The position numbers and the translations under genes are program-made. Source: Gammaproteobacteria bacterium (GTDB lineage Bacteria > Pseudomonadota > Gammaproteobacteria > GCA-001735895). Taken from it: 64,000 nucleotides of DNA. Positions 1 through 64,000 of this stretch are shown piece after piece; position 1 is the first letter of the stretch, and each line of letters begins with the position of its first letter. The stretch spans positions 86,394 through 150,393 of the forward strand of contig JABHSO010000212.1 in NCBI GenBank assembly GCA_018669845.1. The letters run 5' to 3'. Under the pieces are notes generated by a model. It was not told the DNA's origin, ran no database searches, and saw only the letters and a list, made by a program, of their open reading frames with translations.

Positions 1-1
1 T

Positions 2-370
2 GGAGAACTAACCGCTCGTGAAGTTGAGTTTGAACCGGAAGATTCTGTGCTGTTAAGTACATCAGACGACAGCAGTAATAATAGTAGTAACGATGGCAGT
101 AATAATAGTAACGATAATGAACTGGTTGGATCAGTGAGTAATATTACAGCCACCAGCTTTGATCTTGCCGGAGAAACCATTACTGTCAATGCCGCTACTA
201 TCATCGATGACTCAATAATTGAAGATGCACGCGGTGTTGAGGTCAACAATGAAGAGTCCTTTGGTGACCTATCAGAAACACTGGCTCAATTGTTATCGGA
301 TGGTATGGGGCTTGAAGTGGTTGTTGACCGTTCAAATGGAATTGTAGCAGTAAGCATTGAAGATCTTTAA
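2..370 (+). CDS. C-terminal part of DUF5666-like protein (5' truncated by window edge)
   Basis: Frame 2 is open from base 2 (GELTAREVEFEPEDSVLLST...), continuing into the listed ORF; GSVSNITATSFDLAGETITVNAATII resembles DUF5666 beta-repeat. Contains a Ser/Asn-rich linker. Confidence 0.55.
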   Translation, partial: GELTAREVEFEPEDSVLLSTSDDSSNNSSNDGSNNSNDNELVGSVSNITATSFDLAGETITVNAATIIDDSIIEDARGVEVNNEESFGDLSETLAQLLSDGMGLEVVVDRSNGIVAVSIEDL

Positions 371-410
371 TCCTCAAAAGTCACTTTTATTGTAGAGACT
401 GTAACCTCTT

Positions 411-442
411 CACCCGCCAGATAATCTGGCGGGTGTTTTTTT
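411..442 (+). terminator. Rho-independent terminator
   Basis: CACCCGCCAG-ataat-CTGGCGGGTG followed by TTTTTTT. Confidence 0.9.
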
Positions 443-699
443 GCTGAATTAAAAGGTCTGAATAATAGGATAAAGCTAATGCTCTGGATTAATGGAAAAT
501 TCTGATGTCGTCAGAAATTTTAGTGCCAACTCAATGTTTACATATTTAATTAAGTTGTCTCTTCAACAGGCGGTCTATCAAATGCATGGCAAGATGATTT
601 CCCAAATTATAATATTAGAACGACTAATTTGTATTCCACCTGCCAAAACCACCTTCTTTAGTTGATACCTGACACCATATTCTTTTTTATAATTTACTC

Positions 700-1266
700 A
701 TGGCATCATTTGAATTTCTTTCAGTTTCACTATCCAGCTTCTCGTTAATTACATTGGCTGAGATTGGGGATAAAAGCCAACTTGTCTGTATGACAGTAGC
801 TTCCCGACACCGACCCTGGCCCGTCATACTGGGTGCGTCAACCGCATTTATTATACTAAATACTCTGGCGGTATTATTTGGTGCCAGTATTGCAGCCTGG
901 TTGCCGGAACGCGTAATCGCAGGTTTAGTAGCTGTTCTGTTCGGTGCTTTTGCCATTCATATATTGCTAGACCAGAATGATAACAGTTCGGAAGATGTAT
1001 TGGAGAAACCGAATCACGGTATTTTCTTGACCACATTCCTGTTGATTCTGTTGGCAGAGTTTGGTGACAAGACGCAAATTGCAGTAGCGGGACTTGCTAG
1101 CAGCATAGCGCCACTACCAGTTTGGATAGGTGCTACTATAGCGTTAATTTCAATCTCTATACTGGGAGTCTGGGCTGGCCGAACTATATTACAGCGATTA
1201 AAACTTAAGTGGCTCCGCAGGTTACTACTCGCCATATCCCCTGGAAGGAATCCTCAGCCACGATAG
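700..1266 (+). pseudogene. GDT1/TMEM165/UPF0016 family (Mn/Ca transporter) protein, C-terminus apparently replaced
   Basis: Two signature motifs LAEIGDKSQL and LAEFGDKTQI in hydrophobic segments; C-terminus diverges after LKWLRRL where a UDG-like frame begins. Confidence 0.7.
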
Positions 1267-1589
1267 TTTGGGAAGAATTGCATAAACACCAGGTTGCAGA
1301 CCGGACGATCTTATTTAATGCCGTGCCCTGGCATCCAGAAGGTAAGGATGGGCCCTTATCAAATCGCGCTCCGAATGCTGACGAAAAGAAAGCAGGGCAG
1401 AAGTGCCTGTCACTCTTCTTCGAGTTGTTTCAAGATATACCGGTAATGGCACTGGGTAATATTGCCGATGAAAGCCTGAACCGACTGTCCATCAAGCATA
1501 CCAAAATTCGGCACCCTGCCAATGGCGGGGCACCTTTGTTTCGTGCCGGTGCCGAGATCTTTATCCAAAAGTGTCGCCGACAGCAGTAA
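1209..1589 (+). pseudogene. Uracil-DNA glycosylase-like C-terminal fragment
   Basis: SATIVWEELHKH, ILFNAVPWHPE, and HPANGGAPLFRAGAEIF match UDG-superfamily C-terminal motifs; N-terminal catalytic half is absent. Confidence 0.6.
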
Positions 1590-1855
1590 CAGCTACAGGT
1601 GAAAATTTATCTATGGGTTTTCAATATGTTCTCATGTGTTGAGAATTTAGCGATTTACTGAAAAGAGTAATTTGAGCATTTTTTAATTATCACATAAAGT
1701 ATAAATTATTGAATGTTTTTTGGCTGTATCAACGAAAGGGATTTCTTTCAGTGATTATATTTCGGTTATGTGTGGGGATTGAGTTAGTATTAAAAAAAGT
1801 GGGTAACCTATTAGTGGGATTTAATCGAATTGAAAGTAATATAAAAAACTTTACC

Positions 1856-4093
1856 ATGTCTCCTTCTCTACGCCAGTTTATGATTATCAGTATCATCGGT
1901 ATGACGATATTACTAGTCTCATTGTTGTATTTTCACGTGGAACTGAGTGAAGGCTATCTTAAGGTTCACCTGGATACGCAAAATAAAAACCTGGCGATAG
2001 TATTGCGTAATTCGCTACTGGCAGAGGGACTTGAAACGGTATTGCTTAAAACCAAACAAGAGCTTTCAGATAGCGAACGTGAGCAAATAACTAAAACGCT
2101 GGAAAGGGAATTACGCTGGGTACCCGTTGTAAAAGTAAAAGTTTATAGCAAGGATGCCATGGTGCTATTTTCAACAAAACAGGATGAAACTGGGCAATCA
2201 GCAATAAACAATAAAGGTGTACAAATTTCGCTTGCAGGTACCGCTGTTTCAGGCCTGGTGCATCGTAATCATATAAATGATTTTGATAATCACGTTGAAA
2301 TACTGTCTTTGCATCAACAGTATATTCCGATTAAAAATCATCTCAGCGGTGAGGTGCTGGGTGCATTTGAAATATATACAGATGTTTCATTGATTTTGAA
2401 CAATTTAGAGGGAAAACAGAAAATAATTTTCTGGTCGATTGGCGGCATCCTGGTGACATTCTATCTGTCATTGGCATTTTCTTTTTTTGGAACTCACCGA
2501 CTGTTACGCAAAGAAACTTTACAGCGTCAGAAACATTTAAATGAGCTTCAGTCAATACACTCTGAACTTGAGCAACGGGTTGAGCAGCGAACTGCAGAAC
2601 TGGATAAATCTAAACAGTTTCTGCAGTCGGTAATCGATGGAATTGGTAGTCCTTTACTGGTAATCAGGCCTGATTTTAGCATTGCATTAATGAACAAGGC
2701 TGCAGTTAAATTAATTCCAGCTGATCAGGATATAGCTAACTACCGTTATTGTTACCAGGTGTCTCACCGCCAGAATAAACCCTGTTCCGGGGCTGATCAT
2801 CCCTGCTCTTTTGCACAGGTTATGCAGGACGGCTGCACAGTGAGGGTCAGGCATACGCATTACGATGCTAATAACCGGCCAATGCTCGTCGACCTGGTAT
2901 CTACACCGCTGTATTCGCCAACTGGAGAGTTTGAAGGGGTGATCGAGGTTGAACATGATATCACCCAATTAGTACAGATGCAGGCCGGCCTGGAGCAAAG
3001 TGAAGCTCGTTTACAGGCCATAATGAAAAACGTCCCCGATGCGATTGTGACCTGTGATTCCAGTTATGTGATTCAGAGCAATAACCTGGCTGCACAAAGT
3101 TTATTTAATGGGAAAGAAGAAGATCTAAATGGAACAAAATTTACCCGGTTTATCTCCGATGATAATTTGAAAATATTTCAGCCTGAAAATATGGGACGAA
3201 AACTTTCCATGCTGAAAGCTCTTGATGGAAAAGAATTTCCAGCAGATATATGGATTGGTCCATTGGAGTTTAGCGATGGGGTTAGCAGCTGTATTGCAGT
3301 AATACGCGATATTACCAAACGTTTACAGGCCCAGAGTGAGCTGGAGACAACACGCCAACAGTATTTTCACCAGGAAAAAATGGCTGCTATTGGGCAACTT
3401 GCTGCAGGTATTTTACACGAAGTAGGTAATCCTATTGCCGCCATTGCCGGTGCGGCCTCGGAACTTAAATCGATCAATGTCTGTGGCAGGAATCCTGTTG
3501 GTGATTGTCCATTTGAAGAATCGGTGAGTGAAAATATAAACCTGATTGATGAGCAAACCATCAGGCTGGCAAAAATAACGAGTGAAATAGCTGACTTTGC
3601 GTCACCCAAACCGCGCGATCGAGAATTACTGGATCTTAATGGATTACTGCAAAGCACTGCCAGGTTGTTATCTTATGACCAGAGGTTCAGTGCTATTGAA
3701 ATGGATTTGCAGCTGGATAGAAACCTTCCTGCTATTGTAGGAGTTGCTGATCAACTGACCCAGGTTTTTATGAACCTGTTAATTAATGCGATGGATGCGA
3801 GTGCTATGGTCGATGGAAAAAAACATACTATTCAGCTAAAAACGCAACGGGATGGAGATCGAGTGCAGATCAGTGTGAAGGACAGGGGGCAGGGCATGTC
3901 TAAAGAGACATTGGGGCATGTTTTAGAACCCTTCTATTCCACCAAACCCGTGGGTAAAGGTAGCGGATTGGGTTTATCTCTCTGTGACACCATTGTGCTT
4001 GCGCATGGTGGCGTACTGAATTTTGACAGCGAACTGGGTAAAGGCACGACAGTAGATGTATATCTACCCATCGACTTGAAAGAATCAGAATAA
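1856..4093 (+). CDS. Membrane sensor histidine kinase with PAS domain(s), NtrB-like
   Basis: ORF 1709..4093 with likely start at 1856; TM segments, PAS-like regions, H-box GQLAAGILHEVGNPIAAIAG, HATPase motifs GQGMSKETLGHVLEPFYSTKPVGKGSGLGL. Confidence 0.85.
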   Translation: MSPSLRQFMIISIIGMTILLVSLLYFHVELSEGYLKVHLDTQNKNLAIVLRNSLLAEGLETVLLKTKQELSDSEREQITKTLERELRWVPVVKVKVYSKDAMVLFSTKQDETGQSAINNKGVQISLAGTAVSGLVHRNHINDFDNHVEILSLHQQYIPIKNHLSGEVLGAFEIYTDVSLILNNLEGKQKIIFWSIGGILVTFYLSLAFSFFGTHRLLRKETLQRQKHLNELQSIHSELEQRVEQRTAELDKSKQFLQSVIDGIGSPLLVIRPDFSIALMNKAAVKLIPADQDIANYRYCYQVSHRQNKPCSGADHPCSFAQVMQDGCTVRVRHTHYDANNRPMLVDLVSTPLYSPTGEFEGVIEVEHDITQLVQMQAGLEQSEARLQAIMKNVPDAIVTCDSSYVIQSNNLAAQSLFNGKEEDLNGTKFTRFISDDNLKIFQPENMGRKLSMLKALDGKEFPADIWIGPLEFSDGVSSCIAVIRDITKRLQAQSELETTRQQYFHQEKMAAIGQLAAGILHEVGNPIAAIAGAASELKSINVCGRNPVGDCPFEESVSENINLIDEQTIRLAKITSEIADFASPKPRDRELLDLNGLLQSTARLLSYDQRFSAIEMDLQLDRNLPAIVGVADQLTQVFMNLLINAMDASAMVDGKKHTIQLKTQRDGDRVQISVKDRGQGMSKETLGHVLEPFYSTKPVGKGSGLGLSLCDTIVLAHGGVLNFDSELGKGTTVDVYLPIDLKESE

Positions 4094-4110
4094 GATTAAA
4101 GCTTTTATTT

Positions 4111-4126
4111 TGGCACGCTCTATGCA
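4111..4126 (+). promoter_or_regulatory. Sigma54 (-24/-12) promoter
   Basis: TGGCACGCTCTATGCA; GG-N10-GC with near-consensus flanks; upstream of ccsA-like gene. Confidence 0.8.
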
Positions 4127-4134
4127 ATTGTAAA

Positions 4135-4194
4135 ATCAGATATTAAATCAGATATTAAATCAGATATTAAATCAGATATTAAATCAGGTATAAA
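4135..4194 (+). repeat. 12-bp tandem repeat (ATCAGATATTAA x4 plus a degenerate fifth copy)
   Basis: Four perfect units 4135-4182, then ATCAGGTATAAA. Confidence 0.95.
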
Positions 4195-4226
4195 TGACTG
4201 ACTTAATTTAATTTACTCGTTTAAGA

Positions 4227-5024
4227 TTGAAACCTATGCAAGATGAACAATTATTGTTATTTATAGCCTGTAGCTTTTACACAATTAGTTTCATTTTTAC
4301 CTACCTGAGCAAAAAAACTTTTACATATCACATTGTTATCTCGAGCAGTATTTTGGGCTTGCTCATTCATACAGTCAGTCTGGGAATAAGATGGGGTCGA
4401 GTGGGGCATGGGCCATTTATTAACCTGTATGAAATATTAAGCAGTAATGTATGGAGCCTGATGCTCTGTTTTGTCATATTCATGATGCTGTCAAAGCAAA
4501 ATGCACAGATGAGTCGTTACATTGTCCCTATTTTAGCATTATTAATGATCTGGTTAGTATTTACTCCTGCCAGAGATACTTACCTGCCACCTACCTACAA
4601 TACAATATGGTTATATTTTCACGTATTTTCCGGCAAGTTTTTTCTGGGGCTATTGTTACTGGCTACTGGCATGGCTATTTTTGAACTGGTCGCCACAAAG
4701 TCGACCGATCGCTCAATTTCCATTCCGGCAATACAGTTATTGAGTTACCGTTTTTTAGCCTTTGCATTTTGTTTTGAATCACTGATGTTATTTTTTGGAG
4801 CGATCTGGGCACAGGATGCCTGGGGGCGTTACTGGTCCTGGGATCCACTGGAAACCTGGGCCTTCCTGACCTGGTTAAGTCTGGTCTTCGTGTTGCACTG
4901 GAAAACCAGCCACGGTCATCAAAAAATTTACCCTGTTCTGGTTTTAGCCTGTTTCGTACTGGCATTCTTAACTTTTTTCGGGGTGCCATTTATATCTACT
5001 GCTCCGCATAAGGGAATGATTTGA
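4227..5024 (+). CDS. ccsA: Cytochrome c biogenesis protein, CcsA/ResC (CcsB) type
   Basis: Polytopic membrane protein with WWD-like motif WGRYWSWDPLETWAFLTWL and conserved His residues. Confidence 0.85.
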   Translation: MKPMQDEQLLLFIACSFYTISFIFTYLSKKTFTYHIVISSSILGLLIHTVSLGIRWGRVGHGPFINLYEILSSNVWSLMLCFVIFMMLSKQNAQMSRYIVPILALLMIWLVFTPARDTYLPPTYNTIWLYFHVFSGKFFLGLLLLATGMAIFELVATKSTDRSISIPAIQLLSYRFLAFAFCFESLMLFFGAIWAQDAWGRYWSWDPLETWAFLTWLSLVFVLHWKTSHGHQKIYPVLVLACFVLAFLTFFGVPFISTAPHKGMI

Positions 5025-5629
5025 TGAGCGTTACGGCAACGCATAAAAGACCCGCTAAATTTAGACGCTACGCTGGAGTATTAGTGTCGCTGTTAGTTAT
5101 CATTGTGATATTGGGCTGGTTATTAAATCACTGGATGACAAAACCGCTCGTAACGAATGTAAGCTCTGAAAAAAATGAAGCTATACAGGTTAATGATCTG
5201 GATAAACTATTTTCTAAAGCTGTTACTCATATGCAGAAAAAAGAATATGCCCAGGCGGTGAATCAATGGCATCAAATACTTTTGATCAATTCGGCTATAC
5301 CCGAAGTCAATGTAAATATGGGATTTTCTTTATTCGAGTTAGGTCGATTCGAAACTGCCAGAGATTTTTTCATTAGCGCGATGGAACAGAGTTCATTCCA
5401 GGCCAACGCTTATTACGGTCTTGCGATCAGCAGTGAAAAACTGGGGGACCTGGAAGGGGCTCTAGGTGCAATGAAGAGTTATATTCATCTCGCACAAAAC
5501 AAACAGGATGAACCCTATCTGCGTAAAGCGAGGTCAGCGATATGGGAATGGGAAGCGCTGCTGACAGAGCAGCGTGAACAGAAAGATTCATCTATATCAG
5601 TATTGAAAGAGTCAGAAAAAAATAATTAA
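5021..5629 (+). CDS. Membrane-anchored TPR protein
   Basis: N-terminal TM helix; TPR-like repeats (QAVNQWHQILLINSAIPEVNVNMGFSLFELGRFETARDFF). Confidence 0.7.
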   Translation: MMSVTATHKRPAKFRRYAGVLVSLLVIIVILGWLLNHWMTKPLVTNVSSEKNEAIQVNDLDKLFSKAVTHMQKKEYAQAVNQWHQILLINSAIPEVNVNMGFSLFELGRFETARDFFISAMEQSSFQANAYYGLAISSEKLGDLEGALGAMKSYIHLAQNKQDEPYLRKARSAIWEWEALLTEQREQKDSSISVLKESEKNN

Positions 5630-5902
5630 ATCCGCTTGTCACAACCATATAAGTCATTCATGTTAGGTTAGTATTTCGGCAGGTTAGTGGTAGCAGCTAT
5701 TAGCTGTCAAGCTGAGGTAAGCTTATGTGGCACACAACGACGTGAACCCAAGATGGGTGACCCCAGGATGGAGACACGATTCGAATGTTGTCAATTTACA
5801 TCAAATTCTGACCGACCAATGGCGGGAGTTAAACTCTCTAGAGTTACACCTGTTCAATTGAATCTTTTTCCTATACTTTCGGCAGAACCCGATGTCGACT
5901 TC

Positions 5903-7234
5903 TCAAAGCGCTATACGATTCCGAAGTCCTTCTTCATTGGCACGATGGATAAGACGACGTATGGTTTTGGGTATACTCAACCGCCCCCAAGAATATCCCT
6001 GTTCAGCATTTTGATTGACTCTACGCTTGACTTGGACGCAATAATTGTTAAACCCGGAAATTTCCGTATCGCTAACCCCTCCATAGGCATCGCCGAACAC
6101 ATCATCGTAGATAAAGTCCAGAATTTCATCCAGTTTTATATCACCCAATTGTCCTCTGACAAAAGGAAATACCATTAAAATGAGTTGGCGCTCGTTATCT
6201 GGGCCGAGAGGTTCGGCCATAGCAGGCTGCCAATAAGGTATCGGAATGCCATGCATGTCCACAAGTGTCATGGCTCCATAAGAACCATATAGTTGAATCC
6301 TTCTCAAGTTGCGCAGTTGTTGAACCAATTTGGCTTCGTCGCTATACCCCAGTAAAGAATGCCTTAATGCGACGCGCTCTAGAAACTCGAGGTCAATCGG
6401 GTCCACCTCGAAAATTACCCCCTGAACATGCGGTAACAGTGACAATAACTTATCCCTCACATGTTCGAGGAACCATTCTGCTCGCTTCTGCTGTCGCCAG
6501 GCGCGGCTAACGCCGAAATAATTCCCAAAGCACCAGCTTCTCTCGGTATGTCCGGATAAAAATATGATTCCTATAACGTGATCCAGAATATGTAAAACCG
6601 CATAGAATTCACACCATTTATGACCGCTGATATTGGCCCGTCGGGATTCATCTATCCAGGTAATAATATCCTCGGGATCATCTCTCTCCCCTTCGTCAGG
6701 GAACAGCTTTTCGTAACACTTGAAACTTTCCGATAGCAGAATTCCTTGATCACCATCGGTTTCTGTAATATGGGTGACTCTTGGAAGAAGGTGGTTTACC
6801 AAATCATCCAGTTTATCGACGGAATTTTTTATTTTGAAGGAGCGCTGGATGGCAAAATCATAGACAAAATCGAGTGGCTTGCCGCTGTGAAAGTCCACCG
6901 GTCGATACTCGAGCGACTCCGGCTCTTTTGCTCCAATCACACCAATTATGGACGGGTATTTCGCATTGGACTGCTCCTGTCGCTCCAATGCCAGGCCCAG
7001 CTCTTTCGCAACCCAGTGAGAATCTTGCGAATCATTGCTCAAAAAAATAAGAAAATGATCAGCTTCGCGGATGTGATTTTCAACTTCATCCATGATTTTC
7101 TTTCCAAATGAAAGATCGCTTTCGTATGCCCATGCCTCTATATTGACTTGCTCTAGGGCGCTTTCTAGTTGGCGAACTTCGGTGGCTTGTTTGTGCGAGT
7201 GAGAGATGAATACTTTTGAAACCGGGTCAGTCAT
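5903..7234 (-). CDS. TIR-domain protein with GNAT-like C-terminal domain
   Basis: N-terminus SKVFISHSHKQATEVRQLESALEQVNIEAWAYESDL...HFLIFLSNDSQDSHWVAKELGLAL is TIR-like; C-terminus (FGNYFGVSRAWRQQKRAEWFLEHVRDKL...GVIFEVDP...RRIQLYGSYGAM) resembles a GNAT fold. Confidence 0.75.
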   Translation of the reverse strand: MTDPVSKVFISHSHKQATEVRQLESALEQVNIEAWAYESDLSFGKKIMDEVENHIREADHFLIFLSNDSQDSHWVAKELGLALERQEQSNAKYPSIIGVIGAKEPESLEYRPVDFHSGKPLDFVYDFAIQRSFKIKNSVDKLDDLVNHLLPRVTHITETDGDQGILLSESFKCYEKLFPDEGERDDPEDIITWIDESRRANISGHKWCEFYAVLHILDHVIGIIFLSGHTERSWCFGNYFGVSRAWRQQKRAEWFLEHVRDKLLSLLPHVQGVIFEVDPIDLEFLERVALRHSLLGYSDEAKLVQQLRNLRRIQLYGSYGAMTLVDMHGIPIPYWQPAMAEPLGPDNERQLILMVFPFVRGQLGDIKLDEILDFIYDDVFGDAYGGVSDTEISGFNNYCVQVKRRVNQNAEQGYSWGRLSIPKTIRRLIHRANEEGLRNRIAL

Positions 7235-7287
7235 TGCACTAAACTCCCTTTGGCCGTTGAGTCATCCGATTAAAACGTAATCCGGAT

Positions 7288-7311
7288 TTGAAAACAATCG
7301 ATTGTTTTCAA
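7288..7311. promoter_or_regulatory. Perfect 24-bp palindrome upstream of the TIR gene
   Basis: TTGAAAACAATC|GATTGTTTTCAA, centre about 65 bp upstream of the minus-strand start codon at 7234. Confidence 0.85.
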
Positions 7312-7519
7312 TATATCATCCCGTTCAGATAGGATGTACCACAAGTACAGAATTTTTCGATGACTTCATCTGGTGTTTGATTAGGATGTAATTTAGGATC
7401 GGCTTTCTACTTTTTAATCCTTACTCTCTAAATTGTTGAGCGGCATTGCAAGATACATAAAATAATGAGCGAGGAATCCCAAAATATCTAAGTATTCCGA
7501 ATAAATAAATTCATACTAT

Positions 7520-8770
7520 TTACATATTAATTCTCGACACACCACCAAAACTACCAATCCATAATGTTTTGTCCTGTTGTATATCCATGGAAAAAACCGT
7601 ATTGGAAAATAATCCATCATGTGTGGTGAATCTATTGCTGAATTTTCCTTCAACCAACCGGGTGATGCCATTACTGGTGCCTACCCACAAAATGCCATTT
7701 TTGTCCTGATGCAACATGAAAATGTGATTCGAAGGTAGTCCATCTTTCACCGTGTAATTGATAAAATTTTCACCATCAAAACGAGCCAGGCCAGCCCCCC
7801 AGGTTCCCGCCCAGACTATACCGTCTGTATCGACTTCGAGTGCAACAATGTAGTTTGGGTTGTAGGCGGTATCAACATTCTGCAATCCCATTTCTATTTT
7901 TTGTCGGGCGTGATGACTGGATACTTTGGCTGGATCTGATTTGAAAGTATTGTCGCCCTTGACCAGTTCATATTCTGCACCCTGACCATTTTTATGATTC
8001 CAGCTGGCCCATTGATTATCCTGAAAACGGGATAGGCCGCCTTCGGTGGCAAACCACACTTCACCATTTTTACCCAGGTCAAGACCGTATACCCAGTCGT
8101 TCGGTAGTCCACCCTGAGTATTTTCTACGGTAAAGGTTTGCCAGGCTGTCGGATCTTCGAGCCTGCCCCCTTTAACCAGGTTGGCACCGGACCAGGTGGC
8201 TATCCATAGATCACCATTTGGCATGACCAGTACGTCATACACAAATGCATCGGCCAGTCCATGTGGCACATTGAAGATTTCAAATTTGTCCTTTATTTCA
8301 TCATAAATGGCCAGCCCACCGCCGTAGGTACCCACCAGCATTTTAGTTTCTGTCCAGCGACTGACGTGAAAAACTCCATTGGCCAGTAAACCATTACGCA
8401 CATCGAATAAACGGTAATCATCGGTTTCTGGTACATAACGGATGACACCACCAGATGTGCCTACCCAGACTTTATCTTGTTCAGCAAAAATAGATTTTAC
8501 ATTACGATTGCCCACTCTAAAATGAGTGAACTTTGCATTGTTATCCGCTTCAAAGTTAACCGCAACATCAGGACTATTGTTAACTGGAATCAAGTTTGGG
8601 GGATTATTTCCCACTATAGTATTTGCAGAGAGTTTTTCAGCACTTTGAAAACTGTCTACTGGCTTTTGCTGTTTACTGAACTGTGTTTTTTGAAGCTCAG
8701 TCAGGAAATAAAAGCCGAGTATGAGTCCAGCTGAAATCAGCAAAACTATAGAAAAGTATCTAGTATTCAT
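7520..8770 (-). CDS. Secreted two-component-regulator-propeller (Reg_prop) protein
   Basis: Repeated WVGTSGG / DLWIATWSG / LWIGSFGGVSR blades; N-terminal signal or TM segment. Confidence 0.8.
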   Translation of the reverse strand: MNTRYFSIVLLISAGLILGFYFLTELQKTQFSKQQKPVDSFQSAEKLSANTIVGNNPPNLIPVNNSPDVAVNFEADNNAKFTHFRVGNRNVKSIFAEQDKVWVGTSGGVIRYVPETDDYRLFDVRNGLLANGVFHVSRWTETKMLVGTYGGGLAIYDEIKDKFEIFNVPHGLADAFVYDVLVMPNGDLWIATWSGANLVKGGRLEDPTAWQTFTVENTQGGLPNDWVYGLDLGKNGEVWFATEGGLSRFQDNQWASWNHKNGQGAEYELVKGDNTFKSDPAKVSSHHARQKIEMGLQNVDTAYNPNYIVALEVDTDGIVWAGTWGAGLARFDGENFINYTVKDGLPSNHIFMLHQDKNGILWVGTSNGITRLVEGKFSNRFTTHDGLFSNTVFSMDIQQDKTLWIGSFGGVSRINM

Positions 8771-8792
8771 GTCTGTTACTCCAACTTAAAAA

Positions 8793-9929
8793 CTATTCAA
8801 TTAATTTTTTTGGCAGACCGAGACGGGTAACACCACCCCGGCTGCCGACCCAGATATCGCCGTTAGGTGCAATTTGAATCGCGTAAATATCATTGCCGGG
8901 CAAACCGTCGTGAATAGTCCAGTTATTCCAGCTTTTTCCGTCGAAACGGGATAGTCCTTTATTGCTACCAAACCATAAAACGCCATCCTGGTCCTGTGCC
9001 ATGCTGTAAACAATATTGCCTGAAAGCCCATCCTGTTTCATCAGGTTAGACCATTGTCCCTGGCTAAAATGAGCCACACCTCCGCCCCAGGTGCCAGCCC
9101 AGATAGAGTCATCATGATCGACCAGAATGCAAAACACGTAATTTGGGTTGTAAGTTGGTTTGCCACTGGCGAGTATGCCAAGATCATGTCGTGAACGTGT
9201 ACCGAGTCCGGTATTGCGGCTGAAAGGCAGGGCGTCAGGGTTATCTCCACCCAGCCCATCCTGGTGGTTCCAGGATGTCCAGTTTTCCCCGTCATAACTT
9301 GTGACACCTCCTTCAGTGCCAAACCAGACTACCCCTTTGCTATCGACATCGATGCCATAAACCCATTCATTGATGAGCTCTTTGACATAGGTTTTAAATT
9401 CATTGGTTTTACGATTTAAATAATTGGCTCCTGCCCACGTGCCGATCCACAGGCCGCCGTCATGATCGTTGGCAAATGCGTAAATCCAGTAATCGGCCAA
9501 TCCGTGCATCGGGAAATAGGTCTTCCATTCGCCGTCTTTATAACGTGACATGCCCCCCGCGTTTGTGCCAAACCATTTATAACCATCCACATCGATACCA
9601 ATTCCAAAAACATATTCATTGGCAAGGCCATGATCTCTCGTAAAAGTATTAACAAGCTTGTGAGACTGCAAATTTATTTCATGCACACCCAGTGATGTAC
9701 CGACCCATAACCGTTGAGTTTTAGCTTCTACGGCCAACGAACGGACATACACCGATTCCCCGACTTTGAAGACATCCATAATATCTGGGATAGCCGTTTT
9801 TTGTCGAATGGGTTGCGCTATTTGTGCTAATTTTTCGGTAACTGTTGAATTGGTTTGCGCTTTCTGTTCGGAACATGAAGCAGTAATAATCAGCAATACT
9901 AAAAACTGACTAATTTTAAATAAATTCAT
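8793..9929 (-). CDS. Lipoprotein two-component-regulator-propeller (Reg_prop) protein, paralogue of neighbour
   Basis: Lipobox-like LIITASCSEQ; repeated blades LWIGTWAGANYL, VWFGTEGGVTSYD, IWVGSRGGVTRLG. Confidence 0.8.
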   Translation of the reverse strand: MNLFKISQFLVLLIITASCSEQKAQTNSTVTEKLAQIAQPIRQKTAIPDIMDVFKVGESVYVRSLAVEAKTQRLWVGTSLGVHEINLQSHKLVNTFTRDHGLANEYVFGIGIDVDGYKWFGTNAGGMSRYKDGEWKTYFPMHGLADYWIYAFANDHDGGLWIGTWAGANYLNRKTNEFKTYVKELINEWVYGIDVDSKGVVWFGTEGGVTSYDGENWTSWNHQDGLGGDNPDALPFSRNTGLGTRSRHDLGILASGKPTYNPNYVFCILVDHDDSIWAGTWGGGVAHFSQGQWSNLMKQDGLSGNIVYSMAQDQDGVLWFGSNKGLSRFDGKSWNNWTIHDGLPGNDIYAIQIAPNGDIWVGSRGGVTRLGLPKKLIE

Positions 9930-10243
9930 CGGTGGAGGGTTCTGATGTAAGCAATTACATCGAATATCTGTTGCTCTTTCAAAATGCCTCGATAGGCGGG
10001 GCAGGCTTTGTTACCTTTTTGTATTCGTTGCAGTAAAAAGAAATCTGAATTAAATAATCCCTGGCCACGTTTAAAGTTAGCTGCGTTAGCCATCGTGTTT
10101 TTTCCATTTAGACCATGACACATCAAACAATTTTTCTGGTAAATTACCTGTCCTTTTTTCAGGTCGGATGAGAAAGCGGCTTGAACTAAGGTAAGGGTCG
10201 CTATCGTCAGAATTGTTTGAATTTTTAAAATGTTATGTTTCAT
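9926..10243 (-). CDS. Monoheme cytochrome c
   Basis: Signal peptide, CLMCH motif, cytochrome c class I pattern. Confidence 0.85.
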   Translation of the reverse strand: MKHNILKIQTILTIATLTLVQAAFSSDLKKGQVIYQKNCLMCHGLNGKNTMANAANFKRGQGLFNSDFFLLQRIQKGNKACPAYRGILKEQQIFDVIAYIRTLHR

Positions 10244-10491
10244 GGTTTCGCCTGCTGACTGGGCCTGGACTGATGCGCAATATAGGCCAGCACATTTAGC
10301 GCCGGTGCAACATTTATTCTGGAAGCTTGTTCAGGCAGCAGCATGACTTCGATTAGTTTAGCTTCGCGAAAGGTCTGTATGCTTTTATTGTCAACGCTTT
10401 CGTCATCGGCATAAAGCATGCAACTGCTGCAGATTATTATCAGGCTAAACATTAATTTGATGACAAAGTTTGTTTTCAGTATCAACATAGT
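10240..10491 (-). CDS. Small periplasmic protein of unknown function
   Basis: Signal peptide from internal Met (MLILKTNFVIKLMFSLIIICSSCMLYA); overlaps next gene start. Confidence 0.5.
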   Translation of the reverse strand, partial: TMLILKTNFVIKLMFSLIIICSSCMLYADDESVDNKSIQTFREAKLIEVMLLPEQASRINVAPALNVLAYIAHQSRPSQQAKP

Positions 10492-10492
10492 G

Positions 10493-11863
10493 TTAGTTTT
10501 CTTTCTCACTGTCATCTTCCAGTTTTCTATACAAACTGGATACACCTATACCTAATTGATTAGCTGCCAGCTTTCGGTCACCCCTGGCTTCTTTGATGGC
10601 TTTTTTAATAACAGCAATTTCATAACTGTGTAATTGCTGTTTTAGCGTAGCCATCGAGCCCGACGGGGTTGGAAAGGTAGGAATATCCAGAGCATTAATG
10701 TTTTGTGGTAAATCTGAAGCTTCTATACAGTCACTTTCGGCCAGGATAAGAGCACGTGCTATAGCATTCTGTAATTCTCTGACATTGCCCGGCCATTTAT
10801 AACTGAGTAGACTTTGCATGGCGGCTGGATGAATGTCGATGGCTGAATTCAAACCCATTTTTACACTTTCCCGGTTAATAAAATGTTTAATCAATTCGGG
10901 GATATCTTCCTTGCGTTCAGCAAGAGGGTGTAAAGGGATGTGAAATACATTCAATCTGAAATACAGGTCTTCTCTAAAGGTTCCCTGCTTAACCATGTCA
11001 GCCAGATCCTGGTTAGTCGCTGCGACAATGCGCACATTAATCTTACGCGACTGCTCACTGCCCAGCGCCCGTACAGTCTGATCTTCAATGACGTGTAAAA
11101 GTTTAACCTGCAGGTTAAGCGGTAACTCGCCGATTTCATCGAGAAAAATAGTGCCCTGGTCGGCTTCTGCAAATAATCCCCGTTTAGCTTTATTGGCTCC
11201 GGTAAAAGCCCCTTTTGTATGCCCGAAAAACTCACTTTCCAGTAAGTTCTCTGGAATGGCACCACAGTTAACCGGGATGAAGGATTGTTCTGAGCGCTGA
11301 CTATTCTGATGAATCGACCTGGAAATAATGCCTTTACCCGCACCGCTGGGTCCAGTGATCAACACCGTACTATCGGTAGGTGCTACTTTCATTATAAGAC
11401 GTTCAACCTCTTTCATGGCAGGCGATATCATCTGGCAGATAGAATCATCCTGTCCTCGCACAAGTTCGCGCAGTACTTCGTTTTCTGAACGTAAATGGAT
11501 AACATCGGCCAGGTGTTCGAGCCGGTTAATAACATCTTCATTACGTAATGGTTTTAACATGTAGTCATAGGCACCTGCACGCATGGCGTCGATAGCGGTA
11601 TTTACAGAAGCAAAAGCTGTCATCATCAAAAAAATGGTTTCTATGCCCTGCTTGCGTGCTTTTTCGACCACTTCAATGCCTGAGAAATCGGGCATGCGAA
11701 TGTCGCACAGAGCGACATCGATATCGCCTTTACTGAGTATACTGAGAGCTTCCAGGCCATTGGCTGCCATTAGCACTGAATGCCCGGCTTTACTGGCTGT
11801 GTTTGACAGGATCTGCCTGATGGCAGGTTCATCATCAATAATCAATACTTGTAGTGATCGCAT
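10493..11863 (-). CDS. NtrC-family sigma54-dependent response regulator
   Basis: Receiver domain (VALCDIRMPD), AAA+ with GAFTGA (FFGHTKGAFTGANKAKRG), C-terminal Fis-type HTH (RKLAANQLGIGVSSLYRKL). Confidence 0.95.
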   Translation of the reverse strand: MRSLQVLIIDDEPAIRQILSNTASKAGHSVLMAANGLEALSILSKGDIDVALCDIRMPDFSGIEVVEKARKQGIETIFLMMTAFASVNTAIDAMRAGAYDYMLKPLRNEDVINRLEHLADVIHLRSENEVLRELVRGQDDSICQMISPAMKEVERLIMKVAPTDSTVLITGPSGAGKGIISRSIHQNSQRSEQSFIPVNCGAIPENLLESEFFGHTKGAFTGANKAKRGLFAEADQGTIFLDEIGELPLNLQVKLLHVIEDQTVRALGSEQSRKINVRIVAATNQDLADMVKQGTFREDLYFRLNVFHIPLHPLAERKEDIPELIKHFINRESVKMGLNSAIDIHPAAMQSLLSYKWPGNVRELQNAIARALILAESDCIEASDLPQNINALDIPTFPTPSGSMATLKQQLHSYEIAVIKKAIKEARGDRKLAANQLGIGVSSLYRKLEDDSEKEN

Positions 11864-11937
11864 ATTTTTAGATATTTAATAATCAAGTTATTAATTAATC
11901 GGAACATAATAATATCAACTTTCATCTTAAGACGTAT

Positions 11938-12726
11938 TTACAAGGGGAGGTGGATGGCTATCTTCAATCCTCCTCCCGCTAAAGATTCAGCATGCAGGTT
12001 ACCATGATATGAATGCACTATAGCCCAGCATATAGCCAGCCCCATTCCGCTACCCTGGTCAACTTTTTTGGTGGTATAAAAGGGTTCAAAAATATGCGGT
12101 AAATCAGCTTCGTTTATGCCGCAACCGTTATCCTTAATTATTAAAGAAATTGCGTTTTTTTCACTACATTTTGTTTCTATCAGAATGACAGGATGTGTGG
12201 TGTCTACAACAGCATCCAGTGCATTTTCCAGAATATGGGTTATTAACTGATTAAACTGGGTGAATGAAAAAAATAAAGCGGGTATTTCATGATCCTGCTT
12301 AAATGTAATTGAAATACCAGACCAGCGTTTATCGTAGCGATATAGCTTAACGGTATTACTGATTAGCTGATTGATATTGATCCATTCATTTTGATCCGGG
12401 TTGGGTGTGTCCATTATTGATAAATCGCGGGTGAGTTTGGCCAGACTTTCAGCATAATTTTGTAATTGTAAGAAGTTATTTTTACTATCTTTACTCAACT
12501 GGTTTTCATCGTCATCAGCGATCTCCTGTATCAGGCCGGTTATGCAGGTTATCGGGTTGCCGACTTCGTGCGCGATACCACCTGCCAGAGAATTAATGGC
12601 GACCATTTTCTCTTTGAATGAATACCTTCTGCGTTCAATCTCCAGAATCTTTTCTCTTTGTGCCTGTGCTCGAGACATGAAATAGATGTTTTCGGTTAAT
12701 TGTATGTGTTCATTCTGATGTTTCAT
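11938..12726 (-). CDS. Soluble sensor histidine kinase, NtrB-like
   Basis: H-box NSLAGGIAHEVGNPITCITGL; HATPase DNGCGINEADLPHIFEPFYTTKKVDQGSGMGL; no TM helix. Confidence 0.9.
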   Translation of the reverse strand: MKHQNEHIQLTENIYFMSRAQAQREKILEIERRRYSFKEKMVAINSLAGGIAHEVGNPITCITGLIQEIADDDENQLSKDSKNNFLQLQNYAESLAKLTRDLSIMDTPNPDQNEWININQLISNTVKLYRYDKRWSGISITFKQDHEIPALFFSFTQFNQLITHILENALDAVVDTTHPVILIETKCSEKNAISLIIKDNGCGINEADLPHIFEPFYTTKKVDQGSGMGLAICWAIVHSYHGNLHAESLAGGGLKIAIHLPL

Positions 12727-12809
12727 CTAAAGAGCCTCCAGGCGATAAGCTTTTAAAATATCGGTACTTTGTTTTTTTCGTTGTAAATATTCACTGATAC
12801 TCATTTCAG

Positions 12810-13400
12810 TCACCCCGATTTTTTATGTTTGTTTAAGTTTTCCATTTTCATCAGAGTTCCCTGCTCTATACTATTAAAAAAGTTTACATCCCAATGCTGT
12901 TCGCCAGTTATACGGTTGATGATTAAACCTTCGGCTGAAACGATAAATGTTACAGGCAATGCTTTTATGCTGAGCAGTTTTTCAGACATCTGAGAATCTT
13001 TATCCTGAAAATTGCTGAATTTAATTTTATGTTGCAATAGAAATTCTTTAATTAAATTAATGTCATCATCAACAGAAATTCCGATCACTGTATATTGTTG
13101 TTGATCCAGAGTTGTACTTAATTCCTGTAAACCAGGCATTTCATCGCGGCAAGGTTTACACCAGGTTGCCCAGAAATTGATTAACAGGGTTTTGTTCTGT
13201 ATGTCGATACTGGAGTTTTGAATCGTTTTCATCTGTGTTAACAGTGTCAAAGGGAAAACGTCACCTGCTGCCGGAGAACTTTGTGATTGATTGCTGCAAC
13301 TGGATAAAACGGCCGTCAATAAACTGAAACATAGCAGTACTGACAGTTGTTGAAAATTAGTCGAAACTATTATTCGGCGATGGTTATCAAAATCACTCAT
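12810..13400 (-). CDS. TlpA/ResA-like thioredoxin-fold lipoprotein
   Basis: Lipobox-like LSSCSN, NFWATWCKPCRDEMP motif. Confidence 0.85.
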   Translation of the reverse strand: MSDFDNHRRIIVSTNFQQLSVLLCFSLLTAVLSSCSNQSQSSPAAGDVFPLTLLTQMKTIQNSSIDIQNKTLLINFWATWCKPCRDEMPGLQELSTTLDQQQYTVIGISVDDDINLIKEFLLQHKIKFSNFQDKDSQMSEKLLSIKALPVTFIVSAEGLIINRITGEQHWDVNFFNSIEQGTLMKMENLNKHKKSG

Positions 13401-13412
13401 ATTCTTTTTTTA

Positions 13413-13428
13413 AGCAATACAGATGCCA
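13413..13428 (-). promoter_or_regulatory. Sigma54 (-24/-12) promoter
   Basis: Minus strand TGGCATCTGTATTGCT, GG-N10-GC; just upstream of the tlpA-kinase-regulator operon. Confidence 0.85.
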
Positions 13429-13578
13429 GACATGATCAGGTTTAAAATTTAGTGGTTGTTTCAGCTCGATACGATCATTTTGTTCGATATTTTCCGCATA
13501 TTCACAGGTTGTTAAATAAAAACGGATCAACTTAGCTCAGTAAATATCCTGTTATTGATAAACTATAGTGGATTATTC

Positions 13579-14631
13579 TCATAGTTGAGAATTAACTTCC
13601 TGTTTTATCGGATGAAAGGCTTCATCGATATAACTGATTATTTGATGTATCTGCTGGTCGCTTAATACATTCTTCCAGGCTGGCATGGAAGTATTGACCA
13701 GTCCATTCCTGATACGTAACAGTAGAAAATCGCGTGTTTTATCTTGCATGAAATGATTATCGGTCAGATTTCTGGGGTTTGGTTCAAGAAAACTGCCTAT
13801 CCAGTTTTCTCCAGTGCCATCGGCCGCATGACAAAATGCACAGTTTTGCTGCCATAACTGTTTACCGCTCTGTGCTGTCGAAGATAACGATTCGACCTCC
13901 GGTGCAATATCATGTCCGGCATAAATACTGGCCGATGAAACCGCATCGATAATGGTGTGTGAATAATTGTTTCTCGGGTAAGAGATCGACTCCTTGTTCC
14001 ATATATCACCTTCAATATTTACGAAAGAGCGGTCATGACAGGTAATGCAACTGGTTAAAAATAATTGTTTACCGCGAGTTTGTTGCTGGTTCAACTGTTG
14101 CCAGGGTTTATCCAGCGGGATCGAACCCGTTGCGAAAGGAAAAGCCTCGGCATAACGATGATGATTCGGCCAACCATTTTCTGTGGTGTGATAGCGGGTA
14201 TTTAAACGCTGGTTGTCGATAAACTCTGCACGTACAAAATCAACCACAGCGTAAATTTCAAGGTCCGTTAGCAGGCGGGAAAATCCATGCATCGCGGTAT
14301 CTTTTTTACCCGAGGTGACGATCTGTATCATGTATTTACGAGACAGATCTCGTGAATTTCTGTGGATGAAGTTGCGTGGTTTTGGTGTCAGATAGGTACT
14401 CGCAAGTGTTTTAGCGTCACCGGAATAACCGTGGCAGAAATAACAGCGGTAATTATAAATTTTTCTCCCTTGTTCATGTTTCTCGGCTGTTGTTGACAGG
14501 TTGAAGACATGGTCAGCTGCTGTGGCTGCAGAATAATTTGAAACTACGGTTAATATCAGTAAACATCGGATCAGTAACGACATATTAAGTCTAGGGGCTG
14601 ATGAACGATTTGAATATAAATTCACTGACAT
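13579..14631 (-). CDS. Triheme cytochrome c (tandem class I modules)
   Basis: CYFCH, CITCH, CAFCH plus signal peptide. Confidence 0.85.
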   Translation of the reverse strand: MSVNLYSNRSSAPRLNMSLLIRCLLILTVVSNYSAATAADHVFNLSTTAEKHEQGRKIYNYRCYFCHGYSGDAKTLASTYLTPKPRNFIHRNSRDLSRKYMIQIVTSGKKDTAMHGFSRLLTDLEIYAVVDFVRAEFIDNQRLNTRYHTTENGWPNHHRYAEAFPFATGSIPLDKPWQQLNQQQTRGKQLFLTSCITCHDRSFVNIEGDIWNKESISYPRNNYSHTIIDAVSSASIYAGHDIAPEVESLSSTAQSGKQLWQQNCAFCHAADGTGENWIGSFLEPNPRNLTDNHFMQDKTRDFLLLRIRNGLVNTSMPAWKNVLSDQQIHQIISYIDEAFHPIKQEVNSQL

Positions 14632-15604
14632 CCGCTATTTGCTGGTCATTGAATACCTTTTCCCAGGCAGGCATTTCAGAGCGTAACTTACCTTTGCCTA
14701 TAGCTGTAAACAGGGTAGGTCGGTTATAACTGGCGCGTGATGCAGTATGTAAAAAATTGCGCGGTTTAGGGTTAATAAAATAGGCTCTGGGACCGCGCCC
14801 ATCACCCTCTACGCCGTGACAGGTTGAGCAGTTTGCCATGTAAAGTGTGGTGCCCCGGGTTAGGTCGCCCTTTAAGCTGGCGTGTAATTCAAGATTCATA
14901 TCTGCACGCGTATTTTCCGGCGTAGCTGCTACCATTTTTGTCACTGCTTTAAGCGCTGGATTGGACATGTCTGAGCCGGACATGAAAGAATTAATCACAT
15001 AATCCACCACAGTTTCGATCTGTTTATCGGCTAATCGGCTTTTCCAGCCCGTCATCGCAGTTTCTGCCCGACCGTAACTGACTGAGCGAATCATGCGTTC
15101 ACGTGATAAAATTGTCTGTATTGCCTGGTTGGTGAAATCAACCGGAGGGGGCGACAGGCCGCTGGTTGCCCAGACTGCGCCCTGGCCGCTATCACCATGG
15201 CAAACAGAGCAATAATCGGCGTATATTCGGCTGCCTTCCGGCGCAGTTTCTACATTTGTTGACTGCAGAAATTTTGTTTCAATCAATTCAGACAAGGCGG
15301 CAATTTGTTGCTCTGACAGGCGCGTTTTCCAGCCCGTCATGGCCGTTCCTGATATTCCTGTACGTATGGCCGACTCAATCCTTAAATTGTTGAGCTCGAT
15401 AGCCGACTGTGGACTGGTAAAGTCTCTGGGTGGAGGCACTAATCCCTGCATGGCATGACTTTGACCATCCCCCTTATCACCGTGACAAACGGAACAATAA
15501 CTTTGATATAACGCGTTTGCATCGATAACGGATGCGAAACTGGATACAGTGACTGTATAAATGAGAAATAACCATACAGCCTGGAAAATAACAGGAATTT
15601 TCAT
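14591..15604 (-). CDS. Triheme cytochrome c (tandem class I modules)
   Basis: CSVCH, CSVCH, CSTCH; likely start MKIPVIFQAVW at 15604 rather than the longer ORF. Confidence 0.85.
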   Translation of the reverse strand: MKIPVIFQAVWLFLIYTVTVSSFASVIDANALYQSYCSVCHGDKGDGQSHAMQGLVPPPRDFTSPQSAIELNNLRIESAIRTGISGTAMTGWKTRLSEQQIAALSELIETKFLQSTNVETAPEGSRIYADYCSVCHGDSGQGAVWATSGLSPPPVDFTNQAIQTILSRERMIRSVSYGRAETAMTGWKSRLADKQIETVVDYVINSFMSGSDMSNPALKAVTKMVAATPENTRADMNLELHASLKGDLTRGTTLYMANCSTCHGVEGDGRGPRAYFINPKPRNFLHTASRASYNRPTLFTAIGKGKLRSEMPAWEKVFNDQQIADVSEFIFKSFISP

Positions 15605-15646
15605 AGTTCGCCCCTTATCGTAGAAAGTAGATCTGTAAAATTGGTA

Positions 15647-15662
15647 AGCACTTTTGATGCCA
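15647..15662 (-). promoter_or_regulatory. Sigma54 (-24/-12) promoter
   Basis: Minus strand TGGCATCAAAAGTGCT, GG-N10-GC; upstream of the triheme cytochrome pair. Confidence 0.8.
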
Positions 15663-15722
15663 GCTGATTTGCTGTCTGAATGAAAAGTGAGCGACTTCTT
15701 GTCAGACCTCATTGCTAAACTC

Positions 15723-15738
15723 TGGCATAGCTCTTGCT
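15723..15738 (+). promoter_or_regulatory. Sigma54 (-24/-12) promoter
   Basis: TGGCATAGCTCTTGCT, GG-N10-GC; upstream of NHL gene at 15777. Confidence 0.85.
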
Positions 15739-15776
15739 CCTGTCTTATTGATATTTATTAACACAGCAATCGATTT

Positions 15777-16877
15777 ATGTCCTGTATGCAAACCTTAATT
15801 TTTCGTTTGGCTATTTTGTTGAGCCTTGCCTTTTTATCTGGATGTGTAACAACATCACCGCTCGCCACAGAGATTGAAAAACCGGTGTTTCCTTCTGCCC
15901 CTGCTCCGGCTCGAATGGTTTTTGAACGGACTCTGCAAAGTAGTGCTGATGTAGAAATTGAAAACGAGGAATCTGTTTTTAAACGTTTTATAACCGGGCA
16001 ACGACGTACGGGTACAGGTTTGGGAAAGCCTTTTGCGGTGAGCGTACATCAGGGGCGAGTATTTGTCAGCGATACGCTGAAACGGATGGTTGTTGCGTTC
16101 GATATACCACAGGCAAAATTCTTCGAAATTGGAATCGAGCCTCCGGGAGAACTGGTCAAACCGATGGGGCTGGATGTGGATCAGGCAGGAAACCTATACG
16201 TCTGCGATGCCACCATGAAACATGTCGTGGTATTCAATCGGGATGGCCAATATCTGCGCACGATCGGCAATCCTGAATTGTTTAGTCGTCCGAGTGGACT
16301 GACGGTTGATGCAGCCGGTGAGCGTGTATTTGTGGTGGATACCGGTGGGGTCTACAGTGATAAACACCGGGTTCTGGTATTTGATGCGCGCAGTGGGGAA
16401 TTTCTACTTGCGATTTCACAACGCGGCGATCAGGACGGTGAATTGAATTTACCGCGTGATGCCACTATCGGTCCTGACGGATATTTATATGTCGTTGACG
16501 GGGGGAATTTCCGTGTACAGGTTTTTAAGCAGAATGGTGAGTTTGTCAGGGGATTTGGCGGCATAGGACGACGTGGCGGACAATTTTCCAGGCCTAAGGG
16601 CATAGGGGCCGATGCAGCAGGTAATATATATGTCGCCGATACCGCATTTGGGAACTTCCAGATATTTAATGCAAGCGGGCAACTGTTACTGGCTGTGGGG
16701 TCACGTGGAAATTCCCCCGGCCCAGCTAAATATATGTTACCGGCCGGGCTGGCGGTGGATGAAGATGGACGCGTTTATATGGTTGATCAGTTTTTTAAAA
16801 AAGTGGATGTCTTCAGGCCTGCAGGTCTGCAACCGGAGCAGGGGTATCTGGTACCCGCCAGTCCTAAAAATAAATGA
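15777..16877 (+). CDS. NHL-repeat (6-bladed propeller) lipoprotein
   Basis: Lipobox LSGCVT; NHL blades (GLDVDQAGNLYVCDATMKHVVVFNRDGQYLRTIG etc.). Confidence 0.85.
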   Translation: MSCMQTLIFRLAILLSLAFLSGCVTTSPLATEIEKPVFPSAPAPARMVFERTLQSSADVEIENEESVFKRFITGQRRTGTGLGKPFAVSVHQGRVFVSDTLKRMVVAFDIPQAKFFEIGIEPPGELVKPMGLDVDQAGNLYVCDATMKHVVVFNRDGQYLRTIGNPELFSRPSGLTVDAAGERVFVVDTGGVYSDKHRVLVFDARSGEFLLAISQRGDQDGELNLPRDATIGPDGYLYVVDGGNFRVQVFKQNGEFVRGFGGIGRRGGQFSRPKGIGADAAGNIYVADTAFGNFQIFNASGQLLLAVGSRGNSPGPAKYMLPAGLAVDEDGRVYMVDQFFKKVDVFRPAGLQPEQGYLVPASPKNK

Positions 16878-17002
16878 TTTTATTCCCATATTCGGGATTA
16901 ATTTTAATAAATTTCCCGAATGCTGGAAAAATAAACTTGAATAATTTAATCGTTAATTCAGTAAATCCGGTATTTGCAGGCTTTTAAAATTGTATATAGG
17001 AA

Positions 17003-17018
17003 TGGCCTGATAATTGCC
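17003..17018 (+). promoter_or_regulatory. Sigma54 (-24/-12) promoter
   Basis: TGGCCTGATAATTGCC, GG-N10-GC; lies inside the over-extended ORF, supporting a downstream start for the next gene. Confidence 0.7.
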
Positions 17019-17069
17019 TTGTCTATCGTAGTATTTTATTTTCGCATAAAAAATATGGGCATCAAAATC

Positions 17070-17699
17070 ATGGACATCAAAAAATTATTTTATACCTCCC
17101 TGCCTTATATATTCATACTCTTGTTAATGCTGACTATCAATGCCTGTAGCAACAATGACGGTCAGAGTAATCTTATACAATCTGACAATATCGGGATGCT
17201 TGCAAAAGTTGCAGTTGCGAAAAATCCACTGGCTAAAAATGGAACGCTAAAAAGTATAAAAAATGCGGGTGGTTATTCCTATCTGGAAGTTGATATCAAA
17301 GGTGAAACCTTCTGGCTGGCGACGGCTATCATTAACCTTAAGCCAGGAGAAGAAATAGCCTGGAAGGATTTTGCTGTGATGAAAAATTTCAACAGTAAAT
17401 CACTCAACAGGGTATTCGAGCAGATTTTGTTCGTGGATAGAGTTTTAGCGGTTTCCGCTTTGGGCCGTACGCAACATCAGGGCGTAGTTTTAAAAGCCAT
17501 GGATTCGGCTGGATACAGTTATATTCATGTTGAAGAAAAAGGAAAGAAAATTTGGCTGGCTGCGCCTTCTTCCAGCCTTCAAACTGGTCAAACCATACGC
17601 TGGGATAGTGGTGCCGCGATGCGTAATTTTTCCAGTAAAACCTTAAAACGTACTTTTGATGAAATATATTTTGTCAACAGTGTGAAATATAATTTATAG
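17070..17699 (+). CDS. Lipoprotein with two NrfJ-like repeats
   Basis: Lipobox LTINACS; internal duplication GGYSYLEVDIKGETFWLATA...AMKNF(N)SKSLNRVFEQILFVD / AGYSYIHVEEKGKKIWLAAP...AMRNFSSKTLKRTFDEIYFVN. Confidence 0.6.
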   Translation: MDIKKLFYTSLPYIFILLLMLTINACSNNDGQSNLIQSDNIGMLAKVAVAKNPLAKNGTLKSIKNAGGYSYLEVDIKGETFWLATAIINLKPGEEIAWKDFAVMKNFNSKSLNRVFEQILFVDRVLAVSALGRTQHQGVVLKAMDSAGYSYIHVEEKGKKIWLAAPSSSLQTGQTIRWDSGAAMRNFSSKTLKRTFDEIYFVNSVKYNL

Positions 17700-17790
17700 A
17701 GCCAGAGTCAGTGCATTAAATTGGTTTAAGCAATCAAACCTCTTCAAGTAGTTTTCATGCCAGCTACCTGCTTGTTGTTTGTTATCCATT

Positions 17791-17825
17791 CGGCGGTGAG
17801 CGCCCCCGCTCATCGCCGCTTTTTA
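17791..17825 (+). terminator. Rho-independent terminator
   Basis: GGCGGTGAGCG-cccc-CGCTCATCGCC followed by GCTTTTT. Confidence 0.8.
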
Positions 17826-18034
17826 ATAGTAAATTACCCGTCAAACACGCTTTTAAAAGTTTTTGAATAATCCTAAAAATGGGAATAAAATCCTAAATAA
17901 ATTCCCAGAGTTGAGACATATGTGTTTTGTTTGATGGTGAAAACCTCCCGCTAATTTTTATATATTTCTGTAAGTCGTTGTATATAAAAAGATTGCCTTT
18001 TATTTGTAGCAATTAAGTATTTTCAATTTTTGGT

Positions 18035-18050
18035 TGGCACAGTATCTGCT
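18035..18050 (+). promoter_or_regulatory. Sigma54 (-24/-12) promoter
   Basis: TGGCACAGTATCTGCT, GG-N10-GC; about 50 bp upstream of the 4-heme cytochrome gene. Confidence 0.85.
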
Positions 18051-18100
18051 CTATTGAAAGCTAAGCCAGCTCTTCAGCATTAAACTAGAGAGGAATATTC

Positions 18101-18898
18101 ATGAAAAAGCAGATGTTGAGGCTTAAAATTGGCAGACTTGCCATTTTGACGGTCTCTTTTTTCGGCGCGGGAAATGGCTATGCAGCCGTTGCCAATACGG
18201 CGCACAATTTGGGAACCACAGGACCTGGCCCGAATACCTATAGTGGAACCGCAGAAATCTGTGTCTTTTGTCATACACCTCATGGTGGTGATAATTCAGC
18301 ATCGGTACCTTTGTGGAATAAAACCCTGGCGGCTCCGGCTTCTTACACCACTTATGATTCATTAGGAACCACCAGCCTTGATGGCGCTACCGCACCAGTA
18401 GGGTCTGTCTCTATTGCCTGCCTGTCCTGCCATGATGGTACACAAGCCATGGATACGGTGTTAAATCAACCGGGTTCAGGGGCTGTAGTAGCCAACTATG
18501 GAGAAGGTGTCTGGACCGGTAATTCTATACCGCAGGGTATAGCGTTAATTGGTCAGGATCTGTCAAACGATCACCCGATCGGTATTCAGTATGGCGGTGG
18601 TGGTATAACCGAAGCTTCACCTTTGGCTACAACCAATGATACCGACTTCGTGGCACCGAACAATGCCACAATCAATGGTAATACTGTGTGGTGGGTCGAT
18701 ACCGAAGTAGCACCGAATGGTACCCGCCAAAAAACCGATATGCAGTTGTATACACGATCCGTTGCGGCCATCGATGCCGGTGCCAATCAACCATTTGTTG
18801 AATGTGCAAGCTGTCATGATCCGCATAGCGAGAATAATACATTTTTGCGGGTATCGAATGACGGTAGTGCCGTGTGTTTAGCATGTCATACCAAATAA
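18101..18898 (+). CDS. Tetraheme cytochrome c (doubled-CXXCH type)
   Basis: CVFCH, CLSCH, CASCH, CLACH; signal peptide. Confidence 0.85.
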   Translation: MKKQMLRLKIGRLAILTVSFFGAGNGYAAVANTAHNLGTTGPGPNTYSGTAEICVFCHTPHGGDNSASVPLWNKTLAAPASYTTYDSLGTTSLDGATAPVGSVSIACLSCHDGTQAMDTVLNQPGSGAVVANYGEGVWTGNSIPQGIALIGQDLSNDHPIGIQYGGGGITEASPLATTNDTDFVAPNNATINGNTVWWVDTEVAPNGTRQKTDMQLYTRSVAAIDAGANQPFVECASCHDPHSENNTFLRVSNDGSAVCLACHTK

Positions 18899-18977
18899 TT
18901 TTTAAACGCAGGTAACAGAAATAACCGATGGTGATTTTTACGGTCGGAATTTTTTAATTAACAGAATTTATTCAATT

Positions 18978-19997
18978 ATGTGGATAGTTAAACTGCAAAC
19001 AGAACTGAATTTTCATCGTTTCAACAAAGCAATTGTTTTGCTGCTGGTTTTGTATGCCCCATTCTTACAGGCCATGGAAAATTCTAATCCTCAACTTGCA
19101 GCGGATACACTATTCGCCAGCATTGATGGACAGACGATCAGTCAGGCTGAATTTACAGGTATATTCGAAGCTGCCGTAAGGCATAAATATTATCACGGTC
19201 GTGTCCCGCAGGAAGAGCTTGAAAAATTCCGCAAACAGGTAGCTGAGGATATCATTCTGCAAATTCTGCTACACAGGGAAGCTAAAAACCTGGGACTGCA
19301 ACCAGACCGCCAGAAAATCCGACAGGGGCTGGACGAATATGAGCATAAAGTGACAAACAATATCGACTGGAAGAGCCAGCAGGAAAAACTAAGACCCTTA
19401 TTATTAGAGAGGCTGGAACGACAGAATCTGATAGAAAAAATACGTGCCAGAGTGCAAAAAATTAACAACCCTGAAGCTGACGATGTAAAACAGTATTACC
19501 TGAAAAACCCACAGAAATTTACCGAACCCGGCAGGTTATGGTTATCGGTGATTTTATTAGAGGTACCTCCTGCGGCAGATAAAAAAATGTGGCAGCAGGC
19601 TAATGTAGCGGCACAACAATTTAAACAACGTATTGAAAGTGGTACTGATTTTGCCGAGCTCGCACAGCAGTTTTCGGCTCACCCGAGTGCTGTTAACGGC
19701 GGTGACCTGGGGTATCTGCATCAGGGTATGCTCGATGGGGATGCGCAAACAGCAGTGAACGCACTCAAAATTAATCAATTAACAGATCCGGTTTTAGTGC
19801 TGGGAGGGTTAACCCTTTTTCGTCTGAATGGAATTCAGGCTGAAAGACTCAAACCTTTTAGTGAAGTGGCGAAGCGTGCAGAAGCATTACTGCTCAGAGA
19901 ATTGAAAGATATAGCCTGGCAGTCTTATACAAAGACTCTGATCGATTCGGCCAAAATCACCCTGAATGAAAATTTGTATGCTTTCAATGATGACTAA
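18978..19997 (+). CDS. Parvulin-type peptidyl-prolyl isomerase
   Basis: SurA-like N-terminus and rotamase segment FAELAQQFSAHPSAVNGGDLGYLHQGML. Confidence 0.85.
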   Translation: MWIVKLQTELNFHRFNKAIVLLLVLYAPFLQAMENSNPQLAADTLFASIDGQTISQAEFTGIFEAAVRHKYYHGRVPQEELEKFRKQVAEDIILQILLHREAKNLGLQPDRQKIRQGLDEYEHKVTNNIDWKSQQEKLRPLLLERLERQNLIEKIRARVQKINNPEADDVKQYYLKNPQKFTEPGRLWLSVILLEVPPAADKKMWQQANVAAQQFKQRIESGTDFAELAQQFSAHPSAVNGGDLGYLHQGMLDGDAQTAVNALKINQLTDPVLVLGGLTLFRLNGIQAERLKPFSEVAKRAEALLLRELKDIAWQSYTKTLIDSAKITLNENLYAFNDD

Positions 19998-20002
19998 TTA
20001 TT

Positions 20003-21775
20003 GTGCATGTGTATTTAGCAAAAAAAAATTGCTCAAGCTGGATGTTAGCGATGCTTTTAATGATGACTAATTCACTTGAATTGAATGCCAGCCCGGTTCG
20101 AGTTTGGGGTGATATTAGCAGCGTTTACCGCTCTCGTGATTTTGACAGGGGTGAAAGTCAGGTAACAGAATGGCTGAATCTGGCCAGTATCAATGCCAGC
20201 AGTTATATCTGGCAGCCCTGGTTTGCGCTGATTAATGGTGGCTTGACCTATTCAGTGGATGATTTTAATGCGAGCGATCAGCCATCCGTGAAAGATAAAT
20301 TTATAACCGGTAATATTCAATTTGATCTATTTCCCGGAAGTCGGTTTCCATTTTCAGCGTATGTAAATCGTAGTCGTAATGAACTCGATGATGACTTATT
20401 TGCAAGAGATATCAGCAATACCGAGCTGGGGCTTACACAGCAGTATCGAAGTCTCTCCGGGCGCCATCATTACCGGACTACTTATAAACGTAATGTTCTG
20501 GATGATAGTAGCATCGGCAATTTTATCAGTGACAGTTTACAGCTATCCAGCAGTAACCAGTTCGAAAACCAGGTGTTACATGCGGAGGCACAATATGACC
20601 GTGTTAGTAGTGAAATCGCCGGGGATGAAGCCATTAGTTTAGCGCTTACCGGTAGACAATCCTATGATGGATTTGAATACATTAATATTGAGAACCTGGT
20701 TTCATCCTCAAGCATTCATAATGACTTTGACACTAGATCATCAGAAATACAGACCAACCAGTTCTCCAGCCTGATGTCCTGGTCACCAGCAGGCAGGGAT
20801 GACATGAATTTTACCGCAAGCTTACGCCTGCTGAAGTTACAGTTTAACAGTGAGTTTGACGATAACAGTTTCAGCGCTAATACGGCCACTCAACAGGAAA
20901 ATTATTCATTAAATATAAATCAGGGGCTTAACTACAGTATTTCTGATCATGTGTTAATCAGCGAATCAATCAATGGTTTATATACTCGCTCTCAAACTCA
21001 GGATTTTTTTACCGGTAACGAAACTGTCGGGATTAGTTATACCCCGGCTTCAATAGATACCATATTGGGATATTATCACTGGTCGTTTGTATCGAGCCTG
21101 AATAACCAGCATGGAGATGTTGAAACTGATCAGTCGTTAACAAACCAGTTTAGTCATTCGTTATCGGAAAACTTTGCATTGGCAGAAAATAGTTTACTGC
21201 AGGCTGATATCACCCAGTCATTCCTGGCCGACTATCGTTTTGAAAATGAGTCTGCTGAAACTTTAGATCACAGTTTATCTGTTTCCTGGACAGAGTCGTC
21301 TACACGCGCTAATTCAGTCGTCAGGTTCCTGTTTACTGACTCTAATACGCAGGGGGTTGAGGATAGAAGTTTTCAATTATTTAACTTGCAGCTTAGCGGT
21401 CAATATCGTTTTAACCGGTTTTCAAGTTTGAGTGCTAACCTGACTTTTCAACGAACTAATCAGCAGATAGATCAGCAGCATACAGTGCATCGTGTCAACA
21501 ATGGTCAGCTCGATTTTACACGCAAAAGATTGTTTCAGATACCACGCCTCAACTTTCGGTCAGAGCTTCAATTTAGTCAGCAGCAATCTGAAAGTGAGCG
21601 AATTATTTCAACATTTAGTAGTGATGAAACAGAGCACGATATTTCATGGGAAAATAATCTGGATTACATGATAGGCCGCTTTGAGTCACGACTGAGTCTG
21701 GATTTTATTAAAAATGATGGTCAATATGATCGTCTGATAAAAATTCAGTTCACGCGCTCTTTTGGAGACCTTTAA
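20003..21775 (+). CDS. Putative outer-membrane beta-barrel (porin component of a porin-cytochrome conduit)
   Basis: Signal-like N-terminus; alternating amphipathic strands throughout; ends in aromatic-containing strand IKIQFTRSFGDL; genomic context. Confidence 0.65.
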   Translation: MHVYLAKKNCSSWMLAMLLMMTNSLELNASPVRVWGDISSVYRSRDFDRGESQVTEWLNLASINASSYIWQPWFALINGGLTYSVDDFNASDQPSVKDKFITGNIQFDLFPGSRFPFSAYVNRSRNELDDDLFARDISNTELGLTQQYRSLSGRHHYRTTYKRNVLDDSSIGNFISDSLQLSSSNQFENQVLHAEAQYDRVSSEIAGDEAISLALTGRQSYDGFEYINIENLVSSSSIHNDFDTRSSEIQTNQFSSLMSWSPAGRDDMNFTASLRLLKLQFNSEFDDNSFSANTATQQENYSLNINQGLNYSISDHVLISESINGLYTRSQTQDFFTGNETVGISYTPASIDTILGYYHWSFVSSLNNQHGDVETDQSLTNQFSHSLSENFALAENSLLQADITQSFLADYRFENESAETLDHSLSVSWTESSTRANSVVRFLFTDSNTQGVEDRSFQLFNLQLSGQYRFNRFSSLSANLTFQRTNQQIDQQHTVHRVNNGQLDFTRKRLFQIPRLNFRSELQFSQQQSESERIISTFSSDETEHDISWENNLDYMIGRFESRLSLDFIKNDGQYDRLIKIQFTRSFGDL

Positions 21776-22204
21776 ATGATTCTGATGGAGTATATAACAG
21801 TGAGTATAAGATACAATCTACCCATATTTCTGCTGGTTTTTGCACTGCTTTATCCTGCCATGGCACAGGCTGAATACGGCGATGTTCTGATGAATAATTA
21901 TTCCGATGATGCCGGCATGCGGCCGGTTGTTTTTCCACACTGGTTTCATCGTATCCGCTTCAGGTGCAAGGTGTGTCATGCCGATCTCGGGTTTAAATTC
22001 GAAGCCGGGGGTAATGAAATTAATATGTTGAAAATTATTGATGGAGAATATTGTGGTGCCTGTCACAACGGGGAAGTGGCATGGTCAGTAGAAAGCTGTG
22101 ATATCTGTCATTCGGGTAAACCGGGTACGCCGACTCAGGTGCATCACAGTACCACATCAAAGCTGTTCACCCGCACCAACAATAAACAGAAAGGAGGCAA
22201 ATGA
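21776..22204 (+). CDS. Triheme c7-type cytochrome, type A
   Basis: CKVCH, CGACH, CDICH; HWFHRIRFRCKVCH signature. Confidence 0.85.
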   Translation: MILMEYITVSIRYNLPIFLLVFALLYPAMAQAEYGDVLMNNYSDDAGMRPVVFPHWFHRIRFRCKVCHADLGFKFEAGGNEINMLKIIDGEYCGACHNGEVAWSVESCDICHSGKPGTPTQVHHSTTSKLFTRTNNKQKGGK

Positions 22205-23175
22205 TGAAAGCATATCATTTAATTCTAACTATTTTATTTGTGTTGACAATCTCCAGTGCTTTTGCAGAAACTGAAATACGTTCTGGAAAAGATATCTATG
22301 ACATGGCCTGTGCGGGCTGCCATGCAACAGGTGTATTAGAGGCACCTAAACTGGGTTCAAAAACAGATTGGGACAAAAGGGAAAAACAGGGATTTGAAGT
22401 TTTAATGATACATGCTTTAAAAGGTTTTAAAAATATGCCAGCCAAAGGGGGCAATCCAACCATTAAAGACCAGGAAATTGAAAATGCAATCAAATATCAG
22501 TTAGCACAGTCAGGTTTTGATCAGTATAAAGAGAAATCCGGTTCAACAGAAAACAACAAACCAGCGCCTGCAAAAAAAACAGCCGATACCCGGCCGAAAA
22601 TAATTCCTGAAGCAATTCCTGAAACAAAGAACATAGCAAAAATAAAACAGCCAAAAAAGACCCGCACCCATAGCGTCAATCGTTTTAATCGATTAATGAA
22701 ACCCGCTGCCGAGTGGAACCTGTCGCCCGCAAAAGATGGTATACATGATCCGGAAAATGAAGGCACACTGCTGTTACAACCGCCAAAGCAGGCATTTGAA
22801 TCGTTAAGCAATGCAAAATCTGGTAACCGTGTGGACTGGGTTAAATCCCTGCAAAATAAGGAGATTTCTCCGCGATATGATCGATTAAGTGATGATAGCA
22901 AACCGGTAGTAATGGATTTAAATATTGTGCGTGAAGTTAAGGGGTCAATGCCTGATGTTGTTTATCCACATAAACAGCATACTGAATGGCTGGATTGTTC
23001 TAACTGTCACCCGGCGATTTTCATTCCACAAAAGGGGGCGAATCAAATTTCCATGGCGTCCATTCTGCTTGGACAGCAATGTGGTGTCTGCCATGGAAAA
23101 GTAGCGTTTCCAGTGTCAGAGTGTCGTAAGTGTCATTCACAAAAAAAGGCACTTAAAACCGGGAACGGGAAATAA
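22201..23175 (+). CDS. Tetraheme cytochrome: class I cytochrome c module fused to c7-type triheme module, type B
   Basis: CAGCH, then CSNCH, CGVCH, CRKCH; PHKQHTEWLDCSNCH. Confidence 0.85.
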   Translation: MMKAYHLILTILFVLTISSAFAETEIRSGKDIYDMACAGCHATGVLEAPKLGSKTDWDKREKQGFEVLMIHALKGFKNMPAKGGNPTIKDQEIENAIKYQLAQSGFDQYKEKSGSTENNKPAPAKKTADTRPKIIPEAIPETKNIAKIKQPKKTRTHSVNRFNRLMKPAAEWNLSPAKDGIHDPENEGTLLLQPPKQAFESLSNAKSGNRVDWVKSLQNKEISPRYDRLSDDSKPVVMDLNIVREVKGSMPDVVYPHKQHTEWLDCSNCHPAIFIPQKGANQISMASILLGQQCGVCHGKVAFPVSECRKCHSQKKALKTGNGK

Positions 23176-23190
23176 CAGGAGGGTAAGTTA

Positions 23191-24054
23191 ATGTGGATCA
23201 TTACGTTTTTTTTACACTTTACACTCGGTTTAGGTACGGCGTTTTCACAGCAGGAATTGCAGCTGGTCAATGACGGCGGAAAATCGATCAATAATAAACT
23301 CAATCAAAAAATAAAAATGGCTAATTTTATTCTTAATAATTCTTCATTACGCAAACGACTGAACACCAGCAATGACAGTGTTGCAAAAGAACTGGTGGAA
23401 CGGGCCAGGGATAATTTAAATAAAATTGAGACCTATATGGACAATAAACTATTCCTTGAAGCAGGAGCTATCATCGATTTTGTATTGAGGGACTTGTCTG
23501 CCAGTTCTCAATTACTCAATGTACCCAATCAGAAAAAGAAAAAATATACAAAAAATCTGGAAATTCTTGATTCTTTCGTGCTTCCAGAATGGGAAAATCT
23601 AAGCGATAGTGATTATGATTTTTTGCAGGAAAATTTAGCTAAAATCGATGAATTACGAAACGATGCGATCCTTAGTTCACAGTCTGAAGACTATGACAAA
23701 GCAATAAATTTACTGGATACAGCCTATTATTTAAAAACCACATTGATCAGCAATTTACAACATGAAAACACGGTTGTGTATGACCTGAAATTTGATTCTG
23801 CGCAAGATGAATATTCATACATGGTTAGCCGTACTCATCATTACCTGGACCTGGTGGACTTAACACTGTCTAAAAAAGAAGTTGGTTTGCAGACCCGGAA
23901 ACTGGCAGATAATTATATTTATCAGACCCTGGTAAATTTGGAGGTGGCAGAAAACCTTCAATCTGAAGGAAAACCATCAGAGGCAATTAGAGTGTTGGGT
24001 AAATCGATTAATCAACTTTCTTCGGTATTAAAGATGCTGGGGATAAAAATCTAA
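23191..24054 (+). CDS. Secreted helical protein of unknown function
   Basis: Signal peptide; helical composition; paralogous to next gene. Confidence 0.6.
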   Translation: MWIITFFLHFTLGLGTAFSQQELQLVNDGGKSINNKLNQKIKMANFILNNSSLRKRLNTSNDSVAKELVERARDNLNKIETYMDNKLFLEAGAIIDFVLRDLSASSQLLNVPNQKKKKYTKNLEILDSFVLPEWENLSDSDYDFLQENLAKIDELRNDAILSSQSEDYDKAINLLDTAYYLKTTLISNLQHENTVVYDLKFDSAQDEYSYMVSRTHHYLDLVDLTLSKKEVGLQTRKLADNYIYQTLVNLEVAENLQSEGKPSEAIRVLGKSINQLSSVLKMLGIKI

Positions 24055-24064
24055 AGAGACTGCT

Positions 24065-24943
24065 ATGTTTAAAAATATGATGACATTATTTTTACTGGTG
24101 CATGGTTTTAGTCTATTCAACCCTGTTTATGCCGAAACTGGACAGTTAGCAGTGGATAATAACGCAGTAGAAAATCGTATAGACAATATGTTTAAACTGT
24201 TAAATGAGTCTTCAGCTGCTAAGCAGGTTATTAATAGTACTCATAGCGAAGCCAATAAGAAACGCCAGGAAGCACTCGACCTCTACCAGCTTGCCAGGGA
24301 TAAATTCAAAATTGGATTGAATGAAGAATCTTCAAAGTTATTATCGCAATCGGCAAAACTGATGTTTGAAGCGATAAAACTATCAACTCCCACTTCCATG
24401 ACCGACGATAAAAATATTATTGATTATGAGAAAAGAAAAAAGTCAGTGATCGCTCTGAAAGAGGCTTTCATTCGAATTTCTGATGAAAATAAAGAAACTG
24501 AAACTAAACAAAAAGTCGGTGCACAACTGGACAGGCTGGTCAGTAAGGCCGATTCGTTGTTAAAAAAGGGTAACAGTCATCAGGCACGCATCGAAATTGA
24601 TAAAGCCTACCATTTATTAAAGGTTTCTATTGACTCGATTCGATCGGGCCAGACCTTGACGCGCTCATTGAATTTTGCAACTAAAGAGGAAGAATTCGAT
24701 TACGAAATCAATCGCAATGATACTCACAACTTGCTGGTCAGCCTGTTGGTTGAAGAACAGAAACAATCTGAAATTGTGAATAAAAATATTAACAACTTTA
24801 TCGATCAGGCAAATGAATTGCGTCAACAGGCAGAGCTTAATGCAAAATATAAATCGTATGAAAAAGCTATAGAATTACTCGAGCAGTCTACCAAACAACT
24901 GGTCAGGGCGATTCGAAGTGCCGGTATTTTCATCCCTGGATGA
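24065..24943 (+). CDS. Secreted helical protein of unknown function
   Basis: Signal peptide; shares pattern (IDKAYHLLK..LNFATKEEEFDYEINRNDTHNLL) with previous gene. Confidence 0.6.
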   Translation: MFKNMMTLFLLVHGFSLFNPVYAETGQLAVDNNAVENRIDNMFKLLNESSAAKQVINSTHSEANKKRQEALDLYQLARDKFKIGLNEESSKLLSQSAKLMFEAIKLSTPTSMTDDKNIIDYEKRKKSVIALKEAFIRISDENKETETKQKVGAQLDRLVSKADSLLKKGNSHQARIEIDKAYHLLKVSIDSIRSGQTLTRSLNFATKEEEFDYEINRNDTHNLLVSLLVEEQKQSEIVNKNINNFIDQANELRQQAELNAKYKSYEKAIELLEQSTKQLVRAIRSAGIFIPG

Positions 24944-24957
24944 TGTTGTGACGAACT

Positions 24958-25521
24958 ATGAAATTGACTAAATACCTAGCTGTATTGTTAATCCTGTTAC
25001 CATGCAATTTAGTGGCCGTGCAGCAGCACTGGAAGAGTCTGATTAATGACGGTGTGCATGATCCGACCAGTCCCGCGATTGGCATTTTACAGGAACCTTC
25101 ACAGGCATTTTCTTTACTGCCTGCAGATACGGCAGGCAATAAGGTTTCCTGGGTACGTGCATTACGCGAACAATATATCCAGCCACGCACTAATATTTTT
25201 CCTGAAACCAAAATCAACGTGCTCGACATGGATATTATCATGGATCGTACCGGTGAAATGCCGATGGTCCGGTTTCCGCATAAAGCGCATACAGAGTGGC
25301 TGGATTGTGAAAACTGTCATGATGATATATTTATCGAAATTGCTGATGCCAACCCAGTCAATATGTTTGCAATTTTAGCCGGTGAATATTGCGGTCGTTG
25401 TCATGGTGCGGTTGCTTTTCCTTTAACCGAATGTAACCGTTGTCACAGTGTCGATAGAAATACTTTCACCGGCCAGCCAGGTGCCCAGCCGGAAAAGGAT
25501 CTGACCGATATGTTAAATTGA
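24958..25521 (+). CDS. Triheme c7-type cytochrome, type B
   Basis: CENCH, CGRCH, CNRCH; FPHKAHTEWLDCENCH. Confidence 0.85.
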   Translation: MKLTKYLAVLLILLPCNLVAVQQHWKSLINDGVHDPTSPAIGILQEPSQAFSLLPADTAGNKVSWVRALREQYIQPRTNIFPETKINVLDMDIIMDRTGEMPMVRFPHKAHTEWLDCENCHDDIFIEIADANPVNMFAILAGEYCGRCHGAVAFPLTECNRCHSVDRNTFTGQPGAQPEKDLTDMLN

Positions 25522-25949
25522 CACAACATCCTGAAATGACACATGATGTTACTCAGTTAAGCAAAAAGAATACCCGGCACAGAAGTATTATTTTATTTTT
25601 TTGCACGCTCTCAGGACTGTCCTGTTTTAGCGTTTTAGCGGAGTATGCCGATGTTGTGTTAAATCGAAATGCCGAATTTAATGATATGCCTCCGGTGGTA
25701 TTTCCACACTGGTTTCATCGTATCCGGTTTCGCTGTAAAGTTTGTCATCATGAGTTGGGATTTAAAATGCGCGCGGGATCCAATGATATAACCATGGGTG
25801 ATATCATCGATGGAAAATATTGTGGCATGTGTCATAACGGCGAGATAGCCTGGTCGGTGGATAATTGTGAGCTTTGTCATTCGGGTAAACCCGGCCTGAA
25901 AACGGGTATGCAGGGTAGTAATGAGACATCCGGGCCGGGCAGATGGTGA
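25518..25949 (+). CDS. Triheme c7-type cytochrome, type A
   Basis: CKVCH, CGMCH, CELCH; HWFHRIRFRCKVCH. Confidence 0.85.
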   Translation: MTQHPEMTHDVTQLSKKNTRHRSIILFFCTLSGLSCFSVLAEYADVVLNRNAEFNDMPPVVFPHWFHRIRFRCKVCHHELGFKMRAGSNDITMGDIIDGKYCGMCHNGEIAWSVDNCELCHSGKPGLKTGMQGSNETSGPGRW

Positions 25950-25977
25950 TAAGATTTTTTACATTCAGGAAAATCTA

Positions 25978-27084
25978 ATGGTTTGCAGGCGAAACTTATT
26001 ACTAACATTTTTGTTCAGCCTGATATTGCTGGGAGGATGTAGTGCGCCGTCGAGTCGATATTCATTTCAAATGCCTCAATCCTATGAGCCCGCTGCAGTT
26101 GAAAATTCCACAGCATCCCGCCAGCTGGTGTGGCCGTCTCCACCCGAAGTTGCGCGTTATCGTTATGTAGGGGATATTCGAGGCGAGTCGAACCGTTTAC
26201 CGGGTAAAATCCCGGACAGTTTACTGGCACGGTTTTTTTCTGCCATAGTGGGCGTTGAACGGCAATTAGATTCTGTTATTGATTTACTACGCCCGCAACA
26301 GGTGATGGTAGATGAATCCGAGCGAATTTATGTGGCGGATGCAGGAAGGCAGTCCGTCTTCGTATTTGATCAGCAAAACAATGAATTCTTAATCTGGAAT
26401 GAAAGCAACCTGAATATTCCTTTCCTCAGTCCGATTGGTATTGTCATTGCCGACAACAAGGTGCTGGTCACCGATTCTGAACAGAGTGTAGTGTACCGAC
26501 TGAGTTTCACTGGAGAGTTGATCGATAGTATCGGTCGCAACGTGCTTAAACGCCCAACCGGTATTAGCTACGATGTGGTTACTAAACGCATTTTTATTGC
26601 GGACACCGGTGATGATAATATCAAGGTTTTTGATCTACAGGGAACGCTGATCGATGTGTATGGCAATAAAGGGACTCGAGTGGGGGAATTTAACAGGCCG
26701 ACTTTTCTAAGTTATAAAAATGGATTGCTGTATGTCGCTGACTCGATGAATGCCAGGGTTCAGGTGTTGAATGACCAGGGGGACAGTGTCAATAGCATAG
26801 GTGAGCGAGGGTTGTTTATTGGTAATCTCTCACGTCCAAAAGGTTTAGCCACGGATTCGGATGGCAATATTTATGTTGCCGAAAGTTATTATGATCATGT
26901 GTTGATTTATAATGCCAGTGGTGAATTATTAATGTCGCTGGGCGGGCCGGGCAATCAGGCCGGAAAGTTTTCTCAGCCTACGGGATTATGGGTAGACGAT
27001 CAAGACCGGTTATATGTTTCTGATATGTTGAATAGCCGAGTTTCGGTTTTTCAGTATCTGGGTGGCCAGGAACATGAAAAGTAA
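25978..27084 (+). CDS. NHL-repeat lipoprotein
   Basis: Lipobox LLGGCSA; NHL blades (GLATDSDGNIYVAESYYDHVLIYNASGELLMSLG). Confidence 0.85.
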   Translation: MVCRRNLLLTFLFSLILLGGCSAPSSRYSFQMPQSYEPAAVENSTASRQLVWPSPPEVARYRYVGDIRGESNRLPGKIPDSLLARFFSAIVGVERQLDSVIDLLRPQQVMVDESERIYVADAGRQSVFVFDQQNNEFLIWNESNLNIPFLSPIGIVIADNKVLVTDSEQSVVYRLSFTGELIDSIGRNVLKRPTGISYDVVTKRIFIADTGDDNIKVFDLQGTLIDVYGNKGTRVGEFNRPTFLSYKNGLLYVADSMNARVQVLNDQGDSVNSIGERGLFIGNLSRPKGLATDSDGNIYVAESYYDHVLIYNASGELLMSLGGPGNQAGKFSQPTGLWVDDQDRLYVSDMLNSRVSVFQYLGGQEHEK

Positions 27085-29467
27085 CATGAAACTACAGATG
27101 CGAATTTTATTTACGCTGCTGATGATTTTTTATCACCCGCTAAACGTGGCAGAGAGAATATCCGATATAGCGAATACCCGTCATAATTTTTCCACATCGG
27201 GCACGGGTACGGTAAAAGCCAGCGAGGAAAGCCAGATTTGTGTCTTCTGCCATACACCTCACCATTCAGAGTCGATACCAAATGCACCTTTGTGGAATCG
27301 CAAGGCGTCCGGTGCAACTTATACGCCGTATACTTCTAATTCCATTGATGCTAACGATATCGCGGCTACGCCGGGTGGTAGCTCGAAACTCTGCCTGTCC
27401 TGTCACGATGGAACCATCGCCATCGGTTCGGTGAATGTGCTGAATGCCCAGTCTAATGTGAATATCAATTTAACGGGTACCGGAGCCGGCGGAGTGATGC
27501 CTTCCGGTGCCGGTGATACGACCGGTTTTACGCGAAAACTGGGCACCGACCTGGGTAATGATCATCCCATATCGTTCACTTATAACAGTGTACTGGCGAA
27601 TACCGATGGTGAATTACGCAACCCGGATATCGAGGCGCATATTGGTAACCGGGTAGCCGGTAATACTCCTTTGGTTCCGCTGCAAGATAATCAGCTGCAA
27701 TGTACCAGCTGTCATGACCCACATATCCGCGACAGTGATATAGGCAATAATATTAAATTCCTACGTCTGAACCGGTTTCAGCAAGGCATTCCTGCGGGCG
27801 GTAATTTTAGTGCGGCAAATGATATTGTGTGTCTGGCCTGTCACGATAAGCTGGGTCAGGCTTGGTCCGGTTCGGCACATGCCGACCCGCTAACGGCAAA
27901 TGAAACTTACACCACCGCAGCTGCCAATCAACGAGAATTTGCGCTCAACCTGCCAGTGTGGAAAGCATCCTGTTTAAACTGTCATGATACGCACACCGTG
28001 CAGGGTTCAAGACGATTGCTCAGAGAGGGTACCGATAGCCTGTCGACACCCAAGACCGGCGGCAATGCAGCGCTGGAAGAAGCCTGTTATACCTGTCATT
28101 CGGCAACCGGTGGTGTGTTGAACGGGCAGGGTGGAGGATTATTCGAAGTACCCGATATCAAAACAGATTTTACTACCGGCCTGACGCATATGCCGATTAC
28201 CACTGTTGATCAATCTGGCATTGACGAAACGCATGATGTGGTGGATGCAGACCTGGTAGAAAATAAAACCAAGTTTAATTTGAGTAATCGCCACGTGGAA
28301 TGCACCGATTGTCATAATCCGCACCGGGTAACTAAAAACAGGTTATTTAATAATACTTCATCAACAGCGGCGGGGACTCATTCCCATGTCTCTGGACATA
28401 CCAATATTGCATCGGGTGTATTGCGCGGCTCCTGGGGAGTAGAGCCGGTATATGGTTCGAATAGATTCGACCCCACTAACTTTCCAGTCAGTTACATCGT
28501 CAAACGCGGTGATGGTGGTGATGGCGCCAGTACTCAGCTAAGCAGCACGCATATTACGCGTGAATATCAAATCTGTCTGAAATGTCATTCCGATTATGCG
28601 TATGGCAGCAATCCTCCTAACCTGGGGGATACCGGAGGCAATACTTCCGCAGGTACTAATGATGTCAGTGAATACACCAATCAGGCCATCGAATTTCAGG
28701 CTCCGCTGAGCCATAAGGGTGAAGTGACCACACTCGATTCCGGTGCATCTTCATCCTATTCAACTAATAACCACCGCTCCTGGCATCCCGTCATCGATAA
28801 TACCGGACGCACGCTGGCCATTCGTAATGCCAACTCGGAAAACTGGTTATCGCCATTTAATGGTGCCGCCAATGTAGGCAATCAAACGATGTATTGTTCA
28901 GATTGTCACGGTTCCAACACCGGCTCTGGCACCTCTGCACCCTCCGGTGGAGAAAACGGCAATGCCTGGGGACCGCATGGCTCGAGTAATAATTTTATTC
29001 TGAAAGGAGGTTGGAGTCAGAATACCGGAACGGGAAATTCGAATGACCTTTGTTTTAAATGCCATGACTTTAATCTGTATGCCACAAGAGGAGGAGGGCG
29101 CAGCGGTTTTGGCGGCTCCAAGGATGAAAATCTACATTCTTTTCATGCCGATAAGATCGGTCACTTAAATTGTAGCTGGTGTCATGTCTCGGTACCGCAT
29201 GGCTGGAAAAATAAAGCCTTCCTGGTGAACCTGAATGACGTGGGACTCGAGGCCGGGTCAGCGCCGGGCACGCAGGTCAGGAACAACACCACGGCCGGTT
29301 ATACCAACGGGCCTTATTATAACAATGCATTTCTCAAGATAAGAAGTTTTGCCACCAGCGGTAACTGGGAAGAAACTAATTGCGGGTCGGCAGGTACTCC
29401 GGGTAATGGTGAAATCGGGCGTGACTGGATGAGGGATAGTAGTGAAAATTGTGCCAACCCACCCTGA
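27074..29467 (+). CDS. Undecaheme (11 CXXCH) cytochrome c
   Basis: CXXCH counted in translation: CVFCH, CLSCH, CTSCH, CLACH, CLNCH, CYTCH, CTDCH, CLKCH, CSDCH, CFKCH, CSWCH. Confidence 0.9.
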   Translation: MKSNMKLQMRILFTLLMIFYHPLNVAERISDIANTRHNFSTSGTGTVKASEESQICVFCHTPHHSESIPNAPLWNRKASGATYTPYTSNSIDANDIAATPGGSSKLCLSCHDGTIAIGSVNVLNAQSNVNINLTGTGAGGVMPSGAGDTTGFTRKLGTDLGNDHPISFTYNSVLANTDGELRNPDIEAHIGNRVAGNTPLVPLQDNQLQCTSCHDPHIRDSDIGNNIKFLRLNRFQQGIPAGGNFSAANDIVCLACHDKLGQAWSGSAHADPLTANETYTTAAANQREFALNLPVWKASCLNCHDTHTVQGSRRLLREGTDSLSTPKTGGNAALEEACYTCHSATGGVLNGQGGGLFEVPDIKTDFTTGLTHMPITTVDQSGIDETHDVVDADLVENKTKFNLSNRHVECTDCHNPHRVTKNRLFNNTSSTAAGTHSHVSGHTNIASGVLRGSWGVEPVYGSNRFDPTNFPVSYIVKRGDGGDGASTQLSSTHITREYQICLKCHSDYAYGSNPPNLGDTGGNTSAGTNDVSEYTNQAIEFQAPLSHKGEVTTLDSGASSSYSTNNHRSWHPVIDNTGRTLAIRNANSENWLSPFNGAANVGNQTMYCSDCHGSNTGSGTSAPSGGENGNAWGPHGSSNNFILKGGWSQNTGTGNSNDLCFKCHDFNLYATRGGGRSGFGGSKDENLHSFHADKIGHLNCSWCHVSVPHGWKNKAFLVNLNDVGLEAGSAPGTQVRNNTTAGYTNGPYYNNAFLKIRSFATSGNWEETNCGSAGTPGNGEIGRDWMRDSSENCANPP

Positions 29468-30452
29468 TCAGGCTCAGCCAGTTGGTATGACTATGCTGCT
29501 GGCCTCGAGTCGCAGCACGCTGGTGTTGCTGGTTTACCTTGCACTGTCGATAATTGTTTTTTATCAACTGCCTGTTGAAGGTAGATACTGGTTATTGATT
29601 CCGCCGGTCGTGTTATTAATGATCAATTTTATTGCGGCTGTTGCGGTGCGCGGAGTGATGACCAGTAACCTGCCATTAATGCTGTTTCATTTTGCTTTAA
29701 TCATACTGGTGGTTTTGTCAATGCTGGGGCAGATGAGCTATCTGAAGGCCACCCTCGAGCTGGCCACGAATGAAGAGTTTGCGGGGCAGTTGGAGAATGT
29801 GCGTAAAGGGGCCTGGCATGACTATGGCCTGAACGATGTGCGTTTTACCAACCTGGGGTTTGAGATAAATTACCATAAGGGCGTGAAACGCAATAATACC
29901 CTCAACAGGATTGCATTGAGCGATGCTGATGGAACTCTAAGTCAGGTTGAGATAGGGGATCATGTGCCGCTGGTGATTGGACATTATCGTTTCTATACTT
30001 CGCATAACAAAGGTTATGCGCCGGTCTTTGCATGGAAAGCAACACAGGCAAAACAGTCTGTTAGCGGCAGCATCCATTTGCCGGCTTATCCGACCAATGA
30101 ATACAGGCAGGCACTGGAATGGCAGATTCCGGGTAGCCAGCTGAAAATCTGGACCCAGTTAAAGATTGAACAAGATGTGTTACCACTGGATCGGGATTTC
30201 CAGTTTACCTTGCCGCAACAACATCACCTGGTTATTCGTTATAACGATTCACGATATGAGTTAAAGGCCGGTGATGAACTCGAACTTGATCAGGGCATTT
30301 TAACCTATCAGGGTTTAACCAGCTGGATGGGTTATAAAGTGGATTATGACTGGACACGCCCCTGGTTACTGGCTACCAGTCTGGTGGCGCTGTTTAACCT
30401 GTTTCTGCATTTTCTGCTGAAATTTAGAAAAGCTGAAAATGCTTTAACATGA
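29442..30452 (+). CDS. ResB-like cytochrome c biogenesis protein
   Basis: Membrane protein with N-terminal TMs, large extracytoplasmic region and C-terminal TM (WTRPWLLATSLVALFNLFLHFLLKF), as in ResB; complements CcsA-like gene. Confidence 0.65.
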   Translation: MKIVPTHPDQAQPVGMTMLLASSRSTLVLLVYLALSIIVFYQLPVEGRYWLLIPPVVLLMINFIAAVAVRGVMTSNLPLMLFHFALIILVVLSMLGQMSYLKATLELATNEEFAGQLENVRKGAWHDYGLNDVRFTNLGFEINYHKGVKRNNTLNRIALSDADGTLSQVEIGDHVPLVIGHYRFYTSHNKGYAPVFAWKATQAKQSVSGSIHLPAYPTNEYRQALEWQIPGSQLKIWTQLKIEQDVLPLDRDFQFTLPQQHHLVIRYNDSRYELKAGDELELDQGILTYQGLTSWMGYKVDYDWTRPWLLATSLVALFNLFLHFLLKFRKAENALT

Positions 30453-30718
30453 GAGAAGTTTGAGACCGATTAATCATGGTTATGGAAATAGTATTTTTTT
30501 ATTATGTAGCATGGGTTGGATAACTGGTTAATTCGCAAAGATAATAATGGCTGTTGGAGTATGTGAAGAGCCTGTAGTTGTTAACCGGGCAAAAAGTAAG
30601 GCCGGCATTAACTATACCGGTATTATCATCTCATTTACCAGGCGTAGTTAACGTGATTATCTACGTTAAAAGGTTAGCTGTTTTATCCATCAAACAAAAA
30701 CCAGAGAGGGTATTTTTC

Positions 30719-31240
30719 ATGAAACTGACATCCGTTTCCAGACGTTTAGTTGTTTTAACGGCTTTAGCCGTCACACCACTTATGCCGCTTCAGGCCGCAC
30801 CGAATACGGCTGTCAGTCCGAATGGACTGGAGCTACCGCAAAACTATAAAGACTGGAAAGTAATTTCCACTTCCCATCGAATAGATAATAACACCATGAG
30901 AATTATACTGGGCAATGATATCGCGATTAAAGCGTCCCGTAGCGATAATATGAATCCATGGCCGGATGGAGCCATTCTGGGTAAGCTGGTGTTTAAACAG
31001 GTTGCTGAAAAAAACTGGCCGTCGGCTATTGCACCGGACAAGTTTGTGCATGCTGAATTCATGTACAAAGATGCAAAAAAATACAAATCGAATGGTACCG
31101 GTTGGGGCTGGGCACGCTGGTTAGGTATGGATCAAAAACCTTATGGCAAGGATGAAAATCTGGCACAGCCCTGTATAACCTGCCATGTACCGGTAAAAGG
31201 TCGAGATTGGGTGTTTACTACAGCTATCAAATTACCTTGA
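30719..31240 (+). CDS. Cytochrome P460-like protein
   Basis: Signal peptide; NYKDWKVISTSHR...VHAEFMYKDAKKYKSNGTGWGWARW...CITCH pattern typical of the P460 family. Confidence 0.7.
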   Translation: MKLTSVSRRLVVLTALAVTPLMPLQAAPNTAVSPNGLELPQNYKDWKVISTSHRIDNNTMRIILGNDIAIKASRSDNMNPWPDGAILGKLVFKQVAEKNWPSAIAPDKFVHAEFMYKDAKKYKSNGTGWGWARWLGMDQKPYGKDENLAQPCITCHVPVKGRDWVFTTAIKLP

Positions 31241-31399
31241 TGAAATAACTAATGAATAAAGTAGCGAGTTTCGATCTTGATACTCGCAATAATTGTTTAA
31301 TATCTACAATACTATCAAGCCCGAAGGGTCACGATAGTTAATATGGACCACTGTGATACCATTAAATTTGAACAGGCCTGCCGCTAATTTCGACAACTA

Positions 31400-33214
31400 T
31401 TAAAAGTGAAAACCAAATCCAAACATGACCGGATAGATTCCAAACACACCCAGTCCACCCATACTAATGCCGAGCAATATGAATGTGAATGGTACCCACA
31501 CCAGCACTCTGGCTACGGGGTGCTCCCAGCCATGCGAATGCATAAATGGCATTAGCATAAAGCCGATGGCTAAGCCGATAAAAGCGATCTGGAAAGTAGA
31601 AAGGGCGACGCTAACAAAAAACAGCCCGGCTATGAACTCAGCACTTCGAAGCCCTCTGTGATCTGGGTGAGTTTCAGAGAAGAATTGAACTATTTTTTGT
31701 AGTAGCCCCTGTTTATGTAATGTACCAACTTTGTGCGAGTTATCATCTTTATCACCGGTGACCAGAAAGCGGGCTTTACCCGTCAGGCAGTAGCCAAAAA
31801 CGGCAACCGAGGTCATTGGGCTTAAGGTGGCATACAGCGCGGTACTGTGACATAAAAAAGTAAATAATCGTCTTCCCTGTTTACGCAGTTCCAGTATAAA
31901 ACAAGAGACTGGAGCCAGAATGGTAATAATAGTCACCAGGAAAAAGTCCCAGTGATACAGTTTGGTAAACAGATCCGGTAATGTGATCATCGGGAATACG
32001 AATTCACTGCCCGATAACACAAACGTAACATCCTGATGTAGCCCCATGGTCAATGGCATGACGATGCCTGAGTTAACCATAAACACAAAGAAAAAGAAGG
32101 TCATGGGTAAATTGACAGTTGGAAATAGAATATCCAGTTTTTCTACCAGCGATATATTGCGAGACTTGATCAACCAGGACATACAGTGGGTCAAAAATTC
32201 ACAGGTTCCGCGCGTCCACTTGATATGCCTGATTCGAAACGCACGCACAGAGTCAGGAAAGTCTTCCTGGCACACAACGTCTTCGGCGAATGTACCATAA
32301 TAACCCTGTTCTCTAATTGCTATTGCGTAGGCTAAATCTTCACTGACCAGTTCAGGGAATCCCTTAACCTGTTTCCAGCAGGCTGTTTTCAGTAAGGCAC
32401 CATGCCCCAGGAACATGACAAAACCAAATCGGTTGCGCAACGGTTGATACCACTTCCAGTGAATATCAACGCCGAGATACATATCTTTTTTGAGCTTGTT
32501 ATCATTGGTCTGGATACAGGTATGATTGGCCTGTACAAAACCACAGTGTGGATCTGACTGCAGGCGTGGAACCAGACGCAACAGGAAATCACGGGGCAGG
32601 ATTTCATCCGCATCAACAATAGCGAATAGTGGTTCGGTTACATGATATGTCAGGGCATTATTGAGGTTGCCTGCCTTAAACCCGCTACGTTTCTCACGTC
32701 GAATGACCTGAACCCGACTTTCACCATAATTACTGGCAAAAGCATCAATTTTTTGTTTGTACTCCTCACGGGTGCTATCGTCCAGAATGTATATTTTAAA
32801 GTTCTGATAATAAAGGTTTACACAGGATATTGCGCTTTCTTCAATGAAATCATTACAGGTGGTATATAACACGGCAACACTGGTATCAGGCATAGGCGCA
32901 TTTTCGTCATATACAAAGCCCTGGTGGGGTAGGGCCCGATCAATAATCGAAAACAGTACGATGCTAATGTTATACACACCATAGAGCCAGGCGATTTCGA
33001 CGAATACAATAAAGTATCCAAGTGATATCCACTGAAACAGACTCTCGGCATCTTCCAGTATCGTCACCAGCCGTGGATGAAACCACAGCAGCAGCAATCC
33101 CCAAATCACAAACACGGTTAAGAACAGGTAAGGTTTCCTGTTAGCGATATGTGCAAAGTTTTGTTCGCTGAAGCGGCTAAAAACATTTTGAAAAGCTCGT
33201 TGCAAAGTGGTCAT
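31400..33214 (-). CDS. Membrane glycosyltransferase family 2 (cellulose synthase/PgaC-like)
   Basis: Motifs AIVDADEIL, VSEDLAYAIAIREQG, RIRHIKWTRG; multiple TMs. Confidence 0.8.
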   Translation of the reverse strand: MTTLQRAFQNVFSRFSEQNFAHIANRKPYLFLTVFVIWGLLLLWFHPRLVTILEDAESLFQWISLGYFIVFVEIAWLYGVYNISIVLFSIIDRALPHQGFVYDENAPMPDTSVAVLYTTCNDFIEESAISCVNLYYQNFKIYILDDSTREEYKQKIDAFASNYGESRVQVIRREKRSGFKAGNLNNALTYHVTEPLFAIVDADEILPRDFLLRLVPRLQSDPHCGFVQANHTCIQTNDNKLKKDMYLGVDIHWKWYQPLRNRFGFVMFLGHGALLKTACWKQVKGFPELVSEDLAYAIAIREQGYYGTFAEDVVCQEDFPDSVRAFRIRHIKWTRGTCEFLTHCMSWLIKSRNISLVEKLDILFPTVNLPMTFFFFVFMVNSGIVMPLTMGLHQDVTFVLSGSEFVFPMITLPDLFTKLYHWDFFLVTIITILAPVSCFILELRKQGRRLFTFLCHSTALYATLSPMTSVAVFGYCLTGKARFLVTGDKDDNSHKVGTLHKQGLLQKIVQFFSETHPDHRGLRSAEFIAGLFFVSVALSTFQIAFIGLAIGFMLMPFMHSHGWEHPVARVLVWVPFTFILLGISMGGLGVFGIYPVMFGFGFHF

Positions 33215-33253
33215 TTTTCCTTCTCCGTATTATTTCATCTGGCTAAAAGATAT

Positions 33254-34597
33254 TCATGGAAGTTGTATCGCGATACCAATCAGCATGGTGCTATAACTAA
33301 TGGATGGTGAATCCTCATAACGAACAGAAAAATTTATTCGATTTTTCTGGCTAATCGGGTAAGAGAACAAAACGTTGGAAGTAAATACACTGCCTTCAGC
33401 TGAGGCAATATCGGATGAAATACGGCCGAATCCAGCACTCAGGCCAACTGACCAACTATCAGGGATAGCGTATTCGCCAAACAGTGCAGCGCGCCATTCC
33501 TTGTCATCGATGGCACCGCTGCTTGACAGGTACAGGCTGGGTTCCAGGCGCAATTTATTACTAACAGGAAATCCGTAAGCTGAGTAGACCAGTTTGTCGG
33601 TATAGTCTTCACTGTGCGGGCTGAGTTGAGCTCCCAGTTTAAAAACATGTTGTTGTGCATTGATGTTTATGCCTTCTACTTTGTAGATTTGCTGGTCAGC
33701 ATCATTGGGTAAATCTCGATTGCCAATTTCCAGGTTTGCCTGCCAGCTTTTATTAATATGACCCAGCACTCCGAGATAATAGGTTTCCGCTTTTTCACCG
33801 GATCTAACCAGGGCCGGATTGTCCAGACTCAACGAATTGTCATAGCGCGTCCAGACTCGAAGATCATCTTTAATCCAGTAACCGATGATGACTTCTCTCA
33901 GTCCTGAATCCCCGCCGTCGGATGTGTCTCCAGCCCAGGCCACAAAGTCAAAGGTCTTTTTCTTTTGATTGATGGTGGCCAGTCCATTGATAGCGTCAGG
34001 ACGCCCCGGAGTGATGATCAGAGCGCGCCGAAAAGCGGTTGCAGCAGCTTCCTCATTATTCAGGGCTAACAGAGCCTGACCCTGTGCAGCAAAAATTTCT
34101 GCATCATCTGGTAGTTGTTTCTCAAGCGCCTGAAAAATTTTAAGCGCCTTCTCAGGTTGCTGGTTCCATAAAGAAGAAAACGCCAGGCCTTTTTGTGCAC
34201 TGATATTATCCGGTGCAGTAGCTAATACTTTATGAAATTGAGTATCGGCTGCGATAAATTCACCAGACCAGGCAAAGTCATAACCCAGACCAATGAGGGC
34301 TTCCTGGTTATCTGGTTTTAGTTCTAGAACGGCTTCGAATTGATCCTGCGCCACCTGGTGATGGCCTTGCCATGAGAGTGCTGTCGCATAACCGAGTTGG
34401 GCTTTAATGTCACTGGGGGTAGCATTCAGAATTTTCAGGTAAGTTTCACCCATGCCTGATATATCACCCGCTTTAGCTATTTGCTCCGCCTGCTGGTGAA
34501 GGTTTTCGGCTAAAGCACAGTTTGCATAAAACACCAGTATAAGCGCGACCAGATAAACCGAATACTGATGCTGTGGATTGAGAGTTGAGCTAGTCAT
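33254..34597 (-). CDS. TPR protein with C-terminal YaiO-like outer-membrane barrel
   Basis: N-terminal TPRs followed by strand-rich C-terminus ending YSTMLIGIAIQLP; paired with GT2. Confidence 0.6.
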   Translation of the reverse strand: MTSSTLNPQHQYSVYLVALILVFYANCALAENLHQQAEQIAKAGDISGMGETYLKILNATPSDIKAQLGYATALSWQGHHQVAQDQFEAVLELKPDNQEALIGLGYDFAWSGEFIAADTQFHKVLATAPDNISAQKGLAFSSLWNQQPEKALKIFQALEKQLPDDAEIFAAQGQALLALNNEEAAATAFRRALIITPGRPDAINGLATINQKKKTFDFVAWAGDTSDGGDSGLREVIIGYWIKDDLRVWTRYDNSLSLDNPALVRSGEKAETYYLGVLGHINKSWQANLEIGNRDLPNDADQQIYKVEGININAQQHVFKLGAQLSPHSEDYTDKLVYSAYGFPVSNKLRLEPSLYLSSSGAIDDKEWRAALFGEYAIPDSWSVGLSAGFGRISSDIASAEGSVFTSNVLFSYPISQKNRINFSVRYEDSPSISYSTMLIGIAIQLP

Positions 34598-34915
34598 TTC
34601 ATTACCTGCTTATTTAAAAATAGATCGATAAACATAAACTGCGATGATTTAAATGGATATTGTTTAAGTTAAATGGGCTTTTACCTGAATGATCTAAAAG
34701 TTATCGAATAAACAAAAACAGTAAATGCCGGATAACGGAGTGCATTTAATGTGCTTAAAGTGGACAGCCGGGATGGAGTATTCATTTGTTTTGCTCCGTA
34801 ACTTAATAGGTTGTTCAGGATACTTGTCGTTTATAAATTTGGGCTTATATTCCCATAAATTAATTTTGCAGTTTTATTAGTGAGGTGGCTAGAGACGAAG
34901 GTTGTTTTATTGATG

Positions 34916-34949
34916 AGACCTTGGTCTAAAGATAATTAGACCAAGGTCT
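34916..34949. repeat. Perfect 13-bp inverted repeat, 8-nt loop
   Basis: AGACCTTGGTCTA-N8-TAGACCAAGGTCT; no U-tract on either strand. Confidence 0.9.
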
Positions 34950-34982
34950 GAGTGAGCCTGGATAAAAGCAAAGAATAGAGAA

Positions 34983-36326
34983 TCAGTCGTCGAGAGGTAA
35001 AGTGGCCAGTAATTGAACACCCCGTGATTTCCCCGTACTGCTGATTTTAAACTTACCACCCAGGCTTTCCACTCTTTCGCGTAAGCCGCGTAAACCCATG
35101 TGGTCGGTGTCATTCAGCTTTTCCAGATCTTTATCGTTTATACCGGGACCTGCATCTTTGATTTCTAACGTAAGCTGCCTTTCATGTAATCTGGCAATAA
35201 CCTGCTGATCTATTCCCAGACCATGCCTGACAGCATTATTCAGCCCCTCCTGCACCAGACGATAAATACAGATTTTAATAGACAATTTGAGTTCATCGGG
35301 TAATTCATCCAGTTTGTGCCTGACTTGTGTGGAAGTTCTTTTTTCGTGCTTATCTATAACTTTAAGGATGGCGGCCCTGGCAGACAGGTCTTTTAATTCT
35401 GGAATCACCAGGCCAGCCGATAAACTGCGTATTTCCTGTAAGGCATCACTCAGAGCGATCTGTATTTTATCGATCACATCGATATTAGCCTTTACCTGAT
35501 GATTTTCTGTTATCTCGGTAACAGAGTCCAGCCGCAGCAACGCAAAGCCAATTGACTGAGCCGGGCCGTCATGCAACTCCGAACCGATGCGTCTGAGGTT
35601 CTGCTCGTTCAGCTCGACAGCACGACTACTGGCCTGCTTTATACGCAAACGTTGGCTCTCAATGAGTTGATGGGCAGTTTTGACGATCCAGTATAAAAAC
35701 CAGTACAGAACGACTCCACTAAACAGCGAAACAATGATCACTAGAATTCGACCCTCGCGCAGAGTTTCATATAAAGCTTTTGGGGACTTGTAGAGCTCTA
35801 CCACACCTATGACCTGCTGATGCTGGGCGTCCCACACCGGGAAATAGCTTTCAACAAATTTCTCAACATGGTCGGGCAGAAAATGATGTTCCTGTTTGGA
35901 CTGTTCATTGGCATGACCTTCCTTGAATACCCTGACGCCGGTAATGGCCTGATTGAGCTCATCATTATCGGTAAAAGTTTTACCAATTACCTGCTTATCA
36001 CTGGACCATATTATTCTTAGATCTGTATCATAAATTGCGGTGCGAAATACGTCGGGTAAACCCATAATATGATTGAAAAACTCTTCCAGTTCCTGTTTAT
36101 CCTTGAGTTCCGTGCTACCACGGAAAGACGGTTCCGTATTATTGATAATGGCGACACTCTGGATGAATTCAGAGCTGATGACCATTTCACGCTGTAATAA
36201 TTTGTCGTGAAGAAAAGAAAAAAATACAAACCCGGACACGACACTGATTGTTATGATTGAAACAAAACTGGAGATGGCGAATATCCTGATTAATCCCCAA
36301 CGTTGAATAATGGAAGATATTTTCAC
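34983..36326 (-). CDS. Sensor histidine kinase, HisKA_3 (NarX/DegS) type
   Basis: H-box RRIGSELHDGPAQSIGFALLRLD; two TM helices; HATPase_c. Confidence 0.85.
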   Translation of the reverse strand: MKISSIIQRWGLIRIFAISSFVSIITISVVSGFVFFSFLHDKLLQREMVISSEFIQSVAIINNTEPSFRGSTELKDKQELEEFFNHIMGLPDVFRTAIYDTDLRIIWSSDKQVIGKTFTDNDELNQAITGVRVFKEGHANEQSKQEHHFLPDHVEKFVESYFPVWDAQHQQVIGVVELYKSPKALYETLREGRILVIIVSLFSGVVLYWFLYWIVKTAHQLIESQRLRIKQASSRAVELNEQNLRRIGSELHDGPAQSIGFALLRLDSVTEITENHQVKANIDVIDKIQIALSDALQEIRSLSAGLVIPELKDLSARAAILKVIDKHEKRTSTQVRHKLDELPDELKLSIKICIYRLVQEGLNNAVRHGLGIDQQVIARLHERQLTLEIKDAGPGINDKDLEKLNDTDHMGLRGLRERVESLGGKFKISSTGKSRGVQLLATLPLDD

Positions 36327-36356
36327 TAAAGGTTCCGGGTTGAATAAACGCGGAGT

Positions 36357-37004
36357 TTAATCTCCATGGTGCATTTTTTGCGCGATGAGTGCCGCTTCCA
36401 CTCGATTTTTAACCTGCAGTTTTTGCAGAATATTGGTCATATAGTGTTTAATCGTTTTTTCACTTAAAAACAATTCATCAGCGATTTGTTTATTGGTCAG
36501 TCCACGCTCAAGGGCCTTCAAAATAGTACTTTCCCTGTTATTCAATTTTTCCATAACATCTGGTTGTGGTGGTTCGTCATTGTATGAGTGCACCAGTATA
36601 TTCGTCGCCAGGCTGGGTGTGATGAAGGTTTCACCGGCAGAAACCTTGCGCACTATATTAACCAGTTCTTTACCGCCAATACCTTTCAGAATATAGGCTT
36701 TAGCTCCCGCCTGTAACGCCGACATCACATTTTTTTCATCCTCAGAAGCCGTTAGCATGATGAGGCTACTGGCGGGCAGGGCTTGATGAATTTCACGGGC
36801 CGCTTCAACACCTCCACCCGGCATACTGATGTCCAGCAAAATAGTATCTGGAACCAGTTCATGGGCCATTTTTATAGCATCGGAAAAGCTGCCCCCCTGA
36901 CCAACAACTTCAAAATCATCCACCGAATCGAGTGTGCTGCAGACTCCTTCCCGTAACAGGGGATGATCGTCTATAACCAGAATTCGAGTGATCTCAGTTG
37001 TCAT
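36357..37004 (-). CDS. NarL/LuxR-family response regulator
   Basis: Receiver (DTILLDISMPGG) and LuxR HTH (LNNRESTILKALERGLTNKQIADELFLSEKTIKHYMTNIL). Confidence 0.9.
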   Translation of the reverse strand: MTTEITRILVIDDHPLLREGVCSTLDSVDDFEVVGQGGSFSDAIKMAHELVPDTILLDISMPGGGVEAAREIHQALPASSLIMLTASEDEKNVMSALQAGAKAYILKGIGGKELVNIVRKVSAGETFITPSLATNILVHSYNDEPPQPDVMEKLNNRESTILKALERGLTNKQIADELFLSEKTIKHYMTNILQKLQVKNRVEAALIAQKMHHGD

Positions 37005-37055
37005 ATTGATGTATTTCCAAACCGTATTGAGTTAATAGTGAGATAGAATATCAAA

Positions 37056-39185
37056 TCAGCTAAGCTGATCAATATTCAGAAATTTAAATTTCTCCTTATA
37101 TTCTTCAATCACCTTATTATTTTCATCATTATTGCGGATTATTTTGGGTGATAACATAATCAGTAATTCAGTGCGAACATCGGAGGTGACAGTTTTTCCG
37201 AATAAAAAACCTATTCCCGGAAGATCGCGAAGCCAGGGTACACCGCTTTTAGTGACTGCACTATTCTTTCTGATGAGTCCACCAAGAATAATGGTTTCGC
37301 CGTTGTTGACCGACACACTGGTATTCAGGTTGCGGTTCAGAAAGGTTCTTTGTCCGGTGGCTGTGTCTATGTCTCCCACATCGATGACTTCCTGTGTGAT
37401 GGATACATTGATGGTTCCGCTGCTGGTTATGGATGGTTTTATTTCCAGAATAATGCCGGTGTCTCTATATTCAACCGAGGTGGCGATTATAGTACCGTTT
37501 TCATTGACGGCTGCGGTGGGGATAGGCTGCTGGTCGCCCACGCGAATGGAGGCTTTGTGGTTGTTCCTGACCAGCAGTGAGGGGGATGATAAAACATCCA
37601 CTTTTCCTTCAGAGGCGAGTAAGCCGAGAACTACATTAATATCTCCACCGTCTCTAACCCCGGAATAGGAAAATGTCTGAGGGAAGTTGAGTATATCGGA
37701 AATAACCGCTGAACCACCGGATGTGGCGTTACCGTGTTCAAAGAACCACTGCATACCATAGCTGAAAGCATCGGTTAACTGAACATCCATGATTGAGACT
37801 TCAATCAGTACCTGTAACGGCTGTATATCAAGCTTGTCTAAAGCCTGTTTTATTTGTTCATACTGGGCAGCTGTAGATGATATTAACAGTGTATTGGTAT
37901 CATCTGCGGAGATAATGTTGATGTTTGATTCAGCTTTCGGGGCAGGGGTTGAATCGGTTGTAATTACCGGTTGATCTTTTTCTGGCTTTTTCCCCCACTC
38001 ACTTAATACAACGGGCTTAGAACCGGGACCGGTAACATCATTGTCCGCCGTTGCAGTGCCCTGTTGACCGCTATCGAACAGTTCACCCAGGGTGGCGGCT
38101 AACTCCTTTGCGGTAGAATTTTTTACCTGGTAAACATGTAGTGTGCTTTCCACACCCTGAGCAGGTATGTCCAGTTTGCGGATCCATTCTTTTACCCGTT
38201 GCAGGTATTTATGCTGCCGGGTAATGACTAATACTGAATTCAGTCTTTCTATGCTGTCCAGAGTAATGAGATTTAGTGTATCGGCTTCGGTATTGTTAAC
38301 ACTGAGCATTTTATTCAGGTCGTCGATAATATCATTGACCCTGGAGTAATGAATATTGATCAAACCAACGTGAGAGCTTTTCATCCAGTCAACGTCAAAC
38401 ATTTCGACCGCATCCAGCATATTCCGAACATTTTCACTGGTTCCACCCAGAATAATCAAGTTACGTTTGTCATCGGCCCGTATGATGCTTTCTTTATCAG
38501 TCACCGATTCCAGAATTTTAACCATTTCAGCGGAGGGTATATAATCTAACGGGATGATTCTATAGCCATAACCCAATTTGGCTTTACCTTCATAATCTCC
38601 AAACCCCAGTACCGAGACAGCGGGTTTGTTTTTAGGAAAAATACGATAATGTCCTTTGCGTTTGACGATGCGTGCTCCGTGTAAATCCAGTACATTTTCC
38701 AGCATGTAAAAAACCGTATTTTTATTCAAAGGTTTTTCTGTCTTGAGCGTGACTATGCCTTTAACTGCTGGATCAATCAGGTAGTTTTCCTGCATAATTT
38801 TTCCCACCACCAGGGAAATTATTTCCTTGATATCAGCCCCTTCGAAGTTGAGTACGATACCGTCGGGTTTTTCTTCTGCCCTGAGTAATTTCCTGAATCC
38901 TTTGACATCAAAAATACCGGCTTTACCTTTATTTAAATACTCTATATTTCCCTGTATGGCGCTGACCACAACGGGTTTGTTTTCCAGAATTTTGAAGTCC
39001 TGTAAATTATCCACTTTGCTGGTACTCAAAGTGCTTTCCTGTAGTAGAGAGTTTTCCGTCGGCTGCACAGCTGCGTTATTTTCCGGGGCGTTATGAGATT
39101 GTTTTTGCGCGGGTGTAACGCAGGCGGTAAGTTGCAAAAAAGCCACCAGGCTAGCAACAAAAATAACGGTTTTTGTAAAATGCAT
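37056..39185 (-). CDS. gspD: Type II secretion secretin GspD
   Basis: N1-N3 repeats and secretin signature (VGDQQPIPTAAV...VNNGETIILGGLIRKN...VPWLRDLPGIGFLFG). Confidence 0.9.
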   Translation of the reverse strand: MHFTKTVIFVASLVAFLQLTACVTPAQKQSHNAPENNAAVQPTENSLLQESTLSTSKVDNLQDFKILENKPVVVSAIQGNIEYLNKGKAGIFDVKGFRKLLRAEEKPDGIVLNFEGADIKEIISLVVGKIMQENYLIDPAVKGIVTLKTEKPLNKNTVFYMLENVLDLHGARIVKRKGHYRIFPKNKPAVSVLGFGDYEGKAKLGYGYRIIPLDYIPSAEMVKILESVTDKESIIRADDKRNLIILGGTSENVRNMLDAVEMFDVDWMKSSHVGLINIHYSRVNDIIDDLNKMLSVNNTEADTLNLITLDSIERLNSVLVITRQHKYLQRVKEWIRKLDIPAQGVESTLHVYQVKNSTAKELAATLGELFDSGQQGTATADNDVTGPGSKPVVLSEWGKKPEKDQPVITTDSTPAPKAESNINIISADDTNTLLISSTAAQYEQIKQALDKLDIQPLQVLIEVSIMDVQLTDAFSYGMQWFFEHGNATSGGSAVISDILNFPQTFSYSGVRDGGDINVVLGLLASEGKVDVLSSPSLLVRNNHKASIRVGDQQPIPTAAVNENGTIIATSVEYRDTGIILEIKPSITSSGTINVSITQEVIDVGDIDTATGQRTFLNRNLNTSVSVNNGETIILGGLIRKNSAVTKSGVPWLRDLPGIGFLFGKTVTSDVRTELLIMLSPKIIRNNDENNKVIEEYKEKFKFLNIDQLS

Positions 39186-39198
39186 TGTGAGTATTTAT

Positions 39199-39708
39199 TT
39201 ACCTTTGAGCATTGCTGTTGGTTTCTGCTTCTTCATTAAGCAAAAAATCATAGGAATCCCCGGATGTATTGCCGAGGGTCACTTTGGCTGAATCGATACT
39301 GGTGACTTGCCATTCATTTAAATGGTCTTTTTCAAACAGGATATGAGATTGTTGGTGTTGATTATCCCAGATTACCGCCATTTTACTGTCGGGTGTGATG
39401 ACAATTCCGGTAATTTCAAGCTGCATTTTGTACACTGTTTTTTTGGGACTAATTTGCACATTTTGTTTTTGGGGAACTATGACCTGTCCGCCAAATATAT
39501 TATTTTGTATGACCTGCTGATAGGTTGAAAAACTGTATTTTTTCAAATATTTATCGATGCTCCCCGTCGTTTTAAGTCTAGGCGTGGGCCTGTCAGTCGC
39601 TGATGACTCTAAAAATAGCTGAAAATCTGCCAGGTACACAGCCACCAGAGCTGCACTCAACAGGATAGATATCCATATTTTTAGATTAAAGAATAAATGC
39701 TGTAGCAT
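39199..39708 (-). CDS. GspC-like (HR-domain) protein
   Basis: Single TM plus IFGGQ...YKMQLEITGIVITPDSKMAVIWDN HR-like pattern; position next to GspD. Confidence 0.55.
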   Translation of the reverse strand: MLQHLFFNLKIWISILLSAALVAVYLADFQLFLESSATDRPTPRLKTTGSIDKYLKKYSFSTYQQVIQNNIFGGQVIVPQKQNVQISPKKTVYKMQLEITGIVITPDSKMAVIWDNQHQQSHILFEKDHLNEWQVTSIDSAKVTLGNTSGDSYDFLLNEEAETNSNAQR

Positions 39709-40294
39709 TGAACATTGCTCTGTAATAGGCCGTATTAGACAGTTTCTTGGGCTGATATCTTGATTGTGGCAGACTAATTTGCATGTCGCTTAGCACAATC
39801 AATGGTCGGTAATTTTCGAGTTGCTGTAACATACTATAAATCGATCGTATATCCCCCTGTAATAACACTTTAACGGTGACTGATTTATCGTCAGCAGGTT
39901 TGCGCGAGGTTTTCTTCAGTCTAGTTTTAGTTTTTAATTTTGTTTTAGCCGTTTTCAGTTGAGACTGGATCAACTGCGCACCACTTTTCTGCACCAGTTG
40001 TTTGATAATGCGCTGCAGTTTCACGTCCGCCAGGGCGCCGGATTTTTTGTCCAGAAATACTTCGCTGAGCCCAGGGTTGTTACTGATTTTGCGAAACTGT
40101 TGTTGCAGTAATTCTTTATCCTGTATCAAAGCTATTAAGGCGGCCTGCTTATTCTGCATTCTTTCGGCAGATCTAATTTTGCTATCCCACTGGCTCAGAT
40201 AGGGTTTGATCAGTAAAACCCAAACCATCAACAGCAGTAACATTAAAATCCCGATGGCGCTTAATTTTTTTACAAAGTTCGCCATGTTTATCAT
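39686..40294 (-). CDS. GspM-like protein
   Basis: Single N-terminal TM, coiled coil, position after GspL-like gene. Confidence 0.55.
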   Translation of the reverse strand: MINMANFVKKLSAIGILMLLLLMVWVLLIKPYLSQWDSKIRSAERMQNKQAALIALIQDKELLQQQFRKISNNPGLSEVFLDKKSGALADVKLQRIIKQLVQKSGAQLIQSQLKTAKTKLKTKTRLKKTSRKPADDKSVTVKVLLQGDIRSIYSMLQQLENYRPLIVLSDMQISLPQSRYQPKKLSNTAYYRAMFNATAFIL

Positions 40295-41292
40295 CCTTTG
40301 TTTATCGTCATCGAGATCTTCATGGTTTCCTGGCCGCTTTTAGCACTGGAGTTGACCGAGCCGATAATTTTTACATTGGAAAATACTTTATCCTGTTGCA
40401 GAATTTTAATAATTCGTTCTACAGACGGAGATTTACCTTCAAGCTTTATTTGAGTGCCGCTGATCTCCATTCGATCTATTACCGCCTGTCCATAAATAGC
40501 ACGGGTGATCTGTGACCAGATATACGCATGATCCGGGAATTCATTTTTTTTATCGATCAGCATTTGCAGTCGAGATTCCTGTTCCATTATTTTATCTCTG
40601 ATATCAATCACCGGCTGAGCTTGCTGTTGCAACCGCTTAATGTCGCTCTGCACCCTGTTCAGGGTTTGATCCATTTTATGCAGCGGGTATAGCATCACAG
40701 AAATCAATAAAACCGGTATCAGTATGTTTAATTTATGGTTGATGGCCGCTTTTGCCGGGTTGTTTTGCGCGGGTTTCGAGTTTGCATAGTCATGTTGAAT
40801 AACAGTCTTTTTATCGGCATTTAATATATTAATTTTGTTTACATTAATATGGTATTTATGCTGTATTTGCTGTAAATATTTATCGATGATGTTTCGGTTA
40901 ATAGCCCATATTTCGACTTCGATTGAATTTTTGTTGGCGGCAGACGGCAGTACTTCACAGGCAATTAATGCCTGGTCTGCATTTAATGGGAAGTATTTAT
41001 TAAATTCATAACTGACCACCTTATCGATATTCCTGGTAGCCGTTTCAGGTAGGTTGATTTTACGGTACTGGATACTGTTATCTCTGAATATCAGAGCGAT
41101 ATTCTGCAAACCTTTAAGGCGTTTATATTGTACAGAATTGTTAAATGTTACCCCTTCTACTGGTGAGATTTCAAACTGTAATATGTTGGGTTTTTTATGT
41201 GGAATCAGCAGACTCGTTATGTCTACTATTTCATCCAGCCACCAGCGCCAGCCGATGTGGAAAGTTTGCAACAAATTTGACGAAGCTGACAT
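40291..41292 (-). CDS. GspL/PilN-like protein
   Basis: Central TM (KLNILIPVLLISVMLYPL) plus coiled coil and ferredoxin-like C-terminus; operon position. Confidence 0.55.
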   Translation of the reverse strand: MSASSNLLQTFHIGWRWWLDEIVDITSLLIPHKKPNILQFEISPVEGVTFNNSVQYKRLKGLQNIALIFRDNSIQYRKINLPETATRNIDKVVSYEFNKYFPLNADQALIACEVLPSAANKNSIEVEIWAINRNIIDKYLQQIQHKYHINVNKINILNADKKTVIQHDYANSKPAQNNPAKAAINHKLNILIPVLLISVMLYPLHKMDQTLNRVQSDIKRLQQQAQPVIDIRDKIMEQESRLQMLIDKKNEFPDHAYIWSQITRAIYGQAVIDRMEISGTQIKLEGKSPSVERIIKILQQDKVFSNVKIIGSVNSSAKSGQETMKISMTINKG

Positions 41293-41296
41293 CTGC

Positions 41297-42016
41297 TTAA
41301 CTCTGGTTATAGCGCCACTTTAAAATCCGGTAGGGATTTTGTGACTGGTAGGTAAGTTGAATAATCGTGTTAATGGCATACGAGTTATGGCTCGAACGAT
41401 CGTGTGCAGTGGAGTTGATGGTGAATAATTTTCCAGCATTTTTAGCATAGATAGTGAATGCCTGCGAAATTCTTCTAAACATTTCAGGCTCTATATCGGC
41501 CATTAGCAATAATTCAACAAGGTCTTCAAATCGTTTGTCTTTGGCACCATATTGCTTGCCGAGATTAAAATAATCCTGATCTTCCATGCCATACAGTTGC
41601 GTTAAGCTATCAGGGTCTCTCCAGTCAATGACCAGATCCGTCAGTCTCTGTGCCATCTCTGGCATGACGCCTGTCTGGATAAATGTTTCCGTTAATTGTC
41701 GTTCGTCTGCCGTATTGATATTAGTTTTTGCTTTTTCTGATCTTATTTCAATATCGACATCGCTATTATTAATAGCATAGTTAAATTTTAAACTTTCTGC
41801 TGTTTCCCCGGATAATAACTTTTCAATGGCAATATAGACAGCAGATGTTGCATCATATTTTAGAGTCATTGCAGACTTTATATTATCTGTGGCATGAGTA
41901 TTGATACGTACATCAGAAGTGAAGTTACTGGCTACCATAATAGTGAGCACGGTTATCCATAACACTGTCGGTAGTACAACACCGCGACTTTTTTTAACAG
42001 AGGTTAAATCACACAT
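41297..42016 (-). CDS. GspK-like minor pseudopilin
   Basis: GVVLPTVLWITVLTIMVASN N-terminus, KAKTNINTADERQLTETF SAM-like region; likely start MCDLTSVKK. Confidence 0.75.
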   Translation of the reverse strand: MCDLTSVKKSRGVVLPTVLWITVLTIMVASNFTSDVRINTHATDNIKSAMTLKYDATSAVYIAIEKLLSGETAESLKFNYAINNSDVDIEIRSEKAKTNINTADERQLTETFIQTGVMPEMAQRLTDLVIDWRDPDSLTQLYGMEDQDYFNLGKQYGAKDKRFEDLVELLLMADIEPEMFRRISQAFTIYAKNAGKLFTINSTAHDRSSHNSYAINTIIQLTYQSQNPYRILKWRYNQS

Positions 42017-42614
42017 CACTGGATGTCGCCATGTGAATGGTCGATTCGTACAACTGACCATTGTTACTTTGTATTTTTACCCTGACCAACTTCGGAAAAT
42101 GTTGTGCATCTTCCCAGTTTTTATGCCAGCGTGCTGCCTTACCTTTCCTGTTGCCGTAATATAAAAAGGCGATTGAATGTACCTCGGATAGCAGTACGAC
42201 TTTAGCGGTACCACCGGCTAAACTATCGGCCTCAATATCGGGGTGATGCAGGTAGTAACTGACATAGAGTCTGTTCTCGATTTTGTTCAGTTTTATTTTA
42301 TTGACGTAGAGCCCTGCATCGTTGCTTCTGTTATAACGCGCGACAAATTTCAGGCTATCTGGTTTGCCGGTAAATAAATAGTTGTAATCTTTGCTGTGCG
42401 GTGCCGGGATTTTTTCGGAGGTGCCTAATTTCTGACGTAACCAGCTTTCGGCCTGAAAGTAATCATATTGAAATGACATTTTATCGCTGCCGTTTTGCCA
42501 CTGTTTTAATCCAAACATCAGCCCCTGGTAACCAATAATGGTGATGAGTGACAGCAGCATCAGCGAAACGGTCATTTCAATTAAGGTAAACCCCTGTAAT
42601 CTACGCGTAGTCAT
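42009..42614 (-). CDS. GspJ-like minor pseudopilin
   Basis: LQGFTLIEMTVSLMLLSLI prepilin motif. Confidence 0.8.
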   Translation of the reverse strand: MTTRRLQGFTLIEMTVSLMLLSLITIIGYQGLMFGLKQWQNGSDKMSFQYDYFQAESWLRQKLGTSEKIPAPHSKDYNYLFTGKPDSLKFVARYNRSNDAGLYVNKIKLNKIENRLYVSYYLHHPDIEADSLAGGTAKVVLLSEVHSIAFLYYGNRKGKAARWHKNWEDAQHFPKLVRVKIQSNNGQLYESTIHMATSSDV

Positions 42615-42618
42615 CGTA

Positions 42619-43002
42619 TTAGCTGTCGGCTATGATTGTTTTAAGGGTTAACTGTTGCCGCTCACGCGGATGAAACACGCTGAACTGAACGGTATACAAA
42701 TTGATATATTCATTGTCTGTGCTCGCCCCCGTAGATTCATTGCTTAAAACATCGGCAACCCATTTATAGCCATTGTGCTGCTCCCCCTCATAATGAGGTC
42801 TCATCGGCTGCAGCGCAATATCGTTGCGCACCATGGCGATGGCTGACTCCAACGTGCTCATCATGAGCAGGTACTGATTCACCCGGCTTACTCTGATCGA
42901 GTTTTGCGCAACGACATTGACAGCCAGAATTGAACCCATCGCCAGGATAGTGAAGGCAATTACAATTTCGATTAAGGTGAAGCCGGCCTGTTGTTTAATC
43001 AT
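42619..43002 (-). CDS. GspI-like minor pseudopilin
   Basis: QAGFTLIEIVIAFTILAMGSILAV prepilin motif. Confidence 0.8.
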   Translation of the reverse strand: MIKQQAGFTLIEIVIAFTILAMGSILAVNVVAQNSIRVSRVNQYLLMMSTLESAIAMVRNDIALQPMRPHYEGEQHNGYKWVADVLSNESTGASTDNEYINLYTVQFSVFHPRERQQLTLKTIIADS

Positions 43003-43018
43003 GATTTTTCCAGGTTTA

Positions 43019-43459
43019 TCATGGCTGCAGGCTCACATATCCATTTAACCAGCTGGTAAAAACTTCCAGTTCACGAGCGTTTTGTTGCAATTTTATTTTC
43101 CCCCCACTACTACTGCCATCCGGGTAGAAGGCTATTTGCCCGGTGTTACCTTCGATATTATTTTCATCGACCGTGAGAATCACAGACACCTGTTCGGGTA
43201 GCTTTCTATCGATTTTGGTATCTGTTGAGAAGTAGTGCCGGTTGACAACGTCTAGCGTGATAGCTGTCGTTTTTCTGTTCACCAACGCCTGACTGCGAAC
43301 ATAGCGTAAATCCGATTTTAGTGTGCGTGCGATGGATTCCAGGTCGTGTTTTCCTGTTCCACTCATTTTTACTCCGACCAGGGTCATCGTCAGTGCTATG
43401 ATCATGATCACTACCAGCATTTCAAGCAGGGCGAATCCTTTGGCTGGTGATGGATGCAC
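43019..43459 (-). CDS. GspH-like minor pseudopilin
   Basis: KGFALLEMLVVIMIIALTMTLV; probable GTG start at 43459 instead of the longer ORF to 43726, which overlaps gspG. Confidence 0.75.
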   Translation of the reverse strand: MHPSPAKGFALLEMLVVIMIIALTMTLVGVKMSGTGKHDLESIARTLKSDLRYVRSQALVNRKTTAITLDVVNRHYFSTDTKIDRKLPEQVSVILTVDENNIEGNTGQIAFYPDGSSSGGKIKLQQNARELEVFTSWLNGYVSLQP

Positions 43460-43487
43460 CGTATGACTGGTCAGACCTGAAAGGCTG

Positions 43488-43949
43488 CTAATCCCAGATA
43501 CTGATGTCTTTATTTTCACCGGTACCGCCTTCCTGCCCATCTGCACCCAGTGAAAACAGGGCGTAATCATCGTCCTCAGCTGGAAATTGATAATAATACT
43601 CACGGTTCCAGGGATCGACCGGGATGCGTTTTTTACGTAAATAAGAGCCATTCCAGCCCAGGATATCTTCCTTCGCTTGCACCAGCACCTGTAGTCCTTC
43701 TTCAGTGTCCGGGTAACGACCCACATCCAGTTTAAATAAATCCAGCCCTGCCGATAAATCTTCTAACTGTGCTTTGCCCACGTCGACTTTTGACGAACCC
43801 AGGTATTTCATGACATTGGGTCCTACCATGCCAGCCAGCAAGCCTAATATCACCAGCACGACCAGCAGTTCTATCAGCGTGAAGCCTTCATTTAATGGTT
43901 GATTTTTTAAAGTCATAATTTTGTTTTCCTGATTTGCAAGCCTGTCCAC
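43488..43949 (-). CDS. gspG: Major pseudopilin GspG
   Basis: EGFTLIELLVVLVILGLLAGMVGPNV...DLGRYPDTEEGLQVL-like and calcium-loop region. Confidence 0.95.
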   Translation of the reverse strand: MDRLANQENKIMTLKNQPLNEGFTLIELLVVLVILGLLAGMVGPNVMKYLGSSKVDVGKAQLEDLSAGLDLFKLDVGRYPDTEEGLQVLVQAKEDILGWNGSYLRKKRIPVDPWNREYYYQFPAEDDDYALFSLGADGQEGGTGENKDISIWD

Positions 43950-45166
43950 TAAATAGAAATTAAATCGTTCATGCTCAGTACCGCGACCATAATCGATCCG
44001 ATAACGGCGGCCACGATAACACCCAAAGTCACGATAATAAGCGGTTCGAAAATGCCGATCACGCGATGGATATCCCGGTTTACCTGTTGCTGGGAAATGA
44101 TTGCTATATTTGACAGGGTGTTATCCAGATCACCGGCTTCTTCACCAATTTTTACCATCTGTTGAGTTAACAGTGGAAAGTGCCTGCCAATGGTGGTACT
44201 GAATGTGGCACCTTCTTTTAAACGACTTGTTGATGTTGAAATTTGCTGGAAGATCCAGCTATTGGTGATAACGCACTGACTGATTTCCAGCGTTTTATGA
44301 ATAGGTATGCCGCAATTCATCATCATGGACAGGGTTTCGGCGTAGCGGGATAATTGAATTCTCAGAATCATGCTGCCAATCCACGGAATTTTCAGCATAA
44401 AACGGTCCAGAAAAATCGACACTTCGCGGATATTTTTAAGGTTCATTAGCAGCAGAATGAATCCTGCGATGAGCATGCCCATTAACAGTCCGTAGTTTTG
44501 TAAAAAATCACTGGCCGTGATAAATACTTTGGTGATGGCGGGTATTTCCGCCTCCATATCTTCGAACAGTTGTTTAAACCGGGGCATCACAACGACCATT
44601 AAAATGATAATGGAGATGAGGGTGACAATGAGTAATATGATGGGATAGATCATGGCACTGACGATGCGTTCCCTGAGCGCTTTCTGTGCTTCAATGTAAG
44701 CCGATAAACGCCCGATAGCCGCTTCTAAATTACCCGACACTTCGCCTGCCAGAATCATGCTGATATACAGCCTGTTAAATACCAGTGCATGCTGACCTAA
44801 GGCTTTGGATAAGCTGCTGCCTTCACGTATATCGCGTTCTATTTTCTCCAGTAAGCGTTTCGAACCTGGATCGATGGTCGCTGCTATCAGTGATGACAGG
44901 GATTTATCGACCGGTAATCCCGCACGTAACAGCATGCCCAGACCATTGGTGAAATCGATCAATGAAAAATTCTGATGTGGCCTGTTGAACCACTCAGAAA
45001 TAGTGGAAAAATGTTTACTGCCTTGTTGTTTTTCCACGATATCCAGCGGAATATAACCCTGTGATTCGAGGTAACTGAGAACCGACTGCTGCTCAGGGTA
45101 TTCCACTGTTCCACTGACTTCGCGGCCGTCCTGGGTGATTGCTTTGTACGAATATATACTCACCAC
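43949..45166 (-). CDS. gspF: Type II secretion inner-membrane platform GspF
   Basis: Duplicated T2SSF domain (GLGMLLRAGLPVDKSL; TLSMMMNCGIPIHKTL). Confidence 0.95.
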   Translation of the reverse strand: MVSIYSYKAITQDGREVSGTVEYPEQQSVLSYLESQGYIPLDIVEKQQGSKHFSTISEWFNRPHQNFSLIDFTNGLGMLLRAGLPVDKSLSSLIAATIDPGSKRLLEKIERDIREGSSLSKALGQHALVFNRLYISMILAGEVSGNLEAAIGRLSAYIEAQKALRERIVSAMIYPIILLIVTLISIIILMVVVMPRFKQLFEDMEAEIPAITKVFITASDFLQNYGLLMGMLIAGFILLLMNLKNIREVSIFLDRFMLKIPWIGSMILRIQLSRYAETLSMMMNCGIPIHKTLEISQCVITNSWIFQQISTSTSRLKEGATFSTTIGRHFPLLTQQMVKIGEEAGDLDNTLSNIAIISQQQVNRDIHRVIGIFEPLIIVTLGVIVAAVIGSIMVAVLSMNDLISI

Positions 45167-46863
45167 TAACTCTTACTGGTAACCCGTAAAATTTCTGCAC
45201 GGCTGGTGATGCCTTCTGCCACCAGTCGCATACCGCAATCATACATACTGAGCATGCCGGATTTTCTGGCTTCTTCCCTGAGCTGTTCGGTATTGGTTTT
45301 AGCCAGTATCATTTTTGTTATGGCTTCTGTCACGGTGAAAAATTCATAGATAACGGCACGTCCCAGATAACCGGTATGACCACAGTGGTCACAACCCTCT
45401 GCCTTACATTCCTGTTGATGGATGGACGTTTTACAGTGATCGCACAGTTTTCTGACCAGGCGCTGGGCAAATACTGCATTCACGGTTGCCGTCACCAGGT
45501 AATCTTCTACACCCATATCGAGTAAACGAGTAATACCGCTCACTGCATCGTTGGTGTGCAGGGTAGAAATGACCAGGTGACCGGTTAACGCGGCCTGCAC
45601 GGCAATCCTGGCCGTCTCGGTGTCGCGCATTTCACCCACCATGATGACGTCAGGGTCCTGACGCAATATGGTTTTTAAAATATTGGAAAATGTCAGGCCT
45701 ATTTTTGAGTGGACCGATATTTGATTGATGCCATCCAGTTGATATTCGACAGGGTCTTCAACGGTGATGATTTTTCGTTCAATCGTGTTTATCTGGCTTA
45801 AACCGGTATATAAAGTCGTTGTTTTGCCGCAACCAGTGGGACCGGTTACCAGAAAGATTCCATTGGGTCGATCCAGAACCTGTTTGAAGCTGGTTAGCGT
45901 CTGCCGGTCAAACCCCAGGTAATTATAATCATAGGCAACACGTGATTTATCCAGAATACGGATAACGATACTCTCACCGTATAAAATGGGTACGGTCGAT
46001 ACCCGAATGTTGATTTCCTTGCCAGAAACCTTGAGCTGGATACGGCCATCCTGCGGTAATCGTCGTTCCGCTATATTCAGTCGAGCCATGATTTTAATGC
46101 GTGAATTGATCGCCGCTGAAGTATTTAACGACAGTATTTCACCCAAACGCAATATGCCATCCACCCTGTAGCGGATGCGTACACCCTCGCTGCCCGGTTC
46201 AAAATGGATGTCTGAGGCATGCATGTTAATCGCTTCCTGTAAAATCCGGTTAACCGTCTGTATGGTCGGAGCTTCGCTGGCCAGGTCTTTTAGGTGTGAA
46301 ATATCGTCAACACTGTCATCGTTGGATAACTCCAGGTTACCATCGTCAATTTCATGCTCAATATCCGGTTCCGGATTAGACAGTTTTTCAATACAACTTT
46401 GAATATGTGAGCTTAAACCGAGTTGCGGTTTAATCTGCAGGTTGACGGTCGAAGAAATGGAATGAATCGTATCCAGGTCTCTCGGTTCGGCCATGGCCAG
46501 CACCATGGTTTGGTCATCTCGTTCTAATGGAAAGACCTGAGCGCTTTTAAGAAAACGTAGTGGAAGCTCTTCAGGTGCGGTATTAATACCTGAATAGGCA
46601 CTGGCGTCTAATATTGGTAGTCCAGTCAGCTCGGAAAGGGTATTTGCCAGATCGTTTTCTGATAGCAGACCAAATTTTACCAGAGCCAGACCGAGCGCTT
46701 CAGATCTTGAGTGTGAGACTTGCTGTAACTGGTTTAATTCTGATTGTTTGATATTGCCCCGGTTGATTAGCGTTAGCGCTAATGGGTCATTTTCCCAATC
46801 GACCACCCCGGATGATAAAAAGGGAATAACTATCGTTGTATCTGATGGCACTGGAAATTGCAT
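45166..46863 (-). CDS. gspE: Type II secretion ATPase GspE
   Basis: Walker A GPTGCGKTTTLY, Walker B-like VGEMRDTETA, tetracysteine CDHCKTSIHQQECKAEGCDHC. Confidence 0.95.
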   Translation of the reverse strand: MQFPVPSDTTIVIPFLSSGVVDWENDPLALTLINRGNIKQSELNQLQQVSHSRSEALGLALVKFGLLSENDLANTLSELTGLPILDASAYSGINTAPEELPLRFLKSAQVFPLERDDQTMVLAMAEPRDLDTIHSISSTVNLQIKPQLGLSSHIQSCIEKLSNPEPDIEHEIDDGNLELSNDDSVDDISHLKDLASEAPTIQTVNRILQEAINMHASDIHFEPGSEGVRIRYRVDGILRLGEILSLNTSAAINSRIKIMARLNIAERRLPQDGRIQLKVSGKEINIRVSTVPILYGESIVIRILDKSRVAYDYNYLGFDRQTLTSFKQVLDRPNGIFLVTGPTGCGKTTTLYTGLSQINTIERKIITVEDPVEYQLDGINQISVHSKIGLTFSNILKTILRQDPDVIMVGEMRDTETARIAVQAALTGHLVISTLHTNDAVSGITRLLDMGVEDYLVTATVNAVFAQRLVRKLCDHCKTSIHQQECKAEGCDHCGHTGYLGRAVIYEFFTVTEAITKMILAKTNTEQLREEARKSGMLSMYDCGMRLVAEGITSRAEILRVTSKS

Positions 46864-47009
46864 TGTAATACCTGATAAACCGCTAATAGCTCTTTAAATT
46901 TAAGTAAAAAAACCAATAAACCGGTATAAATTCGCTCTAATTTCAATTCATGCAGATCACTCGGTGATTCTTACAAATATACTTGATATCGATTTTTCAA
47001 CATCTGATT

Positions 47010-47975
47010 CTATAAATTGTTAATTTCAACCTTAGCCTTTAGTCTGAGGCCCGCAATCGCCTTTTCCACGGCCAACTGTGATTTTTGTTGTAGCAGATAA
47101 GCTTTAATCTGTTCAGTGGCGAATTTTTCTTCATATACTGATGCCGGTTTGTGTTCCACCAGTTTTATTAAATGCAGGCCAAAGTGAGTTTTGGTAATGT
47201 CAGATATTTCACCGGGTTTTAGGGAAAAAGCGACAGTTTCAAAAGGTTTGACCATCTTTCCTCGTTCGAAAAAACCGAGGTCACCACCTTTGGAAGCACT
47301 CGGTCCCTGAGATTTCTGCATTGCCAGCTGTGCAAAACTGGTGCCCGAATCCAGTTCCTTCTTTATCTCAATTAACTGTTTTTCAGCCAGTTTCTTTTCA
47401 ACGTCGGTAGCAGTAGAACTGAGCTTAATCAGAATATGGCGGGCTCTGACTTTTTCAGGATCAATAAACTGTTGCGGGTTATCCACATAAAACTGATGAA
47501 TGTCAGAGCTGCTCACCGTCAGGCTATGTTGAATTTTTTGCTGCAACCATTTTTTTGCGGACAGCTTTTGCTTTAAGTTTTCCTGAAAAGTGGATTTGGT
47601 GAATCCGGCTTCAACAAGTTTAATCTTGAAGCGTACCTCATTATCAAACTGTGACTCGTATTTTGAAAAGGCCTGATTCACTTCTTCGTCAGTGGCAAGG
47701 ATATTGTTATTTTTTGCAGCCTGCCATAACAGTTCCTGGCCAATCAAAACATTCAGTACTTTTTCACGAACTTTTTTATAGCGTTTAGGGTCGCGCATTA
47801 CTCCGATATTGGTGCCCTGTTTCATTAACAGGGAGTCGATAGACTTTTGCAGCTTGGTTTCATAGATTTTTTGTCCCTGCACGGTGGCAGCAACTCCAGT
47901 TTGACTGGCTAAAACCTGATGAGTCGACGCCAACGATAACAAAATAGTAAAACCCAGTATTTTAAAAAAACGCAT
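47010..47975 (-). CDS. SurA/parvulin-type peptidyl-prolyl isomerase
   Basis: Signal peptide; rotamase ARHILIKLSSTATDVEKK...GPSASKGGDLGFFERGKMVKPFE. Confidence 0.9.
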   Translation of the reverse strand: MRFFKILGFTILLSLASTHQVLASQTGVAATVQGQKIYETKLQKSIDSLLMKQGTNIGVMRDPKRYKKVREKVLNVLIGQELLWQAAKNNNILATDEEVNQAFSKYESQFDNEVRFKIKLVEAGFTKSTFQENLKQKLSAKKWLQQKIQHSLTVSSSDIHQFYVDNPQQFIDPEKVRARHILIKLSSTATDVEKKLAEKQLIEIKKELDSGTSFAQLAMQKSQGPSASKGGDLGFFERGKMVKPFETVAFSLKPGEISDITKTHFGLHLIKLVEHKPASVYEEKFATEQIKAYLLQQKSQLAVEKAIAGLRLKAKVEINNL

Positions 47976-48138
47976 AACTTTTCCAGATGCTAAGGTAGCT
48001 GATTAATGACTGATGCTGGTGTAATAATGTTGAGCAAACATCCTGTGTTACAAAAAACATTACAAAATCAGTGACTGTATAAGGTTAAGAATAACCAATA
48101 TGATGATTTAAGTTCACTGGTCTATAGGGTAAATTTAA

Positions 48139-48176
48139 CTGTACTTAAGGCTTAAGGAGACTGCACTAAAGTACAG
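48139..48176. promoter_or_regulatory. Operator-like cluster: CTGTACTTAAG and the dyad CTGCACTAAAGTACAG
   Basis: Motif at 48139-48149 and near-palindrome at 48161-48176, upstream of the PPIase/T2SS operon; same motif upstream of the multicopper oxidase. Confidence 0.6.
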
Positions 48177-48198
48177 GATAAATCCTGGCGTCAGGTTT

Positions 48199-48882
48199 TT
48201 AATTCACTTCCATAACCAGTGATCCGCTTATATTTTCATTCGAGGTGTTCGAGTCTCCCAGAGATCGAAACCTTGATGCCGCTTCTGTTCTGTTCTTTAC
48301 ATGTAATTTTGCGAAAATTGAACTCACATGAAATTTGACGGTACGTGTACTGATAAACAGCTTATCAGCGATATCGATATTGGTTTTACCTAAAGATATC
48401 AAATTCAGCACTTCCTGTTCGCGTTTACTGAGACAATTGTGTGACCGGGTTGTTTGCTCCAGAGTGTGTTCCAGTAATGCATTGGTGACACAGGGAGCCA
48501 TGCTTTTACCACCATGATATACGGTATGAATCGAATCGATTATGTCGCTTGCTTCAGCCTTCTTCAGCTGAAACCCCTGAATACCCACCTCTATTGCCGG
48601 AATAATCATAGACTTGTTTTTACAGTCGGTAAAAATGATAATTTTGATGTTTGGCCACTTTTCTTTGAGGCGGCGTAAGCTTTGTAATTCTGTTGGGTTT
48701 ATTTCTTTCAAATCCAGTAATATGACATCTATCTTCAGATCCAGTTTATGGTTGAGGATTTCCTCTGTCGAAGCTGTTGATAGCACCATCTTAATAGTGG
48801 GATCGGAACTTAGAATGTGCTGCAAACCATATCTAATGGTCGGGCATTCGTCGCATATAATCACGCGAATAGATGTTTGCAT
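48199..48882 (-). CDS. LuxR/NarL-family response regulator (orphan)
   Basis: Receiver (VILLDLKEINP) and HTH (LSKREQEVLNLISLGKTNIDIADKLFISTRTVKFHVSSIFAKL). Confidence 0.9.
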   Translation of the reverse strand: MQTSIRVIICDECPTIRYGLQHILSSDPTIKMVLSTASTEEILNHKLDLKIDVILLDLKEINPTELQSLRRLKEKWPNIKIIIFTDCKNKSMIIPAIEVGIQGFQLKKAEASDIIDSIHTVYHGGKSMAPCVTNALLEHTLEQTTRSHNCLSKREQEVLNLISLGKTNIDIADKLFISTRTVKFHVSSIFAKLHVKNRTEAASRFRSLGDSNTSNENISGSLVMEVN

Positions 48883-49307
48883 GGTAACCTCTTTTTCTCC
48901 ATGATAAAGATAGCTGCATTAGTTATCTTTATGAAAATTTTACCGGCTAAAATAATCATTTTTTAACCTGATATAAGAACTGAAGCAGAATATATGCCAG
49001 TGTATAATTTTCCTGTTATATCAGCTTCTTACGCTTTCGCAGAATCATTTGTGTAAAAAAAATTGACACCTACCCGGCACTCCCTGTAAAGAGATCTGAC
49101 ACGCTGTCGTCTGTCATCCTGATCTACTGTGTTTAGATATAGGACGTATATGTTGATGGGTAATAAATTAATACTTTTTCTATATCAGGCAATAATAAAG
49201 ATGGCTGATACATATATTTAATCGCGCAGACGGGGCTATAAAATAATTAAATAACCCTCTGGAAATAAATCATGCACTACTGTTTATAAGGCCTGGAAAC
49301 TCAAAAG

Positions 49308-49367
49308 CTGTACTTAAGTTCAGTTTTATCGGTTCTTAGGTACAGTTCGATTTACCCCTAGGTGCAG
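49308..49367. promoter_or_regulatory. Three operator-like sites upstream of the multicopper oxidase
   Basis: CTGTACTTAAG (49308-49318), CTTAGGTACAG (49335-49345) and CCTAGGTGCAG (49357-49367). Confidence 0.6.
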
Positions 49368-49451
49368 TAATAAAAACATACAGGCTTTGTTAGGCTTTGT
49401 GAGAATTGCGAGGGCTTTGACGAGCCTCATTTAACCTGGGGGGGGTTAGTT

Positions 49452-52400
49452 ATGAAGACGAAAAAATCATCTGCTCATTACATGCGGTCAGTGACTTTGT
49501 CACTGGGCGGACTGTTAGTGGCAGGTTCTTTAAGTTATTCACCGGAAGCTTCAGCTGCAGTGACCTGTGCACGTACCTTGAGCGCCGATGTAGTCGCCAT
49601 CGATCAGCCGATTATGTTTAATCGGATCGGTGCACAAAACATCAATTACATGGTTTATGCATTACGACGTGATGTGGTTGATTCGAATAATGTACCTTTA
49701 TCCGAAGGTGGTGTTGCAACTGCAGGACAGGTATCGATGCGTCCTGACAAGCGGCCTCGACCGTTGGTGTTACGCATGGCTGCAGGAGATTGTTTACAGG
49801 TTAATTTACAGAACCTGCTAACTTCTACGGCAAATCCATTTAATGTGGATCCGCTCATTGGGCAACCAAATCCAAACATTATGCAAATTAATGATCAGGT
49901 GGCGGGTCGTTACGTCAGTTTTCACCCGTTGGGATTACAACTGGTAAACAGTATCGCGGATGATGGTTCTTTTGTCGGTAAAAACGCGAACAGTCTACTG
50001 GCACCTGGCGCGAGCGGATCCTACACTTATTATGCCGAAGGCGAAGGTGCTTTCATGGCTTACAGCATGGCTCAGCCTCTCGGTGGTGAAGCCAGTGGCG
50101 GTAATGTGGGTGTCGGCCTGTTTGGCGTGGTCAATGTTGAGCCGGTGGGTGCCAAATTCTACCGCAGTCAGCTGAATGAAGAAGAGCTGCGCCTGGCGAC
50201 AACCGGTACCTCTGCAACTGGGCAGCCCATTATTGACTATGAAGCGCGCTATCCGAATGACTGTGGTGCCATTAATGACGTCTGGTGTAAAGAAGGTAAA
50301 GCCGATTTACCCATCGTTAACATGCTGGATGTTAATGAAATCGTGCATGTCGATATTAATGCGGTCATAGCAGGGCCGAATGCCGATGGTACATTCCCGC
50401 CATCGACTTATCCGCTGGAAAGCATCGGTGAGCGTAATCCGACTGTTCCTAATCGACTCGAAGCCTTTCGCGAATTTACCGTGGTATTTCATGATGAGCA
50501 GGCGGCCTCGCAGGCTTATCCATTGTGGTTTGGTGACCCCGTTCTAGGTCATACTCTGCATAGTGTGCGTGATTCATTCATGATCAATTACGGCAGCGGC
50601 GGTATCGGCTCAGAAATCATTTCCAATCGTCTGGGTGTAGGCCCGATGCACGATTGTCTGAACTGTGCCTACGAAGAATTCTTCCTGACTGCCTATACGG
50701 TAGGCGATGTGGCCATGCTGGTCGATATTCCCGCTAATACCGGTCTGGAAAACTGTGATCCAGCGCTGAATAACTGTGCTGCTGTCGGGCCTAAAGCCAC
50801 ACAGGCATATTTCCCTGAAGATCCCTCTAATGTGCACCACAGTTATACCGGTGATTTTGTCAAGTTTCGTAACCTGCATGCAGGTCCGAAGGAGCAACAT
50901 ATCTTCCATTTACATAACCACCAGTGGTTATTTAATGCGAATGATGATAATTCAAACTACCTGGATGCCCAGGGTATAGGCCCTGGTTCCGGTTATACCT
51001 ACGAAATCAACTTCGGCGGTTCGGGTAACCGCAATAGATCGGCGGGTGATGCGATATTCCATTGTCATTTCTATCCTCACTTTGCGCAGGGTATGTGGGA
51101 AATGTGGCGTAACCACGATGTTACTGAAACGGGTACAGTGCTGTCTGTTTCTGGTGGAACTGCTGCAGATCCTTTATTCCATACCAGCCCATTCGCATTG
51201 CAGAGTGGTTTACCGGCAGTCGGTGCGCGCGCACTACCGGATGGTGAAATCATCGCGGGTACACCTATCCCTGCCATAGTACCTTTGCCCGCCAAGGCGA
51301 TGGCACCTATGCCCGGTGAGGTTATCATTGTGGCCAAGGATGCCAATGGCGACACTATCCCTGAGTCGAGTCAGGCCAAAGTTATCGATCGTACTAAAAA
51401 CCCCGGTTACCCGTTCTGGATCGCCGGCATCGAACATACGGTCGGTCAGCGTCCTACTACGCCTCCACTGGATATGTTAACGGAGCAACAGGCGACAGCA
51501 CTTAAGGATACTCTTGACCCTCTGTGGGCTAACATGACCGCAAATCAGGCGGGTGGGTTCAATGGCGGCTTGCCACGACATACGCTGGAAGGTTATGCCG
51601 CCGGTGGTGTGTCGCAGGATGTTCAGAACCGTCTGGACTTTACCAAGATTATCACCACGGCCAAGCCGATGTATTTCCCCGAAGAGGGTACTGATCTTGA
51701 ACGGCTGGTGATGGAGTTTAATGCAGAACGTGATCATCCCAGTACCAGTGTGGGTCTCGACGGTACAGTATCGCTAGCCAGTTTTGGTACGAATGGCAAC
51801 TTGCCTTCTCCCAGTGCGCCGTATTATGAACCCTGTATGGATGATAACGGTGTTTTGTTTGAAGCCGGTCAGGCGGGCAATTTCTTTTCAGCCGATGGTG
51901 GCAAGAATATTTTGGGTACACCGGTTTTTGGTGCCAAGAATCCCCGCACCTATAAAGCGGCCAATATTCAGATCGATGCAGTATTTAACAAGGCTGGATA
52001 TCACTTTTCGCAGCAACGAATCATTACCCTGTGGGATGACGTGTTGCCGACGATCAACAAGCAACGTGCTCCAGAACCTTTTGTCATGCGTTCAAACACA
52101 TACGACTGTGTGAAATATCTGCATACCAATTTGATCCCGGAGACTTATGAACTGGATGATTACCAGGTACGTACGCCTACCGATATTATCGGTCAGCATA
52201 TCCATTTACCCAAATGGGACCTGGTGGCTAATGACGGTTCGGGTAACGGCTGGAATTATGAAGATGGCACGCTGAGTCCCGGTGCGGTGCGTGAGCGTAT
52301 TCACGCGATTAATAACTTCAACGGCCAGGCAGCTGCGCCTGTGTTAAGCGGTTTAGAGGATGCTACGGGTCAACTTCATCCTCTTGCTCACCCTTACTTC

Positions 52401-55286
52401 GGTGCAACTGATGCTGACTGGTTGGGAGCACGTACTACCATTCAACGCTGGTTTACCGATCCGGTGGTGAATGTTGAGGGTGAAGATCGTGGTCTTGGTA
52501 TCGTCTTTACCCATGACCATTATGGTCCTTCTACGCATCAGCAAATCGGTCTGTATGCGACAATTCTGGTTGAACCTGCTAATTCTAAATGGGTGCATAA
52601 CGAAACCGGTGAGGAGTTCGGAACCCGTCATGATGGAGGTCCCACCAGCTGGCAGGCTCAAATCCTGACAGATACCGATAATGATGATATAGCCGATGCC
52701 GGATTCCGTGAATTCTATTTTGAATTCAGTGATTTTCAGCAAGCCTATCAGAAAGGTGTGTACGTTGGTGCTGATGCGAATGGTAAACCGCTTGCCCATG
52801 GTATCGTAAATCCCGACCTGGTTGCTGGTGTTGCCGGAGCGGCACATGGCGGTGTTACTGCTGAGACTTTCCGTCAGTCGATCAATCCTTCATACCGCCA
52901 ACAGGCGAACGTGAATGGTCCTGATATCGTCAGGTTCCCACCAGTTTGTCCCGGTGGTGCACCACGTCCCTGTGCGGAAGCTATTACAGCGGATGATGTC
53001 GGCATGTTAGTGGTGAACTATCGTAACGAACCTATAGGGTTGCGTGTATATGATCCAGCCAAAACAGGTCCCGATGGTAAGCCCGGTATGCAGGCCGATG
53101 GATTAGGCGGTGATTTAGGTTATGCTCTGCAAACCCGTACTGACCGCGCGATTCCTGCGTTTAATACCATACTGGGTGATACACCCTATCTGGCGGCAAT
53201 GACAGGTGGTGTTCAACCGGGTGACCCGTTTACGCCAATGATCAGGACATACCCTAATGACCTGGTCAAGATCAAGATCCAGTCTGGCGCAACCGAGCAT
53301 GAGCATAACGCTACGATACACGGTGTGAAGTGGTTGCAGGGCGGTTCCGGTCATGGTGAAGCCCCCAACTCGGGCTGGAGAAATGCACAGAATGATGGTA
53401 TTTCTGAGCAGTTTACCTTTAGTTCTCCGGTCAGTTCGGACCTGAAAAGTGCGGGAGATACGGCCGATTATGCGTACTCGGTTGATGCGAGTCAGGATGG
53501 CTGGTGGTCTGGTATGTGGGGGATCATGCGTTCTTATGAAAGTTTGCAGCCTGATCTTGCCACTTTACCCAATAATACGGATCCGCGACCTGATCGTGTA
53601 ATCAATCGAACTCAGTTTGACGGGGTATGCCCAATCAATGCTCCAGTTCGTGAATACAAGATTGTCGCGATGACGGCTAACGAGTTACTGGCTAATGATC
53701 TGGGCGCCACACTGGTTCCTGTCGGTCCAGAGTCGACTCAGCATGTGGGTGGAACTGTTGATCCTGCCGGTGGAACGCTGGTATATAACAACCGTGCTAC
53801 GCAAATCCGTCAAATACAGATACCGATTGATGGACAACCGGGGCAGTTCCTGACGTTGGGTGGACAGTCTGGACCATTGCATGACCCAACCGCATTGATC
53901 TATGTGCTGGCTGATGACCTGGAGCCTGCAGGGGCAGCATGTACGGTTACCGAGCTTGGTTGTAATGTTCGACTGAAAGCACAAGCACCGGTAGAGCCTG
54001 TGGTTATACGTGCAAACGCTGGTGACTGTATGAAGGTAACCCTGCATAACCGTCTGCCAGTAGTGGCACCCGACCTGTATGGATACATCACTCTGTTACA
54101 GATGGTCACCCGTGACTTTGATAGTCCTCAGGGTATCACCACCTTTAACAATAACCTGATCCGTCCATCTACCGAGGTAGGTTTGCATCCTCAACTGGTT
54201 GAATACGACGTTACCCGCGATGACAGCGTTAACGTTGGAATCAATAAAAAACAGACCGTCAGTCGAGGTGAGAAAAAGACTTATACCTGGTATGCCGGTC
54301 ATCTGGACTATGCGAAGGCTGTGTTACCCAGATGTACCAGAGCACTGCGTAGGGCAGGGGTACTCTGTCATGGGGGAAGAACTGCACCTCGGGAAATGGT
54401 TGAGATAGCGGCCACCCCTGTCGAGTTTGGTGGTTTTAACCTCAGTCCTGCGGACAAGATCAAGCAGGGCCAGAAAGGTCTGATAGGCGCTGGTGTTATC
54501 GAGCCTGAAGGAGCTACCTGGTCTAACGATCTGGCCAGTCTTGATCGCGTCATGGATCATCAGATTGTCGCAGGTACTGCGGGTCAACGTGCGACTCGTA
54601 TGATGGCTACGGTGACCGATGGAGCGGATAACTTTAGAGATATAGCGGTTATACACCAGAAAGGTACCAACCAGCGTTTTGCGGATGGTACCGGTATACC
54701 GAATATCGCTTCTGAAGGACGCGGTATTCCAGAGGATAGCCATGACGCGGGTCAATACGCAATCGGCTATGGCTCTGAGCCCTTGTGGTTCCGTTTTGGT
54801 ATGCCAGCCGATGCACCATTTGGTAATTTTGATGGCGGTCTGGGTGGTATAACGAATTCCCATGAAACCTTCAGCAATGTCTGTTGTAGCAATGGCGGGG
54901 CAGCGACTACGGCTGATCAGAACGTGGGTGATCCAACGACGCCTGTATTCACTGCAGCTCCTGGTCAGGATCTGAAGATGAGGGTTCTGTTACCACACGG
55001 TGTTGGTCGTGGTACGACCTTCTCGCTGGATGGACATGTATGGCAGCGTGCTCCTTACGTTGAGGGTACAGTCCCATCACAGACCATTGGATATAATTGG
55101 TTGGGTATGCTGTTAGGTGCTCAGGAAAGTGTAACTCCTTATGCTCACTTTGAAATCGACCCTGTAAACGGGGCCGGTGGATTAGGTGCCATACCTGGTG
55201 ATTATCTGTACTCGGATATTGCTTCGTTCGGTAGAACAAGCGGACTTTGGGGAATCCTGCGTGTGGAGGATGTTATAGCTCCATAA
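49452..55286 (+). CDS. Giant multicopper oxidase, MnxG-like putative Mn(II) oxidase
   Basis: 1944 aa, Sec-like signal; Cu-ligand motifs QHIFHLHNHQW and GDAIFHCHFYPHFAQGMWEMW; further cupredoxin-like segments (THDHYGPSTHQQIGLYATILVEP; EHEHNATIHGVKWLQ). Confidence 0.85.
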   Translation: MKTKKSSAHYMRSVTLSLGGLLVAGSLSYSPEASAAVTCARTLSADVVAIDQPIMFNRIGAQNINYMVYALRRDVVDSNNVPLSEGGVATAGQVSMRPDKRPRPLVLRMAAGDCLQVNLQNLLTSTANPFNVDPLIGQPNPNIMQINDQVAGRYVSFHPLGLQLVNSIADDGSFVGKNANSLLAPGASGSYTYYAEGEGAFMAYSMAQPLGGEASGGNVGVGLFGVVNVEPVGAKFYRSQLNEEELRLATTGTSATGQPIIDYEARYPNDCGAINDVWCKEGKADLPIVNMLDVNEIVHVDINAVIAGPNADGTFPPSTYPLESIGERNPTVPNRLEAFREFTVVFHDEQAASQAYPLWFGDPVLGHTLHSVRDSFMINYGSGGIGSEIISNRLGVGPMHDCLNCAYEEFFLTAYTVGDVAMLVDIPANTGLENCDPALNNCAAVGPKATQAYFPEDPSNVHHSYTGDFVKFRNLHAGPKEQHIFHLHNHQWLFNANDDNSNYLDAQGIGPGSGYTYEINFGGSGNRNRSAGDAIFHCHFYPHFAQGMWEMWRNHDVTETGTVLSVSGGTAADPLFHTSPFALQSGLPAVGARALPDGEIIAGTPIPAIVPLPAKAMAPMPGEVIIVAKDANGDTIPESSQAKVIDRTKNPGYPFWIAGIEHTVGQRPTTPPLDMLTEQQATALKDTLDPLWANMTANQAGGFNGGLPRHTLEGYAAGGVSQDVQNRLDFTKIITTAKPMYFPEEGTDLERLVMEFNAERDHPSTSVGLDGTVSLASFGTNGNLPSPSAPYYEPCMDDNGVLFEAGQAGNFFSADGGKNILGTPVFGAKNPRTYKAANIQIDAVFNKAGYHFSQQRIITLWDDVLPTINKQRAPEPFVMRSNTYDCVKYLHTNLIPETYELDDYQVRTPTDIIGQHIHLPKWDLVANDGSGNGWNYEDGTLSPGAVRERIHAINNFNGQAAAPVLSGLEDATGQLHPLAHPYFGATDADWLGARTTIQRWFTDPVVNVEGEDRGLGIVFTHDHYGPSTHQQIGLYATILVEPANSKWVHNETGEEFGTRHDGGPTSWQAQILTDTDNDDIADAGFREFYFEFSDFQQAYQKGVYVGADANGKPLAHGIVNPDLVAGVAGAAHGGVTAETFRQSINPSYRQQANVNGPDIVRFPPVCPGGAPRPCAEAITADDVGMLVVNYRNEPIGLRVYDPAKTGPDGKPGMQADGLGGDLGYALQTRTDRAIPAFNTILGDTPYLAAMTGGVQPGDPFTPMIRTYPNDLVKIKIQSGATEHEHNATIHGVKWLQGGSGHGEAPNSGWRNAQNDGISEQFTFSSPVSSDLKSAGDTADYAYSVDASQDGWWSGMWGIMRSYESLQPDLATLPNNTDPRPDRVINRTQFDGVCPINAPVREYKIVAMTANELLANDLGATLVPVGPESTQHVGGTVDPAGGTLVYNNRATQIRQIQIPIDGQPGQFLTLGGQSGPLHDPTALIYVLADDLEPAGAACTVTELGCNVRLKAQAPVEPVVIRANAGDCMKVTLHNRLPVVAPDLYGYITLLQMVTRDFDSPQGITTFNNNLIRPSTEVGLHPQLVEYDVTRDDSVNVGINKKQTVSRGEKKTYTWYAGHLDYAKAVLPRCTRALRRAGVLCHGGRTAPREMVEIAATPVEFGGFNLSPADKIKQGQKGLIGAGVIEPEGATWSNDLASLDRVMDHQIVAGTAGQRATRMMATVTDGADNFRDIAVIHQKGTNQRFADGTGIPNIASEGRGIPEDSHDAGQYAIGYGSEPLWFRFGMPADAPFGNFDGGLGGITNSHETFSNVCCSNGGAATTADQNVGDPTTPVFTAAPGQDLKMRVLLPHGVGRGTTFSLDGHVWQRAPYVEGTVPSQTIGYNWLGMLLGAQESVTPYAHFEIDPVNGAGGLGAIPGDYLYSDIASFGRTSGLWGILRVEDVIAP

Positions 55287-55315
55287 TAAGAAGTTAATGT
55301 AATGTAAAAACTTAT

Positions 55316-55351
55316 CTGTGGTCGATGCGATTTCGACCACAGGTGTTTTTT
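55316..55351 (+). terminator. Rho-independent terminator after the multicopper oxidase
   Basis: CTGTGGTCGA-tgcgatt-TCGACCACAG then gtgTTTTTT. Confidence 0.85.
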
Positions 55352-55464
55352 AAATTAATAAAACTATATGGTTCTAAACAGCAATTGACTACGTGATAGA
55401 AAGATATATTTTTATTAATCTACAATTTTATAAACGCAAAAATATTAGTAAAATCTAATGGTGA

Positions 55465-57489
55465 ATGTATCTAATGATTAAAGTATCTATGAGCAATCAA
55501 ATTCAATCGCTTAGAAGCATTGTGACTAAATCACAAAAACTTGTGTTCTGTGGTTTGTTGGGATCGTTACCGATCTTTTTAAATCCATCTTTTGCTGCCG
55601 CTAGTGAATCTTTAACGACGGTTGAAAAAGGTTTGCAACTTGAACCACCCGCTATACAGACGATGGTGCGTGACGGTCTATCCATAGAATTTAAAGTATC
55701 ACCGGATAACTCGCAGGATGAGGTTATGCAAGGGAAATATGCTGATGTAGAGTTTCGTATTTCGGATGTTCAATCGGGTGAACCGGTAAAAGGGATTTAT
55801 CCTGCGGTATGGCTGGATATAGCCAAACCCTGGGAGCAACCAGATGCCGATGCTTCTATTAGCTGTAAAGAGAGAGTCCAGCTGTATATGCAGGGAATAG
55901 TGGGTGTCCGTCCACTGGTTGACCTGAATAGTTATTTCGTGCTGGTGCTAAATCAGGATGCGACCGTGTCGGTTATAGATCCGATCATCGGTGTGGGAGG
56001 GATCACCAAGCTCTACGCCAGTATTAACCTGTTGTCAGCGGGTGTGGAATGGGCGAAAACGGTCGATGAGAAATACATGTACATCAGTATGCCTGCAAAA
56101 GATAAGGTCGCGATGGTTGACCTGACAACCTTTAAGGTCACCACTAATATTGATGCAGGTGATAATCCGGTGCGCGTGGCTCTTCAGCCCGATGAAAAAT
56201 ATCTGTGGGTGGCGAATAACCATCGTGATGGCAGCAGGAGTGGCGTGTCCATTATCGATGTTGCCAATCAGAGTAAACTGAAATTTATAGCGACGGGTAG
56301 TGGTCATCACGAACTGGCATTCAGTCATGACAGTCGTTTCGCTTATGTCAGTAACCGTAATGATGGTTCTATCTCGGTAATTGATACTGAAAAACTGGAA
56401 AAAATAAAAACATTACAGGTTTCTAATCAGCCGATTGGTCTGGCTTTTTCAGAAAAAAGTGAATCGCTGTATGTGACAGATGGGCAGTCAGGGAAAATTG
56501 TCGTTATTGATATGAATTCAAATACGATTAAAAAACGTATCGATGTGAAAGTGGGTGTCGGCCCGATCGGTATTTCACAGGATGGACGCTGGGTAATAGC
56601 GGCTAACAGTGAAGAAGACGAAGTGTATACGGTTGATGCGGCCACCAATGAATTGATGCATACGCTGCCGGTCGGGCGTAAACCCTACCAGCTAGCTTTC
56701 AGCAGGGCGTTTGTGTATATCCGGTCACTGGGCTCAGAACGTGTCAGTATGATAGAACTTAACCATCTGAATGGTAATAAAAAAGTGGCGGTATCCGACT
56801 TTCAGGCAGGTTCCAATGCACCGGGTAAGATGCGTGACATCAGCCTGGCTTCTGCTATCCATGAAGCACCCGGGGAAGCAGCAGTGCTGGTGGTGAGTCC
56901 GTCTGATAACACCGTTTATTATTATATGGAAGGAATGAATGCACCAATGGGAAATTTCCGTAACTATGGTCACCGCCCACGCGCGGTACAGGTTGCAGAC
57001 CGTACACTGCGCGAAGATGAAGACGGTGTGTATCATGCCAAGGTCAGGATACCGGCTGCCGGTACTTACGATGTGGCTTTTTTGATGGAGTCTCCCAGTA
57101 TTTTACATTGTTTTAATATGACGGCTGTGCCTGATCCGACACAATTAAAACAGCTTGCTGCGGGCATCGAATTTATTGACAGAACCGGTAAAGTTAATGC
57201 GAACGAACCGGTAAAAATCAGATTTCGTTTAAAAGATCCGAAAACAGGTAAACATAACCTTAATCTCAAAGATGTCCGGGTTCGGTACTATCGGGCACCG
57301 GCCTTTGATCGAAGAGAAGAGTTTGTTCAGGACGTGGGGGAGGGTATCTATGAGCTGGAAACACAGCTGGCAAACCCGGGTGTTTATTATTTCTTCGTGA
57401 GTTCACCGTCCAGTAATCTAAAATTTGGTGATACACGGTTTCAGACTGTTCAGGTGACCCGATCTGATGCTGGCAACATGAGTAATTAA
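55465..57489 (+). CDS. YVTN-type beta-propeller protein
   Basis: Repeats YVSNRNDGSISVIDTEKLEKIKTLQVSNQPIGLAFS etc.; signal peptide; C-terminal FixH/Ig-like region. Confidence 0.8.
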   Translation: MYLMIKVSMSNQIQSLRSIVTKSQKLVFCGLLGSLPIFLNPSFAAASESLTTVEKGLQLEPPAIQTMVRDGLSIEFKVSPDNSQDEVMQGKYADVEFRISDVQSGEPVKGIYPAVWLDIAKPWEQPDADASISCKERVQLYMQGIVGVRPLVDLNSYFVLVLNQDATVSVIDPIIGVGGITKLYASINLLSAGVEWAKTVDEKYMYISMPAKDKVAMVDLTTFKVTTNIDAGDNPVRVALQPDEKYLWVANNHRDGSRSGVSIIDVANQSKLKFIATGSGHHELAFSHDSRFAYVSNRNDGSISVIDTEKLEKIKTLQVSNQPIGLAFSEKSESLYVTDGQSGKIVVIDMNSNTIKKRIDVKVGVGPIGISQDGRWVIAANSEEDEVYTVDAATNELMHTLPVGRKPYQLAFSRAFVYIRSLGSERVSMIELNHLNGNKKVAVSDFQAGSNAPGKMRDISLASAIHEAPGEAAVLVVSPSDNTVYYYMEGMNAPMGNFRNYGHRPRAVQVADRTLREDEDGVYHAKVRIPAAGTYDVAFLMESPSILHCFNMTAVPDPTQLKQLAAGIEFIDRTGKVNANEPVKIRFRLKDPKTGKHNLNLKDVRVRYYRAPAFDRREEFVQDVGEGIYELETQLANPGVYYFFVSSPSSNLKFGDTRFQTVQVTRSDAGNMSN

Positions 57490-58178
57490 TGGGAATAATT
57501 AGTATGGGAATAGTTAATGCTCACGGGGATTCATCATTGGCTTTACTGAGTTCAGCATTAAAGAATTCAGTAATAAAGATTGCAGTCATTTTTTTGATGA
57601 CGTTTCCAATGACTGCTCAAGCCTTGCAGCCGATTGATCCGCATGCGCATCATCGTCAACAGGCAGCCGCGAAAAGTAAAATGGCCATGGCTGAAATTGA
57701 GCTGTCTGATAACCTTCCCCTGTTAAACCAGTTCGGGGAACAGGTTGATCTGCGTCAGGATATTATTGGGGACAAAGTGGTGGTGGTCGGATTTGTGTAC
57801 ACCACCTGTGTCACTGTGTGCCCAGTGGTGTCCTCTATTTTTTCGCTGGTGCAGGATAAGCTGAAGGATAAAATGGATAAGGAAGTTGCGCTGGTAATGC
57901 TAACGGTTGATCCAACCAGAGATACACCGTACCGCCTGTTAAGCTATGCAAAAAAATATAATGCAAAAAAAGGATGGCACTGGTTAACTGGTGACAAAAA
58001 GCTGGTCGATAAAGTATTGAAAACATTTGGTGCCTATACCCCGCTATTTGAAGATCATCCTGCGATGGTTTTGATTGGGGATGAAACAAAATCAGAGTGG
58101 TATCGCTACTATGGATTTCCGGCTCCTGAAGTTATCCAGGCCAAGGTCGATGAGTTACTCCTGCATCGACTAAATTAG
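57489..58178 (+). CDS. SCO1/SenC family copper chaperone/redox protein
   Basis: CVTVCPVVSSIF (CxxxC), LTVDPTRDTPYRL, conserved His FEDHPAMVLIG. Confidence 0.9.
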   Translation: MGIISMGIVNAHGDSSLALLSSALKNSVIKIAVIFLMTFPMTAQALQPIDPHAHHRQQAAAKSKMAMAEIELSDNLPLLNQFGEQVDLRQDIIGDKVVVVGFVYTTCVTVCPVVSSIFSLVQDKLKDKMDKEVALVMLTVDPTRDTPYRLLSYAKKYNAKKGWHWLTGDKKLVDKVLKTFGAYTPLFEDHPAMVLIGDETKSEWYRYYGFPAPEVIQAKVDELLLHRLN

Positions 58179-58197
58179 TGTAATTAGGAATTTTAAA

Positions 58198-58890
58198 ATG
58201 TTATTTAACAAAAAGCCGCATAAAAAAAATATGAATTTAATGGATGGACTCATGCTAAAGCACTTTGCGAAGTTAAAATTTTCACTGTTAACGATGGCGG
58301 CTTTGCTGGTTAGTATGCCAGTGATATCAACGGCTACGGCCAACCCGGGGTTAATGGGGAAATCACTGACTAAAGCGAAACCGATCACTGATAGCCAGAA
58401 ACAAAAAGCAAAAAACTATTTTACGGATACAGTGTTAACCACCCAGAGTGGTGAAAAGTTGCGTTTTTATTCTGACGTTCTGGATGGACATGTGGTGATG
58501 TTGAATGTTATCTACACCAGTTGTCAGGGTGCCTGCCCAATGTTGACGCAAAAATTATCCGAAGTTAGCAAACAACTGGGTGATCAGTTTGGAAATAATA
58601 TCCGTTTTGTTTCTGTGTCCAATGATCCGGAGCGTGATACGCCGGAAGCGTTAGCAAAATTTGCCGCAAAACAGAATGTAAATATGGCTGGATGGACATT
58701 TTTAACCGGTCCGAAAGATGAGGTCGATGGCATCATCACCAAACTAGGCCTGTATACCTCTAATTTTCAGGAACATAAATCCACCATCTTAATTGGCAAT
58801 ACACGCACCGGGCACTGGAAAAAGCTGCAACCCAATTTGCCACATCAGGGAATAGCCTTGCAGTTACAGGAACTGGCTGCGGAAGGATGA
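58198..58890 (+). CDS. SCO1/SenC family protein
   Basis: CQGACPMLTQKL (CxxxC), VSNDPERDTPEAL, conserved His FQEHKSTILIG. Confidence 0.9.
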   Translation: MLFNKKPHKKNMNLMDGLMLKHFAKLKFSLLTMAALLVSMPVISTATANPGLMGKSLTKAKPITDSQKQKAKNYFTDTVLTTQSGEKLRFYSDVLDGHVVMLNVIYTSCQGACPMLTQKLSEVSKQLGDQFGNNIRFVSVSNDPERDTPEALAKFAAKQNVNMAGWTFLTGPKDEVDGIITKLGLYTSNFQEHKSTILIGNTRTGHWKKLQPNLPHQGIALQLQELAAEG

Positions 58891-60482
58891 CCGTTTTCAT
58901 GTTGGGCTCCCGCCTGGTGAATCTGCAAAACACAGTTTTGATGCTGTTGTTAACGGCTAGTTCGGTGTTATTTGCTGGTTCAGTAGAACAGGATACACAG
59001 CGCGGCCGACATATCTTTTTTGAGGGTGAAAAAATCACGGGTAAAGCATTCACAGCCAACGTAGGTGCCGCAGCGATTCCGGTACCCGCCAGCGCTTTAC
59101 CCTGTGTCGGATGTCATGGCAGGGATGGAAAAGGGCGAGCTGAAGGCGGAGTAAAACCTTCCAATATTTCATGGCCTAACCTGTCCAGGAAATATGGGGG
59201 TAAAGCTGAAAGCGGGCGACATTATAAGGCTTATGATGAGTCCAGCTTTTTGAAAGCGGTTACCGAGGGAATCGATTCCAGTGGCAATAAGCTAGATACC
59301 AGTATGCCCCGTTTTAATATTTCCAGACAGGATGCGCGTGATCTGGTGGCTTACCTGAAAGTCATTCTGGATGATTATGACCCCGGGGTGAGTGATGAAG
59401 AAATTGTTTTTGGCACCCTTCAGCCTGAAACAGCATTGCATGAAAAAACCGCAGCAGCCATGGTTGATGTGATGCAGGCACAAATGCATGAAATTAATCA
59501 GCAGGGCGGTATCTATGGTCGAAAACTGTCATTAAAAGTGGTGCCTTACCAGGATCGCCAGTCATTTATCGGGCAGGCAAATCAACTCATCGCCGAAGAT
59601 CAGGTGTTTGCACTGGTGAATTCATTTTCTGGTGGAGTCGATCAGTCTTTAACCGATATGGCCGAACAGGGCCGGGTACCGTCAATAGCACCCTTTACCC
59701 AGTTTCCGACTGCCAGGGGCGGTCAGCATAATTATACTTTCTATCTGCACGGCGGCCTCGATGCTCAGGTTGCGGTGATGGCAAGACAAGCTGCTGAAAA
59801 AATACAGTCAGCAGATAAAATTTACGTTTTTTATCAGCAGAGTGGAAATTTTGAGGCCAGCGCAAAAAAGGCGGTTTCGTTTTTGAGCGATAATAAAATA
59901 CAAAACGCCCAATTAATGGCTTACGATCTGAATACTGGGAAGAAGTTTTCTGACTATATCGATTCAGCATCAAGCTCCGCCCCCTTTATACTGTTCCTGG
60001 GGGCTTCCAGTGATTTAGTGAGCCTGATTGATGTAAAAACGCAACAAAAAAACAAGGTTCCGTATTTATTTCTTCCCGGATTCTTTGTGTCTAGCCATAT
60101 TCTGAAACTACCGACTGCTTATGCCGGTCAACTGGAAATGGCTTACATCACGGTGCCTGGTAACAGTGACGGTAAGGCGTTATCAGATTTTCGACATTTT
60201 ATGAAGCGCAATAAACTCGAGTATAACAATCTGTCTGCGCGACTATTTGCCTACAGTGCGGTAAGAACCCTGATTGAAGGAGTTAAACGTTCGGGTAAGC
60301 GTATTTCCAGGGATAAACTGGTTACTGAAATTGAAAATTTGTATGGATTTGATGCCGGCCTGAATAAACCGGTCAGTTATGGAAGTCGACGACGTACAGG
60401 ATTGTTAGGGGCTTACGTGGTTAAGCTGGATGCCGAGCAAAGAAGGCTGAGTCCCACCGGTAACTGGGTTCGGCTTGATTAA
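58887..60482 (+). CDS. Cytochrome c fused to a periplasmic binding protein (type 1/LivJ-like) domain
   Basis: CVGCH heme motif and class I cytochrome c pattern, then EEIVFGTLQPET...INQQGGIYGRKLSLKVVPYQDRQ binding-protein pattern. Confidence 0.8.
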   Translation: MTVFMLGSRLVNLQNTVLMLLLTASSVLFAGSVEQDTQRGRHIFFEGEKITGKAFTANVGAAAIPVPASALPCVGCHGRDGKGRAEGGVKPSNISWPNLSRKYGGKAESGRHYKAYDESSFLKAVTEGIDSSGNKLDTSMPRFNISRQDARDLVAYLKVILDDYDPGVSDEEIVFGTLQPETALHEKTAAAMVDVMQAQMHEINQQGGIYGRKLSLKVVPYQDRQSFIGQANQLIAEDQVFALVNSFSGGVDQSLTDMAEQGRVPSIAPFTQFPTARGGQHNYTFYLHGGLDAQVAVMARQAAEKIQSADKIYVFYQQSGNFEASAKKAVSFLSDNKIQNAQLMAYDLNTGKKFSDYIDSASSSAPFILFLGASSDLVSLIDVKTQQKNKVPYLFLPGFFVSSHILKLPTAYAGQLEMAYITVPGNSDGKALSDFRHFMKRNKLEYNNLSARLFAYSAVRTLIEGVKRSGKRISRDKLVTEIENLYGFDAGLNKPVSYGSRRRTGLLGAYVVKLDAEQRRLSPTGNWVRLD

Positions 60483-60877
60483 TTGAATCAGGGTCAGACG
60501 ACTCATGCGTATATTGCTTACCTTGATAAAGTTGTGAACATGCTGAGATTTAACAGGATTTTGTTATGATCAAGTGATAAGCAGGGCAAAGATTGTAATA
60601 GTGCAAGTCTTGATGAGTTCGATCAAGAATTCCTAATTTTAGTCATAAGAAAAATTAATAAATACATAAATGTTATATATTAAATGGGATAGGTTAATTT
60701 ATAGCATATAAATTGGCGCATACAATAAAATTAATTGTAAGTTATCTTGAGTAAATTTATCTTTTTGTCAGCATTTTTTACACTTTATAGTTAAAAAAAG
60801 TCAGGAAAATTTACAATTCAGTCTACAATATTAAGTTTAAAAAGATATTCCATTGAATTTATGAAGTATTATTTATA

Positions 60878-60893
60878 TGGCATACTAATTGCT
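60878..60893 (+). promoter_or_regulatory. Sigma54 (-24/-12) promoter
   Basis: TGGCATACTAATTGCT, GG-N10-GC; upstream of the PEP-CTERM gene. Confidence 0.85.
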
Positions 60894-60978
60894 TTTAATT
60901 AAGCGTGTTATAAATTGGTTTGAGAAATCAATAGGCAAACAAATTTAAAATAAAAATTTTATACTAAAGGATATATTT

Positions 60979-61626
60979 ATGAAAAAGTTGTTGATTATTT
61001 TATTGTTTAGTCTGGCTAGCCAGGCTCAAGCAGCTATTATTCCAGATGGTAGTCAGTTCGGTTTTGGTGGTTTTACCTGGGATGTTTTTTACGGTAATTT
61101 CGATGATCAGGGTAATGGATTTATCGACGATGCCAATATCGGAACCGGTAGTCTGGCATTTCAAAGCAGTAATGATAGTAGTCCAACGGTGCCGGGCCTA
61201 ACTCTTGCAGCGGAAATGTCGACTTTAATCGATACTGCAGGTATTTTATCGTTCAGCTGGGATTATGAGACCTTTGATGGAGATCCTATTAATGATCCTT
61301 TTGTGGCGTTTGTAGAGGATAGCTTTTTTAATTTTTCTCTTATTGATATTGTGGATGTTGACGGTGCAGCCAGTCAATCATCATCACTATTAGGGTTTGA
61401 TTTTGCTATCCATCTTTCTGCTGATGATCTATTTGGTTTGAGTCTTGACTCGATTGATGACGCCTTTGGCTTTGCAGAAGCAAGTATCTCTAATTTCTCA
61501 TTTATCGCTGACGGAACTGGTGGGCAACCCGGAGGACAAGTACCAGAACCTTCAATATTTGCACTGTTTGGTTTAGGCCTTGTTGGACTCGGTTTGGTGC
61601 GCAGAAAGAGGCTGACTAACAACTAA
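60979..61626 (+). CDS. PEP-CTERM sorting domain protein
   Basis: Signal peptide; C-terminus VPEPSIFALFGLGLVGLGLVRRKRLTNN. Confidence 0.9.
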   Translation: MKKLLIILLFSLASQAQAAIIPDGSQFGFGGFTWDVFYGNFDDQGNGFIDDANIGTGSLAFQSSNDSSPTVPGLTLAAEMSTLIDTAGILSFSWDYETFDGDPINDPFVAFVEDSFFNFSLIDIVDVDGAASQSSSLLGFDFAIHLSADDLFGLSLDSIDDAFGFAEASISNFSFIADGTGGQPGGQVPEPSIFALFGLGLVGLGLVRRKRLTNN

Positions 61627-61736
61627 AAAACGGGTGATATAACCAGAATTTGTATCGATTTAATTATAATTATAATAGTAAGAGCGGCCTGGTAGCCGCC
61701 AGTAAGATTACGGCAAATATATTGTGTAGTTAAAAG

Positions 61737-61762
61737 TCCTCGGCTAGTCCGAGGATTTTTGT
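61737..61762 (+). terminator. Rho-independent terminator
   Basis: TCCTCGG-ctagt-CCGAGGA followed by TTTTTG. Confidence 0.75.
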
Positions 61763-61792
61763 TATTTTTTGCGTGGTTAATCTGGAGAGCTC

Positions 61793-64000
61793 GTGCGGAA
61801 ATTGTTAGTAAAACTCATTCTTATTTTGGGGCTACTGGGTTCTTCGCTGAGTTTTGCCCAGACTCCGCTTTGGCAAATCTCTAATACGGTTGCTAATCGA
61901 GGTGCAATCGATAATCGGCACGAGGTTTTTTTTTCGACCGATTCCCTGGCTTTACGCAGTCTTCTAAATAGTGCGCCACAGGAATTTAGCGCCGACTTTA
62001 GCCATATTATTTCACTGCCTTTACCCGACGGTAGTCTATCTCGATTCAGTATTATTGAATCTCCTATCATGGCGGCCACACTAGCCGCTAAATTCCCTGA
62101 ACTTAAGACTTACAAGGTTTTCGGTCTGGATGATTCTGGTGCCAGCGGTCGTGTAGATATTTCGCCGAACGGGTTTCGGGCGATGCTGAATACATCCCAT
62201 GGCCGCGTGACTATAGATCCGGTGGGTGGGCTTTATCGAGTTCGTTCACGCAGTACGAGTGACAACAATACAGCGTTTCAATGCGGTGCCACGGAGTCGG
62301 GTGTCAGCGAGACAATAAGTCCGACGATCGCTCAGCGTTCGGTGGCCCAGCGGGTTAGCAATAACTACCTGGTGTATCGGCTGGCCGTATCGGCGACCTT
62401 AGAATATGTGAATGCGGTCGGTGGCACCCTGGACGCGGCAATGGCTGAAATCACCACTGCAGTCAACCGCGTCAATCAAATTTACGAGCGTGACCTGGGT
62501 ATTCGTTTACAACTGATCACTAACAATGACTTACTCATCGATGTCGATGGTAGTGCCGGTTTTACCAATAATAATACAATCAGCTTGTTGAGTGAAAATC
62601 AGGTCTGGATAGATGCCCAGGTGGGGTCGGCAAACTATGATATTGGGCATATTTTTAGTACCTCAAGCGGAGGGCTAGCCCAGATTGGAACCGTCTGTTT
62701 TGACCCTGCCAAGGCAAAAGGTGTCACCGGCCTGCCTAATCCTACCGGTGATACTTTTTATATCGATTTTATAGCTCACGAGATTGGGCACCAGTTCAGA
62801 GCCGAACATAGCTTCAACGGCAGCACCAGCAGTTGCGCTTCTGGACGGGTTGCAGGTTATGCGTACGAACCTGGCAGCGGCTCGACCATCATGTCGTACT
62901 CGGGGATTTGTGGCGCTGAGAATATTCAAGTTTCCAGTGATGCTACTTTTCATAGCACTAGTATTTCGCGGATTAATTCCTATACCAGTTCTCTGGGTAC
63001 CTGCTTTTCGTTACTCAGTGCCAATAACCCCAGTGAACCTATCGCCAATGCCGGAGCCGACCGTATTATACCGGTTGGTACGCCTTTCCTGTTGACTGGT
63101 ACTGGAAGCGATATGGATGGAGATACTCTCAGTTATCAATGGGATCAGATCAATCTTGGTAGCATCACAACATCGGCTAATTTTGGGTCCGACCTTGGTG
63201 ATAATCCGCTGTTTCGTAGCTACGCGCCTCAACCCGTCACAAGTCGTGATTTCCCTGCTCTGGGTACACAGGTCGATGGACTGGTTGATTTAAGCGAAGC
63301 CTTGCCCTGTACGTCGAGAAATCTGGATTTCAGACTGACCGTGCGAGATGGAAAAAGCGGACAGGCAATAGATGACGTGCTACTAACTGTCGACAATACA
63401 GCAGGGCCATTCAAAGTCACTTCACATACCACGGCGAGCACGATTGTCCCAGCAGCAGGGACGGTGAACGTAACCTGGGATGTGGCGAATACCAATAACG
63501 CGTTGTTGAACTGCAGCGCTGTGGATATAGATTTGCTGACTTTTTCTCCCGGCCATGCCAGCTACTCGGTCACTTCGCTGTCGGCTAATACTGCGAATGA
63601 TGGTTCCGATTTAGTTAATATCCCGGATAATTCGAATGACTTTGCCCGCTTTCGGGTGAAATGTAGCAACAATATTTTTTACGATATTTCAGATGCCGAT
63701 CTGGTCATACAGGGTGCCGGTGTTTTTCCAACCAGTGGCCAGCAAACTTTTTTTAATACGAATGGTGTGGCGTTTGCGGCTTCGGCCAGCGAATGCGTTG
63801 CCACTCCCGGCCCTGACACAGCCCCTCCGGTGGTTACGCCTCCGGCCAATATCACTGTGGCAGCCACCGATGCCAGTGGCACCGCGAATACCGTCACGCC
63901 TATTGCAAGCTTCCTCGCATCTGCCACTGCCACCGATGCGGTCGATGGCTCACGGCCAGTCAGCCATGATGCGCCTGCGGTATTCCCGCTCGGTATTACA
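61793..64000 (+). CDS. Secreted reprolysin-like zinc metallopeptidase with C-terminal HYR-like domain (3' truncated)
   Basis: Not in the ORF track because no stop lies in the window. GTG start MRKLLVKLILILGLLGSSLSFAQ; zinc site IAHEIGHQFRAEHSF in frame; frame checked at the zinc site and at the window end (ATDAVDGSRPVSHDAPAVFPLGIT). Confidence 0.85.
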   Translation, partial: MRKLLVKLILILGLLGSSLSFAQTPLWQISNTVANRGAIDNRHEVFFSTDSLALRSLLNSAPQEFSADFSHIISLPLPDGSLSRFSIIESPIMAATLAAKFPELKTYKVFGLDDSGASGRVDISPNGFRAMLNTSHGRVTIDPVGGLYRVRSRSTSDNNTAFQCGATESGVSETISPTIAQRSVAQRVSNNYLVYRLAVSATLEYVNAVGGTLDAAMAEITTAVNRVNQIYERDLGIRLQLITNNDLLIDVDGSAGFTNNNTISLLSENQVWIDAQVGSANYDIGHIFSTSSGGLAQIGTVCFDPAKAKGVTGLPNPTGDTFYIDFIAHEIGHQFRAEHSFNGSTSSCASGRVAGYAYEPGSGSTIMSYSGICGAENIQVSSDATFHSTSISRINSYTSSLGTCFSLLSANNPSEPIANAGADRIIPVGTPFLLTGTGSDMDGDTLSYQWDQINLGSITTSANFGSDLGDNPLFRSYAPQPVTSRDFPALGTQVDGLVDLSEALPCTSRNLDFRLTVRDGKSGQAIDDVLLTVDNTAGPFKVTSHTTASTIVPAAGTVNVTWDVANTNNALLNCSAVDIDLLTFSPGHASYSVTSLSANTANDGSDLVNIPDNSNDFARFRVKCSNNIFYDISDADLVIQGAGVFPTSGQQTFFNTNGVAFAASASECVATPGPDTAPPVVTPPANITVAATDASGTANTVTPIASFLASATATDAVDGSRPVSHDAPAVFPLGIT

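Follow-up and report, generated by a model that had tools for sequence, protein, structure and literature searches.

The osc (omcS-companion) operon of Geobacter sulfurreducens includes genes for a prolyl-isomerase chaperone, OscH, and a β-propeller, OscD. Its companion genes are proposed to act in folding, secretion and morphology of the wire cytochrome (Shen et al. 2025, as cited in PMC13194489 and PMC12307469). In OmcE wires, a heme is ligated by a histidine from the neighbouring subunit, and the export, anchoring and joining of cytochrome wires to the cell are described as unresolved in a review (PMC12307469). In GSU1996, four triheme domains form a crescent that carries 12 hemes (PMC10138318), and the gene clusters of the OetABI conduit adjoin putative filament cytochromes (PMC10553843).

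We analysed a window of 64,000 nt (contig JABHSO010000212.1, positions 86,394-150,393; coordinates below count from its first letter) carrying a conserved cluster of cytochrome genes. Our best reading of this cluster is an OmcE-type wire assembly and export operon, and not simply two porin-cytochrome conduits. Judged from sequence, it is fairly probable that the operon serves in making, maturing, exporting and electrically connecting an OmcE-type extracellular cytochrome filament; the mirror-ordered genes inside it are proposed to be a doubled set of small helper cytochromes. Like osc, the cluster keeps a wire-family cytochrome together with an isomerase, propellers and a barrel, a likeness drawn by gene kind. 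Unlike osc, it has an OmcE-type instead of an OmcS-type wire cytochrome, and its triheme and helical genes are doubled.

The gene at 18101..18898 (plus strand) encodes an OmcE-like tetraheme cytochrome with four CXXCH motifs, a putative nanowire subunit. The protein matches PDB 7tfs, the Geobacter OmcE filament subunit, with E=3e-26 over the stretches 8-176 and 228-265, and 9yuq, a second solved multiheme cytochrome, with E=6e-25. It has exactly eight histidines and ends two residues past heme 4. Among 28 OmcE-like proteins, the four CXXCH motifs and the four further histidines are each kept in 96-100%, and all 26 complete OmcE orthologues stop two residues past heme 4, as 7TFS does. By its sequence, the protein is thus a member of the OmcE filament family with all heme-ligand positions kept. 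It resembles the G. sulfurreducens filament (7TFS) in its homologous tetraheme subunit, its four CXXCH plus four further histidines and its C-terminal end past heme 4; it differs in coming from another phylum, in its longer chain and in having a homologous 11-heme companion. The 'porin-cytochrome' label given to the cluster in the earlier note overlooked this filament-subunit homologue.

The companion, an 11-heme cytochrome (27074..29467, plus strand), consists of a complete OmcE-like tetraheme domain (about residues 26-259) and a seven-heme C-terminal extension. It matches 7tfs with E=2.7e-21 and the 18101 protein with E=2e-28 (BLASTP). The two proteins had been described as aligning at their N-termini, which they do; the alignment extends further, however, covering the whole 4-heme protein. 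The OmcE-type CXXCH and further histidine positions are kept in 30/30 N-domains of 11-heme proteins and in 3/3 proteins from the second cluster described below, and 11 CXXCH motifs are present in 27/27 orthologues. The seven-heme extension begins exactly at the position of the wire subunits' C-terminus and carries an extra invariant histidine, H269.

The remaining genes of the run lie on the plus strand as well. NHL1 (15777..16877), which opens the block in many loci, encodes an NHL β-propeller lipoprotein (Pfam NHL, E=4.5e-25) with a lipobox, LSGC, read from the sequence; NHL2 (25978..27084; NHL, E=2.9e-30) has the lipobox LGGC. Between NHL1 and the 4-heme gene lies N17 (16974..17699), a small-domain secreted protein with a weak GW-domain match only, which is limited to close relatives and a few others. 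A SurA/parvulin-type periplasmic peptidyl-prolyl isomerase (PPIase) follows at 18978..19997 (Rotamase, E=4.7e-15; matches to SurA chains over residues 43-306), then a predicted outer-membrane β-barrel at 20003..21775, for which AlphaFold2 gave a model of 28 long strands (pLDDT 89). The run's last conserved gene, also conserved in position, encodes a ResB-like System II cytochrome c maturation protein (29442..30452; Pfam ResB, E=9.4e-8). Conserved neighbours outside the run are a CcsA/CcsB-type System II cytochrome c assembly protein (4227..5024, plus strand) and, on the minus strand, genes for an NtrC-type sigma-54 response regulator, a histidine kinase and a TlpA-like thioredoxin (10493..13400) and for two divergent class-I triheme cytochromes (13579-14631 and 14591-15712, together 13579..15712).

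Six small genes between the barrel and NHL2 form the array A-B-X-X'-B'-A', a single tightly packed run on the plus strand. A (21776..22204) is a c7-type triheme cytochrome that matches TIGR04257 nanowire_3heme and the GSU1996 domains of PDB 3ov0 (E=4e-35). B (22201..23175), which overlaps A by four bases, had been taken for a triheme protein; it is a tetraheme protein that combines a class-I (c5-like) heme domain with a c7 triheme domain. The class-I domain is present in the window and in beta- and gammaproteobacterial loci. B' (24958..25521) is a c7 triheme cytochrome that shares the N-terminal segment of the B family and lacks the class-I domain, and A' (25518..25949), another c7 triheme cytochrome, overlaps B' by four bases and starts with TTG. 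All four exceed the TIGR04257 cut-off of 40 bits (A 65, B 67, B' 61, A' 71), and each is homologous to triheme domains of 3ov0. They differ from GSU1996 in being four separate genes where GSU1996 is one four-domain chain, and in the class-I heme domain that B adds. X (23191..24054) is a secreted protein of no known family, predicted to be helical by homology to its paralogue X' (24065..24943), whose AlphaFold2 model (pLDDT 86.6, helices only) is an all-helical hairpin repeat. A fold search of X' against the PDB gave no match at E<=0.001; the hits, with designed helical repeats, catenins and vinculin, were all weak and told little about the protein.

The gene positions and the plus strand given for all members in the earlier note were confirmed, and its mirror order is real, confined to the inner six genes. 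The flanking NHL and multiheme genes do form pairs, but these are not mirrored and run in direct order (NHL-cytochrome ... NHL-cytochrome). In BLASTP, A and A' share 56% identity over 112 aa (E=9e-49), B and B' 46% over 147 aa (E=1e-48), X and X' 25% (E=6e-6) and NHL1 and NHL2 30% (E=5e-43); profile-profile comparison of X and X' gave a probability of 100% (E=1.8e-41, 265 columns). Against a null of shuffles in which every CXXCH and histidine was kept fixed, the pair scores exceeded expectation by 23 standard deviations for A, 22 for B, 11 for X and 20 for OmcE/11-heme, and identity outside CXXCH and histidine was 62%, 42%, 28% and 40%, respectively. The similarity therefore goes beyond the heme motifs.

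Phylogenetic trees, sampled within Pseudomonadota only, grouped A and A' against A2 (support 100/100) and B and B' against other B types (81/97), and placed X as a clade apart from X' (100/98). A/A', B/B' and X/X' are thus true paralogue pairs, each pair its own closest kin among the sampled relatives. With the root on the very distant A2, A' is paraphyletic, and a tree holding A with A2 was not rejected (p-AU 0.25). The NHL members and the OmcE/11-heme members each grouped with their second-cluster counterparts (93/91 and 99/99), so that these pairs predate the A/B duplication; hence the block did not double all at once. The mirror could have arisen by duplication of an A-B pair, which is single in the second cluster, together with tandem copying of X in the middle of the array.

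The same array order, for which a search of other genomes had been suggested, was found in 27 loci besides the window, 28 in total, whose carriers are Gammaproteobacteria, Rubrivivax and relatives, Rhodocyclales and Magnetococcales. Rubrivivax sp. A210 is among those with an intact array. It is embedded in a larger conserved block, NHL1 - 4-heme cytochrome - PPIase - barrel - A-B-X-X'-B'-A' - NHL2 - 11-heme cytochrome - ResB, and the PPIase, NHL, barrel and ResB genes keep an identical relative order in up to 28 loci. A search for plasmid homologues with A' as the query returned no matches. Given two triads on the same strand, the chance that the second copy is mirrored is about 1 in 6, so the mirror order by itself is weak evidence on function; the striking point is its conservation rather than the mirror itself. 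Whether the order has mechanistic meaning at all is, in our estimate, evenly balanced. It may be a historical accident kept by shared descent or whole-block transfer, an explanation compatible with the wire-operon reading. Besides the 1-in-6 chance, this is favoured by the variation in X copy number from 1 to 3 among loci (X' being the copy retained where just one such gene is present) and by the B'-A' order, which matches the B-A order of the single-copy second cluster and leaves only the A-B order to be explained. The maintenance of the order across distant proteobacterial lineages speaks against it.

The barrel brings up an explanation that concerns the cluster as a whole, namely a porin-cytochrome conduit across the outer membrane, with the 4-heme and 11-heme proteins acting as non-polymerising reductases or oxidases, surface-bound or secreted. 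As in the MtrCAB and OetABI conduits, a large outer-membrane barrel is accompanied by periplasmic and extracellular multihemes, here multihemes and triheme relays surrounding the barrel gene, and the highest TM-score among the PDB matches listed for the barrel model was 0.46, to MtrB (6r2q_B). MtrB has 26 strands. The barrel, with 28 predicted strands, has no detectable sequence similarity to the MtrB family and no sequence match to solved porins. Unlike MtrCAB, the cluster has no decaheme MtrA-like gene for a plug, and the small cytochromes adjoining the barrel carry 3-4 hemes. MtrCAB-type conduits are not known to be defined by a PPIase of their own or by NHL genes, which also counts against this explanation. 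Since the 4-heme cytochrome belongs to the OmcE filament family and has exactly the histidine count and C-terminus of a wire subunit, we regard a conduit of this kind as unlikely. The lack in the cluster of an MtrA-like or other long periplasmic cytochrome spanning the barrel counts against the wire-operon reading too, as does one locus (L008) with a B'-A' pair and no OmcE-like gene in the 20 kb read.

A second cluster, in the same genome and in genus mates, has a single B-A pair, one barrel and both the 4-heme and the 11-heme cytochrome. It bears on the proposal of the earlier note that two parallel conduits, understood here to have an A-B-X set apiece, share one barrel and one PPIase. Among the loci compared, a cluster does as a rule carry a single barrel and a single PPIase; two conduits are not required, because one B-A pair occurs there with both cytochrome types. 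The four-base overlaps make A/B and B'/A' separate coupled pairs, and in one genome (G356) a break between X' and B' leaves the array in two blocks that lie apart, the second without a barrel of its own within the 19.5 kb read, both of which favour the proposal. One barrel could hardly form two conduits, however, unless it were used in two differently loaded copies, and we consider this arrangement distinctly improbable. Equally improbable is a split dodecaheme in which A, B, B' and A' stack end to end as four GSU1996-like units into a symmetric 12-heme relay across the periplasm, with a gene order that echoes the order of assembly: each protein matches single GSU1996 domains and all four triheme genes occur in 28/28 arrays, but the array is split in G356 and the second cluster manages with one pair.

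For the wire operon, the parts suggest the following scheme. CcsA and ResB would attach the hemes, the SurA-like PPIase would hold or fold the wire chain, and the predicted barrel would provide its outer-membrane passage or anchor; the NHL lipoproteins may give the wire its shape or hold it in place, as has been suggested for OscD. Electron transfer between the periplasm and the base of the wire could fall to A, B, B' and A', as single GSU1996-type domains, and the c5-like domain of B, with the adjoining class-I cytochromes, may link the triheme proteins to a pool of higher potential. Probably there are two related clients or two stages, one for each A-B pair, A/B going with the OmcE wire and B'/A' with the 11-heme protein, an assignment that the split between X' and B' fits in a single genome, G356. 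On this reading, the cluster would supply a short and conserved inventory of the parts of an OmcE-type wire in Pseudomonadota, with the single, double and split versions as a natural experiment.

The 11-heme protein, being homologous to the wire subunit, could mark the wire end. It is a tentative idea, possible but not probable, that it acts as an adaptor docking on one end of an OmcE filament and stopping or starting polymerisation there, and that in these bacteria, which carry a cbb3 oxidase and, in the source of the window, RuBisCO as well, the wire may work inward, with electron uptake to the class-I pool. If true, the adaptor would give the wire a defined, electrically connected terminus.

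Two further sets of genes were considered as parts of the system. MnxG-like Mn oxidase genes occur, among 40 near relatives, only in the window's genome and in one other (G003, on another contig), with none in the remaining genomes of the phylum sample that bear the array, and the type II secretion genes adjacent to the array in the window are not beside it in the other stretches read; both were therefore rejected.

The window belongs to a gammaproteobacterial genome assembly of 4.54 Mb. All genes named in an earlier note, which had described a mirror-ordered array of paralogues, A-B-X-X'-B'-A', were found there, and all lie on the plus strand. The array comprises c7-type triheme-domain cytochromes A (starting at 21776), B (22201), B' (24958) and A' (25518) and secreted, predicted helical proteins X (23191) and X' (24065). 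Upstream lie the β-propeller lipoprotein NHL1 (15777), an OmcE-like four-heme cytochrome (18101), a PPIase (18978) and a barrel protein (20003); NHL2 (25978), an 11-heme protein (27074) and a ResB-like protein (29442-30452) follow. The barrel gene and A adjoin without a gap, A/B and B'/A' overlap by four bases, the remaining gaps from the PPIase to B' measure 5-15 bases, and NHL2/11-heme and 11-heme/ResB also overlap. Because the genes are so closely spaced, abutting or overlapping, 18101-30452 reads like one operon. A cytochrome P460 family protein is encoded directly after the ResB-like gene (30578-31240, plus strand).

The paralogue pairs are real at the sequence level. BLASTP aligned A with A' (E=9e-49), B with B' (E=1e-48), NHL1 with NHL2 (E=5e-43) and the OmcE-like with the 11-heme protein (E=2e-28); X and X' matched weakly as single sequences (E=6e-6) and unequivocally in profile comparison (E=1.8e-41 over 265 columns). 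The resemblance is not confined to heme motifs, since against shuffles with every CXXCH and histidine fixed in position the Z scores were 23 (A), 22 (B), 11 (X), 56 (NHL) and 20 (OmcE/11-heme), and identity outside these residues was 62%, 42%, 28%, 35% and 40%, respectively.

The same order recurs in other genomes. Searching with A' recovered 12 loci, which come from Rubrivivax, Aquincola, Rhodocyclales, Rhodospirillales, Magnetococcales and Gammaproteobacteria. Among 399 evenly drawn genomes of Pseudomonadota, genes above the cut-off of TIGR04257 (nanowire_3heme) occur in 23, including the window's. The array is intact in 20 of the other 22; in one (G189) it is apparently cut by contig ends, and in another (G356) OmcE-PPIase-barrel-A-B-X' and B'-A'-NHL2-11-heme-ResB are found on one contig, separated by ∼39 kb. 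After removal of duplicates from the collected stretches, A-B-(X)-X'-B'-A' stands unbroken on a single strand in 28 loci including the window, preceded by OmcE-PPIase-barrel, followed by NHL2-11-heme-ResB and, in many, led by NHL1. Six of these arrays carry a single X (five from one family, which includes named Magnetococcales, and one Rhodocyclales), as does the split G356; the lone X groups with X' in each case. One array has three X-type genes in its middle (L037:7719-10560, minus strand), so X copy number drifts. A Rhodospirillales locus (L008:1-10312) holds X, NHL1, two class-I triheme cytochromes and B'-A', with no OmcE-like or 11-heme gene in the 20 kb examined.

Its retention in distant lineages shows that the block is either selected for or inherited jointly; by itself this is no demonstration of a function for the mirror. 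Once the first triad is set, the second can take six orders on the same strand, one of which is the mirror, so a single event would yield it with a chance of 1/6.

The 18101 product matches two multiheme cytochromes of solved structure: the OmcE filament subunit of Geobacter sulfurreducens (7TFS, E=3e-26) and 9yuq (E=6e-25). It has four CXXCH motifs and exactly eight histidines; the four non-motif histidines are kept in 96-100% of 28 orthologues and in every 11-heme N-domain and short-cluster protein (see below). In all 26 complete orthologues the chain ends two residues past heme 4, as 7TFS does in the alignment. In OmcE and OmcS filaments one heme is ligated by a histidine of the neighbouring subunit, and exposed hemes occur only at the two filament ends (PMC12307469; PMC9473688). 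The 11-heme protein is the oddest component of the cluster: by alignment, residues 1-259 are an entire OmcE-like subunit, an extra invariant histidine (H269) lies just past heme 4, and seven further hemes follow beyond the point where every wire subunit ends. It could be a cap or starter at one wire end.

Against TIGR04257 (cut-off 40), the four array cytochromes A, B, B' and A' reach 61-71 bits. In a PDB search with A, B and A', all three matched domains of GSU1996 (3ov0), a 12-heme crescent built from four triheme domains (PMC10138318); B bears an additional c5/c555-like heme domain. The PPIase is SurA-like by sequence comparison. The barrel model has 28 long strands (pLDDT 89), and MtrB gave the top TM-score among the matches listed, 0.46, with no sequence similarity detected between the two. 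The X' model consists entirely of helical hairpins (pLDDT 86.6), and no fold in the PDB comes close to it.

The mirror order stands and extends to other genomes, and its reading moves from a doubled porin-cytochrome conduit to a probable OmcE-type wire assembly cluster with doubled small cytochromes. CcsA and ResB would attach heme, the PPIase would keep the OmcE chain competent, the barrel would release or anchor it, the NHL lipoproteins may shape or hold the wire, and the triheme proteins may relay electrons between periplasm and wire base. Tasks are split in the same way in the description of the Geobacter osc operon, with OscH in folding, OscE/F/G in secretion and OscD in morphology (PMC13194489). 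Inward electron flow through the wire is a real possibility, given the conserved class-I cytochromes adjoining the block, the c5-like domain on B, and the RuBisCO and cbb3 oxidase genes of the window's genome; NapC/CymA-family quinol dehydrogenases are also present, so this is not the sole possible direction.

The window's own genome has another, shorter cluster (contig C78; L019:311-6865, single-copy and nanowire-type), as do two genus mates (L046, L047); its order is NHL1 (where the contig reaches)-4-heme-B-A-barrel-NHL2-11-heme, the L047 sequence stopping short of the 11-heme gene. The window-barrel profile fails to detect the 679-aa barrel candidate of L019. The B'-A' order is that of this single-copy cluster; only A-B is reversed. 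In trees that sample one phylum, and whose duplication history deeper relatives could alter, A and A' separate from short-cluster A (100/100), with A a clade (100/99), and B and B' from other B types (81/97), with B a clade (100/100). Long-cluster NHL1 joins short-cluster NHL1 (93/91), and OmcE joins the short-cluster 4-heme protein, with the two 11-heme types together (99/99). Because the NHL1 and OmcE/11-heme types group across long and short clusters, these trees place the outer pairs before the A/B doubling, and the block is therefore not the product of one all-gene duplication. A fifth TIGR04257 member, a solitary B-like triheme gene of ∼350 aa, lies elsewhere in many array-bearing genomes (L048:4144-5199, L051:4735-5808, L027:18422-19501).

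Type II secretion genes (GspD, GspL-like, GspK, GspF and GspE; 37056-47975, minus strand) adjoin the wire cluster in a run that closes with a PpiC/SurA-type isomerase; they are not conserved beside the array in the other genomes read. A very large multicopper oxidase at 49452-55286 (plus strand) scores 2430 bits to MnxG, a Mn(II)-oxidising oxidase, against a model cut-off of 3100, and a YVTN propeller protein lies downstream; the oxidase is rare among relatives and elsewhere unlinked to the array. Paired propeller proteins at 7520-9929 (minus strand) form a further conserved duplicate pair, which accompanies an NtrC-type regulator close to the array in several of the genomes that carry it.
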